From: Rugalucina vietnamica
Taxonomy: Eukaryota > Mollusca > Bivalvia > Lucinida > Lucinidae
Direction: 5' to 3'
Assembly: GCA_964017185.1 (NCBI GenBank)
Contig: OZ024869.1
Span: forward strand, 52,664,761-52,728,760
DNA: 64,000 nucleotides
The position numbers and the translations under genes are program-made. Below are positions 1 through 64,000 of the stretch, piece after piece. How positions within the stretch are numbered: position 1 is the stretch's first letter; each line of letters opens with the position of its first letter. The notes below the pieces were generated by a model. It did no database searches. It saw only the letters and a list, made by a program, of their open reading frames with translations, and had not been told where the DNA came from.

Positions 1-220
1 GGCAGGGCGACGTCAAAACCCATCCAGTGACGTTGTTTGTTTACTCTTGTTGTCGTGACGTTGGTCGTATATCGCCATGATATTAGGCGCGAAAATTTGA
101 CGTTTTGGCTGTTCCAAAATTACGTTAAGTTGGATTTATTGTCAAATAACATGAAAATGAACGGTGATATGCGCAATTAAAAATCTGATACTTGATTGAT
201 AAATGTAAATATAAGTATTA

Positions 221-574
221 AAATTCAGATTTTGGCTTTCACTGGATGATGAAAAACATTAGCTGTTTTAATGTCTCCGAGAAGCCCTTCGGGCTTCACA
301 GACATTAAAACAGCCTAATGTTTTTCATCATCCAGTGAAAGCTAAAATCTGAATTTCATGAAAAACATAAGCTGTTTTAATGTCTCCGAGAAGCCCTTCG
401 GGCTTCACAGACATTAAAACAGCCTAATGTTTTTCATCATCCAGTGAAAGCTAAAATCTGAATTTCATGAAAAACATTAGCTGTTTTAATGTCTCCGAGA
501 AGCCCTTCGGGCTTCACAGACATTAAAACAGCCTAATGTTTTTCATCATCCAGTGAAAGCTAAAATCTGAATTT
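221..574. repeat. Tandemly amplified hairpin repeat, three units of 109 bp
   Basis: The motif CTGTTTTAATGTCTCCGAG starts at 263, 372 and 481, a period of 109 bp. Each unit folds: an arm reading GATGAAAAACATTAGCTG and then TTTTAATGTCT is followed by its reverse complement after the short stem-loop AAGCCCTTCGGGCTT. The outer flanks at 223-245 and 550-574 are also inverted copies (TTCAGATTTTGGCTTTCAC against GTGAAAGCTAAAATCTGAA). The structure looks like one foldback element in which the core was duplicated twice in tandem. No coding potential. Confidence 0.85.
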
Positions 575-587
575 CAATCCTTGAATA

Positions 588-668
588 TGCTCCAGTCATC
601 TGTTTCCATGCCCCTCCCCCTTCCCCACAAGTGATTAGAGGTGGGTACGGTTACAAATGACTGGTGCA
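588..668. mobile_element. Short MITE of family H (TGCACCAGTCATTTG ends)
   Basis: The left end reads TGCTCCAGTCATCTG and the right end CAAATGACTGGTGCA, which are imperfect inverted repeats enclosing a C-rich and G-rich 50-bp core. Two longer members (33,689-34,238 and about 40,176-40,467) share the same ends. This copy is the shortest, apparently internally deleted. Confidence 0.6.
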
Positions 669-871
669 TTAGAACTACGAAATACATTTGAATTACACTG
701 GTGACTTGAGGTTTTAGTCAGGTGTTTCGACGTTCAGAGTAATATCTAAATCATTAGGGTATAAAATGACTTCAGAGAAGTACAAATTAGGAAGCAACTT
801 AATTTGATTGTCGTGACATTTTATTTCTTGCAACCTGAGACTAACAAGTTGCATCATGTCAAAAGTATAAT

Positions 872-1108
872 TGAGCCGCGCACGACCAACAACATGCATA
901 GAAGAAAGCAAAGGCACAGATCAGCTGTGCAGTAACTGCACAGCTGATCAGCGCTTTTGTTTTTGCTACACGGAAAGTTAAATTCCTTTTCTTTTTAATT
1001 TGGAAATTTTGAGCCGCTAATTATAGCCTGCTTCTGTAACTGTACAGGCCGGTTTTTGTCGGACCTGGTTGGAAACCCAGAGTGTTGATTTTCTTGTGTG
1101 TAGGTTCA
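872..1108 (+). mobile_element. Family A foldback MITE, copy 1
   Basis: Family A is about 235 bp, with inverted ends TGAGCCGCNNCATGAGAAAA and an internal palindrome close to one end (AAACAAAGGCGCAGATCAGC paired with its complement). The palindrome is followed by a conserved single-copy stretch ending ACCTGGTCGGAAACC. I call plus the orientation with the palindrome near the left end. In this copy the palindrome arms read AGCTGTGC and GCACAGCT instead of the common AGCTTCGC and GCGAAGCT. The right end is diverged (GTGTGTAGGTTCA). No ORF of significance; non-autonomous. Confidence 0.85.
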
Positions 1109-1426
1109 TATGAAAGAATTCACTTGGAGAAAAAAAATACATATTTGCAGATCTGATAGCAGTTTCTGGTCAATTTAATGTATTTGGTATTTATGTCAAT
1201 CTCCTGTTGTTATGCTTCGATAAACTAGGCTGTTGAAGAAAGGTGGTTGCTAATGTTGATGAGGGAAAAAGTATTTAATGTTTCTGCAATCCCCTACCCT
1301 AACCCAAGTACAAGGGGTTTGAGTTAATGAGCTGTGCATTTATAAAGACTTCAGTCACAAGGTCTTTGTAACACAAATGTTTAAGTCCTAAGCCAATACC
1401 CATGTTAGCTATCAAATCTATGTTGT
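1109..1426. other. Intergenic stretch, nothing recognised
   Basis: AT-rich sequence without a convincing exon, RNA gene or repeat that recurs elsewhere in the window. Confidence 0.5.
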
Positions 1427-1440
1427 ACAGACATAATATA

Positions 1441-1757
1441 CCGGCCTCAGTAGCTCAGTAGGTAGAGTGTCCGCTCCGAGATCGGGAGGTACCGGGTTTG
1501 ATCCCGGGCCGTTACATACCAAAGTCGTTTACAATGGTACTAGTTGTTCCCCGCTTGGCACTCTTATTTTCGGGGTAGGGCTAGGACTGGTCGCTCCTGT
1601 GTCAGTATAATGTGACTGGAGGTGGTATCAGGTAAAAGTGTCTGGGATCTGATTCCGCAGTGAGGTGAGCATTGAGCTCCCTGTCACAATCAGACACCAT
1701 CGTGATATGACAAATAATGTTGAAAGCGACGTTAAGCCCGAACAAACAAACAAACAC
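1441..1757 (+). mobile_element. SINE type I, tRNA-derived, full length with 14-bp target duplication
   Basis: The head (1443-1520) is tRNA-like, with A box TAGCTCAGTAGGTAGAG and B box GGGTTTGATCCC. The body follows and the tail is (AACA)n ending near 1757. The 14-mer ACAGACATAATATA flanks the element exactly at 1427-1440 and 1758-1771, a direct target-site duplication. Structure and tail imply transcription by RNA polymerase III and mobilisation in trans by a LINE. A diverged relative lies at 54,235-54,465. Confidence 0.9.
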
Positions 1758-1773
1758 ACAGACATAATATATA

Positions 1774-1832
1774 ATATAGAAAAAAGTCAAAAATGGGGTC
1801 CACATATAGCAAAAATAGTCAAAAATGGGGTC
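1774..1832. repeat. Short direct repeat AGTCAAAAATGGGGTCC, two copies
   Basis: The 17-mer occurs twice (about 1785 and 1816) in the stretch between the SINE and the next family A copy. No other function visible. Confidence 0.6.
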
Positions 1833-1931
1833 CAACAATGATCAGTGGTTACTTGTTCAAAACTGTCTTTATAACAAAATGTTATAAAGAGGTCTGGATG
1901 TAATATATGTTTTCTCATGGCAAAACTGTTA

Positions 1932-2168
1932 TGAGCCGCCGCATGCGAAAACCAACAATTTGCATAGGTGAAAACAAAGGCGCAGATCAGCTTTGCAGTA
2001 ACTGCTAAGCTGATCAGCGCCTTTGTTTTTGCCATACGGATAGTACTATTCCTCTTCTACTTATATACATAGTTTCAAGCTTCTAGCTTTATGCTGTGAC
2101 TGTACAGCCTGGTTTGTGTCAGACCTGGTTGGAAACCTAAATTGTTGGTTTTCTCATGCACAGGTTGA
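1932..2168 (+). mobile_element. Family A foldback MITE, copy 2
   Basis: Left end TGAGCCGCCGCATGCG; palindrome AGCTTTGCAGTAACTGCTAAGC, slightly mismatched; right end TCTCATGCACAGGTTGA. It is flanked by TA at 1930-1931 and 2169-2170, the duplication expected of a TA-targeting transposase. Confidence 0.88.
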
Positions 2169-2235
2169 TATAATAACTTGCAAACCGGATGTCACAGCCT
2201 CACCAAGATGTTTCCAAGATGACTTGCATATTTTA

Positions 2236-2300
2236 TGAGCCACACCATTGTTTCTGACCAGGTCTGACAGACTGGAGGCTAGAAAATTCGGACTGATGAA
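2236..2300 (-). mobile_element. Family A fragment
   Basis: TGAGCCACACCATTG, then TGACCAGGTCTGACA and the GGAGGCTAGAAA stretch match the end of family A opposite its palindrome. The rest is missing. Confidence 0.6.
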
Positions 2301-2394
2301 ATAAGGGCATCATATTACACATCATGACTTTGTAGCTAAAGTAAAGTTGCACAGCTGCTCAGTTACACTGCAGCGGATCTGTGTCTCCATTTTT

Positions 2395-5330
2395 AGCTCA
2401 CCTGAGCCGTCAGGCTCACAAGGTGAGCTTATAGTATACCCATGCTCCGTCGTCCGTCCGTCGTCCGTCGTCCACAATTTTCAAAGATCTTCTTCTCTGA
2501 AACAGCTTGGCCAATCAAAGCCAAATTTTACATGAAGCATCTATGGGAAGGGGGAACCAATGTGTATAAAAATCTTCTTCTCCGGAATCACTGGACCGAT
2601 TTCAACCAAACTTGGCATGAAGCATCGATGACTCAAGTACTACAATGTGTATATAAATCATGACCTTGCCGTGACCTTGACGTATTTTACGGCAAGGTCA
2701 ACATAGGTCGCCTTTGCATTTGAATGGCAAAAATTGTTAAATTGTCATTTAAAGGAAAAATCTTGCAGAAAATGAGCAGTAGGACTGAATATTAATGATT
2801 CTGAAAAAAATTGGGCACCAGGGGCTCATCCGCCCCCACCCCGGGGCAATATACATGTATATTATCATAATATTCAAACATCTCCTCTGAAACCGCTTGG
2901 CCAATCAAAGCCAAATTTTACATGAAGCATCTATGGGAAGGGGGAACCAATGTGTATATAAATAATCCAGGTCACATGACCAAGCGTCCGTCCGTCGTCC
3001 GTCCGGCGTCCGTCCGTCGTCCGTCCGTCCGTCCACAATTTTAAAGATCTTCTTCTCTGAAACCGCTTGGCCAACCAAAGCCAAATTTTATAAGAAGCAT
3101 CTATAGGAAGGGGGAACCAATGTGTATATAAGAAATCCAGGTCACATGACCAAGATGGCTGCCATGCCCATATATGGTAAAAACCCTTCAAAAATCTTCT
3201 TCTCCAGAACCAGTGGACTGATTTCAACGAAACTTAACATAAAGCATTGATGGCTCAAGCACTACAATGTATATATAAATCATGACCCTGTGATGACCTT
3301 GACTTATTTTACGGCAAGGTCAACATAGGTCGCCAATGCATTTGAATGGGGAAAACTTTTAAAATGTCATTTAAAGTCATTTAAAGTGAAAGTCTTGCAG
3401 GAAATGGGCAGTAGGACTGAATATTAATGATTCTGAAAAAAATTGGACCCCAGGGCCTCATATGCCCCCACCCCGGGGCAATATACATGTATATTACCAT
3501 AATATTCCAACATCATCTCCTCTGAAACCGCTTGGCCAATCAAAGCCAAATTTTATGTGAAGCATCAATAGGAAGGGGTAATCAATGTGTATATAAATAA
3601 TCCAGGTCACATGACCAAGATGGCCAAGATGCCCATATATGGTAAAAACCCTTCAAAAATCTTCTTCTCCAGAACAGGTGGATCAATTTCAAAGAAACTT
3701 AGCATGAAGCATCAATGGCTCAAGCACTACAATGTGTATATAAATCATGATCCTGTGATGACCTTGACTTATTTTACGGCAAGGTCAACATAGGTCGCCA
3801 ATGCATTTGAATGGGGAAAACTTTTAAAATGTCATTTAAAGTCATTTAAAGTGAAAGTCTTGCAGGAAATAGGCAGTAGGACTGAATATTAATGATTCTG
3901 AAAAAAATTGGACCCCAGGGGCTCATATGCCCCCACCCCGGGGCAATATACATGTATATTTCCATAATATTCAAACATCATCTCCTCTGAAACCGCTTTG
4001 CCAATCAAAGCCAAATTTTATGTGAAGCTTCAATAGGAAGGGGTTATCAATGTGTATATAAATAATCCAGGTCACATGACCAAGATGGCCGCGATGCCCA
4101 TATATGGTAAAAACCCTTCAAAAATCTTCTTCTCCAGAACAGGTGGATCGATTTCAAAGAAACTTGGCATGAAGCATTGATGGCTGAAGTACTACATTGT
4201 GCATATAAATCATGACCCTGTGATGACCTTGACCTTTTTTTACGGCAAGGTCAACATAGGTCGCCAATGCATTTGAATAGGGAAAACTTTTAAAATGTCA
4301 TTTAAAGTGAAAGTCTTGCAGGAAATGGGCAGTAGGACTGAATATTAATGATTCTGAAAAGAATTGGACCCCAGGGGCTCATCTGCCCCCACCCCGGGGC
4401 AATATACATGTATATTACCATAATATTCAAACATCTTCTCCTCTGAAACCGCTTGGCGAATCAAAGCCAAATTGTATGTGAAGCATCTATGGAGTAGGGG
4501 AATTAATGTATATATAAATTATCTAGTTCACATAACCAAGATGGCTGCCATGCCCATATATGGTAAAAACCCTTCAAAAATCTTCTCCGAATTTTGAGGA
4601 CCGATTTCAAAGAAACTTGGTATGAAGCACCAATGGCTGAAGTACTACAATGTATATATAAATCATGACCCTGTGTTGACCTTGACCTATTTTACGACAA
4701 GGTCAACATAGGTCGCCAATGCATTGGAATGGGGAAAACTTTTAAAAAGTCATTTGAGGTGAAAATCTTGCAGGAAATGGGTAGTAGGACTGAATATTGA
4801 TGATTCTGAAAACAATTGGACCCCAGGGGCTCATCTGCCCCCACCCCGGGGCAATATATATGTACATTACCATAATATTCAAACATCATCTTCTCTGAAT
4901 ATTAATGATTCTGAAAAAAAAAAAAAATGGACCTAAGGGCTCATATGTCCACACCCCGGGGCAATATACATGTATATTACCATAATATTCAAACATTTCC
5001 TCTAAAACCACTTGGCCAATTGAAGCCAAATTTTATGTGAAGCATCTATAGGATGGGGGAACCAATGTGTATATTAATAATCTAAGTCACATGACCAAGA
5101 TGGCCACCATGCCCATATATGGTAAAAACCCTTCAAATATCTTCTTCTCTGAAACCAATAGATTGATTTTAATGAAACTTGGCGTGAAGCATCCATGGAA
5201 GGAATATTGATTAGTCTGAAAAAAGAAAACGGCCCAAGGGCTTCATCTGCCCCTGCACTGGGGTTAAATACCATAATATTCAAACATGTTTATTGGTATA
5301 TGCAGCAGACTCAGGTGAGCGTTTACAGGA
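2395..5330. repeat. Tandem array of about 460-bp units (family I)
   Basis: The array opens with the inverted pair GCTCACCTGAGC / AAGGTGAGCTT and runs of (GTCC)n. The landmark CTCTGAAACCGCTTGGCCAA or a close variant starts near 2498, 2886, 3057, 3519, 3986, 4441 and 4993; the regular spacing in the middle is 455-467 bp. Each unit also carries ATGACCAAGATGGC, CCTTGAC...ACGGCAAGGTCAACA and CACCCCGGGGCAATATACAT. Units vary by deletions and a (CGTCC)n expansion near 2985-3035. Diverged single copies lie near 42.2, 48.0 and 61.3-62.4 kb, so the array grew from a dispersed repeat. Reading frames in it are short and not conserved between units. Confidence 0.9.
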
Positions 5331-5884
5331 CCATTGGTCCTCTGGTTTTGCAAAACGGATGCAGAAGCAAGTTTTCTTGTGAGGTGGCTGATCTAGTTCA
5401 AATTAAATGAATAAATTTATTAGGATTGAATTATTTATTTTTGTCATATCATTTGTTTGTACCATATGTTTTATATCTGACTTATTGTATGTTTCGTCCA
5501 TGTGTACTAAGGTAATAAGCCACAAGCTTTAGTGAGTGGTTATCATACAAACAATACACAAGGACAAATTATAATATGTAAGTTCGTAAATTTTTGTTTG
5601 GCTTTTTTTCACAAATTTTCTATTTTCAAATTATTAGTGAGTTTTTTTTATTTCACGAGTGAGTATGCAAAGCCTATAGGAAGTCTAATTGCGAGTACTG
5701 TGAATTGGCGAGACAAATTTGCAAAAGTTTAGTCCTCGCATGCATTTCCAGATTGGTTGTTGCATTTAAAGCAGCCTGCATCTTGTGCACCAGTCCTGGT
5801 AGTGTTGAAGGGTTCAATATTTGTTTTAAATAAAATATTGCAAAAAGGAACATTTTATATACCTAAACAAAAAACGCCGCGGAG
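5331..5884. other. Intergenic stretch, nothing recognised
   Basis: AT-rich, no repeat shared with the rest of the window and no supported gene. Confidence 0.5.
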
Positions 5885-6562
5885 GTCGATATCGCACCTG
5901 CATCGGGCAAAAAAATTAAAAACGTCAAATATAGGTCAAGGGAACCAGGTCAGTGTGTGGGCTTAAAGGGCATATCAATGACAAATTATTACTATGCAAG
6001 GTTTCACACTCACAGCTATCACAGGTGCAGAGAATGTAAAAATTAACAAAGTCAATGGACCGTGAAATATAGGTCAAGGGCTCCAGGTCAAGGTGCATGC
6101 TTGAAGGGCATGTCAAGGACAATTACAATGCAAGGTTTCACAGTCGCGGGTATCACTGATGCAGAGAAAACCAAACTTCGACATAAAAATTAACAAAGTC
6201 AATTGACCATGAAATATAGGTCAAGGGCACTGTGTCAAGGTGCCTGCTTGAAGGATATGTCAAGGACAATAACTATGCAAGGTTTCTCACCCACACTATC
6301 ACTGATGCAGAGAAAAGCAAACGTAGACAAAACTTTGACATAAAAATTAACAAAGTATATGGACTGTGAAATATAGGTCAAGGGCACTGGGTCAAGGTGT
6401 GTGCTTGAAGGGTATGTCAAGGACAATTACTATTCAAGGTTTGAGACTCGCAGCTATCACTGATGTAGAGAAAACGAAACTGATGTAAATGTTGACGGAC
6501 AGACGTATGGACGGAAATTTGGACTCCTATATCGCACCCTGCTATAAGCAGGTGCGATAAAA
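5885..6562. repeat. Tandem repeat, four units of about 138-157 bp
   Basis: AAATATAGGTCAAGGG recurs near 5927, 6065, 6212 and 6369, with GCAAGGTTTCACACTC and TATCACTGATGCAGAGAAAA between. The array is bounded by inverted ends: ATATCGCACCTGCA near 5888, and ATATCGCACCCTGC followed by GCAGGTGCGATA near 6528-6560. This suggests expansion inside a larger inverted-repeat element. No protein is supported. Confidence 0.82.
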
Positions 6563-6710
6563 ATGAAATGAGAGATTTGGAATTTTCCTGTATGTTGTCT
6601 GATTTCTTGATGTTTGGCCATCGCTACTAAAAATGCCAAAAAGGAAAGTTGGACTATATGCTTTGTCTAATTTCATGAAATGTTTTGCAGAAAATTCCAT
6701 CAGTGATGTA

Positions 6711-7449
6711 GATAATTATTTTTCACAATGCGTACTGTACGCATCAAAATAAATATTCAGTGCGTACTGACAATACAACTGTGTACAAGTGTTTTGAGGA
6801 TTCTTATTCTAACCTCTCATTTAGAATAAAACTTATAGATAAAGGTAGACGTATGGATAAGACCATTTAATCAAGTATGAAAATTCAAGTAAACCGGTTG
6901 ATAATCCTGTAATTACATGTCATTCTATCATTTAGGCATGTTAAACTATACATAGATAATAAGAGAAACAAATAAGGAAAACATGGATGGCTGTACAACA
7001 TGGATATATCAAGTTTTAAATTGAAAAAAATGACCAAAAATCGATGCAAAATGCCTATTCAATAAACAAAAGTGACAGACTATCATTAAACGTCATGAAA
7101 AACCTTTGATAAACAATTTGTTTGGTCGAGGTACTGAACGGAGAGCACGTATATGGTACATTGTATAACTACTGAAGATACATAATATATTGAGTGATAT
7201 GTAATATGGAACGATCAAAAAGCTGCATTAATATTGTAACTACTTTTCGATTGTTGACAGAGCAGACAAAACTAGTTGAAAAATTGTGATTTTGTGACAA
7301 TTTTAAAGGTATTTTATCTGAGTACGCATTAACTCGAAAACTGTTGGCGTACCGCTGAATTTTACTGCGTACATAGTATGCACTGGTCTGAATTTTTTAT
7401 GCGTACAGAGAGAAAAATCGTGCGTACATACGCAGTACGCATAGTTATC
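6711..7449. mobile_element. Non-autonomous DNA element with GTACGCA-rich inverted ends
   Basis: Left end GATAATTATTTTTCACAATG then CGTACTGTACGCA. The right end, read inverted, is GATAACTATGCGTACTGCG. The motif GTACGCA or its complement recurs in both subterminal regions (6733-6775 and 7320-7443). TA flanks both ends (6709-6710, 7450-7451). The interior has no transposase ORF. Confidence 0.65.
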
Positions 7450-7664
7450 TATTTCGCTGTTCCATAGTCTCCATGAAGGATGATAAAAATTCAGACTGAT
7501 ACCAGAAGATATGGAGAGTGATAGGTTCATGCCCAGGAGGTAGCAAGGAAAGAAGGTAGCACTGGTACCCCTGTCCCCATACAAGAAGATAAAAGATGCT
7601 AATGGCTTGTAAGTTAAGAGCATGTAAGTTAAGAGCAGGGGGGTGACTTTCCATCTAAACCTAA

Positions 7665-7795
7665 GGTAATATGGAGACAAGACTTCGGTTTATTTTTTTA
7701 ATTTTTATCTGAAAGACTGGAGGAGCAGGGTATCAAACTGTGATCCTTGGTTTACAAGGTGTGTGGCATAACTACTATGTCACTGACATTTCATT
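7665..7795 (-). mobile_element. SINE type IV, partial
   Basis: Read on the minus strand it gives a tRNA-like head (GTGACATAGTAGTTATGCC, then a degenerate B box). It continues into the CCATATTACC segment shared with the copies at 49,035-49,190 and 56,838-57,003. It is degenerate and the tail is missing. Confidence 0.55.
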
Positions 7796-8116
7796 GGAAT
7801 ATGTTAAAAAATTACACAAAGCTCTAAGAATGGTTAAATTTTTGGGGTAAATTTGTAATTACCTATATGCTCAATTAAACCAGAGTTGAAGGCCAGGTCA
7901 TACAAACATTTTAAGGACATGACATGTGCAGAAGCATTTGGAAAGGTCAAGAGGTTAAATGCAGGTTCTCATTGAGTAAAATACCTCCATTGTCAGAAGA
8001 AAATCTGTCTTAGGGTACACTTGAATCAGCCTTGCCATTGGAATCAAGTTAATATCTGGAATTTATATTTTATAGACAGACTCTATATACCCATGATGCA
8101 ACCAAATATGTGAATG

Positions 8117-8357
8117 GCGGCCCCCGTGGCCGAGCGGTTAAGAGCGCTGTTTCTTAATCACTCGATCTGGTGTCTGGTGTGGGTTCGAGCCCTGCTCTGG
8201 ACACGTGAGACAAGCCAAGTTCTGCTTGCGGGTGTGCCAGGTGGTTTTTCTCGGGGGGTTCTCCCGTTTTCGCCCCACCTACTGATTGGCCCATCTCATA
8301 TAAGCTGAAATTAAGCTGAAATAATCTTGAAAGGGACGTAAAACTGAATTAAAAAAA
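8117..8357 (+). mobile_element. SINE type II, tRNA-derived
   Basis: Head GTGGCCGAGCGGTTAAGAGC (A box of tRNA-Ser/Leu type) and B box GGGTTCGAGCCC. Body GCCAAGTTCTGCTTGCGGGT, then TTTTCGCCCCACCT and GAAAGGGACGTAAAACTGAA with an A-rich tail. Other copies lie at 50,090-50,346 (plus), 50,996-51,231 (minus) and a head-less one at 49,725-49,850. Confidence 0.88.
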
Positions 8358-9221
8358 TATATATGTTACTGGGCAAATTGACACAACATCACACGTCGAG
8401 TGACAAAATCAAGTATGTTACTAGTAATATTAGTCTTAAGTCTTGATTGGAATCTGGATGGACTGGGCAACAACATACAGGAGGCAATGAGCTCTGTGCT
8501 GGCAGTAGTTGCCCAATTGATCTGGCTGACAATCAACACATTTTGTCATGTGATGTGTGTGATATTGCATCAATCTTTGCAGTAACAAATTTGATTGCAT
8601 CATGGAATACAAAGTGAGGTAATAATGTCTGTATTGTAACAGAAATTTTCCTCTGCATTTTCAGAGATTGAAAAGTGGAAGAAAGTAACAGATAATTAAA
8701 AGGTGTAAGCAGCTAGTGACTGATGAACAAGGGTAAGAAAAAACAAAACACAAGTAAATAAAACTACCGAATATGGCTTTTTCACTGCAATTTGTTGTAA
8801 ATTTACAATCTCAAGCTGTTGTCTGACACAGTTACACATTTTTCGTTCATGGGCATTTTCATTAGGAACAATTTGCAGCTAAAAGCTTTAATTTCAGACA
8901 CCTAATTTCAAAGGGGTTTAGAATGATCTCCATTTATCAAATTATTACATTAACCATAGCATTTTCTGCATGCTGAATGTGCTTTGCAGGACTGTGACAC
9001 AGTGATATTGCGGTTCATACTTGCTAGCACTAGTAAGGGGTTTGATAAGTATTAGACTAGAAATGTATATACGGTCATCTTGTGTCCACAAACAGGCAAA
9101 TTCATTCACTGTAGTATTATAAAGAGACCAGGAAGCTGTTCATCCTGATATGGCGGAAAAAATTGTTCAACTGGATTTATAGAAATACATGTATTGAGCA
9201 ACAGCTCAGAAATAATAAAAA
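8358..9221. other. Intergenic stretch; possible short exon-like segment near 8665-8702
   Basis: There is no recurring repeat. TCTGCATTTTCAG ending near 8664 resembles a splice acceptor. It is followed 38 nt later by AAAAG then GTGTAAGC, a donor-like site. The enclosed segment has stops in most frames and could at best be an untranslated exon. Confidence 0.15.
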
Positions 9222-9440
9222 TTAGCCACATCTTGAGAAAACCAATGTATTGCATATGCGAAAACAAAGGCACAGATCAGCTTTACAGTAACTGCGAAGC
9301 TGATCTGACGTTGCCTTTGTTTTGGCATTGTCAAATAGTACAATGCCTCTACTTTCTAAATCTCTAGTCATCTGTGCTTGTACAGCTTGGTTTGTGTCGG
9401 ACCTGTTCAGAAAACACATTGTTGGTTTTCTCCTGACGCC
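9222..9440 (+). mobile_element. Family A foldback MITE, copy 3
   Basis: Left end TTAGCCACATCTTGAGAAAA, palindrome AGCTTTACAGTAACTGCGAAGC, right end GGTTTTCTCCTGACGCC. Both termini are diverged. Copy 4 follows after a 40-bp gap in the same orientation. Confidence 0.75.
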
Positions 9441-9480
9441 CAACAATGTATGTCAGGGTCAGACTGCTACTAGAGATGTC

Positions 9481-9703
9481 TTCGCCTGGGCTTATAAAAT
9501 GAGGCGAAAACAAAGACGCAGATCAGCTTCGCGGTAACCGCGAAGCTGATCAGCGCCTTTGTTTTCGCTACTCGGATAGTACAATTCCTCCTCTACTTAA
9601 CTCCAAAATTTCAAGCTTCTAGTCTGCTTCTGTGACTGTACAGTCTGGTTTGTGTAAGACCTGTTCGGAAACCACATTGTTGGTTTCCCCACGAGGCGGC
9701 TCA
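9481..9703 (+). mobile_element. Family A foldback MITE, copy 4 (left end rearranged)
   Basis: The palindrome carries the variant pair CTTCGCGG / CCGCGAAG. The right end CCCCACGAGGCGGCTCA is intact, but the left terminal repeat is reduced to a short AT-rich junction. Confidence 0.8.
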
Positions 9704-10495
9704 TTTAATGGTGGCAATTCTTTACAGTTTACTGACATCATGATTGAATGATAGAGTATGAACTATCCAGGGTAGGAGACGGCTGAAGTCTAGCGGAACC
9801 TAAAACAGGAGTTCTGAGTTTTAGCTTTATGTAAGTATTAGAGAAAGAGAGAGTTTTAAAAAATATTACATAAGCTGAGTCATGAGAAAACTTGCCTCCT
9901 GAGGTCAAAAAGTGGGCTGTTAGCACAAGAAGATAGAGGTTTAAAGTTATTGCTTGCCCTAGGGTGTCCATTTCATTAGCAGTCAATTTTCAGCTTTGTC
10001 TCTAAATATCAAAAATGGACTTGCTCGGAGATCTGAGAAAAAAATAGGTGTGGTTCTGAACACAAACTGTCAGCCGAGAAAAAAAGAGCTTTTGTTTGAA
10101 TTGTCCCAGTCAACAGCAATTGTCATGACAGGACGTTGCCTCGATTTTATGAGACTTTTACCCAACATTAGGATGTCATGACACTCAAAATGTGCTTCAT
10201 AAATATAACCACCCAACTAAGCCAATAGGGCTTACATGTATAGATGGTTTGACTAAACCACATTTCCTGGGCAGGCTCAGACATGAGCGGTTAACCAGTA
10301 ATCAGATGGTCGATCAGTAGATTAGAAGCTTTGCCTGGAGGCACAAGCAGCCCATCTATTTCTCTTAGGCCCCAATGGATGGGTGGGTGGGGGGCAGAGC
10401 TTGGTGGCCTATTGGTAACATGTCTCGATATGGAATGAGTTGTTAAAGAGTTCAAAAACTTCCTCCACTGCGTTGTTTCCTTTAGCAAGACAATA
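9704..10495. other. Intergenic stretch, nothing recognised
   Basis: Contains a run of G near 10380 but no supported gene or repeat. Confidence 0.45.
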
Positions 10496-10730
10496 TGAGC
10501 CGCAACATAAGAAAACCAACCAATGTGGTTTTTAACAGGTCCACACGAACCGAGCTGTACAAGCACAGAAGATGGCTAGAGGCTAGAAATTTTAGATTTA
10601 GAAAGTAGAGGAATTGTACTATCCATGTATCGAAAACAAAGGCGCTGATCAGCTTTGCAGTTACTGCGAAGCTGATCTGGGTCTTTGTTTTCGCATATGC
10701 AAAATGTTGGTTTTCTCATGATGAGGCTCA
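10496..10730 (-). mobile_element. Family A foldback MITE, copy 5
   Basis: Left end TGAGCCGCAACATAAGAAAA, conserved CAAGCACAGAAGATGGCTAG segment, palindrome near the right end, right end TTTTCTCATGATGAGGCTCA. Confidence 0.85.
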
Positions 10731-10901
10731 TTTGTTCCCAGGAAGCAGTGGCTTCATCCCAACAACTGACTGAAAATTGTTGACTGAGATGTTATACAAC
10801 AGCAAAAACAAAACAGACAGGCAAAACCTACATAAAAGTGCCAAATTCTATTACAGAATCCAAAAAATGTGTGGGTAGACTTGCACAGGTTAATGAGCAT
10901 G

Positions 10902-10910
10902 CTTTTCTAT
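10902..10910. repeat. Putative LINE target-site duplication, left copy
   Basis: CTTTTCTAT lies directly beside the tail of the LINE and recurs at 21,365-21,373. Confidence 0.6.
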
Positions 10911-11047
10911 AAATCAAATCAAATCAAATAATTTATTGGCATAAAATCCAAGGACAGGATTGTCACCATACATACAAATACAAATATCCCTAACAATAGA
11001 TAAGTGAATTCACAATAATCTGAATGAACAGAATATAATTATTATAT

Positions 11048-11226
11048 GCTGAAGCCGATCACAAACTGGGCTGTGCAGCCACAGAACATAACCAGAGGCT
11101 CAAAATTTTGTATTTAGCAAGTAGAGAGATTGTACTATCCATGTAGCGAAAACAAAGATGCCAATCAGCTGAGCAGTTACTGCAAAAGCTGATCCGCACA
11201 CCTGTTTTCACCTATGCAAATATCAG
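11048..11226 (-). mobile_element. Family A remnant in the LINE 3' UTR
   Basis: It matches from AAACTGGGCTGTGCAGCC through AGAGATTGTACTATCCATGT and a decayed palindrome (CAGCTGAGCAGTTACTGCAA). Both terminal repeats are lost or strongly diverged. Confidence 0.7.
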
Positions 11227-11299
11227 GCCCTCCAGTGTCGAGACTCGTATGTTAAAGTTAACATAATACAATGTCAAAATTTGCACTCAAACATCTTCA

Positions 11300-14200
11300 T
11301 CAACAAGAACCTAATTCTCTCAGCAAATTTGTTCTTTCAGTATACATATCATGCAAATAAGTGAGACAAATTACATTTAAGTCATATTCATTATTTCCTA
11401 AGATAAATTTCAACCTTTCAATTCTGGACATATGTATAAAAGATGGGCTGATACTGGCAAGACGATGAAAGAAATGCTTTCTAATATGTTCCAATTTACT
11501 GCAGTCAAAAATAAAATGTTCTTCGTCTTCAACATCATTCTGACATAGTTTACAAATTCTTTCATTAAGGGGGATCCTATTATTACCTCCCCTTTTATAA
11601 CGTCCCTCTTCAATGAATAGTTTATGAGCACTCAACCTTATCTTACAAAATGTAGAGATTTCTTCTTTAGAATTATCACTTGATAACAAATACTTTTCTA
11701 TAGAATAATCAGTCTTAAATTTTCGATATGTTCTGAGCTTGTTCCCATTAATGGGATTTTCACTGTCATCAAATAATTTACTTTTCCAAAAAGCTGTATA
11801 TGATTCTTTTAGCTTTAGAGTTATAGCATTTATCAACCTGGACTTAGAAAAGGTGCCCTGATTATCCCAAACATGTGTAAAATTTAATTTATTCAAGACG
11901 GTTTTAATATTACTCCCAAATCCTTTAATAAATTGAGAACTATCGTTATACGCTTTGCTTACTAATTTATTATTATCTGACTCAACAATATGCAACCAAA
12001 ATGAAATGCTTGATCTTAGACAATATATAGCTGTAGGAAATAAACCGAGTTCAGCTCTAGCTGCATAATTGGATGCTGATTTGTGAACGCCTAGGACAAA
12101 TTTACAAAATTTAAGTTGAATTCTTTCAGTATTTAAAGTATCATATCTATGTTCTAGAGGCCCCACATGACTAAGGAGTCTCTCACCAGCCCATACCTCA
12201 CTACAGTAAAGCAAAATTGGTTTCACACATTGTTCATAAAGCTTTAAAAACAATAGAGTATTCATTTTATCTGAACCAATGGCTTTTCTAATAAAAAATG
12301 AAGCTTTTAGAGCCTTTTTACAAAGGTAGTTAATTGCATCAGTAAAAGATCCAGAAGGCTTAAAAATAATTCCAAGATATTTATATTCATTTACAATCTC
12401 TATTAAGTTTCCATCAAATTTGAACACATTGCCTTTTATTGTCTTGCCAGATTTATTAAATATAATGACCTTAGTCTTAGAAATGTTAACTTTTAAGTTC
12501 CATTTATTACAAAAAATACTTAGTTTATCAAGAGCGTCTTGTAAACCTGCACTACTATTTGACAAGAGAACTATATCATCTGCATATAATAAACATGAGG
12601 TAACTATATCGCCTATTTGAACCTGATCGCAATCCCCATCAAACAAAGTCAAGAGATCATTTAGATATAACGAGAAAAGACTTGGGCTTAAAATGCAGCC
12701 TTGTTTTACACCAGTCTTTGTAGCAAAACTCTCACTTAGAAAGTTTCCCATTTTAACTGAACAAAACAAAGACATGTACATATCCTTAATAATATTGTAA
12801 AAAGGACCAGTAATATTATATTGAGCTAATTTATAGAACAATGCTTCTCTATTAATCGTATCAAAGGCCTTGCTTAGATCTATAAAACATGAATAAAGAT
12901 ATCGTTTTGACTTAAAGGCTTTATCAATTAGGGTTTTTAACGTTAAAACATGATCACTTGTTCGGCATTGTTTCCTAAAGCCAATCTGCTCAGGACCAAG
13001 AATATTATTTGTTTCAATATAACAATCAAGTCTATTAAACAGAATTTTACTAAATAATTTGCTAAAACAGCTTGAGATAGCTATTCCTCTGTAATTGGAG
13101 GGGTCATAAGTGCCTCCCCCTTTATAAACTGGTTTAATAATATTTTCTCTCCAAACATCTGGATAAGACCCTGTATGAAGAATATAGCTCATCATAAAGA
13201 CATAGTCATTAATGAAAAACTGAGACGATAATTTCAACATCTCATTAGAAATTGCATCGCATCCACATGCCTTTCCATTCTTTAATTCCCTTATTGCTTT
13301 TTTAACTTCATCAGCAGAGATTGCTTTATTTAAGATTGCATTGTCCAAAGACTGAAACTGGGTAGTATTCAAATTGGGATCAAAATTAGTTGCATAATCT
13401 ATATTAAACAAAGATTTAAAATGGTTTATCCATGTATCAGGTGCTATATCTTCAGATGGGTCAGTTTTACTCTTTCCCATCAAATTATTAACTGTAGACC
13501 AAAACTCTTTGGGGTTCTTTTTTTCATTTTGAAGTAGATCACGTAAAACCTTAGATTTGTATATTCTGTGTTTATTCCTTACCAGTTTCTTATACATTTT
13601 TCTTTCATAGTAGATTTTTTCACGCAGATGTCTATCCCATGTATTTTTTGCAAATTGTTTACATAAATATTTCAAATGCTTATATTTTGAAGTGCATTCA
13701 TTATCAAACCAAGGCTGTTTTGCTTTGTGTCTCTTCTTGTTTTTCTTTATGTTTCTGACTGTATTACATTTCGTCAAAGCAGCACAGTTTAAAACTGATG
13801 TAAACTTACTGACCATTTGATTCACTTTTTCCTTTTTAGATAGGTTTTGATCATTTGAAATGTTTGACAGGGTTTGTGAGAAAGCGATTTTATCAATACA
13901 TGCAATGTTATTAATAAAAGACTGTTTCTTAAGATCATCCCAAACAACATTCTTGGGAGGAAGTCTGAGCTTATTTGTGGGTTGGTGACAATAATATGAT
14001 TGGATTTTGACCAAAATAGAACAGTGGTCAGAGAAAGAAATATCAAAATCACTAACATAAAAATATGAAACATCTTTCAACATACTAGCACTGCAAATAC
14101 AATAATCATCTATTGAAGAGCCATTGAAACCATGAAAAGTGGCTTTTCCTCTAGTATCTCCAATTGTTCTGCCATTCAATATTCTTAATTGAGATGATAT

Positions 14201-14890
14201 ACAAATATCTAAAATATTTTTGCCATACTCATTTGTAGTTTGAGAAGAAAAAGTGTTTCTTAATCTGTGAACATTATCAATAGAATAATTTGAAGGGGTG
14301 AAGTCGTCCAAATTGTCTGTTGTTTCATTGCTTATAAAGTCAAGATCACCACTGTTTATATGGGCGTTTGTGTCCCCCATGATCATCACAGCACCATGTT
14401 GGCTATATTTTGCTATGTCAGATTCAAGTTTGTCAAAAATTATTTTATCAGCGTCAACTCTTCTAGTATAACTAGAGGATAACGGAGAAATGTAAATGCC
14501 ACATAAATACAAATCTTGCTCAAAACTGAAAAAGCACTTATTGAGTTTTATCCATATCATATCATGATGAGAGTTATTTATAATCTTAACACCTGTTCTA
14601 AGGTCATTTTTGACAAAAATAGCTATTCCACCCCTAAGTCTACTTGGGGTTGCTGACCTACAATTTGAGACACAAAAATACCCACTCAAATTCAAAACAT
14701 CATTAGAACAAGCATGAGTTTCTGTTAAAATTACAATATCTGAATTGAGTTTTTGGCAGAATAGAGGATTATCTAATTTGCAGGTGCGAATACCATTGAT
14801 ATTCCGAAAAATACCATTTACATTCCAACTACAAATTGTCAACGACTTAGAACAATGCAAAATACTATAACTACACATGAAATACAACAT
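11300..14890 (-). CDS. LINE ORF2: endonuclease / reverse transcriptase, 1,196 aa
   Basis: This is the polymerase polyprotein of an APE-type non-LTR retrotransposon. It nicks target DNA and copies the element RNA in place. Residues 19-295 are the apurinic-type endonuclease: SWNVNG at 21-26, the Glu in TETH at 57, GDTNAH at 172-177 and SDHCSI at 287-292, the expected catalytic positions. The reverse transcriptase spans about 570-850: YKGGG at 589-593, NYRGIA near 599, FIDLSKAFD at 669-677, KQGCILSPSLFS at 729-740 and the catalytic YADD at 769-772. A CCHC knuckle (C1113, C1116, H1125, C1130) lies near the C-terminus, as in many LINE ORF2 proteins. No frameshift or internal stop is seen over 3.6 kb, so the copy is young or active. 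The start MLYFMCSY is the first Met of the frame; a downstream start would still keep the endonuclease only if it lies before residue 19. Confidence 0.96.
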   Translation of the reverse strand: MLYFMCSYSILHCSKSLTICSWNVNGIFRNINGIRTCKLDNPLFCQKLNSDIVILTETHACSNDVLNLSGYFCVSNCRSATPSRLRGGIAIFVKNDLRTGVKIINNSHHDMIWIKLNKCFFSFEQDLYLCGIYISPLSSSYTRRVDADKIIFDKLESDIAKYSQHGAVMIMGDTNAHINSGDLDFISNETTDNLDDFTPSNYSIDNVHRLRNTFSSQTTNEYGKNILDICISSQLRILNGRTIGDTRGKATFHGFNGSSIDDYCICSASMLKDVSYFYVSDFDISFSDHCSILVKIQSYYCHQPTNKLRLPPKNVVWDDLKKQSFINNIACIDKIAFSQTLSNISNDQNLSKKEKVNQMVSKFTSVLNCAALTKCNTVRNIKKNKKRHKAKQPWFDNECTSKYKHLKYLCKQFAKNTWDRHLREKIYYERKMYKKLVRNKHRIYKSKVLRDLLQNEKKNPKEFWSTVNNLMGKSKTDPSEDIAPDTWINHFKSLFNIDYATNFDPNLNTTQFQSLDNAILNKAISADEVKKAIRELKNGKACGCDAISNEMLKLSSQFFINDYVFMMSYILHTGSYPDVWRENIIKPVYKGGGTYDPSNYRGIAISSCFSKLFSKILFNRLDCYIETNNILGPEQIGFRKQCRTSDHVLTLKTLIDKAFKSKRYLYSCFIDLSKAFDTINREALFYKLAQYNITGPFYNIIKDMYMSLFCSVKMGNFLSESFATKTGVKQGCILSPSLFSLYLNDLLTLFDGDCDQVQIGDIVTSCLLYADDIVLLSNSSAGLQDALDKLSIFCNKWNLKVNISKTKVIIFNKSGKTIKGNVFKFDGNLIEIVNEYKYLGIIFKPSGSFTDAINYLCKKALKASFFIRKAIGSDKMNTLLFLKLYEQCVKPILLYCSEVWAGERLLSHVGPLEHRYDTLNTERIQLKFCKFVLGVHKSASNYAARAELGLFPTAIYCLRSSISFWLHIVESDNNKLVSKAYNDSSQFIKGFGSNIKTVLNKLNFTHVWDNQGTFSKSRLINAITLKLKESYTAFWKSKLFDDSENPINGNKLRTYRKFKTDYSIEKYLLSSDNSKEEISTFCKIRLSAHKLFIEEGRYKRGGNNRIPLNERICKLCQNDVEDEEHFIFDCSKLEHIRKHFFHRLASISPSFIHMSRIERLKFILGNNEYDLNVICLTYLHDMYTERTNLLRELGSC

Positions 14891-14953
14891 GTAAAGACGG
14901 AAAAAAGTGGCGCATAGGCAGCGTGTTAAATGTTCTTTTAAATCAACCTGTAT

Positions 14954-15574
14954 CAGTCAGGGACAAAACCTAAACAAGTTATAAAAAAAAAATAACTGAA
15001 ACAAGTTATTTTTCATTTTCCCTGCATCAGTCAAAATCTGTGAAGTTTTTCTTAATTTAATTGAAATATGCAGGGTTTTACGTAATTAAATTGTTAATGG
15101 GAGATGCAGCAAGATGAGAGCTTTATACTCACAAGGCTGAAAGTTAGTATATACCATTAAGATTTTGAAAATTTCAGTTTTTTATGCATTTTTTTGGCAT
15201 CAGAATGGCAAAATCCCTGATTTTAAAACATCTGTTCCCACCTTACAAGAATTTTGGCACATGTCTAGACAATTTTCCTAGGATGATGTAACTTTAATGT
15301 AGCTACTACAAAAGAATTTCTTAGTACGCATAGTCTAAAAAGTGGTACGCAGGTACTTCAAAGACAAGTGGGGTAATGATACTAATAACCTATTCAAGTT
15401 AATATTGTCATAATTACCAATAAAAGCATAACTTATATAAGTGGTTTTTTGATCTGAAAAAAATATCCAAGAAAAGTGAACTCTAACATCTTGGAAAGGG
15501 AGATCATTTAAAGTGTATTAATAACTTGTTTCAGTTATTCCTTTTATAACTTGTTTAGGTTTTGTCCCTGACTG
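14954..15574. mobile_element. 621-bp non-autonomous DNA element inside the LINE
   Basis: Inverted ends of about 55 bp: CAGTCAGGGACAAAACCTAA, then ACAAGTTATAA and TAACTGAAACAAGTTATT, answered at the right by AATAACTTGTTTCAGTTATT...GTCCCTGACTG. TGTAT is duplicated exactly at 14,949-14,953 and 15,575-15,579. The interior is AT-rich without an ORF. It lies 64 bp upstream of the ORF2 start. The first ten bases are the same as those of the 10.9-kb structure at 45,079-56,001. Confidence 0.88.
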
Positions 15575-15647
15575 TGTATCATATTTAATTATGTAGTTTG
15601 AAAATTGAAAATTGAAAATGATTTATATTTGAACTTCAACCCATCTA

Positions 15648-15650
15648 TGG

Positions 15651-15680
<30 letters not shown>
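15648..15680. repeat. Poly(A) tract
   Basis: An uninterrupted run of about 33 A in the LINE inter-ORF region (T on the LINE sense strand). Similar runs lie at 16,122-16,159 and 17,060-17,107. Confidence 0.9.
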
Positions 15681-15683
<3 letters not shown>

Positions 15684-16122
15684 TTACTTATAATACTTTA
15701 TGCATCATGTACCTCATTCAGACATTGTCGTGATGAGGTTTCATGTAGTAAATTTGTCATATATCGTGAAACAACTTAGATAATCCAGTCAAATAGAACT
15801 TTAAGACTCAAGAACATTTTTTTTAGTCAAATGGGGATGATTTCTATAACTGTCAGAGTTTTTGTCTTAAGGGACATTTTCCAACGCTGTGGCCAATATA
15901 AGATCATATAACTAAGAAAAAATTTCAAAGCTAGACATAAGTGTAGAAGCTGCTATAGTTACATGATCAGATGATTTATGTTTTATCGAGTAACAGGTGT
16001 AACTGTTCAACCTAATTCCCAATTCCCAAATCTATGGTGTCAATCAACAGCTATCAGATACTATCCTATGTCCTATACATGTAGTAGTAGTATCTAAATC
16101 CACTCTGTTTCATGCTTTTGAG

Positions 16123-16160
<38 letters not shown>

Positions 16161-16647
16161 CACCATTGATACATTTTTATGAGAAACTAATCTAAGGGAG
16201 ACAAATCCTGTATACCTGATTAACCACTTAGTATAGCTATTAATGCCCAGTCTCATCATACATCAAGAATATACATTTACTAGCTCTTATAATTTTTTTT
16301 GAAAATTTATAAAACTACATCTATGCAATAGACATGTGTCAGGCAGCCATCTGATCTGATTCTGCATTGTGTACCCCATGTCAGGATCTCACGTTAACAT
16401 AGCATAATCCCATATTAAAGGCATATATCTAATGTACAAATCCATACCTTTATAGAATAATACCCTAAAATGATCAAAAGAATTATGTTATAGCAGAAAT
16501 TCATATTGAAATTCAGTGCAGAATCTGTCCCATGGCGATCGTCTGATCTGAATCTACACATTCTAAAAAGCTTAACCAACTGTAATCTATGAAACTGTAA
16601 TTATTACACTTGAAACAGAAAAACAATCATCCCTCATGCCCAACTAT

Positions 16648-16680
16648 ATTATCAGCGTCAACTCTTCTAGTATAGCTAGA
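16648..16680 (-). other. Short stray fragment of the LINE ORF2 endonuclease region
   Basis: About 32 bases (ending CAACTCTTCTAGTATAGCTA on the plus strand) match ORF2 at about 14,446-14,477 with one or two differences. They directly abut the TA at the border of the family A copy at 16,683. No flanking ORF2 sequence is present. Confidence 0.65.
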
Positions 16681-16682
16681 TA

Positions 16683-16917
16683 TGAGCTGTCCCGTGGCAA
16701 AACCAACAATGCGGTTCCCGAACAGATCCGACACAAACCGACCCACACAAGCACAGAAAAAAGCCAAAGTTTGAAATTTCTGATTCAAGTAGAAGAGGAA
16801 TTGTACTATCCAAGTAGTGAAAACAAAGGCACCGACCAGCCTCGCAGTTACTGCGAAGCCGATCTGCGCCCTTGTTCTCGCCCATGCAGACTGTTGGCCT
16901 TCCCACGCGGCGGATCA
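16683..16917 (-). mobile_element. Family A foldback MITE in the LINE inter-ORF region
   Basis: Left end TGAGCTGTCCCGTGGCAAAA, right end CCCACGCGGCGGATCA. TA flanks both sides (16,681-16,682 and 16,918-16,919). The palindrome reads CCTCGCAGTTACTGCGAAG, with one mismatched arm base. Confidence 0.88.
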
Positions 16918-17059
16918 TATATTACTGAAATATACCAAACTTTAGTATGCAGAAATACAGGATACATAACCTCACCAGACATCTCCTATACTGAGGCTAT
17001 AGCTGCTAATATTAGATCTGACTTTTGTTTCCATTAGTTTAGATAGAATACTACCACAG

Positions 17060-17107
<48 letters not shown>
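17060..17107. repeat. Poly(A) tract
   Basis: An uninterrupted run of about 48 A, the longest of three in the LINE inter-ORF region. Confidence 0.9.
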
Positions 17108-17109
<2 letters not shown>

Positions 17110-17814
17110 TTTGACAATGAAGATGAAACCTTTTGCTGTACAGTATATACATGTAACTATAATGACTAGTACTCAAAACTGACTAGAAAACAAATGAACC
17201 TCAATGCGAAAAAATGTAAATTCGGACATTCTAACATTACTAGTAGAAAGCAGCAAAAAGCGAAAAAATTATGTTATATGCGTTATAGAAATAACACTGT
17301 ATTTGTTATCTTCGTACACTGGGCTACCAAATGAATGATTTTTAAAAAACATGTTTATTGTCAAAATTGTGAGTTATCTGCCCTTGTTTTAGCCTATAAT
17401 ACACATAATTTTCCTATATGTATTGTTAAACGATAATCATAGCAACCTCATCATCATAAAATTAGACAAATTAATTACAACAGATTGCCTGTAAGGATGG
17501 TATGCTTCTATCTTAGGAAAAGAATCTGATCAGTGCTTAAACAGTTTTAAGCAAATGCATCGAGTTTTGTAAGCTCTACAAACATGCGAATTGCATTACG
17601 CAACTTTGACATCATATTAAATGACGTCTGTAGGGTTCATATGGTGAATTGGTCATAACTCACAAAATAAATCAAATAATCTGGTCAAATAAAGAGTAAC
17701 AGACTCTAGAAACATCATACATTCAGCGTAACTTTGTTTTTCTTATACTCAAATTATTGTCCGAAGGTACATTTTCTCACGTTGTGGCCCAAATTCAATC
17801 AGGTGCCAATGTTA

Positions 17815-17918
17815 ACAAGAAAAATAGATACACCCCTGCAAACCCCACCCTTGTTATATAGAAGTGGGGTTTAATGGGTCCTACATTCCATGGACATGTT
17901 ATCTTATTGAAACTGACT
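17815..17918 (+). mobile_element. Family B foldback MITE, right-half fragment
   Basis: ACAAGAAAAATAGATACACC, CCCTGCAAACCCC, TATATAGAAGTGGGG and CATGGACATGTTATC match the right half of family B. The central hairpin and left half are absent here but present 200 bp further on. Confidence 0.7.
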
Positions 17919-18113
17919 ATTGTAACCATTTGGATACATGAAAAATTCTAACTTTTTTATGACTGCTTCTAACTTTTCAGTGTTTCAAACATTTAATTTT
18001 CTCAGAACATTTATCAGATATACTTTTAGATCCTGCTTAGCTGCCATAAGCAAAATTATTAATACATAACAATTGGGGCAATATTAATACATAACAAATG
18101 GGGAATCTCATTA

Positions 18114-18366
18114 TGAAAACTTGCCCATGCTATAAACAGAGATTTTTTTTTTTTTTTTTTTTTTTTTTCTAGTTCTAAAAATTGAAAATTTTCAGCTGAA
18201 AAATTTTGATATTCTTCCTATTTCTGCCCAAAACACAGACTGCGGGTACACGTTAGAACCGCTTCGCCGAGGCGGTTCTAACGAGCACCCACAATCCATG
18301 TTCCAGAGCAAAAACAAGAAAAATAGGTACACCCCTGCATTCCCCAGTTTTGCTATACAAAGCAAG
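18114..18366 (+). mobile_element. Family B foldback MITE, copy 1 (right end truncated)
   Basis: Family B is about 290 bp. Its left end reads GAAAACTTGCCCATGC. A T-rich stretch and GAAAATTTTCAG follow. A central hairpin has arms AACATAGATTGTGGGTACAC and their complement around GAACCGCCTCGGCGAGGCGG. The right part reads GGTATACCCCTGCATACCCC, then a right end complementary to the left. This copy has a T run at 18,147-18,169 and stops after TTGCTATACAA. Confidence 0.82.
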
Positions 18367-18579
18367 AAGATCCGAATTAATTAGGCAAATGAATATTCAA
18401 TTTGAAGAATGTGGACTTATTATATGTATTGGCACATGAGTGTATTAAGTCTATAAAGAGAGAGAGAAAAAAAAAACAAAAAATAATAATCATGAATTAT
18501 AATGTAAAATTACTACTAATAGTTAACACTAACTAATAGCAAAAACCCAACACTTTTACAACTTCTGTACCAAGGCAGT

Positions 18580-20988
18580 TTAATTTCTGTTCATAACCTG
18601 CAGTAAGGCAGATGCTAGATCAGAAACCATACGCCCTTGCCCCCAAAAATTCTGCTGCTGGGGCCCTCGACCAAAATTACCATATGACCTACTATTTTGA
18701 TAGTAACCCCTAGAAGGAACAGGTAGAGCATGTGATTGCGTCTCCCTTTGGGGTCTTTGCCTACCACCAGATCTTTCATTTTTAGATGACTGAAACATGT
18801 TGAGAGCAAACCTCATATTACTAGCAAGCAACTTTGTACCCTCAAAATTGGGGTGTATATTGTCTTTAAACAAACTGTCTTTGATTCGCCCCTGATTGGA
18901 AAAATTGTCATTTCTAATAATTATGAGTTTTTCCATCTTATCAAGTTTGTGAAACAACAAGCTAACAAGACCAGCAACTTTACTGGCCAGAACTGGCTCT
19001 TTGCAAACTAAAGGTAAAGACAAGATAACCTTGTCTGCCTTCTGTACACATAGTTTAGTCAGATTTTCAAGGTCTTTGGACACTTCATCTACACCTTTGG
19101 ATTTCAAGTCATTTATGCCAACATGAAGCATAATAGTATTGGAATGAGAAACGTTCTCTTGTACCCAGGAATGGGCCTCTGTAACTGTGGCAGTGAAGAT
19201 TTTCTTGCTCTTATTCTGGTCAACATTTATCAGTCTTTTCAAGTCAATATCTTTGCATACTGAGTCATGTAAAAGAACAGCCTGATATATTGTCTCATTA
19301 TTTCTACCGGCTGTTGACATAGCACCCTCGGATAAATCATCTGATACGTTACGCACACGAGGCGACTCCTCCACAAGCGGTGACTCTATACCAGTTGCAC
19401 TGTCCTGACTATCTTTGTCTCCTTGCTCATCTTCACAGATTAATATCGCAGATGAGTCATCACTGCGACACCCATTTTGAATCAAATTTTGTTGAGCAGT
19501 GGGACCTATGATTTTTTGAGAAGATCCCTTAGCTACAGGTTTTTTCTTGTTCCACAGTTCCCCATTGAAATCATAAGCCATATTAGATAATCTGTCTTGT
19601 AATTCTTGTATCATTTCGTTTTTATCCTTCAGTCTTTCTTCATACTGATTTGCAGCAGAAACTGATTTCTTTTTCTCAAATTCCAATGACATTTCCAACT
19701 TTTCACATCTGAAGTTAAGGCCCTGGTTTTCTTTTTCAAGGGATTTAATTTTGTTTTTTAGCATACTTGTTTCATTTCCATGGCTTGTCATTTTCTTTTC
19801 CATTTCAGTTTTATGAGAGGTTGTTAATTCCTTGAGTTTCAGATCATATTTCTCTCTTTGTGCAGTTTCACTTCCTGAGTTAAACACATTAATTTTTTCT
19901 ACTAGTTCTTTCTTATCTTTTAATTGGCGCTCCTCCATGGAGTTTAATTTGCTTGCTATATTGTCCATTTGTTTATCCTTGCTATTGAAAAGTTTGGTCA
20001 ATTTATCAGAAATGTCAATGAGCCGGTCCTCAAAAATGTCCATGCGTTTATCTACTTTACTGGAATGTTCAGATACTTTAAGATTCAAATCATCACACCG
20101 TTTGGTAAATTTATCAGAAATGTCAATGAGCCGGTCTTCAGAAATGTCCATGCGTTTACTATGATCTATTTTATTGGTATGTCCAGATACTTTTAGATTC
20201 ACATCACCATTTTCTATCGTCCCATTCATGAAAACACTGTCTTCTGACTCTGATCTAGACTTTGATCCTATGGCAGGTGAGATCAAAATGCATTCCTCAC
20301 GATTGTTTTTCTTACCCAGGATGTTAGATTTTCGACTAGGGGTAACTTTGGGTGAAACAACAGATTTCAATAGAGTTTCTTCACTTTTGTCTATTTCAGA
20401 ATTTTTACCTCTACTTTTAGATTTTGAACTTGGAGTGTGCTGGGGTGAAACAACACCTTTTACCACAGTTTCTTCACTTTTGTTTATTTCAGTATAAGTA
20501 TCTTTAACTCTGCACAATTCATTAACAGTATCAAGACATGTAGAAAAAAGTTCCCTGCACCATTTATTGTAAGCCTTGCCCTGAACCATGATCTTTCCAG
20601 TTGTCAGGAAGAATATGACCTTATACAAGAAATCATCTTCTGTGTCAATACTGTCTAAATGCTCATACACAATGAATTCAGTACTCTGCACAGCGTTTTC
20701 TCCCATTGTGTCCTGCCACATTATACTGAGGGTATCATTAGAACAACTTTCCTTGTACAATATGTCTGCCACTGCTGATATCCAGGGGTGCATTCTACTT
20801 TCATTTGTGATAAAACAAGAGCAATGTGCATTTGCTCTGTAAAGTCCAGGGACAATAGCCTCGAAAGGAATTACTCTTCCTGCATTTGTTTTCTGTCTGG
20901 TTTTATATGTCAGATCAATGGGATATTCTTTCTTCAGATTTTTCAAAGACCAGTCCTGGGCCGAATCAAGTTGTCTTGAAAGCGCCAT
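18580..20988 (-). CDS. LINE ORF1: coiled-coil protein with SGNH-hydrolase domain, 802 aa
   Basis: This is probably the RNA-binding chaperone-like partner of ORF2; esterase-type ORF1 proteins are known from CR1-like LINEs. Residues 1-165 form a folded N-terminal region I do not recognise. Residues 167-196 and 198-227 are a tandem duplication (SEETVVKGVVSP against SEETLLKSVVSP). Residues 266-296 and 304-332 are a second one (RMDISEDRLIDISDKFTK against RMDIFEDRLIDISDKLTK). About 300-480 is a charged heptad-rich coiled coil. The SGNH domain covers about 566-735: HDS at 574-576 where the family usually has GDS, GIND at 624-627, and DNIHPN with D709 and H712, so Ser, Asp and His are kept. The C-terminus is rich in G, Q and R. 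No internal stop. The start MALSRQLD is the first Met of the frame. Confidence 0.92.
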   Translation of the reverse strand: MALSRQLDSAQDWSLKNLKKEYPIDLTYKTRQKTNAGRVIPFEAIVPGLYRANAHCSCFITNESRMHPWISAVADILYKESCSNDTLSIMWQDTMGENAVQSTEFIVYEHLDSIDTEDDFLYKVIFFLTTGKIMVQGKAYNKWCRELFSTCLDTVNELCRVKDTYTEINKSEETVVKGVVSPQHTPSSKSKSRGKNSEIDKSEETLLKSVVSPKVTPSRKSNILGKKNNREECILISPAIGSKSRSESEDSVFMNGTIENGDVNLKVSGHTNKIDHSKRMDISEDRLIDISDKFTKRCDDLNLKVSEHSSKVDKRMDIFEDRLIDISDKLTKLFNSKDKQMDNIASKLNSMEERQLKDKKELVEKINVFNSGSETAQREKYDLKLKELTTSHKTEMEKKMTSHGNETSMLKNKIKSLEKENQGLNFRCEKLEMSLEFEKKKSVSAANQYEERLKDKNEMIQELQDRLSNMAYDFNGELWNKKKPVAKGSSQKIIGPTAQQNLIQNGCRSDDSSAILICEDEQGDKDSQDSATGIESPLVEESPRVRNVSDDLSEGAMSTAGRNNETIYQAVLLHDSVCKDIDLKRLINVDQNKSKKIFTATVTEAHSWVQENVSHSNTIMLHVGINDLKSKGVDEVSKDLENLTKLCVQKADKVILSLPLVCKEPVLASKVAGLVSLLFHKLDKMEKLIIIRNDNFSNQGRIKDSLFKDNIHPNFEGTKLLASNMRFALNMFQSSKNERSGGRQRPQRETQSHALPVPSRGYYQNSRSYGNFGRGPQQQNFWGQGRMVSDLASALLQVMNRN

Positions 20989-21364
20989 TGGTACGAATCT
21001 TGAGTCGTGAAAAAATGATGAAATATTAAGTTTATGAGTGAAGATCGGGATTGTTTAATATGTATATACACAGTTTAATGTCATTTCTTCCTTTCTATGT
21101 CTTTATTCTCTTTAGATTTTTGCTCCGACGCCACTTTTTTCCATATTTTTACACTTTTACGCGCAAAAATGAACTTCCATAAGTATTACGAGTTACCCGT
21201 GTCAGGGTCAAAACTTCCTTTTTTTGTTTTGTTTCTTTTTCTGACAAGGTCGGACACAGTCATAACACAATATGAACACAATCACAGAAGATATGAGAGG
21301 ACAGATTTAAAGAGCTTTCTTTGAAAAAAAATTTGGGCATGTTTTGTGTTTGCAAAAAGGTAGA
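20989..21364 (-). other. LINE 5' UTR (putative)
   Basis: The 376 bp between the ORF1 start and the right-hand copy of the 9-bp flanking repeat carry no other gene. The 5' limit is set only by that repeat. Confidence 0.45.
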
Positions 21365-21373
21365 CTTTTCTAT
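21365..21373. repeat. Putative LINE target-site duplication, right copy
   Basis: CTTTTCTAT, identical to 10,902-10,910. Confidence 0.6.
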
Positions 21374-21467
21374 GAAGCAGCTCATATCAATCTCTTGGTA
21401 CCCAACAAAACTGGCTTTTCTGCAGATACATGTACTTGTTTTCAGTCTTCATGTTTTGGACAATATT

Positions 21468-21691
21468 TGAGCCGCCTCATGGGAAAACCAACAATCTACA
21501 TATGCGAAAACAAAGAGGCAGATCAGCTTCGCGGTAACCGCGAAGCTGATCAGTGCCTTTGTTTTCACTACTCGGATCTAGTTTCTAAATCCAAAATTTC
21601 AAGCTTCTATTAATCTCCTGTGCTTGTATAGGTCGGTTTGTGTCGGACCTGTGCGGAAACCACATTGTTGGTTTTCCCACGAGGCGGCTCA
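21468..21691 (+). mobile_element. Family A foldback MITE
   Basis: Well-preserved ends TGAGCCGCCTCATGGGAAAA and CCCACGAGGCGGCTCA. The palindrome is of the CTTCGCGG / CCGCGAAG type. Confidence 0.9.
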
Positions 21692-22445
21692 TTTTCTGCT
21701 TTATCTAGGAAGTGATGAATTATTCAATGGAAATAGCATGTATAAGTTTATTTGCAACAACATAATTATGCTTATTTGAAAAATTTGAATCAACTTTGAA
21801 TCAAAGCAAAACTGCACTCACAGAAAGTGAGTTTATCTGGATCACTACCATTCACCTTATTTTCATGGCCAGACACATAGTTTAAAGGGTGATGACCCCT
21901 TTAGCCACATAGATCTACCATAATTTTATTAAAAATTGAAAATTTACTTGTGAAATTCTGATTTATTAAAAAAGTTTACATGGAAAAAAATAAGGACTAT
22001 TCAGAATAAGTTTCAATGAAATTCATGGATACTTTTCTTGAAGCTTTTGTTGAGGGGACTCACTGACAGAAAATACTTTGGTAGTATATAATAATGAATA
22101 CTTGATATTTTCTTATCTGGGCTACTGTGTGTGTGTTCACCTATGTTCAGGGGTCAGATTTGTTTTTGTGAGACCAGTTTTATATGGTGCAGTTTTGATA
22201 TTATTTATTGTACTCTAATGCATCTTATGTTAACTACAGCATACCACACCTTTAAAATTGAATCCTATATATTACAGTGTGCGGAAGGATTGTTGTGTTC
22301 ATTTTTCATCCTTTTTCATCTCACAAACTGCGAATCTTTATACAGAAACATAACAGAACTTCCCATGGATTAGTAAACAAGAGCAAAAGTGCATGACTGA
22401 AAGACCAAGACAGTAAAATGAAGAATGAGGTAAGGGTTTCATTAT
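21692..22445. other. Intergenic stretch, nothing recognised
   Basis: AT-rich, no shared repeat and no supported gene. Confidence 0.45.
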
Positions 22446-22499
22446 TAAAATTTGCCCATGCAATATAGAGATTATTTCAGCAGTAAAAATGGAAAATTT

Positions 22500-22549
<50 letters not shown>

Positions 22550-22760
22550 TATTATTATTATTTTTGTTCAAAATATATTATTTTTGTTCAAAATATAGAT
22601 TGTTAGAACCGCCTCAGCGAGGTGTTTCTCACGAGTAACCACAATCTTTGTTTTAGAGCAAAAATAAGAGAAAAAAGGTGGACACCTATACACCCCAGTT
22701 TTACTGTATAAAAGTGGAGAAAGGGGGTATACATTTCATGGACAAGTTATTCTGTTGATA
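22446..22760 (+). mobile_element. Family B foldback MITE, copy 2
   Basis: Left end AAAATTTGCCCATGC, a T run of about 47 at 22,501-22,547 followed by (ATT)n, and a decayed hairpin (GAACCGCCTCAGCGAGGTG). The right end is GGGGGTATACATTTCATGGA. Confidence 0.82.
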
Positions 22761-22943
22761 ATATTCTCTATTTTGCTTTATGTAAATGGTCAATAGCTAC
22801 ACTAGGTGATGCCAGGATGGTCAATTTTCCTAACCACGATTTTTGAGCAAGGTTCCCAGAGGCAGATTACCAATACTTAGTGCATGTTTCAATTACCATT
22901 GTCAATTTCTCTCCTTTTAAATCAGTGGAATAGTGGCCACACA

Positions 22944-23214
22944 ATGAAAACTTGTCCATGCAATGTACAGTGATGTTTTAGTTTGTAAAAACTGAAGATT
23001 TCTTAAAAAAAAAAAAAAAAGATTGTTTTAATATTTTTGTTCAAAACATTGATTGTAGGTACACATTAGAACCGCCTTGGCAAGGCGGCTCGAACGAGTA
23101 CCCGCAATCATGTTTTGGATCAAAAGTAAGAGAAATAGGTATATCCGTGTCAAACCCAGTTTTACCATATAAAAGCGGGATTCAAGGGGTATGTATTACA
23201 AGGACGAGTTAAAC
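22944..23214 (+). mobile_element. Family B foldback MITE, copy 3
   Basis: Left end GAAAACTTGTCCATGC. The hairpin tip reads ACCGCCTTGGCAAGGCGG, in which both arms differ from the common CGCCTCGGCGAGGCG so that pairing is kept. Right end GGGGTATGTATTACAAGGAC. Confidence 0.85.
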
Positions 23215-23414
23215 TGTGTGATGATAGAAAAATAATTTTCAAGACTATGAGGATTGATTACAGGTCTACTTCCATACAAAGCAGGCACACTACCATTTGA
23301 GCTGTCGGGCCAGGCCCATTTTTTTACATGCATGCACAAAAATTTTAGCCACATTATGTGAAAACTTATCTTTGGAAGTCTGACATGATGGCTAGGGACT
23401 TTAAAAGAATTATA

Positions 23415-23530
23415 CACCTGTGTATATTGAAAACAAAGTTGCCGATCAGCTTCAAAGTAACAGTTGCGCATTCAGTTACGGCAGCAGCTTATCTGCATGC
23501 TTTTTTCACATTTGCATAATGCAGGGTTTC
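23415..23530 (+). mobile_element. Family A remnant
   Basis: GAAAACAAAGTTGCCGATCA, AAAGTAACAG and TTTTTTCACATTTGCATAAT resemble the palindrome region. The rest is unrecognisable. Confidence 0.4.
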
Positions 23531-23889
23531 TGCCGATTCAGTGCATGTAAGATTAGCATTGCACTTTTGCACTTGTTTGTAATAGATATTCTACCTAGTT
23601 GTCTCCCTGTAACGACTTTTCTGCTCTCTCTGGCTATCTAGGCTAATGGAAAAGCTGGAGATAAGATGAAAATTTGACTCATTTTCCTGTGATCTTCTCT
23701 ATTTTTGTCAACTCCTTACTGTCCCATTGAATTATAAGAATGGTCACAAACCTGGCAATGCTATTCAGTAAATATAAATTAGAAATTTGATGAGCAATTT
23801 CAAGAGATATTGTTAATTTTTTAACCTCTTGAGAGTATCAGATGCTGAGAAAGCAATTGATTTTTCTGAGAGAAAAAAACAAATCATTG

Positions 23890-24030
23890 CCAGAAAACCT
23901 GTTTTCAAGCATGTACGACCAATTAAGACACAAACCAGCCTGCCCATTTATTGAGAAAGCAGGAAGCTTGGAATTTCAAATATAGGAACTAGAGATATTT
24001 TACTATTTGGAAGATAAATGAAAAGATGCC
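23890..24030 (-). mobile_element. Family A remnant
   Basis: GACACAAACCAGCCTG, GGAAGCTTGGAATTTCAAA and ATTTTACTATTTGG follow the order of the family A single-copy stretch read on the minus strand. The ends and palindrome are lost. Confidence 0.5.
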
Positions 24031-24654
24031 AAAGTCATTGTATGGATATGCAGGCTGGTATGCTTGATTAGTGTTTATTTAGACATAATGCAGTGTTTCT
24101 GGTGCTAAGGGTTAAATCTTGTAAGCTTGAAAGGTCATCCCGACTCTTGTATATTGGTATAGATATTGTGATGTTGATTTATGGAAAAATGTTCTATTTT
24201 TGGTAAGAAAGTCAAATAAGTGTTTAATTATTGATAAACAACTAGTAACAATGACAATATTGACCAGCAAATGGTGCGGAGATGAAACTGAATGCATGTA
24301 TAATATGTCACATTTTCTGTTTGGGATTGTAAGAATACCATATGATATATACAATGTAGATTAAAAAAAATGTTCATAAACTTCCTTTTCGCTAATATTT
24401 ATGAATAGAGTGTTTGATTCATGAATTCTAATTTTTCGCTATTAAAGACATCAAAGCTTTATGACTGTACATGTACTTACTCGTGAATTACAGGTCTCGC
24501 TAAGAATTCTAAGATACATGTAGATGATTCCAAATTTACAGTATAATGTAAACGTGTCGATGGTGACTTTTAGTTCTGAGCTTCATTAACTTGCTCCGTA
24601 AACAGGACTGTGCAGAACGTGATGACACAATGGGTATTCTGTTGTACTTTCTAT
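24031..24654. other. Intergenic stretch, nothing recognised
   Basis: No repeat or gene supported. Confidence 0.4.
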
Positions 24655-26190
24655 ATAGGTTTGTTGATTAACTTTATTGATAAGTTATTGTTTAAACATG
24701 TATTGTTATACTGTCTGATAGGCTGATTGATTAAACATGTACTGATAGGTTTGTTGGTTAAACATGTAATGTTTTACTTTCTTGATGGGTTTGTTGATTA
24801 AATATGTATGATTGTGTACTTTATTGTTAGGTTTGATGATAAAGCATGAACTGTTGTACTTTCTTGATAGTTTTGTTGGTTTAACATGTACTGATGTACT
24901 TTCTTGATAGGTTTGTTGGTTAAACATGTACTGATGTACTTTCTTTATAGTTTTGTTGGTTAAACATGTACTGATGTACTTTCTTAATAGGTTCCATGGT
25001 TAAACATGTAATGTTTTACTTTCTTGATAGGTTTGTTGATTAAAAATGTATGATTCTGTACTTGCTTGTTAGGTTTGTTGGTTAAACATGCACTGATGTA
25101 CTTTCTTGATAGGTTCCATGGTTAAACATGTACTGATGTACTTTTTAATACGTTCCATGGTTAAACATGTACTTCTGTACTTTCTTAATAGTCTTAACAT
25201 GTACGGTTGTACTTTCTTGATAGGTTTGTTGGTTAAACATGTACTGATGTACTTTCTTGATAGTTTTGTTGGTTAAACATGCACTGATGTACTTTCTTAA
25301 TAGGTTCCATGGTTAAACATGTACTTCTGTAACTTTCTTTATAGGTTTGTTGGTTAAACATGCAATTTTTGGTTAAACATGTACTGATGTACTTTCTTGA
25401 TAGTACATGGTTAAACATGTACTGCTGTACTTTCTTGATAGGTTTGTTGGTTAAACATTTAATATTGTACTTTCTTGATAGGTTTTTTATTAAAAATGTA
25501 TGATTCAGACATCTGCACTTTCTTGTTAGGTTTGTTGGTTAAACATGTTATATTGTATTTTCTTGATACGTTTGTAGATTAAACACGTATGATGCTGTAC
25601 TTTCTTAATAGGTTTGTTGGTTACACATGTTATGTTGTACTTTCTTGATGCGTTTGTAGATTAAACACATATGATGCTGTACTTTCTTAATAGGTTTGTT
25701 GGTTAAACATGAACTTTACTTTCTTGATAGGTTTGATGCATTAAACATGTACTGTTGTACTTTTTTTGAAAGGTTTGTCAGGTAAAACATGTATTGTTAT
25801 ACTTGTTTGATAGGTTTGTTTGTTTAAATATGTACTGTTGTACTTTCTTGATAGGTTTGACACATTAAACATGTATTGTTATACTTTCTTGATAGGTTTG
25901 TTGGGTTAAACATGTACTATTGTACTTTCTTGATAGGTTTGATGCATTAAATGTGTATTGTTGTAATTTCTTGCAAGGTTAGATGCATTAAACAAGTACT
26001 GTTTACTTTCTTGATAGGATTGTTTGGTTAGACATGTCCTTTTGTACTTTTCCTGATAGGTTTGATGCATTAAACATGTACTATAGTACTTTCTTGATAG
26101 GTTTGTTGGGTTAAACAGGAAAAATTGGAAAAAATTGGGGTAATGCAGTGAAGTATGTACTCAGTACTTTCTTGATAGGTTTGCTGGTTA
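24655..26190 (+). repeat. Minisatellite, about 40-bp unit, roughly 35 copies
   Basis: The unit is close to GTTAAACATGTACTGATGTA followed by CTTTCTTGATAGGTTTGTTG. Copies differ by small indels and substitutions such as GGTTCCATGG or GATGCATTAAACATG, the latter frequent in the distal third (25,730-26,100). Because unit length varies, no reading frame is maintained. In plus orientation most units contain CTTTCTTGATAG directly followed by GTTTGT. Confidence 0.93.
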
Positions 26191-26844
26191 AAAATTTGTT
26201 TGGTGTAAAGGACCATCCATTGTGATAGTAATTGCTTCATGAAAATTGTTTCTGTCCATGAGGTGCAGATTTGGTCTTAAAAATATTTTGCATGCATTCT
26301 TCTTCTATGGCTGATTCAAGACTAGCATTTGTTAGTGGTGAAGGAAATAAGCACTAAGTACTGGCAACCTGCCTCCAGAAGAGTGTGGTAAAGAGATCAA
26401 ACCATCCAGAAGCAACCTTAGAGGTTGACCAGGGACTTAAAATTCTAAATCATAAATCAGCCCCTGGCTTGGAGAGGCAAGTACCCAGTTGTGTAAAAAA
26501 ATAAATTTATACCAATAAGTAGGGTCAGAAATTTGACCACATAGTAGCACATAAGAACTTTTGCTGACCATTTTCTATGCTCATGTTTTTCATTTGTATA
26601 TCATATGAAACAATGAACTTTGATAATACTGGTCAAAATTATAAGGATGATAAAAGTATGTGTTTCCATATTGAAAGAAACATTCGACAAAGCAAAAATA
26701 ATACACTCATTTTCTACCATTATTAGCATCATAAGGTGAACAGAGTCTTATAATCATATTCTTTGATGTCACCGGATTAGCTTCATCATGTTGCTGTAGA
26801 AACCAACTTTTCTGCTTCTTTTCATCTTTTGTATTTTGATCATT
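26191..26844. other. Intergenic stretch, nothing recognised
   Basis: No shared repeat or supported gene. Confidence 0.4.
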
Positions 26845-27044
26845 TGTGTCATGTCATGAGAAAACCAACAACGTGGTTTCCGAACAGGTCCGATGCAAAC
26901 CAAGTTGTACAAGCACAGACTATTTTGGATTTAGAAAGTAAAGGAATAATATTTTACTATGGGTGTAGCGAAAACAAAGGCGCTGATCAGCTTCGCGGTT
27001 GCTGTTGTTACTGCAAAATGTTGTTTTTCTCTTGACCTGACTCA
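26845..27044 (-). mobile_element. Family A foldback MITE, palindrome arm deleted
   Basis: TCATGAGAAAACCAACAACG, TGGTTTCCGAACAGGTCCGA and GCGCTGATCAGCTTCGCGGT are present. The second arm of the palindrome is largely lost, so the element is about 35 bp shorter than usual. Confidence 0.75.
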
Positions 27045-27240
27045 TTTGTTGTCATGTTGATGACAGAGTGAGAATGCTCTCCTTCCTTTTTGTACCATTC
27101 TTTGCTTCAACATTGCTGCAGGTATAAAATTACAAGAGGACAACCCTAGGGTCACTGATAAGTTCGAAATTCCACCACACAAACTGTGGAATTAGCTGCC
27201 CTTATGTGTCTGATATTTCTATAGTCTAAAATCTTGCCTC

Positions 27241-27764
27241 TGATAATGGTTTTTCGCAGAAAATTTTTGTATGGGGGACAACAGAAAAAATATTTTCATG
27301 TCATAATCTTGATATTAGTTTGTCCTAATTGGACCTGCAAAAATTTTGAAAATCGGTGAACAAATATAGTTTTTATGACCAAAATGAATTTTGCATAGGG
27401 ATTTTGCATTGGCAAGGGAGATAATCGATGATCGTGAAAATGCATATTTTTCAAGAATTTTTACCTGATCATGAAGATTTTGTCTCAGGTATGTCATTTG
27501 TGTCAATTTATAATAATTTTGAGCAATCATGATTAAATAGTTAGAATTTAAAATTTTTGCGGGAAAATATTTACCTCCCTTCCATGAGATTTTTGTACAG
27601 GAAAACCCTATTCGAAAATGTTTTTGACCAGAACTTTTTTATTTGTCAACTGATTTTCAAATTTTTGCTGCACATTTCGCGACAAACTAGATGCTTAATT
27701 GTGCCCAGAAAATATTTCTTCTACATTTGAACAGTTGTAAAATATCTGCGAAAAACCATTATCA
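27241..27764. mobile_element. 524-bp element with inverted ends TGATAATGGTTTTTCGCAGA
   Basis: The left end TGATAATGGTTTTTCGCAGA is matched exactly, inverted, by TCTGCGAAAAACCATTATCA at the right end. Similarity continues inside as short AT-rich stretches. No flanking duplication is obvious and there is no ORF of note. Confidence 0.75.
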
Positions 27765-28277
27765 CACACTACGAAACAGACTTTAGATATTTTGTGCTGT
27801 GGCCATTCTAGCGCCTTCAAGTTTGCCGTAGATGTTAAAGGACAATCCAAACAAACTCACAAAACCTCAGGAAGCAGGAAAGATATAGTGGCTCTCTGGT
27901 CAAGTTTTCAGTTTCTTAATATTTTAAGCATTTTATAATAATATTGGCAAAATTATTGGCAAACATTAGGTTAGCATGGCCTACTTACAGGGTAAATACA
28001 GAATACCATGCTAAACACTGACTAACCTTGGTTAAAGTTGACCAATCGGTCAAACCAGCCATGTAGAGGTGAATAAGAACTAAGTTTGAGCTATTTCTGT
28101 TATATATATTGGTTTATGACATATTTATATATTGATATAACTTGAGATCAATGCTTATATTGTATTGAAATGACCAGGCAAGGTGCATTTGTTTGCTTGT
28201 TTGTTTCCAGTTAGCAGTACATGTATTTTAGTGTTCAGTTGAGACATCGTCAGTATGAAACTACTTTACTTCTGGCA
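27765..28277. other. Intergenic stretch, nothing recognised
   Basis: No shared repeat or supported gene. Confidence 0.4.
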
Positions 28278-28555
28278 CACATGAAAACATGCCCATGCAG
28301 TATACAAAGATCTTTAAAGTTGTAGAAAATGAAAATTTACAGTAAAAAATTTTTGGTATTTTATTTTTGCTCAAAACATAGATTGTGGGTACATTTTAGA
28401 ACAGCCTTGGTGAGGCGGTTCTAAAGAGTACCCACATTCTATGTTTTGGAACAAAAATAAGAAAAATATGTTTACCCCTGCATACCCCAGCTTTACTATA
28501 TAAAGGTGGGGTATGAGGGGGTAGTCTTTTCACGGAAAATGTTTTCCTGATGGCG
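28278..28555 (+). mobile_element. Family B foldback MITE, copy 4
   Basis: Left end GAAAACATGCCCATGCAG. Hairpin arms AACATAGATTGTGGGTAC and GTACCCACATTCTATGTT. Right part TTTACCCCTGCATACCCC and CTTTACTATATAAAGGTGGG. The right end is diverged. Confidence 0.85.
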
Positions 28556-28587
28556 TCCATATGGTAAGCACTTAGTCTGGTGCAGTC

Positions 28588-28656
28588 TTTCATTTGGGTC
28601 TGGCTCCTAACAGCAACAGTGACAGCTAGTGTACTTCCTCATCTGCTGGTTCAAGG
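28588..28656 (+). other. Possible short exon with strong splice donor
   Basis: CTGGTTCAAG followed by GTAAGCC is a near-consensus donor. Upstream, TGGTGCAG is a weak acceptor, and the 69-70 bases between are open in one frame. It could be an untranslated or internal exon upstream of the candidate exon at 40,881, but the acceptor lacks a good pyrimidine tract. Confidence 0.15.
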
Positions 28657-28856
28657 TAAGCCAGTGTCAGTTGCCAGCAAAGTAATCTGCACTGAGTAAT
28701 GGTAAAGTGCCCCCAGAAGGCTTTCCTATTGTCAGCTTTATAACAAAAAATGTATATGTTTAAGTGCTGTAAACGAAATGGGCAAACGCAACTATCTTAA
28801 AGCTAAACAATTAGAACCTACGTAATCAGAAACCTGAAAATCATACAAACTGATGA

Positions 28857-30290
28857 AATCTGGTAGTAAATTGTTGTAAATAGAACCAACTGCTGATGAA
28901 GAGTTGCAAACATGTCCTTTTGGTAGTAAACGGTTGTAAACAAAATCTTCTGGAAGTCAATCTGGATAAACAAAGCCTTCTGGCAGTAATAAATTGTTGT
29001 AAACACAATATTCTGACAGTGAATTTTCTGGATTTTAATTGTTGTTAACAGAGCCTTCTGGTAGTCAGTTGTTGTAATAAGAACTTTCTTGCAGTCATTT
29101 GTTGTAAACAACTTCCAGGTAGTGAAATGTTGTAAACAAGACCTTCTGGTAGTCAGTTGGTGTAAACAGAACCTTCTGGTCATCAATTATTGTATGAAAA
29201 CAGGAACTTCTGATAGAGCATTGTTGTAAACAGAACCTTCTGGCAGTGAATTGTAAACAGAACCTTCTGGTAGAGAATTGTTTTTGAAAGACATGGTTGG
29301 TCCCTTTCGATACATGTTTGCTTGTTGTTGTTTTTTCTATTACTGTTGGCTGTTTATTCTATATACATGCTCTGTATGCATAGTGCTCCACTGTATACAT
29401 ATGTATTATAATGTTTCTCTCTAAATGTTGTAATTTTTTTATACTGTATTGTTAAGATTGTGACTCTCCTTATTGGTGGAAATACAGAAGTATTATTATT
29501 GTTGTAAACAGAAGTTTCTGGTAGTGAATTGTTGTAAACAACTTTCTGATAGTGACTTATTGTAAACAGAACCTTCTGCTACAGAATTGTTGTGAACACA
29601 ACATTTGGGTGAAGAATTGTTGTAAACAGAACTTTCTGGTAGTGAATTGTTGTAAGTAGAACTTTCAGATAGTGAATTGTTGAAAACAGAACCCTCTGGT
29701 AGAGAATGTTTAATCATAAACAATCTTCTGGTATAGAATTGTTGTAAACAGAACTTTCTAATATTGCATTGTTGTAAACAGAATCTTCTGGTTGAGAATT
29801 GTTGTAAACAGAACCTTCTGGTAGTGAATTGTTATAAACAGAACTTTTGATAGTGAATTGTTGAAAAAAGAACCTTCTGGTAGTGAATAGTTGTGAACAG
29901 AATCTTCTGGTAGAGAATTGTTGTAAACAGAACTTTCTGATAGTGAATTGTTGTAAACAGAACCTTCTGATAGAGAATGGTTGTAAACAGAACTTTCTGG
30001 TAGTGAATAGTTGTAAACAGAGCCTTCTGATAGAGAATTGTTGTAAACAGAACTTTCTGATAGTGAATTGTTGTAAACAGAACCTTCTGGTAGAGAACTG
30101 TTGTAAACAGAACTTTCTGGTAGTGAATAGTTGTAAACAGAACAGCTGATAGAGAATTGTTGTTAACAGAACTTTCTGGTAGTGAATAGTTGTAAACAGA
30201 ACCTTCTGATAGAGAATTTTTTGTTGTGAACAGAACCTTCTGATAGAGATTTTTTTGTTGTGAACAGAACTTTCAGGTAGTGATTTGTTA
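28857..30290. repeat. Minisatellite, 30-bp unit, more than 35 copies
   Basis: The unit is AGAATTGTTGTAAACAGAAC then CTTCTGGT, with alternation of TAGTGAATT and TAGAGAATT and of AACCTTCTG and AACTTTCTG. In the most regular part (29,880-30,180) the period is 30 bp and a two-unit (60-bp) higher-order alternation is visible. It is interrupted at 29,283-29,496 by an inserted LINE tail. Frames through the array give Cys/Lys/Asn-rich repeats with no start context or homology, so I do not call a protein. Confidence 0.92.
29283..29496 (+). mobile_element. 5'-truncated LINE 3' end inserted in the minisatellite
   Basis: The stretch is unlike the array. It ends TTGGTGGAAATACAGAAGTA then (TTA)n, a typical LINE 3' end with an ATT-type tail. 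ATTGTT of the array borders both sides, compatible with a short target duplication. No RT coding remains. Confidence 0.6.
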
Positions 30291-30362
30291 ATACTTTTAT
30301 TGTGATCTGACCAAGATTAGATCATAGTATCAACAAACTACATGCTCAAAATTGTTTATTTA

Positions 30363-31199
30363 TAGGGATGTCAACCGGAGTCCGAACGTTCGGACTTCGG
30401 TTCCCGTAACGAAGTTCGGATCCAAATTTAAGCATCCGGACGTTCGCTAAAAATCAATATGTCCATTATTAAGGTAATTTTCCATTATTATAAAATAAAA
30501 AAAAAAAACAATATTTTAAGAAACCAAGGTATTAAATACGAATTTCTTAACATGTTGGTCACTAACGTTTAAGAGGTAAACGGGACAATGCATGTCTCGG
30601 GGAAGCGACAATAAACAAAGAAAGGATTAAAAGTGATAATTGGCCTCTGATGTTTTCTTTTGGAAACAATTTTATTTACACTTCTCAAATTTTAAAAATA
30701 ATAATTATACAGACCGCCGCCCAGCATAATTACATGTCAGATGATTAATAGTAAATAAAACAAGTATGCTTTACTATGATCTTAATTTGACAAACCAAAT
30801 ATGCGGATTCTTACGCTGATCCGTTTATGCAGAGAAGAAACAAATAAATTTATAATACTAGTACAATTAGATTTTCTACAAGTATGACGTGACTAAATTT
30901 GTTTGCTGACGCTCCAGTTCGACAAAATTGGAACTCAGTGAATGTTTGTAATTTTTTGAAAATGAGTTAGTTTTGAGTAATGCTAGTTTCTGCGTCACAA
31001 CGGAATCAACGCCAAGCTCAGCAACTCTTGGTCATGAACGTTCTTTCAAGGGAACACTCAATTAACATAGATGTGAATGTATACGTAATACATGTACTAT
31101 GATCTGTTTCCCGACAGAAAGAAATGCGAACGTTCGAACCATCCGGATGTTTGTTTCCGAACGTCCGAACCTTAAATCTGACACCAAATGACATCCCTA
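30363..31199. mobile_element. Non-autonomous hAT-type element, 837 bp, 8-bp target duplication
   Basis: Ends TAGGGATGTCA and TGACATCCCTA are perfect 11-bp inverted repeats. TTTATTTA is duplicated exactly at 30,355-30,362 and 31,200-31,207; terminus and 8-bp duplication are hAT hallmarks. Subterminal regions carry clustered palindromes of the CCGAACGTTCGGA kind on both sides. No transposase ORF is present. Confidence 0.9.
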
Positions 31200-31494
31200 T
31201 TTATTTATGTGACTGTGGACCACAGTATTAAATGTAATCTTAGGAGATGTCTCAATTGATGGTCACTTCTTAATCAGCCAATGCATAAACTGCACAGTTA
31301 AAGCTTATGATAAATACATGTATATGTACTCAGATTTATGAGATTGGCTTTGATGTCCATCCATGCTGTGCCCTAGAATAATCACCTAGAACATAGGGAA
31401 AGCAAAGAATATCAGTGCTTATAACCACTTGGGCTGACACATGAGTGTTCCCTCAGAGAGTATGTCAAGTAGGTTTTCATGTGAAGTGGCTCCT

Positions 31495-31697
31495 AATGTG
31501 CCATGACGTGAGAAAACCGATCTTTTTGGTTTCCGACTGGTCAGGGAAGCAGGCTAGAAGCTTGAAATTTTGCCTTTAAGTAGAGGAGGGTTCATACTAT
31601 CCATGTAGCGAAAACAAAGGGGCTGAGTGACTGCACAGCTGATTTGCGCCTTTGTTTTCGCATAGACGAAAATCAAGTTTTCTCATGATTCGGCTCT
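31495..31697 (-). mobile_element. Family A foldback MITE, partly deleted
   Basis: ATGACGTGAGAAAACCGA at the left and TTTTCTCATGATTCGGCTC at the right. The palindrome is asymmetric: the left arm has lost the GATCAGC segment while the right arm keeps a copy (CACAGCTGATTTGCGCC). Confidence 0.75.
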
Positions 31698-31901
31698 AAT
31701 GCAAGTGGTCACCAAGAGAGTTGACCGATGAGACACCTTTTCACCTCACTTCAACCTTGCAGTCAGAATTTAGCATGGACAAATTATGACAATTTTTACT
31801 GCAGGTTGACAATTTTATCCATATTTGTCATTTTTGCTTTTATTTACATGTGGCTTCGGGACCTTGCAGTGATTTATTTCTTCAAAACTATTTAGCAAAG
31901 T

Positions 31902-31983
31902 GGTAAAATGGCAAAAATAAAATTTTGCCTTATTCGAAAGTTGGTAAAATGGCAAAAATAAAATTTTGCCTTATTCGAAAGTT
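31902..31983. repeat. Exact tandem duplication, 41 bp twice
   Basis: GGTAAAATGGCAAAAATAAA, continuing to TTATTCGAAAGTT, occurs twice head to tail without a difference. The surrounding 31,698-32,418 holds no other feature. Confidence 0.9.
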
Positions 31984-32418
31984 TTCATTTTCCTGTAATA
32001 TACCACATGATTTGGCATTCTTGATGATTCTAATGTTTCTTGAGAGCAAATTGTCCATTTGCGGCCTATTTGCACAAATTTGTGGCATATTAATTTAATT
32101 CTATTTGCATGATTTTATGGATTCGCTCAAGTTTATGGCAAATTGATTTAATCATACCATACAGAAACAACATAAAACATGAGATTACTGTTGTAAAGTG
32201 CATGTAAAACAGCTATGAAATGGTCGTAATTTTAGAGCTTCAAACTGACAGGACAGTTTTCTTCTTTTTGCAGTACCTGCAAATAAGTTTGGCATTTTGT
32301 TGTAATTGTACTTTATTCAAAGGACGAAAATCAAAGAAAATCATGTTACTTCAAGATTTGAGCACAGACATAATGTTTGATAGCAAATATTAATTGGCAA
32401 TAAAATTTTCATATAAAT

Positions 32419-32655
32419 TGAGCCGCATTGTGAGAAAAAGGGATTATTGCCTATGCGAAAACAAAGGCGCAGATCAGCTTCGCAGTAACTGCGAAGCTGA
32501 TCAGGGCTTTTGTTTTCGCTACATGGATAGTACAATCCCTCTTCTTGTTAAATCCGAAATTTCAAGCTTCTAGTCTTTTTCCGAGACTGTACAGGTCGGT
32601 TCGTGTAAGACCTGGTCGGAAACCCCGATGACCAGTTTTCTTGCATCACGGCTCA
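32419..32655 (+). mobile_element. Family A foldback MITE
   Basis: Ends TGAGCCGCATTGTGAGAAAA and TTTTCTTGCATCACGGCTCA. Perfect palindrome AGCTTCGCAGTAACTGCGAA. Confidence 0.88.
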
Positions 32656-33109
32656 ATTAGGAGCACGAGGAACTCCTGGACACTTGTGCTGTGTACATGT
32701 ACATGCACATGACCCATGGTATATCTAAGATGTTACAATTTTTAATTGTTTGAGGTCTAGGATTGGCCAAAGATTGGGCTGCACATTGTTTTGAATGACC
32801 ATGTTTGGAATTGGTCTAGGAGCTACCTGGGCTACCGTTTTTTCTTTTTATGAACTATGCCAATGTCCTTAGAACAAACACAATCTAATGGCGCCATTCA
32901 AAAACATCAAAATAATAGTTTCGCCCCAGGTCCACATGACAGTATTACATCATTTCGGCAAATCAATCAGTCGCTGTCCTTTAGGTCACCTTTTAAACTT
33001 CTATGCTAATATTGACATAAGCATTATCAGTAATTACCTCATGCTAATCTGTTCTGGGGACAAATTCTGAGGACAACTAAAGTTCAAGTTGTTCCCCTAG
33101 TGTTACTAT
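32656..33109. other. Intergenic stretch, nothing recognised
   Basis: No shared repeat or supported gene. Confidence 0.4.
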
Positions 33110-33344
33110 TGAGCCTACGCATGAGAAAACCAGCAGTCTGGGTTTCCAACTAGGTCTGACATGAGCAGGCTTGTAAAGTCACAAGAAAGGTCAAGAAGCT
33201 TGAAATTTGGATATAAGTAGATGAGGGATTGTACTATCTGTGTAGCGAATACAAAGGCACTGATCAGCTGTGCAGTTACTGCACAGCTGATCTGCGTCTT
33301 TGTTTTTGCATAGGCAAAAAAGCTCTTTTCTCATTATGCAGCTC
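33110..33344 (-). mobile_element. Family A foldback MITE
   Basis: Left end TGAGCCTACGCATGAGAAAA. The palindrome is of the AGCTGTGC / GCACAGCT type. Right end TTTTCTCATTATGCAGCTC. Confidence 0.85.
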
Positions 33345-33504
33345 CATTAAGACCCTGAAGAATTATCAACATAAAACTTGTGTGGAGAAAGGAATTTAAT
33401 TTTCTTTTATTGCTTTAAAGAGCCTCAAACTCAAAGACATTTATATGAGTTCTTGTTTTCACACTGGTATGAAGTTACATTTTTTAATTAATTTAGCCGC
33501 ATCT

Positions 33505-33671
33505 CAAAGTACAGATTTTGGGTACATGTTATGACTGCCTCGGTGATGCGGTTCTAATGGGTACCCACAATCAATGTTTTGGAGCAAAAAAAATAAGAAT
33601 GTATAGCCTGTACCCAGTTTTACTATATAAAAGTGGGGGTAAGGGGGTATGCATTATACAGACATGTAATC
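33505..33671 (+). mobile_element. Family B foldback MITE, copy 5 (left end lost)
   Basis: Hairpin arms TTTTGGGTACATG and GGGTACCCACAATCAATGTT around GACTGCCTCGGTGATGCGG, then CCAGTTTTACTATATAAAAG and GGGGGTATGCATTATACAGA. The left arm T-rich part is not recognisable. Confidence 0.75.
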
Positions 33672-33688
33672 CTCCTCATGTAGACTAA

Positions 33689-34238
33689 TGCACCAGTCAT
33701 TTGAATCCCTGGCCCTAGGGGCCGGGGATAGCAGGGACACATAGCCGGGCTTAAGTGCCAGGATTTAACCTCCAGGCGAGTCCAGCAGTGCTGGGGATGT
33801 GCTGGGGTTTTTATTTCTCGCCAATATAGCATTTTAGTGTCCAACCACACTTTTAAACATGAATATTTTCACATTAATTTGAATTATGTATTTAGCTGTA
33901 TTTTCACATTTAATAATAATTATACTTTGATGTCATGTGGACAAGCCACAGTTGTTGTATTCTAGTATGCAAAATTTCAAGAACATGAATTAAATTTTCA
34001 CATTTGATATATACTTTAATTTCATGTGGACAAGCCACAGTTGTTGTATTCTAGTATGCAAAATTTCAAGAGCATGAATTAAGTTCCCAAAGCCCCAAAG
34101 GCTCTCTGGTGTGTGTCTGTTGGAGGTGTTCAAATTCTAGTCTCTGAAACGATTACCAAAAATTTGGCCCCGCAGGGCGGGGCTTTTACTCGGGCTTTAA
34201 AATTGGAAAAGTTAAAAGCCCCGAAAATGACTGGTGCA
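33689..34238. mobile_element. Family H element, 550 bp, TAA target duplication
   Basis: Ends TGCACCAGTCATTTG and AAAATGACTGGTGCA. TAA is duplicated at 33,686-33,688 and 34,239-34,241, the three-base pattern of PIF/Harbinger elements. Its interior contains an 89-bp tandem duplication (33,901-34,080, landmark CATGTGGACAAGCCACAG) and G/C-rich palindromes such as GCCCCGCAGGGCGGGGC. Confidence 0.8.
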
Positions 34239-34914
34239 TAAAACCCTCAGCCAAGTTATTTTCACTCCTAGGAATCAGCTTTCTAATTAGGTGTTTTATT
34301 TCCATCATTTGTGTCAAAGAATCTTTTGCTAATCAGATAGAATTCAGCAAAGTAATACATGATTCTGGCAAACATTTCTCATGACAAACAAGTACAAGCG
34401 ACCCTTAGAAAAACCTGGGCCATACACAGATCCTTTTATGCACCCTCATTTGTAACCACATATTTTTAATAAAAACCAGTATGATTCTAAACTGTCATTA
34501 ACAGTTTTTTTACTCTGATGCACAGGGAGATGTTTTAACTCCACCACACTTCCACTTAAAGGTGATATCAAATACAAGAGAAACAATGGGCTTATTAATG
34601 TAAAGCAGGTTTATAAATATGAAGGATTAATGTAAAGCAGGTTTATAAATATGAAGGTATCTTGTGTACTGATGAAAGAGAATTGCTTAATCATGTACTG
34701 CTTCTTAATTATCTCATTATTTCTACTTGGCTACTGTTTGGAACCTTTCATCTTATTAATGTTGGGGTCATCAACCGGTCAGGGTGATAAAAACTGGTAC
34801 AGATAATACAGGCTAGCCTAGGTAAATACCTGTGAAAATGCTTTTGGAGTGTATGTATGAATGTGTGGATTTGGATGTAAAACATAAACATGTAACAACA
34901 GCAGAATATGAAAG
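34239..34914. repeat. Intergenic stretch with a 32-bp tandem duplication
   Basis: ATTAATGTAAAGCAGGTTTA, continuing to TATGAAGG, occurs twice in tandem at about 34,590-34,655. Nothing else is recognised. Confidence 0.7.
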
Positions 34915-35810
34915 TATTTAGAAGTTCACATCTTTGCGAAATTCGGCAATGCATCAGGGCATTTCATAAGGCATCTAAGTTAGCATTTGGTAGTGAATCC
35001 AGCTTAGCCTTTGCTAGTGTATCAGAGGAATTATTGATTAGTCCATCAGGGCATTTGTTAATGGGTCTGGGCATTTGGCAGTGCATAAGGGCATTTGGTG
35101 ATGCATCCAGCTTAGCATTTTGGTTTTGGTTGCACATCCGAGTCAAGCTAAGCATTTGGCAGTGCATCAGGATATTTTATGATGCATCAGCATTGTACAT
35201 GCATTTGGTAGTGCATTTGGGATTTGATAGTGCATCAGGACATTTGGTGATGCATCAGCTTAGCATTAATTTTGGTAGTGAATTAGGACTTCTCTTTGAT
35301 TTGTTTTGTGATGCATCCACCTTTGCATTTGTTAATGTGTCTGGGCATTTGGCAGTGCATAAGAGCATTTGACGATGCATCCAGCTTTGCATTTGTTAAT
35401 GCATCAATGCAATTGGTTGTACATCAAGCTAAGCATGTGGCAGATAAGGGGATTTGGTGATACATCCAGCTTAGCATTTTGTGATGTGCAATTGGTTGCA
35501 CATCAAGCTAAGCATTTGGAAGTGCATAAGAGCATTTGGTGATGCATACAGCTTAGCATTTAACGGTGCATCAATGCAGTTGGTTGCACATCAAGCTAAG
35601 TATTTGGAGGTGCATAAGAGCATTTGGTGATGCATACAGCTTAGCATTTTGTGGTGCATCAATGCAACATGTTGCACATCAAGCTAAGCATTTGGCAGTG
35701 CATCGTGATATTTATTTGGTAGTGCATTGGGGATTTGATAGTGCATGAGGAGATTTGGTGATGCATCAGCTTAGCATTTGGTAGTGCATTGGGACATTTA
35801 GTATTCATTT
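34915..35810. repeat. Degenerate minisatellite rich in GCATTTGGTAGTGCATCAG
   Basis: Short units built from GCATTTGG, TGATGCATCAGCTTA and AGTGCATCAG recur irregularly, with a longer higher-order unit of about 110 bp (landmark GGTTGCACATCAAGCTAAGC at about 35,493 and 35,582, variants elsewhere). Frames read through it are repeat translations without support as genes. Confidence 0.88.
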
Positions 35811-36249
35811 ATGTTTGTATGTATGACTCAGTGCAAAGTATATTTTATGAAATGTGATGGAAGCAGTTGACAGCACATATTTCTAAAACAATTTTGAGAT
35901 CCTGAAAACAGTGACAGAAGAGGACATAGCTGTTTCGTTATAACCAGATAACTGGTGTCTCTGGATAACCATTGTGCTCATTATGTATTGTGTACATTAC
36001 GAAAACAATCCCATATAAATCGTTTATAGATCTAAGGAAACCGTTATAAACAAACAATATTGACTCAACCACGTTTAAGGTCTACAGGTATGACGTATTT
36101 GATATTATTGCTTGCTTCAATATGCAAGTTTTAGAGGTCACCTCTACAGATTGCATTTATTTACCTTTTTTACCTTTTCGTGTGAAAAATGGTATAGCCT
36201 TATTCGTGTGAAAAATGGTATAGCCTTATTACCATGCATCTTTGAATTA
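35811..36249. repeat. Intergenic stretch with a 27-bp tandem duplication
   Basis: TTCGTGTGAAAAATGGTATA then GCCTTA occurs twice in tandem near 36,177-36,230. The rest is unremarkable. Confidence 0.7.
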
Positions 36250-36425
36250 TCAGTACAATATACAATGATTTTTTCAACTGTAAAAATTGAAAATTTCATC
36301 AGAAAAAAATTGATATTTTTAAAATTTTTGCTCAAAACATTGATAGTGTGTACAGAACTGCCTGACGAGTCAGTTTGTGTACCCACAATGTATGTATGTT
36401 TTGAACAGAAATATATGAAAAAAAT
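36250..36425 (+). mobile_element. Family B foldback MITE, copy 6 (degenerate)
   Basis: CAATATACAATGATTTTTTC, GAAAATTTCATCAGAAAAAA and TTTTTGCTCAAAACATTGAT lead to a decayed hairpin (CTGCCTGACGAGTCAG) and CACAATGTATGTATGTTTTG. The right end is missing. Confidence 0.7.
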
Positions 36426-36639
36426 CAAACATTTATCAATGAAATGTTCAAGTTTAACAGATGAACAAAATTTCTGTATATTGCATGTAGAAGTTTTCGT
36501 AATGGAAGTTGACTGCATTAACCTTAACATTGCACTCCATGTTTATGCCTCTTAGCACTATATAATACCATAGTTCAAAGATCTGGCATAAACTTGTACT
36601 ATTGATGACTTACTTACATGGTCATTTTATATGGTCAGT

Positions 36640-36875
36640 TTGTAGTCGAGAAAACCTTGTTACATGTGCGAAAACAAAGACGCAGATCAGCTGTGCAGTA
36701 ACTGCACAGCTGATCAGCGCCTTTGTTTTCACTTCACAGATAGAATGATCCCTCTTCCTCTTAAATCTAAAATTTCAAGCTTTGAGCCTTCTTCATTGAC
36801 TGTACAGGTCGGCTTGTGTCAGATCTGGTCAGTAACCATAGCATAATGCTAATATAGTAGTTATGACGTGGCTCA
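36640..36875 (+). mobile_element. Family A foldback MITE
   Basis: The palindrome is of the AGCTGTGC / GCACAGCT type and perfect. Terminal repeats are diverged (GTCGAGAAAACCTTG at left, ACGTGGCTCA at right). Confidence 0.82.
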
Positions 36876-38147
36876 AATATGGTCAGTTAGTAGTTGAATG
36901 ACCACTGCATGTGACTGACCAACAGCAATATTTTAATATCAAAGAATCTGAGAATATCTCTGGATTAATATTAGTGCTGGAGCGAGAAAATCTGTCATAG
37001 AAAGTTCAAGCTGGTTCTTATTTGCCTAGAAGTAGCAAACAGAATTTAGTGGATTTTAACTGCATTTTAAGCAACAAACAAAAAACTTCATGATCAGAGT
37101 GGGTGGACAAGTTGGCTGATCTTCCAGTTTGTTGTTAGCATAAGTGGTGTACTTTTCTTCATTCAGAAACTGGAGAATTAGTGCTGTCGCTCATATAGTG
37201 AAGCTCATTTCTTGTTAACATAAAAGAGGTGTTTTCCATGGACATATGAAACTGTGTTTCATTGAAAGTTTGTTTTTCTGCACTCTTGAATGTGGCCAGT
37301 GGAGGAAAAAAAGGTTTTTGTTTTTGGAGTTCCTGTCACCAGATCTCTTTAGCTGTGTCTTTGAATCTTGATTTCGTGTTGTATGAAATGTAATAGAAAA
37401 AGTTAATTGGTCATGTAAATACAAACCTTTGAAGACTTGTTGAATTCTGTGTCTCACGGCTGTTTTTCACCTGCCGTGGCTCGTGTGGTTATAATTTGGT
37501 CAGTTTTGCTATAGGTATAGTCAGTTCATTGACCAGTAAGGTTTTCAGACAGGTGGTGAAATGTACTAGATTTTCATACAAGATTTTGCCATTACTTGAG
37601 GAAATAAGTGTTGAAAATCATGAAAAAATTGAAAGCATAATGAAATAAATGCTTATACGAAAAAAATACAATTTGACGCAAAATTAACACAAAAGGAATA
37701 CTCTGAAAGTGTCAGTTTAAAAAAAGGAAAACAGGATATAACAGATTCTGAAAGTCTGTCTGGATAGAAAAGTTCAAAAAATAAAACCAACTTTGAAGTG
37801 GAGATAAATAAATATTTATTAAATATTAAAAAGTGTGAATTTTCAGGAAAAAATAAACATTTTGGATGTTTTTGTGCCTTCTTGGTTGTTTGTGCCTTAT
37901 ATTATTAAATTAGTTTTTTTTTTTTTTAAAAGGATTACTGATTGTTCATTTTAGAGGATTATTATACATAGTTCTGAGAAATTGACCTTACAAATGGTAA
38001 TAATACTTTGTTTTTTAGTGAAAAGAATGTCTTTCAGGAGGCAAGGGGTTTAAGGAATTGTCATTTAAATGTTCGAGAGCAGAAAAAAATGAATGGCAAT
38101 TACAGAAACATAATCATATAAGATGCCATGATATAGAGGATCTTTCA
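36876..38147. other. Intergenic stretch, nothing recognised
   Basis: AT-rich, no recurring repeat and no convincing exon. Confidence 0.4.
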
Positions 38148-38240
38148 CCAGTGGTCATTTCATATGAAATTTATTAAATGAACCTTTGGCGAGGTTAATA
38201 AATTTCATATGAAATCAACAATGAGTGGAAGATTCATTTT
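38148..38240. repeat. Palindrome with arms TTTCATATGAAATTTATTAA
   Basis: ATTTCATATGAAATTTATTA is answered by TAATAAATTTCATATGAAAT around ACCTTTGGCGAGGT. The arms are themselves self-complementary (TTTCATATGAAA). Probably the core of a foldback element whose limits I cannot fix. Confidence 0.7.
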
Positions 38241-38288
38241 ATCGTATGACTTTTAAAATAGGATTTTATCGCATTCAAATTGGACTTA

Positions 38289-38633
38289 CTGTATTCGTTC
38301 TAATTAGCGCACAGTGCGCTTAACTTTTCAAAATAACTCAAAGTTAAGGTAACAAAATATCGTTCTAATAAGCACACACTATTATCGTAAACAACGCGTA
38401 AACTGTTGATATTACAATGTCAAAATTAACAATGATGATGCCATTTAAGTGTTCCAATCGTTCCCAAATAGTGTTTGATCAGCTAAAATTAAGTTTTAAT
38501 GCCATATAAAAGTGTAAAATTGCTAAAACATATCAATATGCTCGTGGAGTAGTGTGCGCTTATGCACGTGATTTTCGGAAACGACCAGGGTGTGCGCTTA
38601 TTGGAGCATGTGCGCTAAATAGAACGAATACGG
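38289..38633. mobile_element. pogo/Tc1-like MITE, 345 bp, TA target duplication
   Basis: Ends CTGTATTCGTTCTAATTAGC and TAAATAGAACGAATACGG are inverted. TA at 38,287-38,288 and 38,634-38,635. GCGCACAGTGCGC near the left end forms a subterminal palindrome. No ORF. Confidence 0.82.
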
Positions 38634-38876
38634 TATTTTCAATTAAAATTTATATTCATGTTACAGATATCGTCATTGACATTAGTTAACCCATTCCTGT
38701 AAAAGTGTCATAACACTTTTTATTACTTGACATTATCCACTGGAAAACAGTGACGTCATGCGATAAAATTGATCTTAAATAAAAACATTCTTTTCCTTTT
38801 TTTGGAAAGAAAATGCATCAGACATATTGATCATGAGGAAAACTTAGGAGTCAAGTAATTCATGCGTCCTTACATT

Positions 38877-38954
38877 ACGAAAACACGCCCATGTAATATA
38901 TAGAGATTTTTTAAGTTGTAAAAAAGGAAAATTTTCAGTAGAATTTTTTTTTAT
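38877..38954 (+). mobile_element. Family B copy 7, left half
   Basis: GAAAACACGCCCATGTAATA through GAAAATTTTCAGTAGAATTT. It breaks off where an unrelated inverted-repeat element begins; the remainder resumes at 39,570. Confidence 0.85.
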
Positions 38955-39568
38955 ATGGGCCAAGATCTGATAAAAGGGGTCTTATGGTAGAAAATTCAAA
39001 ATTAAGATATTTGTGACATGTGAAAGATCAAGTTTCTCTGAACATGTCTTGAAAATTTGAAGAGATTATTTTAACAAATAGCAAAGATATGAGCATTGAA
39101 AGGTGTGTAGTTGGTGCAATCTAAACATGACGTCATGAGAATAGTTGATGACGTTTCGACGTTGATGACGTTAACGTCTTTATATCACTGTAGTGAAAAG
39201 AAGCTATGACTAAAATTCACGAAATTTTATGTGTTTCTTGAAGTTCAACGTCTGTACCACTGTATAGACTGTGCAATAGACAGAAATTCACACACCGTTT
39301 GATAAAACATGCATTACAAACGACGTAGTTGGATTTTAAAATGTGGGTAGTCCTTATGGCGCAGCGGTTGCCATGGCAACATACATGATATACACAACTT
39401 TGTTTCATAAGAAATATATGTGTCTTGGATTGTGTTACAATATCAAAGCAGTTAGACATAAATATCAGAACATGCCAAATATTTCAAATTTAGATGTTTT
39501 TCTATTTTTAATAGCATAAAATATACTTGAATGCCCGAAGACACCTTTTACCAGATCCGCGCTCAATT
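38955..39568. mobile_element. About 610-bp DNA element nested in family B copy 7
   Basis: The left end GGGCCAAGATCTGATAAAAG and the right end CTTTTACCAGATCCGCGCTC are imperfect inverted repeats, extended by GGTCTTATGG against GAAGACACC. TATAT borders both sides. The interior has several TGACGT motifs (39,125-39,175) but no transposase. Confidence 0.75.
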
Positions 39569-39569
39569 A

Positions 39570-39765
39570 TATATTTTTTTGCTCAAAACATAGATTGTGG
39601 GGGTACACGTTAGAACCGCATTGCCGAGGCGGTTCTAACCAGTACCCACAATCTATGTTTTGGAACAAAAAAAAAAAAAAAAATAGGTATACCCCTGTAT
39701 ACCCCAGTTTTACTATATAAAAGTGGGTATACATGGGTATACATTTCAAGGACATGTTTTCCTGA
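39570..39765 (+). mobile_element. Family B copy 7, right half
   Basis: Starts TTTTTGCTCAAAACATAGAT. The hairpin is almost perfect (GGTACACGTTAGAACCGCAT against GAGGCGGTTCTAACCAGTAC). Right end GGGTATACATTTCAAGGACA. Confidence 0.88.
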
Positions 39766-40175
39766 TTCAAAATTAACAGGAAAAACACAAAAATCATACC
39801 GATACAGGCACCAGTAGTTACGTCAAGTTTAGAAATTATTGTGTTTAGTTTTCGATTAGATGGGTTAAAATCCCATAGCTTATAAATGTACTAGCTTAAA
39901 TAAATTGGGGAGCTATTAGGACATCTTGGTACAGTTGCACCTACGGAATTAAAACGATAAAACGCAATTCCATTTTCTTTCTCTGTCAGCATGTGATTTG
40001 ATGTTGTTATTAGACAAAAAACTAATCTTTGCGCTGCATGTGTCTATGATTTGTTTTTCAAGTGATGTAACCTAAATATAATGTACTTTCATTCAATGGA
40101 AAGCATGTCTGATTCGCCTGACAATGGAAGGTATATTTTCTTGAAGACTATTTTTGTAACCATTCTTCCTCTGTA
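39766..40175. other. Intergenic stretch, nothing recognised
   Basis: No shared repeat or supported gene. Confidence 0.4.
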
Positions 40176-40467
40176 TGCACCAGAGTCATTTGTAACCACT
40201 AAGGGGAAGGGTGAGGGATAGCCGGGCTAAAGTGCAGGGCAATTACTTTTGAGTTTCCCCGCAGTGCAGGGGAAATGACAGGGTTTTGACATTGGGATCC
40301 TAACCCCAGGGAGATTTTCTATTGCTAAGGGTGGGGCAAAGAGCAAAGTTTTGACCTCCAGTTTGCCCCCTGGGCGTGGGGCTTATAGCAGGGCACTGAA
40401 ACTGAAAAGTCATAACCCCCGTCCTTCTCTGTAGCTGGGGGAGCAGTGGTTACAAATGACTGGTGAA
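40176..40467. mobile_element. Family H element, about 290 bp
   Basis: TGCACCAGAGTCATTTGTAA at the left and TTACAAATGACTGGTG at the right. The interior is rich in CCCC/GGGG blocks similar to the copy at 33,689. Confidence 0.7.
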
Positions 40468-40626
40468 TTAGATAATTCAAGAAAAGTAATTGACAGTCAG
40501 TCACCAATGATATGTGCACTAAGATCAGGTAATCTGCCTCTGGGAAGATTACTCAGGAACAGTAGGGCAAGGATAACTGACCACCCTGAAATTAGCTGTT
40601 TACCATGGACTTTAAAAACAAAAAAT

Positions 40627-40829
40627 TGAACTGTGTCATGAGAAAAGCAACAATGTGGTTTTCGAATAGGTCTGACACAAACCGAGCTGTACAAACACAG
40701 AAGATAACTAGAGGCTGGAAATTTTGGATTTAGAAAGTAAAAGAATTGTACTATCCGTGTAGCGAAGCTGTTCTGCGCCTTTGTTTTCAACATATGCAAA
40801 ATATATGTATTCTCATGGCGTGACTCGTT
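40627..40829 (-). mobile_element. Family A foldback MITE, one palindrome arm deleted
   Basis: GTGTCATGAGAAAAGCAACA at left, ATTCTCATGGCGTGACTC at right. Between, GTAGCGAAGCTGTTCTGCGC shows loss of the GATCAGC arm and loop. Confidence 0.78.
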
Positions 40830-40880
40830 TATTTTTGTTATCATGGATATTAAAACGGCATATTATTTTGTATTTTTCAG

Positions 40881-41046
40881 GCTCCAGAAAGCAGTAACCT
40901 TGCAGAAACTCATACAACAGTAGTCATAGTGGAGTCTATACACATACAATATGCTCATCACGTCACTTATCCAGCAATCTTCTAAATGCCGATGTACGGA
41001 CCAGCAATGCATGGCCAATACTATCTAGATCCAGCCATGGGAAAAG
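40881..41046 (+). CDS. Candidate exon with start codon (plus strand host gene, coding 40,986-41,046)
   Basis: A pyrimidine-rich acceptor (TATTTTTCAG at 40,871-40,880) precedes 105 nt of possible 5' UTR. An in-frame TAA directly abuts the ATG at 40,986. The coding part reads MPMYGPAMHGQYYLDPAMGK plus one G, then the donor AAAAG/GTTTGT. It is low in repeats, rich in Met, Pro, Tyr and Gly, and unlike any element here. I do not recognise the protein. The exon ends in phase 1 with a G, as does the candidate at 58,451, so the two could be alternative first coding exons. Family A copies lie 51 bp upstream and 42 bp downstream, so the exon is tightly framed by mobile DNA. No transcript evidence is available from sequence alone. 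Confidence 0.4.
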
Positions 41047-41088
41047 GTTTGTCTACAAGAAATTGTTATTGTATCTACATGATATTTT

Positions 41089-41300
41089 TGAGCCACAATG
41101 CCAGGAACTGGTCTTTGGGATTTCTGATCACGTCCACACAAAATGGCCTGTACAGTCTCAGTAGAAGGCTAGAAGCTTGAAATTTCAGAGATTTAAGAAG
41201 AAGGATTGTACTATCCATGAAGCCAAAACCAAGGTGCTGATCAGCTGCACAGCCACTTTGCGTCTTTGTTTTTGCATATATTTTCTCAAGTTGTGGCTCA
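41089..41300 (-). mobile_element. Family A foldback MITE just downstream of the candidate exon
   Basis: Ends TGAGCCACAATGCCAGGAAC and TTTTCTCAAGTTGTGGCTCA. The palindrome is shortened (GCTGATCAGCTGCACAGCC). Confidence 0.8.
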
Positions 41301-41429
41301 TAATTACTTAGGGGTTGCTAAACATTTAAGATCACCGTGGCCTATAGGTAGAGTTAGGATGAAGATAACGGTGGCCTGGTGGTAGAGTTGGGACAAAGGA
41401 AGATCTCTATGTTGAGTCCATGAGCAATC

Positions 41430-41530
41430 CACTTTTAATCCACTTTTAACTACGGAGCTGTTGACCTTGTTAATGCCCAGGAAGCAGTGGCAAAGTCAAT
41501 CCATGACGCCTTGGATATTTCAACAACAAC
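41430..41530 (+). mobile_element. SINE type III, 3' fragment
   Basis: GTTAATGCCCAGGAAGCAGT and CCATGACGCC resemble the 3' half of the type III SINEs at 41,795 and 46,888. Degenerate. Confidence 0.4.
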
Positions 41531-41794
41531 AATAATGCTGTTATCCTGTACTTTCAATTTTTTAAATGTCACAAAATCAATAGCAAAATCTTGTCACCCT
41601 GACATATGGTAGAAAATCTGTGATGAGGTAATAAGACTTGTGAATCCTTACAAGTCTGACACGCAATGCCATTAAGGAATGGAGCTAATTCCAGTGTGAG
41701 TACAGGCTTTTAGTGACACAGAATTTCATAAATAACCGACTTTGATTTGTCTCTTATTTTGATCAGACTTCATTTTTGCTGGAAGTGTTGAGCA

Positions 41795-42003
41795 TATAGA
41801 TTTTTTTGTTTGTTTTGGGGCTTAATGTCCCAGTCAACAATTTTTCAGTCATGTCGGGACGGAGCCAACGCTTCCTTGGTTTAACCAGCACTGTAGGGAG
41901 TTAATGTGTCTTGCTCAAGGACACAACACAATGGCGCCTGTGGGGATTGAACCCAGGACCTCTCGATTCAGAGTCTGACGCTCTACCACTACGCCACCGC
42001 GCT
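41795..42003 (-). mobile_element. SINE type III, tRNA-derived, nearly complete
   Basis: Read on the minus strand, the head starts GGAGCGCGGTGGCGTAGTGG with B box GGGTTCAATCCC. Then come TTGTGTCCTTGAGCAAGACA, GGAAGCGTTGGCTCCGTCCC and GACTGGGACATTAAGCCCC with a CAAAACAAACAAA tail. Confidence 0.85.
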
Positions 42004-42041
42004 CCAAATAGTCAGTAAAATTGGAGTGCTTGGAAAGGTGT

Positions 42042-42149
42042 CCCAGCAGGCTCATGACGTCAGAATGACGTCAGATCGACGTCGATGCGACGTCATGACG
42101 TCGCATCGACGTTGATATGACGTCATTTTGACGTCTTGTGCCTGCTGGG
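42042..42149. mobile_element. 108-bp palindromic MITE packed with TGACGTC motifs
   Basis: Ends CCCAGCAGGC and GCCTGCTGGG. The whole element is close to a perfect palindrome. It contains TGACGTCA at least once and ACGTC / GACGT about ten times. No coding capacity. Confidence 0.82.
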
Positions 42150-42164
42150 GTTATCAGTATGCTG

Positions 42165-42560
42165 TTTAGCTCACCTGAGCTGTCAAGCACAAAGATGATC
42201 TTATCCTTCAGGTATCCTCTGGTGTCCGTTGGCATCCCATGATCTAAAATTTAGCATGGCAATTTTAAGCTTTATATAAAGCCCTATAAAATTTATGTAG
42301 ATGATGAGCCTGGTTTGACCTTGACCTATTTTATTTACCGGCAGTATTTTGCGAGGATGTAGAGAGACCTGTATAGTTTAATTTATATAGATAAATTGTC
42401 TCTTCAATAGCAACTTCATATTAAAGGCAATGCTTTAAAGACGACCAAATGTTTTGAATTGGGAATATTTGGCAATAAAAAGGCAATGCTGTATGATAAA
42501 GTATATTTTGCAAAAATCTAAATATTTGAAATTTAGCCATTTGTGATTTGATATGAGAAG
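42165..42560. repeat. Diverged single copy of the family I repeat
   Basis: GCTCACCTGAGCTGTCAAGC with GATCTTATCC, GACCTTGACCTATTTTA and CGGCAG follow the order of the 2.4-5.3 kb array units. It is degraded. Confidence 0.55.
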
Positions 42561-43311
42561 TAATCTGCTTTGTGACAGACTTCTTCGGCTGCAATTTTCA
42601 TCTGCCGTTAGCTTTTACAAACATTGGTTCACCCGTATCAGGCACAATTAATCATTTGGCCTGATCAGTTTCTAAACTGTTTGGTACTGGCTTTTTCCGA
42701 AAGCTTTTTAAGATTTTATTTTGGAAAAAAAAAATATAGCATGCTAAATTAGTCCCCCATTAAGAAAGAACATTCAGAATGGCTTAAGCACTCATTGGCC
42801 TCTTTGCTATACAAGTAAGCAAAATGTCTTACTTATGTTCAGGTGGGCGGATCGTGCTGATCTGAGGTTTATTTGAGCTTTTCTCAAGTCACATTTCGTG
42901 GCTCAAATGGTTCGGAAAGCATTACTGGAAATATTAAAAGCTATTGATTTCCTGTTGCATTGCCCTTCTTAAGATTTTTCTTCGCTAAGACTTCATCACA
43001 CTCTTTTAATGAAAAAGTCTGTCTTAAAACATTTTTAAACATTTTGAGGCTTCATTAGTCTGCTGTTAGTTTTATAAAACGCAAGCCAAAGTTTGTAAAA
43101 TGTTGACATTATTTTTCTAGTCTATGTTTCAATAATGCAAATGCACAGGTTGATCTATATCTAAACTTTTAATTGTTGTAGTAATTTCTACAAGTTGGTA
43201 TGTAAACAAGGTTCTCGTGATATAGCGTTAATGGTCTAATCTTCAGTTGACACATAGTGGTAAATTCAGAAAACTAATCCTCTATATGTAGTCTTTACTG
43301 GGTCTCATTTC
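42561..43311. other. Intergenic stretch, nothing recognised
   Basis: No shared repeat or supported gene. Confidence 0.4.
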
Positions 43312-43548
43312 AAGTGCTGCCAAATGGGAAAACCAACAATCTGGATAGGCGAAAACAAAGCAGCAGATCAGCTTCGCAGTAACTGCAAAGCTGATCAGCG
43401 CCTTTGTTTCACTACACGGATTGTACAATTCCTCTACTTTCTAAATTCAAAGTTTCCAGCCTCTAACCATCTTCTGTGACTGTACAGGCCAGTTTGTGTC
43501 AGACCTGGTCAGAACAAAAATTGTTGGTTTTCTCATGCACAGGCTCGT
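43312..43548 (+). mobile_element. Family A foldback MITE
   Basis: Left terminal repeat diverged (AGTGCTGCCAAATGGGAAAA). Palindrome AGCTTCGCAGTAACTGCAAA with one mismatch. Right end TTTTCTCATGCACAGGCTC. Confidence 0.82.
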
Positions 43549-43884
43549 ATATTCTGAGGTCATGTTTCATGTTCATCATATATTCTCTATGGGGCAGACT
43601 TGCTTCATAAGCAACAGTTTCAGTGAAAAAAACCTGTGACTAGATCTGAAATAAGCGGTATTTTGTGACATACAAGATGTTTTCAAATTATATTTGTGTT
43701 GTCTCCCTTAGATCATACACATTGGAATCTTGGATCGTTTCAAGCTCATGAGCCTCTTTGATTATGTACAATTTGTTAGCATATGCCTGTGTGTCCAATG
43801 CCTCCAGAAACGGCAGATTGCGCAGACTACTCAGTCCGAGAGCAATAAATAGAGAAGCCTGGTCTGTGACTGTGCTACATATAT

Positions 43885-44250
43885 TGAACCTTCGCATTGG
43901 AAAATCAACAATTTGGGTTTCAGACCAGGTCAGACACGAACTGGCCTGTGCATTCATAGAACATGGGCGGATCCAGAGGGGGGGACAGGGGGTCCGGACC
44001 CCCCTGGAAATGCCAGATTATTAATTTTTGCCATGTTGAAATTTTCCGTCAGACCCCTTCTGGGAATTTGGACCCCTCCTGAGAAAATTTTCTGGATCCG
44101 TGCATGTAGAAGCAGGCTAGAAGCTTGAAATTTCGGATTTAAGAAGAAGAGGAATTATGCTATCTGTGTAGTGAAAACAAAGGTGCTGATCAACTGCATG
44201 TGTCTTTGTTTTTGCCTTTGCATGATGTGGGTTTTCTTATGCCGGGGCTC
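43885..44250 (-). mobile_element. Family A foldback MITE interrupted by another element
   Basis: GAACCTTCGCATTGGAAAAT and TCAGACCAGGTCAGACACGA run to about 43,965. The element resumes at about 44,107 with TAGAAGCAGGCTAGAAGCTT and ends TTTTCTTATGCCGGGGCTC. The palindrome is decayed (GCTGATCAACTGCATG). Confidence 0.8.
43966..44106. mobile_element. About 140-bp MITE nested in family A
   Basis: Ends CGGATCCAGA and TCTGGATCCG enclose GGGGGACAGGGGGTCCGGAC at the left and TTTGGACCCCTCCTGAGAAA at the right. CATG borders both sides and may be part of a target duplication. Confidence 0.75.
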
Positions 44251-44644
44251 GTATAAGTAATCATTTTAATGTCTGCATTTACCATAATGCATTTCATGTT
44301 GAATTTAATAAATGGCAAAAATAAATGTCCCATGCACTTTTGCAATACATTTTCTATAGCTTTTAACTTGAAGGCTTTAAAGTGGGACATTCCTGATACT
44401 GTTTAGTGCCATTTTTTGTGGGTTTAAAATGGGTCTACTTGCTTTACTTGCAACTGACAGTATTTAGAGCTAAAACTGGCAAAGAACTCATCGACACATA
44501 TTAACAATCTAATGATTAAAAAATATTGGATGTCATGACATCCTCATTTTGGGTAAAAGTACCATACAATGAAGGCAATGTCCTGACATGACCTTTGCTG
44601 TTGACTTGGAAGTTAAGTATCAATTCAAACAAACAAACAAGAAA
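44251..44644. other. Intergenic stretch, nothing recognised
   Basis: Ends in (ACAA)n just before the next family A copy, possibly a lost SINE tail. Confidence 0.4.
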
Positions 44645-44879
44645 TGAGCCGCCTCATGAGAAAACCAACAATCTGCATATGCGAAAACAAAGAAGCAGAT
44701 CAGCTTCGTGGTAACCGCGAAGCTGATCAGCGCCTTAGTTTTCGCTACTCCGATAGTACAATTCCTCTTCTTCTTAAATACAAAATTTCAAGCTCGAGCC
44801 ATCTTCTGTGCTTGTACAGCTCTGTTTGTATCAGACCTGTTCGGAAACCACATTGTTGGTTTTCCCACGAGGCAGCTCA
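44645..44879 (+). mobile_element. Family A foldback MITE
   Basis: Well-preserved ends TGAGCCGCCTCATGAGAAAA and CCCACGAGGCAGCTCA. Palindrome CTTCGTGGTAACCGCGAAG with a G-T type mismatch. Confidence 0.9.
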
Positions 44880-44967
44880 AATATAGATGGTCTTCCTCAC
44901 TAGTGACAAAGAACCAAGATGGGGTCTTATACTTTCTAATACAGTTCTGTATATAGAAAACCATTAC

Positions 44968-45078
44968 ATTACGAAAACACGCCCATGCAGTAGACAGATT
45001 TTTTTCGTCTGTAGAAATTGAAAATTTTCAGTCGAAAGTTTTTGTTGTTTTTCTTATTTTTGCTCAAAACATAAAATT
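44968..45078 (+). mobile_element. Family B copy 8, left half
   Basis: GAAAACACGCCCATGCAGTA to TTTTTGCTCAAAACATAA, then AATT. It stops in the first hairpin arm at the border of the 10.9-kb structure; the other half begins at 56,002. Confidence 0.88.
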
Positions 45079-45219
45079 CAGTCAGGGAAACTCGCTGAAT
45101 ACCGCGATGTTGAAGATCGCTGTTTTCCGCGATGTTGAAGATCGTCGTTTTCCGCGATGTTGTTGTTGTTGTAAAATAAAAATTAAAAATGGCCGTATAT
45201 CTCTGGGATTACAGACAAC

Positions 45220-46640
45220 TCTCCCCAGAATAGTTTAGAATAGTTTACAACTCGTCCCAAGACAACTCTCCCCAAAGTTAACTCGTCCCAAGACAACTCG
45301 TCCCACTTTTAAAAGACAACTCGTCCCACTTTAGAAGACAGCTCGATCCCACTTTCTTTGACCACCCCTTTAACTCTCTCTTCTTTATCCCAGCTTCGTC
45401 GGTCCGTAAGTCAACGCAAAATCAACATACAAAGATTTTGAAAAATAATGAGGATTGAAAAACATAAAACACAGTATGGCCACAGGTACATAGATAGATA
45501 ATACCAATAATTACCGGTAACTTCAAACTGTTGTGAGTCGTTCTAATAGACATTTTTCACTTTTGAACGTAAATGCTGCTGGCGCTTGCGGTTATGACTT
45601 TCCGTGTGATGGGGGACGACTCGTGAGGGCATATTTGAGACGAAGACGAGGGACGATATGAAGAATTACTTAGTCAAAACTACCAATAGCCCGACGAAGA
45701 CGAATTAAATGAGAGAGTCAAAAAAGTGAAATAGTCAGGACGTGTAGCTGTGTAGCTCAGTAGGTAGCGTTCTTGGAGTTGAACGAGAAAGGTCCTGGGT
45801 TCGAGTCCCGGACCGATCACTTTTTTTTCTTTTCTTTATTTGTCTCTTGTGACAAAAAAGCTTTGCAAATAAAACATAATATATTATCAGCTGATTATAT
45901 TTTTTGGCAAATACAAGAATCATGAAATGCCCTACTACATTAAATTCTTAAATCGTAAAGGAATTGAAGTTTGAGACGGCAGCCTACATGTATGTTTTCT
46001 CTTGTATTGGGAGCTTGACCGTATTTTTGGCATGAGAGCTGATCTATCTGATCGTCAATATTTCTTTCTGGGTGACATGAAAATATGAATATACTGAAGG
46101 CTTGTACAGGCATAATGTGGCTAGGATAAGTTAGCCACCCTGAACGACTTAAACTGAATGTTTTCCGCGGACGTAGGCACTAACTCAAATAGTACACTGT
46201 ATAGATAGTACACTGTATAGTGTACATGTAAAGATATATGTATATTTATTAGGTGTAAGACCTACAGTTCCACGTGCTGTCTCGTGAGAGGACATAATTT
46301 ATTTTGGCATGTTTATACATGTATTTCAAACAGATACTCGATATCTTGTTGTTATTTATTTGGTTGATGTTTCGTTTTGAGTCCATTAGACGATAAGTGC
46401 GATATCCTAGCTACATTTTGCATAGCCATACAAATAAGTTGAGGTTTTGTAGACCTTCCACAGTATTTCAGCATTTTGGATGCGATAATTACGATTTTTG
46501 GATGTTTTTTTTTCCAAGTCAACGGCTTTCTTTCTGATCCTCATTTATTCTCTTGAATTATGCGTGATGTTTATCTGGTTGAATTCAAATAAATATTTAT
46601 AATTAAACTTCAAACTAAAACTAAGAAACATACAGTTCGT
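45220..46640 (+). repeat. Left arm of the large inverted repeat
   Basis: It starts with repeated ACAACTCGTCCCA motifs (45,240-45,350). GACATTTTTCACTTTTGAAC, GGGCATATTTG and GAAGAATTACTTAGTCAAAA follow, then a tRNA-like segment, TACAGTTCCACGTGCTGTCT and TGATCCTCATTTATTCT. All of these recur inverted and in the same order in 52,760-50,590. Confidence 0.85.
45746..45818 (+). tRNA. tRNA-like sequence (pseudogene or SINE head)
   Basis: A box TAGCTCAGTAGGTAGCG and B box GGGTTCGAGTCCC are present, followed by a T run. The acceptor and anticodon stems do not pair convincingly, so this is not called a functional tRNA. The counterpart in the right arm lies at 51,627-51,697. Confidence 0.45.
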
Positions 46641-46703
46641 TTTTTCATAACGTGCCGCGTACCTTGCTTAACCCTAAAACAGGATGACAATATTCTTTAC
46701 ATG

Positions 46704-46738
<35 letters not shown>

Positions 46739-46774
46739 GCACGCACACACGCACGCACGCACGCACGCACGCAC
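46704..46774. repeat. (CA)n/(CGCA)n microsatellite
   Basis: About 30 bp of (AC)n passes into (GCAC)n. Confidence 0.95.
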
Positions 46775-46887
46775 GTTCCGTTGATTACTTCATATCGCAG
46801 TGGTTCAGTCAGTCGCTTCGTAAAATCACATGTCGAGAATAAATACGTACATGTAGTTGATATAAGACTGGTACAAAATTATTTTTA

Positions 46888-47092
46888 GGGAGCACGGTGG
46901 CGTAGTGGTAGGGCGTCTGACTCCGAATCGAGAGGTCCTGGGTTCGATCCCCATAGGCGCCACCGTGTTGTGTCCTTGAGCAAGACACATTCACTCCTTA
47001 CTAACTGGTTAAACCCAGGAAGCGTTGGCTCCGTCCCGTCATGACTGAAAAAATGTTGACTGGGACATAAAGCCTTAATAAAAAATGATTTT
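46888..47092 (+). mobile_element. SINE type III, tRNA-derived, full length
   Basis: Head GGGAGCACGGTGGCGTAGTG, B box GGGTTCGATCCC, then GTGTTGTGTCCTTGAGCAAG, CAGGAAGCGTTGGCTCCGTC and GACTGGGACATAAAGCC with an A-rich tail. Confidence 0.88.
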
Positions 47093-47855
47093 GATAAGAG
47101 CATCTGACTCGTTAGCTCAGGAGGTTAAGCGCGAGTAGGAAACGCCTATTTTTATTGGAATTATTTTTTTTTCGCAGAAAAAAAACAAACAAACTTAAAA
47201 CCAAAATGCATTGGTAAAATGCAAAAATAAAGAAATCCAATTAAACATATAAATCGTAAACAATGTTATCATATGCAATAGTAACAATGATTATTGTTGT
47301 CTTCCCGTTTAACTGTCTGATTTAATGGAACAATGAACCAGAAGTGGCCTTTGACACGACATGTTTACAAAATCGCACCATCAACCGTCATGTTTGCCAT
47401 TAAAGATACATTACGCGTTCAATGCGAGTCGGTCTTATAAATGCTTGGCGCGAATAAAACAGCTTCCAGTGCAGAATATTATTTTTTTAGACACTCGTGT
47501 GTATAACTAGGGATTGCTAGTTCAATTCTGAGCTGCCCATGGCTTTATGGTTACACTATAAACCGAGATCCCGTCTGCAAATGACGATAACTGTTGGTGG
47601 GGAAACAACTATCAACTATTTGTTATCTCCATGTGACTTTTAACATACTGGTGCATGTATATACGTACATTGGTTCTGTTAAGCTACATTTCACGTGTTT
47701 TTCGTGAACACACAGAAACTTTTTTTACATGTAAACATGGCAAGATTTACGATTTGAAACATTTAGTTGATCTTTAATTTTATGTGTACTTCTTTTTATT
47801 CTACGCCTTACAACGTTTTGACACATTTCAAGTAATATCGAGCATGGTCTGTTAT

Positions 47856-47947
47856 CCTCATCAGGATAACATGTCCGTGACATGTTTACCCCATTGAACA
47901 ACGCTTTTATAAAGCAAAACTTGAGTATGCAGGGGTATACCTAGTTT
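47856..47947 (-). mobile_element. Family B fragment (right end, inverted)
   Basis: Read on the minus strand: TAGGTATACCCCTGCATACT, then TTTTGCTTTATAAAAGCG and ACATGTCACGGAC. It abuts a family I repeat. Confidence 0.7.
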
Positions 47948-48690
47948 TAGCTCACATGAGCCCTTCGGCTCAAAAGGTGAGCTTATAGGATGGCCATGCC
48001 CCTGTCAACAATTTCCATGATCTTCTTCTCTGAAACAGCTTGGCCAGTCAAAGTTAAAACTGTTTGCGGAGCATTCTTAGGAAGGGGAAACGAAATTTGC
48101 ATAAATGGACCAGGTCATATGACCAAGATGGCCGCCTTGGCTATAAATAGCAAAAACCGTTAAAATTTTTCTTCTCCAGAACCAGAAGGCCTATGATCTT
48201 GTAACTTGGCATGAAGCATCAAACAATATTAAACGCACTACAAAGATCGGTAAGATCAACTTACATGTATGTCACCCATGCATTTAAATGGGGAAATAAG
48301 TTAAATGTAATTAAATGGGTGGAAACTTGCTATGATAATACAAATGGACAGATTTATTTTTGTGAAAACATTAAGACCCAGGTGGTTGTCTGCTCCTGCC
48401 TGGGGGATATATACATGTATATGACTATAATATTGAAACATCTTCTCTGCAACCGCATGGTCGATCAAAGCCAAACTTCGTGGAAGGGGAACGAAAGTTT
48501 GTATTAATGGTCAAGGTAACTTGACCAAAATGGCCGCCATGGCTATGAATTGAAAAACCTTTAAGTGTTCTTTTTCAGAACCAGTAGGCCTATGATTTTG
48601 AAACTTGGCATGAAGCATCTACATAGTCTATATATGACCCAGGGATGACATTAACCTATTATAGGACAAGGTCAACTTAGGTTGCCTATG
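47948..48690. repeat. Diverged family I repeat, about one and a half units
   Basis: It opens GCTCACATGAGCCCTTCGGC, then TTCTTCTCTGAAACAGCTTG and ATATGACCAAGATGGCCGCC. A second partial unit starts near 48,435 (CATCTTCTCTGCAACCGCAT). TTATAGGACAAGGTCAAC lies near the end. Confidence 0.8.
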
Positions 48691-48697
48691 CTTCTGA

Positions 48698-48805
48698 AAA
48701 CATAGATTGTGAGTATTCGTTCTATTATGTGTCCACAATCTATGTTTTGAACAAATAAGAAAATATCAAAACTGTTGAAATGAAAATTTTCATTTTTTTT
48801 TTTCA
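48698..48805 (+). mobile_element. Family B hairpin fragment
   Basis: AAAACATAGATTGTGAGTAT and GTCCACAATCTATGTTTTGA are the outer hairpin arms with the inner stem lost. Confidence 0.75.
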
Positions 48806-49034
48806 ACTTATAAAACACAGTGTATTTTGCTTGTTAAGGTTTTGTAATGATATCGTCATGATACAGGGTACCGTTTTAGTGCACATGTAATACACATGCT
48901 GACGACAGATCTACAACATTTTATCATTCTTAACCTTACTCATTAGGGCCCATCTTTGCGTCCGGAATCGGGCAAGCATATATAAGCACATAAGCTTCTT
49001 ACTCATTCTGTTTAAATAAATAATAAATTGAATC

Positions 49035-49190
49035 GGTTTGTTGATTTGGGCGTTAATCCAACAGCAAAGGTCATATGGAAACGAGACCTCAGTTTATAGT
49101 CTCATCCGACAGACGCAAGAAGACCCGGATCAAACCTGCGATCTCTGGTTTATAAGGCACGTGAAATAACCACTGCACCATGGTGGCTTG
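49035..49190 (-). mobile_element. SINE type IV, tRNA-derived
   Basis: On the minus strand: GCCACCATGGTGCAGTGGTT head, degenerate B box AGGTTTGATCCGG, then TCTCGTTTCCATATGACCTT and GGATTAACGCCCAAATCAAC. Confidence 0.7.
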
Positions 49191-49724
49191 CTTAATAGGT
49201 TCAGTATAAACTTTATCATGATAGAAATCGTACTTTTAAATGTTAAAATAGGACAAAAGAACGCATGCCCTTAACATCAACTGCGTTCGGCTTGCCAAGC
49301 AGCAATGTGGTTTGATAACGGATCCGGCTTGATATGATCTTTGTTTTGTCGATGGGCCCTAGGACAAAATGTTGCCCTGTTACATGTATATATATTAAAA
49401 TCATGAATGGCGGTTCGTTTGTTTACATACAGTATAAAAGGTCGGTAAATGGACACGTGAAATGTCTGCGTAGTATACTGTACATGTATATGAATATGTG
49501 TATTCGGGTATTGTCTATCAGTGTCAGCACCATCGAGTATGCTTGCGATACAATCAAAGTCCTTACAACAAAGATTGATGCAACATCACACAACATGTGA
49601 TAAAATGGATTAAAACAACCTTCAGCGCAGCAATATCGCTTTGGCAACTACCAACACCAAGACAATGAATTCTTCGCCGTAGCCTTGCTGCCCAATTGAT
49701 CAGTCTTACAATCACGGGTGACAC

Positions 49725-49850
49725 AAACCAAGTTCTGCTTGTGGGTGTGCAAGTTCGTTTTCTCAGGGTTCTCCCCTTTCCCCCCTGTTACTGATTTACC
49801 CGTCTCATATGAAGTAAAATAATTTTGAACGGGCCGAAACTTGTATAAAA
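49725..49850 (+). mobile_element. SINE type II, 5'-truncated
   Basis: CAAGTTCTGCTTGTGGGTGT, TTCTCCCCTTTCCCCC and a degenerate GGGCCGAAACTTGTA tail. The tRNA head is absent. Confidence 0.65.
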
Positions 49851-50089
49851 AAACCCGCATCATTATGATCAGAAATGAGCACAATCAGACCCTTATCTGT
49901 AATCAAGTAACAATAGAATGACCAAGAATCTATACAATTACATTTCCCATCCTAACATAGACAACAGGCGGGAGAGACATGGCGGTCCCACACATCACAA
50001 GCAATTTAACAACACGCATAAAAAACAAAATTACTAGCTCTTTTCAAACAAGACCAGCGTCTAGTCTGTTAAAAGGGACAATAGGCGGC

Positions 50090-50346
50090 CCCCGTGGCCG
50101 AGTGGTTAAGGTCGCTGACTTCAGTGCTCTTGATCATTCGATCATCTCCCCGCTGTTGGTTCGCGCCTCGCACGGGACGGAATTCACATGTGGGACGAGC
50201 CAAGTTCTGCTTGCGGGTGTGTCAGGTGGTTTTTCCCCGGGTACCCCGGTTTTCGCCCCACTTTCTGTTTGATTCGTCTCGATATGAGTGAAAAGGCTTG
50301 AAAGGGACGTAAAACTGAATTAAAAAAAAAAAAAAAAAAAAAAAAA
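50090..50346 (+). mobile_element. SINE type II, full length
   Basis: GGCGGCCCCCGTGGCCGAGT head, modified B box GGTTCGCGCC, CAAGTTCTGCTTGCGGGTGT, AAGGGACGTAAAACTGAATT and a 26-bp A tail. Confidence 0.88.
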
Positions 50347-50995
50347 GGACAATACACGAGGCAATATTCTTAGGAAAACACATGTGTCAATGTGAAGACA
50401 GTATACACCATTATTTGTGAAACAAATTAATAATTTGTGCACTTTGACAGAATATGTAGTGTCCAAAATTGCTTCTACGTGTATGTGAAAATGGCGAACA
50501 TCAAAAGTAAACTGCGGCGAAGTGACGCGCGACCCGCTTTACGGGGCGACTGAAACACTATGCGTCCTCTTCGGAAACACTTAAGAAACTCATGAAAATA
50601 ATATAATTGTGTTAGTTTGATTTTAATTTATTTATTTGAATTCAACCAGGTGAAACAGCACGCATACCATCACACAGAATAAATGAGGATCAGAACGAAA
50701 GCTTATGTCTTGCCAAATTAATTTTCTACATCGTAACCATCGCACTCGATATGGCAGAAATACTGTTGAAAGTCTACAATAGACAAAAACAGTTGTGTGG
50801 CTAGGCATATTGTAGCTACATGTAGGGTATTGCCCCCATCGCTCTTCCTACTGTCGAATGGACTCAAAACGACATATCGAAAAAATAAACATTGTTCGCT
50901 CACGAGATAGCACGTGAAACTGTAGTTTTACATCTATACACATATATATGAACATGTACACTATACTGTTTGATTTGGTGTCTTGTGTATTTGTT

Positions 50996-51231
50996 AAAAT
51001 TCAGTTTTACGTCCCTTTCAAGATTATTTCAACTCATATGAAAAGCACCAAACAGTAGGTGGGGCGAAAACGGGAGTACCCCGAGAAAAACCGCCTGGCA
51101 CACCCGCAAGCAGAACTTGGCCTGTCTCACATGTGGCCATTGTGGGTCTCGAACTCACACCAGACACAACGGTGAGATGATTAAGTGATTATGAAACAGC
51201 GCTCTTAACTGCTCGGCCACGGGGGACGCTT
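50996..51231 (-). mobile_element. SINE type II inserted in the right arm
   Basis: The minus-strand head GCGTCCCCCGTGGCCGAGCA and B box GTTCGAGACC run to TGAAAGGGACGTAAAACTGA. Its absence from the left arm dates it after the inverted duplication. Confidence 0.88.
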
Positions 51232-51626
51232 GCGTAGTTTTTTTAGTCATTAGAGGCGGTCAGCTTATCCTATCCACATTATCTGTACCAGCCAGTCAGG
51301 AAATAAATGTTGACGTTAGGATCGGTCGCTGATCCGTTCTTCTGCCGAAAATGACGATCGAGTTCTCGGCTTCAATGGGTGAAAAATCAAGACCTATAGA
51401 AAAACCTATACATGCGGTATGCCTTCTCACTAGACAGTTTAGTCCAGAAACTTACGATTTAGTATTAAATGCAGCAGTGAATTTTGTGATTTTTGCATTT
51501 GCCAATAGATAAAATATTATTTTCTTTTTTTTTCCTTTTTTTCATTTCTTTTTAATTTTCTAAGCTTTATTGTCACAGGTGCGAAAAAAGGAAGAAACAA
51601 AGAAAAGGAAAAATATTTTGGTCCTA

Positions 51627-51697
51627 CCCGGACTCGAACCCAGGACCTTTCGATTCAATGTCTTACACTCTACCTACTGAACTATTCAGCTAGGCGT
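51627..51697 (-). tRNA. tRNA-like sequence (pseudogene or SINE head), right arm
   Basis: Minus strand: GTTCAGTAGGTAGAG (A box) and GGGTTCGAGTCCG (B box). It is the counterpart of 45,746-45,818, with several differences. No convincing cloverleaf. Confidence 0.45.
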
Positions 51698-52149
51698 CCT
51701 TGACAATTCGTTTTTAGCGTGTCTCATTTAATACACCTCCGGTGGGCTGTTGGTAGTTTTGACTAAGTAATTCTTCATATCGCCCCCCGCCTTCGTCCCA
51801 AATATGCCCTCACGAGTCGTCGCCCATCACACACAAAGTCGTAACCGCAAGCGCCAGCAAACTTTACGTTCAAAAGTGAAAAATGTCTAATAATTACACC
51901 TGGGCCAATTAACTGTAACGCATGGTAGAGATACAGGCACAAACATTATCTTATCAACACCCGTTCCATAACTTTTTGTTGAATTACTAAAGCACTAGTA
52001 GATATGTATAAGTTAAAATTGGCACGTGTCGTTAACCGACTTCTTTTAAAGTATTTTAGCAATAGGCTTGTGGTGTACCATTTTACTCAAAATTGACATC
52101 ATTTGTAATATAGCGACATGAGTTTGACTGAATTTAAAGTTTGCAAAAA

Positions 52150-52205
52150 GTTAAAAGTTTCATCTGAAGAAGGCTGTGAAAGGCCGAAACATTAGGAAAA
52201 AATAG
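52150..52205 (+). ncRNA. Possible hammerhead-like core
   Basis: CTGAAGA, then a three-base stem GGC...GCC around TGTGAAAG, then GAAAC: the order of a hammerhead catalytic core, in which the seventh core base is variable. Stems I and III could not be confirmed. Such motifs occur in Penelope-like retroelement repeats. Confidence 0.2.
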
Positions 52206-52985
52206 TGCTTCTAATAGAAAGAAACAAGACTTCATGTTGTTCTTCCTTAGAAGACACCGTAGAATTACTGTCAAAATTGACGCCAAAATTTAATATGTAT
52301 GGTCTTCAAGTTTAACCATTTGTGTTTTATTCTTCTCAAAACATGTGGAAGGTACTTTTATTTATAAACAGTGTTCTGTACGAATATAAGTAAATTTATT
52401 TCACAAGTCCAAACGAGGAATCATCAATTTTCTATCCAAATATAGCTTTCACAACTGTTGGTCGATTGAAACACCTGAATAACACCTGAATACATGTACT
52501 TCAATACTTGAAGTTGTATCCACTGTAAGAGACGTTCGCGCAAATGTATGGTAGATTTACCTGTATACTCGGAGAACATGATGTAAAATAGAAGGAAAAA
52601 GAAAAAGGAAGAGTGGGTCGAGTAGTCCTCTAAAGTAGAGATGGCATCTAAGGGAGAGTTGTCTTCTAGAAGTGGAGAGCGAGTGCGAGATTTATGTGGG
52701 GAGAGATGTTTTTTGGGTGAGATATCTTTGTGGAGAGTTGTCCTGATCCCGATCTCCACCGCTGACGTTTCGGTACACCATCAGTTAAGCTACAAGTTAG
52801 CAGGAAACCTAGACGTGATGCGTTTTGCTCACAGCAGACGATAGAATCATATTTTTAAACAAAAAAAAATTGGCTTTTGGATACTTTCCTTGTAATACGT
52901 TAAAACGTAACATTTTCTTTAGGATAGGGTCACTTATGTTTGCTTGCATTATTTCTAGTTTCATTTTTCTTCTTTCTTTTATATT

Positions 52986-52990
52986 TTATT

Positions 52991-53041
<51 letters not shown>

Positions 53042-53046
53042 TTATC
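52986..53046. repeat. (TTTA)n microsatellite
   Basis: About 15 tetranucleotide copies. Type III SINE 3' sequence (TGTCCTTGAGCAAGACACCT) follows at about 53,205-53,270. The remainder of 52,761-53,581 holds nothing recognised. Confidence 0.95.
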
Positions 53047-54234
53047 TTTTTGTGGGGGTGGTGATTTAATTGTTATCTTTTTGTGGGTGTGGTGGTGGTC
53101 ATGTTTTAATACAAGTATTTTGCCAGAGCCTGGCGGATAATGTTAAGCACCAAGAAAAGACGTCACTGTTACTTAGATTCAGACCCGCTGCGTGCCGTGA
53201 TGTGTCCTTTGTGTCCTTGAGCAAGACACCTCAACTCTCCATACTTCTGGTTTACTCAAGGAAGAATTAGGAAACGATGGCATGTATGATCCGTATGCTA
53301 GAACTTAGAGTAGGCCCATAGTACCATGCATTTTTTTTATTGTTTAGAGAAAATTTCAAAATAGAATAGTGGACAATTAGACACCCCATCGGGTTGTGCC
53401 TCTGAAACCACAGGAGGGATATACTGTAGAAATGAAGAGCAGACGAAATACATAAAAAAAATGCGTCTTCAAAACCCAGAAACCTCAAGGTCTTTAAATG
53501 CCTGTCATAAGCAAACGCATCGGTAGATGTTTTAGATGCATCGGTAAAATTTTAGATAATTGATTAATTTACCAAAATTTAGGCCAAAAAAAATAATACC
53601 ATTGTTTCTCAGGCCACTTTTTGGAGAAACAGATGCGGGCGGCAGGTTTTTTATTTTAATTTTTATTTGAACAAAAACGAATGCGGGCGGCGGCATTTTT
53701 TTTTTTTTTAACTTTGTTTTTTCTGGGGGGAGGGGGGTCGGTATGGAGATATGGCGAGTGAGTGATAAACGGACAATATGCTTCCGGTGATCTATGCCCG
53801 AGTCACCGTACGGTAACTCTCGTTTAATTTATGATCGATATTTCACACCTAATTTGTGATTGTCAAAATTGGTTGAGCATTAGTAATTCGGAAACAAATG
53901 AATATCATACCTATTGGTCTAACACTTAATCCGATAACAATAGATTTGAGAACATCAGTCAGCACGAGTTCCCCCCAATTATCATGATTATCACGCTCTC
54001 TGAGTACATCTCAACACAAGTCATAATCTCCGCCCATTGGCCCATGAGATAGCGAATGACGACGTCAATCAGTAATTCTTGTCAAGACATTTTAATAACT
54101 TGTCGGAAAAGAATCGAAATCCACTGTATGTTGTGTCAGCAAGTAACACATTCTTTTCTTGTCCTTATTTTCTAATTTCACTCGAATGAAAGTTTGAACA
54201 TTGTACCGATCACACATCGGTGATCATATGATAG

Positions 54235-54465
54235 CGAAATGATGAGAGTATTCGCTTCGGGCACGGGAGGTATCGGGTTGGATCCCGGGCTGCGTGATAC
54301 CAAAAACTTTAAAAATGGTACCAAAAAATACCTTGCTAGCTTGGCGCTCATCATTCTTAAAGCAAGCACTGGCATCTCTTCTCCTAAAAAGATAACTTCA
54401 GTGATGGGAATACAATTATTGAGGTGGTGGTTGGTAACGGGCAGTTTAGTTCTATCATTAGATGA
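54235..54465 (+). mobile_element. SINE type I, diverged
   Basis: GGGAGGTATCGGGTTGGATC (B box region), CGTGATACCAAAAACTTTAA, CTTGCTAGCTTGGCGCTCAT and GAGGTGGTGGTTGGTAACGG follow the order of the copy at 1,441. The A box and tail are poor. Confidence 0.65.
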
Positions 54466-54479
54466 TTAGAGTCTGGTGA

Positions 54480-55265
54480 TTGCAATACCCTTACTCGGGG
54501 TTAAAACGAGGTGTGCCGGTAAGTCAGCGGCGGAACACTATACGAACATACAACGTACATGGCATGACTAATTATATTATTCCACAAAGAATTCTTGCGG
54601 ATGCTCAAAACACTCATTTTCCCAGCGGGAAAGTAAAGAAATCACATTTGTTTTTCAGCGTGAACTTTTACCTACCTTCCCGGACATTACCGTTCTCAAT
54701 CGCGAATATTAAATGTAGGTGTCCTAATGTTTTGGACCACAAAAATTGTTCACGAAATCATTGACCAACGTGTCATCAATAGCCTATAATAACCCAATGT
54801 TTGCGGTAACGTTACGGTCTACCAATAATCCCCTAGTCACGAGTGCGATAACATGTATCGCTCGGCTTATTTTTAAAACTATTGTGGATTAATATAATTT
54901 GAGTGTCATTCACGCTTCGCGAGCAATGGATTGTGTCACCTAAACATTAGTGAGATGACAATTATCACTCACGAGTATGTATACACGAATTTTGAGCAGA
55001 CGACATGGTTCATTCACATTAGGCTATCAAAAACACAATTTTCCATTTCAAATGTGTTTATTCATTTTTAAAGTACATGTACTTAAAAGAGAAACTGTAA
55101 GAAAACTGCGCCTTGGCGAATGCCCGGGAAACGATATTTCATTTTTCCTCTCCGCGAGTTTTGATTTTTTACTTGCACATAAATAAATTAGTATAAAGGA
55201 ACACAAGGGTAAAACGGCGCCTTGGTACCGCCGTCGCGATATTTGAGTGGATGAAATTTTGGTTT
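54480..55265 (-). mobile_element. Relic of the pogo-like element (see 59,115), mostly inverted
   Basis: On the minus strand, AAGGCGCCGTTTTACCCTTG, GTTTTCTTACAGTTTCTCTT, TAGACCGTAACG and GACACC parallel 59,235-59,820. One block near 54,510 (GTAAGTCAGCGGCGGAAC) matches in the direct orientation, so part was rearranged. Confidence 0.65.
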
Positions 55266-56001
55266 ACCAGGCTATATAGCAGTACAGGTGTCTACATGTT
55301 TAATACAATTATTCAGTGGCTATCTAAACCTTATGATATAAACAGCTGAAACAAGCATTAGAATATCTACATCGGTACGTTGAACCGTCACGATTTGACT
55401 ATTACACAACATGACCGCATGTAATTTAGCCCAACTAAAGTTCGTACGTAAACTGAACATGGACAATAGAACGCGGGATTGCTACCTAGACCCTATGTGT
55501 TTTTGACTAAAAATTGAATACCTCTAACAGACATTACCATATACTGTACCTGCACATCATGACGAAGCAGCTCGGTCCTTTGGTTAAGGCTCGAAATGTC
55601 CCGGAACCGTGTCATAACGAATACCGTGTTACTAGCCGTCATGCGCAGACTGCATGCGCAGTCGTTTTTCTGAAAACCGCCAACGGAAAAAAGTGACAAG
55701 AGTGAAGGTTTCAAGACAAATGCGGTGGTTTCTGTATTTTTTTTTATTTTGAGCAATAAAAAAGGGTAATGCGGTGGGTCTGAAAGAGATGCGGCGGGGC
55801 CTGAGAAACATTTATATTTTTTTTTTTGGCCTTATACTCACTTTTTGTAACGGATCGATTGCCTTTGTACAGGATCACAAAAACGCTTGAAAAATTCAAA
55901 TATCGCGGAATTCTACGATGTTGAGCCCGCCATTTTTCCGCAAGATCGCGGAAAAGCGCGATGTTGGCAACATCGCGGTATTCAGCGAGTTTCCCTGACT
56001 G

Positions 56002-56146
56002 AATTGTGGGTACACCTAAGAACCGCCTCATGTTTTGGAGCAAAAATAAGAAAAATAGGTATACCCCTGGATATCCCAGTTTTTCTATATGAAAGAGGGG
56101 TATACGGGGGTATTCATTACATGGACATGTTTTCCTGATGATATAT
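56002..56146 (+). mobile_element. Family B copy 8, right half
   Basis: AATT then GTGGGTACACCTAAGAACCG, a deleted inner hairpin, GGAGCAAAAATAAGAAAAAT, GGTATACCCCTGGATATCCC and TTACATGGACATGTTTTCCT. Confidence 0.88.
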
Positions 56147-56163
56147 TTTTAGCATAGTATATA

Positions 56164-56373
56164 CAGTTCAACCTCATTATAACGCTATCTTTGGGTCTAT
56201 AGGAGCAGACCGTGTTGTAAGTGAAACAGTGTTCTAATGAGGTTATTTACTACAGACATATAGCAAACTAACCAATTGGAGAGCCATGTTATATTGAAAA
56301 CGATATTAAAACCATGGCTGTGTTATATTGAAAACCACATTACAACAAGGCGAGTTATAATGATGTTGAAGTG
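56164..56373. mobile_element. pogo-like MITE (family E), copy 1
   Basis: Ends CAGTTCAACCTCATTATAAC and GTTATAATGATGTTGAAGTG, with TA at 56,162-56,163 and 56,374-56,375. No ORF. Confidence 0.82.
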
Positions 56374-56560
56374 TACATGCAGTGTCATTTAAAAGGAGGT
56401 CTTTATATCAGGTTTCAATCATTCTTACTCTTGACCTTCATGTACAAGATGATAAATTTAATTCTTGTCAGGAGAAAACCTTCTTCATTGACTTGTATCA
56501 AACTTGAAACGAGAAAACCTGTATTCTGGAGTTTTCAGTCCTGAGTGGGAAAACAACATT

Positions 56561-56798
56561 TGAGTCTGTGCGTGAGAAAACCAACAATTTGGGGTTTGGA
56601 CCAGGTCTGACACAAACCAGCCTGTACAGTCACAGAAGATGGCTAGAGGCTGGAAATTGTTTATTTAGAAAGTAGAGAAATTGTACTATCAGAGTAGTGC
56701 AAACAAAGGCGCTGATCAGCTTCGCAGTTTCTGCGAAGCTGATCTGCATCTTTGTTTTCGCCTATGCAGATTGTTGGTTTTTCCCATGCGGTGGCTCA
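56561..56798 (-). mobile_element. Family A foldback MITE
   Basis: Left end TGAGTCTGTGCGTGAGAAAA, right end TTTTTCCCATGCGGTGGCTC. Perfect palindrome AGCTTCGCAGTTTCTGCGAA. Confidence 0.87.
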
Positions 56799-56837
56799 AA
56801 CAGACTTGCAGTCAGCAATGGCTTCAAGCTTGTTAAA

Positions 56838-57003
56838 TAAAGTTGGTTGGTTAATTGTGTGTTTTATGTCCCATTCAACGAAGGTCATATGGAGACATCC
56901 GACCCGGCCAGTGAAATATAAGACTGGAGAAGCAGAGGATCTAACACCAGGTCCCTTGGTTTGCAAGGTGAGTGACTTAACCACTATGCCACTGAGGGCC
57001 GAA
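56838..57003 (-). mobile_element. SINE type IV, tRNA-derived
   Basis: Minus strand head GGCCCTCAGTGGCATAGTGG, B box region GGTGTTAGATCC, then GATGTCTCCATATGACCTTC and GGGACATAAAACACAC. Confidence 0.7.
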
Positions 57004-57315
57004 GGAAGTTTTGTGGTTATATAGTATACTTTGCAGTAAAACAGTCTGCTGCATGGCTCACGGTGAGACTGCATTTTCTTGTGATGATATGATTGGCCTT
57101 TTGCTAAGATGATTAATATGCACTAATATGTCGGGGTTCGCATGTAGAATATAAATCCTGATTTGCTGCCTTTATTATTCATGCTGTTCATGGTACAGTA
57201 TGACAAATTAACAGCGCATATTACAACATTTGCAGACATTGGTACATAAAATAACTTGCAAACACATATATAGCTAGGCAATTAGGTTATTGTATAGGTG
57301 GCAATTTTAATGTTA

Positions 57316-57501
57316 CAGGGCAACCTCATTAGAACACTATCATTGGGGTCCATGAAAACAGATCATAATATAAGTGAATCATGTTATAATGAGGTTATTT
57401 ACAATATACATATAGCAAAATAATAATTTTGGGAGCAATGACATGGTCATGTTATATTAAAAAAACACTATAATGGGAGGTAATACAATGAGGTTGGACT
57501 G
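57316..57501. mobile_element. Family E MITE, copy 2
   Basis: Ends CAGGGCAACCTCATTAGAAC and CAATGAGGTTGGACTG, with TA on both sides (57,314-57,315 and 57,502-57,503). Confidence 0.8.
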
Positions 57502-57503
57502 TA

Positions 57504-58410
57504 ATATCTTTGGGACCTCAGAATCCGGAGTTCTATACTCACCACGGTGCTCAGCCTCATTATATTGGTACTAAACACTTTAGGCAAAATCTGTAGCATC
57601 GCAGTAGTAGTCTGCACTTTAATTTGGAAACTGGAGCTTTAATTTAGTCCTTAATCAGCTTATAAACTATTGGGCATTTCATTGGCGGACCTCGGGTCTT
57701 ACTTTTGAATTAGCAGCATTTCATTGGTACTAAGCACTCGATTTAGCAAGCTTTATGAAAAGCGGATACTTGTTCTATATTTTTCATGTGGTTTTGCTTG
57801 TGTTCTTTTATGATTTATTGAATATTGAATGATTTTATTAAATGAACTCTTTCTATGGTGAACATGTATCTATTTTATGCTTTCTTTTTATCTGAGATAT
57901 GGGTCAAGGTCTTTTCAACTGTTGCATATCTATATATTGATGTACTATAGCAGAACATATTGCTAAACTATAGTGCGACAGTAAAAATCCAGATAATGTG
58001 TGTATTTGTTGATAAATGAGTGACAATATATTTTGCTTATTTCTCTAGAAAAATTAGTGTTATGGATGTTCACATGAATTGATTAAGCAGGTCAATTGCA
58101 ACAAATACCCACAAAAAATAATTTATGGAGAATCAACTAATCTTCATTTATCATCAAAAAGGGGCCTTATCTGGATGTCTCCTTGTGGAAATGCAAAGTA
58201 GGAATTTTGATCAGGCTGCTCAGTAGGAACACGACAAAAGCCACCTGATCTTGAGCATGTAGTATAGTATTGATTAGCGTTCTAACACGTTGTGGTTTAT
58301 TAGGAATATTTTTGCTGTGTCTGGATTTTTAACGTTTGTCGTCTAGTATTAGCCCAATTTCGGGTATGTTTATTATACCTATACCTCGACTTCATGCTTC
58401 GATGAGCTCT
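57504..58410. other. Stretch upstream of the candidate first exon, nothing recognised
   Basis: No shared repeat and no supported gene. A TATATATA run at 58,412-58,421 lies about 30-40 bp upstream of the ATG at 58,451, a possible but weak core promoter signal. Confidence 0.3.
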
Positions 58411-58450
58411 AATATATATATACATGTCATGACGACATGTTGCAGACAAA

Positions 58451-58580
58451 ATGAGTGTCGAAAAGTTGGAAGTTTTGGAGGATTTAATGAGTGAAATTTT
58501 AAATGTGAGTGAAAAAGATATTGATTCCGACTCAGATACTCTTGGAATTAAAGAGACACGGGATGGTAAAGAAAATAAGG
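58451..58580 (+). CDS. Candidate first coding exon of a plus-strand host gene
   Basis: ATG at 58,451 follows an in-frame TGA nine codons upstream. The 43 codons start MSVEKLEVLEDLMSEILNVS and end KETRDGKENK. The exon then runs into the donor AAGG/GTATGT at 58,581, leaving one G (phase 1). The peptide is acidic, with an amphipathic-looking start and a DSDSD stretch, and has the codon pattern of a real exon rather than repeat DNA. I do not recognise the family. A possible next exon begins at 58,961 after TTCTTTCTATAG. In phase it would add 14 residues and then stop at 59,004, so either the product is a 57-residue protein or the true next exon lies beyond the window. The exon at 40,881 ends in the same phase. 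Confidence 0.5.
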
Positions 58581-59051
58581 GTATGTCATATTTGTGTATT
58601 TCATGACAGTCGTAATTGTAAAGCAATACCCATTTTATAATGCCCTTGTTAGGTATATTTAGGTACAGTATATAGAGTTTAGATATATAGTGTTCTACTT
58701 TTTGTTTTCGTGTCACGGATTTTATGTAGTGACACAAATAAAAGATACAATTTTATAATATTACTATATAGAATCAATAAGATTTACGGTGCAGCTTCTA
58801 GATATAGATATCCCTGCAAGTCTGTCTATTGATTAAAATACAAACTTGCACAATCTAATTATGCAAAGTAAATTGCATTGAAAAAACAAACAAAAACATA
58901 TTAAAAGAAAAAGCAAACAAACTGTAGATGCATGAAAATCAACAACAATTCTTTCTATAGAAGGCACTAAAGGCTCAGCTAGTAAAATATACTCATCAAA
59001 ATAAGCTTAGCACCATTTTTTTTTAAAAGTACAGTTTGTAAGTCCAATATA
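58581..59051. other. Putative intron, possible short terminal exon at 58,961-59,004
   Basis: The donor GTATGT at 58,581 and the acceptor CTTTCTATAG at 58,951-58,960 are compatible. Nothing else is recognised. Confidence 0.25.
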
Positions 59052-60399
59052 CAGGGCAACACTATCTTTGGGGCCCCTGGAAACAGACTGTGTTATAAGT
59101 GAAACTGTGTTATACAGGACAGACCCGCTATACCGCGCCTTGAATTAACGCGGTGTTGGATATAACGCGAGGGCACCTTGGATCCCAAAATTTCGCCCAC
59201 CCACTTTAAATTTGAGAAAAAAAAATCGTGGCGACGCGAAGGCGCCGTTTTACCCTTATATATTCCTTTATTGTATTACAGTTTAAGGCGTTTATGTGCG
59301 GATGAATTCACTGTGAAAAAGATCGTTTGCAGGAAATTCAACAAGGTTCAGTTTTCTTACAGTTTCTCTTTATGGTACTCGAGAGAAAAAAATAAAAGCA
59401 GTTGTCAGGCGTTTGCCAAGGTGCTATTTTCTAACAGTTTCTCTATATTATACATTCAGAACAATTAATGTTAATTATCTTTTGCATATTTAAAACTAAA
59501 AGAACAGGTTTTCTTATAGAAAGCATAATGTGTTTACGAACCGTGTCGGCTGCGTGTATATTCAAGAGTGATAATTGCCATGTCAGTAATTTTTAGACTT
59601 ACACAATCCACCGTTCGCGAAGCGTGGATGACACATTGTTTTCTTAAGATAAGCCATAAAAGTTGTGAAAATAAGCCCAATGAGCTGGGGGATTATCGAT
59701 AGACCGTAACGAGACCGTAAACACAGGTTGCTGTAGGCTATATGCAACGTTGCTCATTTTCGACGGCGACACAAACCAAAGATTGTCTAAGCATTGGGAC
59801 ACCTATATCTTGTATAATTCTATCCGATCAGAAAATTCAATCAAGAAAGGGGAATTAAAATAACTGTAAATACGGTATCGGCAAAAGACTCTTGTCCGCG
59901 TTAAATATCCGGGTGCGCCAATAAGTCAAAGGCGGAACTCTACAATACAACAGCAACATAAGCCCGGTGTCATGGACGCTCTTTTCACATAAAATCGTAC
60001 GTTGTAAATAAACAAATTTTATCATTGTAGATCGTTTTTAACTGATAAAACTGTGGAACACGCAATACTTCACTTTTGTTTATTCCATTTTACAAGGACT
60101 CTGCGATAAACCGCCAAGCTCGGTTAAGCCAATACACACGTCGTATAGGTTCCCCACCCACCAATACACTACAGAAACTGCGATCAGCCTGGTCCGACTC
60201 AGTAGATTTGCATTACGCGCCTCACCTATAACGCGCATGCGACTTGTGGACCCCGACCAGGGCGTTATAACGGGTCTGAAGTGTAATGATGTTATTTACA
60301 ATAGATATTTAGCAAAATAATCATTTTGGGAGCCATGGTATGGCTGTGTTATATTGAAAACTGCACTATAGTGAGGTGTGTTATAACGAGGTTGAACTG
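59052..60399. mobile_element. Family E MITE, copy 3, split by a nested pogo-like element
   Basis: The outer ends CAGGGCAACACTATCTTTGG and ATAACGAGGTTGAACTG carry TA at 59,050-59,051 and 60,400-60,401. The MITE body (59,052-59,114 and 60,286-60,399) closes over the insert exactly as in copies 1 and 2. Confidence 0.85.
59115..60283. mobile_element. pogo-like non-autonomous element, 1,169 bp (family F)
   Basis: Ends CAGGACAGACCCGCTATACC and, read inverted, CACTTCAGACCCGTTATAAC. TA at 59,113-59,114 and 60,284-60,285. Internal GTTTTCTTACAGTTTCTCT and TTTTCTAACAGTTTCTCT are a short direct repeat. No transposase. A relic lies at 54,480-55,265. Confidence 0.82.
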
Positions 60400-60532
60400 T
60401 ATTTAAAGTTTATAAACAAACTGCTGCTATCATAAAAAAAAACTTGATTTGGTGAATAACAAAGCAATAACTGGTTTTGAAAATATTAAGTTGAAACATG
60501 CAAAATTGCATTGTATGTATGAACAAAACAAA

Positions 60533-60577
60533 ACAAAAAAAAAAAAAAAAAAAACAAAAAAAAAAAAAAAAAAAAAA
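60533..60577. repeat. Interrupted poly(A) tract
   Basis: About 45 bp of A with two single C interruptions. 60,402-60,817 otherwise holds nothing recognised. Confidence 0.9.
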
Positions 60578-60817
60578 CACACACAGCAGTTTGCAGCAAT
60601 CCATGTTGCTTTAAGATTCTGACTGCATATTACAATCATTGATACGAAATCTTTCACAGGTCATAATACATATACTTTTGAACGTTTCCACCAATATCTT
60701 TGAAAAAGAAACATCTTTTTTTTGTCAAATATTGACAAAAATTCATTTTAGACTTAAACAATAATTTCAAGAGAAAATAAAAATGAGTTCAGGATACCCG
60801 TGACTTTTTTGTGGATT

Positions 60818-60890
60818 TCCAGACATGACTGTATAATAGCTGCACTTGTTGCAACCCTTTCCAGAGTCCTTTCTTTCCCCATGTGGTGCA
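60818..60890. repeat. Exact 73-bp direct repeat, first copy
   Basis: TCCAGACATGACTGTATAAT...CCATGTGGTGCA, identical to 61,121-61,193. Confidence 0.93.
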
Positions 60891-61009
60891 TTGCAAAGGA
60901 TTCTCACATTTTTTCAGCAAAAAGTAATAGTGCATTTGCTTTTGAAGTCGGTATATAGTATATATAACGAATTAAGGGCTTAACGACAGCGTTAAGCTAA
61001 CAAAGTTTT

Positions 61010-61193
61010 GAACAACTGGGCCCTGGATTTGAACCCTCCGTGCTGGGTTACTATACTGTGTCCTCAAGCAAGACACATTTGCTTTCTAAAGTGCTGGTTA
61101 ACCAGAAAGTGGCAGCTCTGTCCAGACATGACTGTATAATAGCTGCACTTGTTGCAACCCTTTCCAGAGTCCTTTCTTTCCCCATGTGGTGCA
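61010..61193 (+). mobile_element. SINE type III remnant containing the second 73-bp repeat copy
   Basis: GAACCCTCCGTGCTGGG (B box relic), TGTGTCCTCAAGCAAGACAC, GTGCTGGTTAACCAG, then TGTCCAGACATGACTG running into the duplicated 73 bp (61,121-61,193). Confidence 0.6.
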
Positions 61194-61284
61194 CAAAGTT
61201 CGGTCTACCAAGTTCAGTAAACTTATTTCAAATTGACAACTGCCCGTTTTAATTATTTTTTTGCTCTGAGGCTAATTATTAATT

Positions 61285-62470
61285 CACCTGAGCTTAAAAA
61301 CTCCCCAGGTGAGCTTACGATATACCCATTATCCGTTTTCATCCCTTCCTACGCTGTTGTACATCGGTCAGTCATCAACATCATCCTTCCACAATTTCAG
61401 AGATCCCCTCTGAAACTGCTTGGCATATGAGCCGCCTCGTGGGAAAACCAACAATGTGGTTTCCGACCAGGTCTGACACAAACCGACCTGTACAGTCACA
61501 GAAAAGAGCTAGAAGCTTGAAATTTTGGATTTAAGTAGAAGAGGAACTGTACTATCTGAGTAGCAAAAACAAAGGCGCTGATCAGCTTCGCAGTGACTGC
61601 GAAGCTGATCTGCGCCTTTGTTTTTGCCTAGGCAGATTGCTTGTTTTCCCATGTGGCGGCTCATATTAAAGCAGAATTTTATGTGAAATCTCCATGATTA
61701 GGGCAATACAATTTTGTATGCAGCCCATGTATTTGAATGCGAAAAAGCTGTGACGGTCACCATGCTCAAAAGTCTCATTCTTAACCAGTGGTCCAGCCAT
61801 CACAAAACTCAGTATCTGTCACTCTGGCCAATAGTACATGTGCCATAGATTATTAAAATGATGAGGCTATGATGACCTTGACCTATTTTAAGGCAGTGTC
61901 AGTTTTGGTACATGTAGATGACTAATGGAGTCAATGAAGGTATATTGCTGATTAAGGTCAAGGTCATTTTTTTGACCTTGGCTCAATGTCATTTACAAAT
62001 GACAGGAAGTTTTTGAGACCTGAAAGTTGGTAGATGCAGACATTTTATGGGAGTTGATGGTGTGTGAGTATTCATGGTCAAGGTCAGCTCTTGGCCTTGA
62101 ACCAAGGTCTTCTGCAGTTTATTTTTTCTCTGAAATCACTTCTCCACATTAACCGGATTTTATTTGTAAGGTTTAAGGAAATGAAAATTTGATAATGTTA
62201 TGCTGGTTGTCTGTCCAATCTGGCTGCTGTGCCCATGTATGGTAAAAGCTTTTGGGGTGTTATTTCATTGAAACTTGGAATATAGTATTGGGGACTCTTT
62301 TCCATCCTTGTGTATACAAGTTATGACCTTTGATTGACCTTGACCTATTTAACAGCAAGATCGAATTCAGTCACATAGCCTTTTCATTGGGAAAAAAAGT
62401 TATTTCTTCCAAGACCAAATTTTAGGCGAGTGTTTTCAGGACCGTTCATCCTCCCACATTGTTTTGCTTC
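61285..62470. repeat. Diverged family I region
   Basis: TTCACCTGAGC...CCCAGGTGAGCTTACGATAT opens it, and CCCTCTGAAACTGCTTGGC follows. After the nested family A copy it resumes with TTTTATGTGAAATCTCCATG. Further blocks of TGACCTTGACCTATTT and CCCATGTATGGTAAAAGC recur through 62,350. Confidence 0.7.
61428..61663 (-). mobile_element. Family A foldback MITE inserted in the family I repeat
   Basis: Ends TGAGCCGCCTCGTGGGAAAA and TTTTCCCATGTGGCGGCTCA. Near-perfect palindrome. TA lies at 61,426-61,427 and 61,664-61,665. Removing the element plus one TA restores the spacing of the family I sequence CTTGGC...AAAGC, which shows that TA is the duplicated target. Confidence 0.93.
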
Positions 62471-62584
62471 ATGAATAGGTTAGACAGTCATGACACGATA
62501 CAGGAAAAATAATTAAATAAATTGAGGAGACAATAAAATTTCAAAGTTGAAGAAGCAAGGTTGAAGAAGCGTGATCATGCAAGA

Positions 62585-62811
62585 TGAGCCTCAATGTCAG
62601 AGAACCAGTCTTCTGGGATTCAGACCAGGTATGACACAAACCAGCCTGTATGTCCACAGAAGAAGGCTGGAAGCTTAAAATTTCTGATTTAAGGAGAAGA
62701 GGACTTGTACTATCTGAGAAGCGAAAACAAACATGCTGATAAGCTTTGCAGTAATGATCTGCACATTTGTTTTTGCATAGGCAATAATGAAATTTCTCAT
62801 GACAATGCTCA
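62585..62811 (-). mobile_element. Family A foldback MITE, palindrome partly deleted
   Basis: Left end TGAGCCTCAATGTCAGAGAA, right end AATTTCTCATGACAATGCTC. The palindrome is reduced to TGATAAGCTTTGCAGTAATG. Confidence 0.8.
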
Positions 62812-63851
62812 GAAGGCTCCTTGTTAGAATTCAGATGTCTGATGCTTTGAATTAACCCATCTTTGACGAATGGATGTTTCCATCATTATCATTTGGGTGA
62901 GTCCACTTTCAATTTTAGGGGCTGCAGCTAGGAGTGATTTTATTTTTTATTTGCCTCTTTTTTTTCTGACGAAAATCTTCGCCTAAGCAAACAGAATAGC
63001 CCCAGATGGGACGTCGGGTTTTGGGGCATCACTTCTGGGGCCATACTGTTTGCCTATGTCCCATAAAAAGGACTCGAGGCTTATATCAATTAATTGGGGT
63101 GTTGTGCAAGGTAATTTTAAACAGAGTTCATGCAACTTTTTTATAATAACATTTTAAAAGTGCTAGTGACTGGTACATGAACCAATATAATAATAATTAT
63201 AACTATATTAATGAAGAACAACAGTAAACAAGGCCAAAACAAAAAAAACAACAAAACAATTAAACAAAAAAAAAAATTACAAAGAAACAAACACTGTTGA
63301 TGGCAGGCTGTTTGCAAAGCGAGCAACCAGAGATTGTCCAGGACGTTTGTTATCCACATTTATCTATTTCTATATAATTCTAAACCCTCTTTCCGTCTGC
63401 TGGATGTTTTGCTTATTTTTTCCTGTTAATGGGAAAAATATGTATATTATTTCAGGTAATCTGCCTCCAACATGACCCATTATTGTTAGCTTAAAATGTA
63501 GTAAATTAAGAAATGCATGTTAAATACTATATATAGTTGCAGTTTATTTGTTTGTACAAAATGTAGAGCAAAGTTTCGCAAGTTTGTGGTATGCCAGAAA
63601 TGTAGTGCATTTTTATTTTATTTTTATTTTTCAAATTTGTCATGCTATGAAATGGAGGACCTTTTTTTATACGCTTTAAAAACAAATTAATTCACAAGGA
63701 GCAAGGGTAGTGTCAGCCCCCTGGACAAAAAGGAGAATCAAACAGGTCTAGGACCCTAAATCAGTTAAATCATATTGTATTAGAAAACAATGGTTGCTAT
63801 TCATGTTTTTTCTCAACTGTAAAGTGACCCTTTAAAAGTGGACCTTTCAAA
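62812..63851. other. Intergenic stretch, nothing recognised
   Basis: AT-rich. TATTATTTCAG then GTAATC near 63,460 is acceptor-like but is followed by an early stop. No shared repeat. Confidence 0.35.
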
Positions 63852-64000
63852 TGAGCTGTTGCTTAAAAAAAAACAATCTGCCTGCATGTCCGAAAACAAA
63901 GACGCATATCAGCTTCGTAGTGAAGCTGTGCCTTTGTTTTCGCTACATGGATAGTACAGTTTCTCTACTTTCTAAATTCAAAACTTCCAGCCTCTAGCCA
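63852..64000 (+). mobile_element. Family A foldback MITE, cut by the window edge
   Basis: TGAGCTGTTGC, a shortened palindrome (ATCAGCTTCGTAGTGAAGCT) and TTTTCGCTACATGGATAGTA. The right end lies outside. Confidence 0.8.

Follow-up and report, generated by a model that had tools for sequence, protein, structure and literature searches.

The window, by which we mean the whole 64,000-nucleotide stretch of DNA under analysis (C1:52664761-52728760, in a searched assembly of 1.09 Gb and 47 contigs), contains between 45079 and 56001 a structure of 10,923 bp that begins and ends with perfect 34-bp terminal inverted repeats and has direct copies of AATT on both sides (Table 1). CAGTCAGGGAAACTCGCTGAATACCGCGATGTTG has its first base at 45079, and the exact reverse complement of this sequence stops at 56001. 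Read from the outside, CAGTCAGGGAAACTCGCTGA occupies 45079-45098 on the forward strand and 55982-56001 on the reverse strand, and ATACCGCGATGTTG supplies the next bases inward, at 45099-45112 and 55968-55981. There is no mismatch between the arms over these 34 bases, and the 38 complementary bases returned by a repeat finder include the palindromic AATT on each side. An earlier reading of this DNA, made from the sequence alone, had described 10.9 kb with the same sequence inverted at both ends and bordered by AATT, a description that holds to the base.

Table 1. Features of the interrupted repeat, the element within it and the two insertions nested in that element (window coordinates)
Feature	Position	Strand	Remarks
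Family B left half (host repeat)	44964..45078	+	alignable with other family B copies, both in the window and at fetched loci
Target-site duplication AATT, left copy	45075..45078	.	equals 56002-56005
Left terminal inverted repeat	45079..45112	+	34 bp, perfect; 25-bp subterminal repeats continue to 45161
Core segment 1	45079..45547	+	colinear with copies on C2 (L008), C3 (L056+L043) and C9 (L042+L011)
Nested insertion 1	45548..51888	.	6,341 bp, inverted ends AGACATTTTTCACTTTTGAACGT; site uninterrupted in L008, C9, C3
Core segment 2	51892..53581	+	from comparison with sibling copies
Nested insertion 2	53582..55831	.	2,250 bp; site uninterrupted in 13/14 siblings checked
Core segment 3 (right end)	55835..56001	+	one of 15 family right ends among 40 scored of 183 candidates
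Right terminal inverted repeat	55968..56001	-	34 bp
Target-site duplication AATT, right copy	56002..56005	.	equals the left copy
Family B right half	56006..56141	+	alignable as for the left half

The structure lies within a repeat designated family B. When its flanks are rejoined with a single AATT they align along other family B copies of the window, and because they align through these siblings the most plausible reading of both halves is a single interrupted copy. Across the join the sequence is GCTCAAAACATA-AAATT-GTGGGTACAC, compared with GCTCAAAACATAGATTGTGGGTACAT in the family B copy at 28283; in a longer comparison, GCTCAAAACATAAAATTGTGGGTACA in the joined flanks corresponds to GCTCAAAACATAGATTGTGGGTACA in that same copy. 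The proposal that two halves of one family B element had come to lie 10.9 kb apart is therefore upheld by the alignment of the rejoined flanks to B siblings, and the accompanying claim that rejoining restores the conserved hairpin arm is true of one arm and not of the whole hairpin, about 32 bp of the palindrome centre being missing. That deficit is deduced from spacing: at the seven places where both B halves were found in order and no more than 150 bp apart, the gaps between probe matches were 60, 60, 60, 61, 61, 64 and 130 bp, compared with about 29 bp in the rejoined copy, against 60-64 bp at six of the seven. The missing bases fall within the right-hand flank, away from the junction, which itself rejoins exactly with one AATT.

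Alignment of the window to the copy on C2 (L008) yielded matching blocks, interrupted by additional sequence at two points, the positions of the two nested insertions. The core amounts to 2,326 bp when each duplication is counted once; the comparisons used a 2,332-bp version that includes a few junction bases. Insertion 1, bounded at 45548 and 51888 by AGACATTTTTCACTTTTGAACGT and its reverse complement, has long, imperfect arms, about 74% similar over about 430 bp and again further in, and contains fragments of a 465-bp satellite as well as of family B. Copies of AAT at 45545-45547 and 51889-51891 flank this insertion and may represent its target-site duplication; the exact junction is tentative, because AAT is short and a comparison by eye with the C9 sibling shows two mismatched bases in the flank. 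At the shared site, insertion 1 is absent from all three siblings compared (L008, C9 and C3). Insertion 2 has imperfect terminal inverted repeats of about 33 bp (88%) that start with GGCC, and is flanked by a duplication of TTA (53579-53581 and 55832-55834); 13 of 14 siblings show its site uninterrupted with a single TTA, the site pattern being unmatched in the fourteenth (L049). The uninterrupted sites, in both cases, are those of sibling copies at other loci.

Among the 12 copies of the element that were read from end to end, nine are shorter, at 1.1-3.9 kb, and the long ones differ in content. The C3 copy is 10,239 bp long and includes a 7,885-bp insert at core position 583; without this insert, a single alignment of the copy covers the entire core at 93.9%. 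The insert has frames of 855 and 309 aa, and the endonuclease and reverse transcriptase domains in the former imply that a non-LTR retrotransposon makes up all or part of it. The C9 copy, at 7,259 bp, has an insertion of about 3.7 kb with near-identical internal direct repeats, a tandem array of about 1 kb and a further insertion of about 0.3 kb. Both C9 and L008 match the core block by block at 90-95%, apart from a single C9 stretch that falls to 80%. At core position 520-537, approximately, L008 has about 1.57 kb that is missing from the window, C9 and C3 copies; L046, a copy that runs colinear with L050 over this region, contains a portion of the stretch as well. The retention of this stretch in L008, and partly in L046, makes the window, C3 and C9 copies look like deletion derivatives. 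As a separate observation, the 0.3-kb insertion of C9 is 73% similar to part of the L008 stretch.

A genome-wide search of the 1.09 Gb gives 47 places for the exact 16-base terminus and none for its reversed control, so that the matches are not due to chance; the exact first 20 bases are found at 7 places. Eleven pairs of neighbouring 16-mers lie less than 12 kb apart, ten facing inward and one not, with inward spans of 370, 394, 1,135, 1,663, 1,929, 1,937, 2,426, 3,890, 10,554 and 10,923 bp. The two shortest pairs lie at C9:57213349 and C14:49088577, respectively. Other loci with both termini in inverted orientation, the search for which had been suggested in the sequence-only reading, are among these ten, together with the window's own pair. 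Ends about 10 kb apart thus recur in the genome, but their contents differ among the copies read. With the right 170 bp as query, 40 of 183 candidates were scored, and the best 15, the window's included, are right ends of the terminus family; their matches extend to the last query base, beyond which the sequences differ, 14 ending CTGACTG and one (L019) CTGGCTG. The other 25 scored matches cover positions 1-147 only and none was counted as a family copy; 15 of them were read (L027-L041) and have a different ending, in another high-copy repeat. A tree of right ends was discarded, the window copy's 400-bp stretch having run into insertion 2; of that comparison, the position of the C3 left end alone was kept.

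All 12 copies read end to end, the window copy among them, have an identical 4 bp on both sides, in differing flanks: AATT, AACA, TATT, AATG, AGTT, AAAT, AACT, AATT, GATT, AATG, AACG and AATT. Most of these pairs are non-palindromic, which identifies them as true duplications of the target site rather than a prolongation of the inverted repeat. Each of the 12 fits AANN or its complement NNTT, an outcome with a chance of about 2.5e-9 given the base composition of the window, sites assumed to be independent and a pattern framed post hoc, and the family has an apparent AANN target preference. Three further copies (L046, L047 and L052) stand outside the 12, as one end of each was read; L047 does have an exact second terminus on C3, in the 10,554-bp pair at C3:59026913, of which the first 9.5 kb were read. 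The termini vary slightly, the C9 copy being without 14 bases at its left end and the L050, L051 and C3 copies having one substitution each in the outermost 9 bases at one end.

The coding capacity of these copies is slight. Apart from the C3 insert, the longest frame in all 12 copies screened is one of 135 aa (L051). Nine frames in all, a subset of the short frames outside that insert, were compared with Pfam: eight of 98-135 aa (window, L008, L011, L050 and L051) gave no match at E up to 0.01; one of 212 aa, in the sibling-shared part of the incomplete copy L046, likewise gave none at E up to 1. The first 9.5 kb of L047, the 10,554-bp pair on C3, hold no frame above 130 aa. Judged by frame lengths and the nine Pfam-tested frames, no DDE transposase was recognised in the 12 copies, and no autonomous partner was found among the copies read. 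With no frame above 135 aa outside the C3 insert, and nine frames without a Pfam match, the copies are taken as non-autonomous, and the core is probably a non-autonomous element whose mobilising enzyme is encoded elsewhere. In L046 the scan covered four frames in all, with a ubiquitin-like match at L046:5717-6127, beyond the sibling-shared part.

These observations are best reconciled, with a probability that we would put at roughly 94%, by the insertion of a non-autonomous element of about 2.33 kb into family B and its later stretching to 10.9 kb by two unrelated transposons. The starting point would have been a family B copy, entered by a cut-and-paste element of about 2.33 kb with CAGTCAGGG termini that duplicated 4 bp (AATT) on arrival, the enzyme for the movement of this core being encoded at another place in the genome. 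Insertions 1 (6.3 kb) and 2 (2.25 kb) would have entered the core afterwards, no relative order being given, and the distance from end to end would thereby have grown to 10.9 kb. The termini and 4-bp duplications are directly observed, as are the uninterrupted B site, in sibling B copies, and the core with its two insertions, by sibling comparison. DNA transposons that move by cut and paste, with the enzyme acting in trans, are marked by inverted ends, by variable interiors and by a duplication of constant length, here 4 bp, in differing flanks, and we infer both this form of movement and a trans-acting transposase for the present family.

The sequence-only reading had left a choice between movement of a very large non-autonomous unit and the enlargement of a smaller unit through nested insertions. 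Growth finds support in the uninserted sibling sites at both places; movement of a large unit is opposed by siblings without insertions 1 and 2 and by other long copies that are differently filled. More specifically, transposition of the composite as one 10.9-kb unit, its nested insertions already inside, appears very improbable. Its termini are intact, with an identical 34 bp, so that a transposase could still recognise the composite, but insertion 1 is present in none of three siblings, the site of insertion 2 is empty in 13 of 14 (one not being alignable), and the C3 copy (10,239 bp) and C9 copy (7,259 bp) have other inserts elsewhere in the core. Long copies with different contents, as in the window, C3 and C9, are predicted by nested growth and not by a fixed large unit, and one known composite among the copies read, which represent part of the 47 termini, requires insertion events only; the composite would then seem not to have moved as a whole. 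A rearrangement that joined B halves from different copies, leaving the inverted ends unrelated to any insertion, is scarcely credible. It could draw on the rejoined B copy being without some 32 bp of palindrome centre, but those bases are missing from the right-hand flank, the junction is exact with one AATT, and the same ends are flanked by perfect 4-bp duplications at 11 other loci.

A refinement compatible with nested growth concerns the ancestry of the core, which might be the internal-deletion descendant of a longer member of the same family that once encoded a transposase, as opposed to an element whose driver shares its termini. We regard such descent as a real possibility, at somewhat less than even odds: the 1.57 kb of L008, absent from the window, C9 and C3 and present in part in L046, points toward it, but this extra sequence holds short frames only, and no coding copy was seen. 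Whatever the ancestry of its core, the locus is a well-supported, genuine and clear case of an ordinary process, that of transposons inside transposons, and a well-resolved one, in which a modest non-autonomous transposon became a structure of more than 10 kb with intact ends. General understanding of transposition is unchanged by it. Within a single family, the window, C3 and C9 copies have been enlarged by different nested insertions, and the clean termini, the 4-bp duplication and the apparent AANN preference provide handles for seeking an autonomous partner.

The family displays the hallmarks of class II TIR transposons, namely inverted repeats common to dispersed copies and a target-site duplication of fixed length. 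It resembles non-autonomous class II DDE-type TIR transposons and MITEs in its inverted repeats, its fixed duplications and its want of a recognisable transposase, and also in the varying length of its copies, with interiors deleted or rearranged. Typical MITEs are shorter than 1.1-3.9 kb, the size range of the nine shorter copies, which differ from them in this respect. For Academ elements, duplications are of 3-4 bp. In the passages cited here, Academ is a DNA transposon superfamily expanded in bivalves (PMC10294476) with duplications of 3 bp (PMC5199201); on that 3-bp description Academ was set aside for lack of fit to the 4 bp of 12/12 copies, leaving in common only the general class of animal DNA transposons. 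Sola2, as portrayed in the cited portion of an account of three Dictyostelium families (PMC3627910), has 4-bp AWWT duplications and inverted repeats of 12-13 bp. The likeness lies in A+T-rich duplications of 4 bp, a length that fits in 12/12 copies of the window family; the difference lies in the family's 34-bp inverted repeats and in AWWT, which fits 4 of the 12 duplications. Repbase, according to the relevant passage of its description, sorts non-autonomous elements by duplication length together with the first 11 terminal bases (PMC4455052). The present terminus and 4-bp duplication matched no named superfamily, Academ and Sola2 having been compared by their descriptions, and the 9-base terminus searched with the word "transposon" gave no literature match, a search that a terminus inside a longer word, a figure or a supplement would escape. 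Because terminus, duplication length and target preference are unmatched to a named superfamily, the family of CAGTCAGGG termini and 4-bp AANN duplications could conceivably depend on a transposase from a superfamily or lineage not yet described, a prospect that we consider decidedly unlikely.

Insertion 2 alone invites a different comparison. PIF/Harbinger elements have 3-bp TWA (TTA) duplications and G-rich inverted termini, and insertion 2 shares with them its TTA duplication and G-rich inverted termini; it differs in having no long frame in its 2.25 kb, its frames of 98 and 112 aa being without a Pfam match. Its ends and duplication suggest a Harbinger-like element that may belong near PIF/Harbinger.

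The high-copy repeat that has ~147 bp of subterminal sequence in common with the right end of the studied transposon is 85-86% identical to it over that tract and differs from it in its terminus, a combination of common interior and unlike ends suggesting that repeat families have swapped internal sequence. The ~3.7-kb insertion within the C9 sibling, another copy of the transposon, contains a 217-bp repeat present three times (98.6%) and overlapping 1.4-kb units that are 99.7% identical, which suggests that sequence within the transposon was locally amplified in recent time.

Features discussed, with positions in the window unless stated otherwise
Feature	Location	Strand	Description
621-bp element	14954-15574		inverted ends CAGTCAGGGACAAAACC
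1,196-aa frame	11300-14890	-	endonuclease and reverse transcriptase domains
802-aa frame	18580-20988	-	upstream of the 1,196-aa frame
465-bp satellite and family B pieces	47858-48798		inside insertion 1
~3.7-kb insertion	L042 8896 to L011 3052 (C9:37538895-37542551, approximate)		in C9 sibling
High-copy repeat	loci L027-L041 and L053-L055		~147 bp in common with right end

Within insertion 1, the 6,341-bp insertion nested in the window copy, right-half and left-half pieces of the foldback family B enclose pieces of a 465-bp satellite, as if the satellite were seated within one family B copy; a tandem array of this satellite occurs at 3043-4899.

The 621-bp element has arms of 57 bp (93%) and is bordered at each end by TGTAT, which appears to be a 5-bp duplication. 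Its first nine terminal bases are also those of the studied family. It lies between the two long frames, of which the 802-aa frame had no match in Pfam and may be the first ORF belonging to the 1,196-aa frame.
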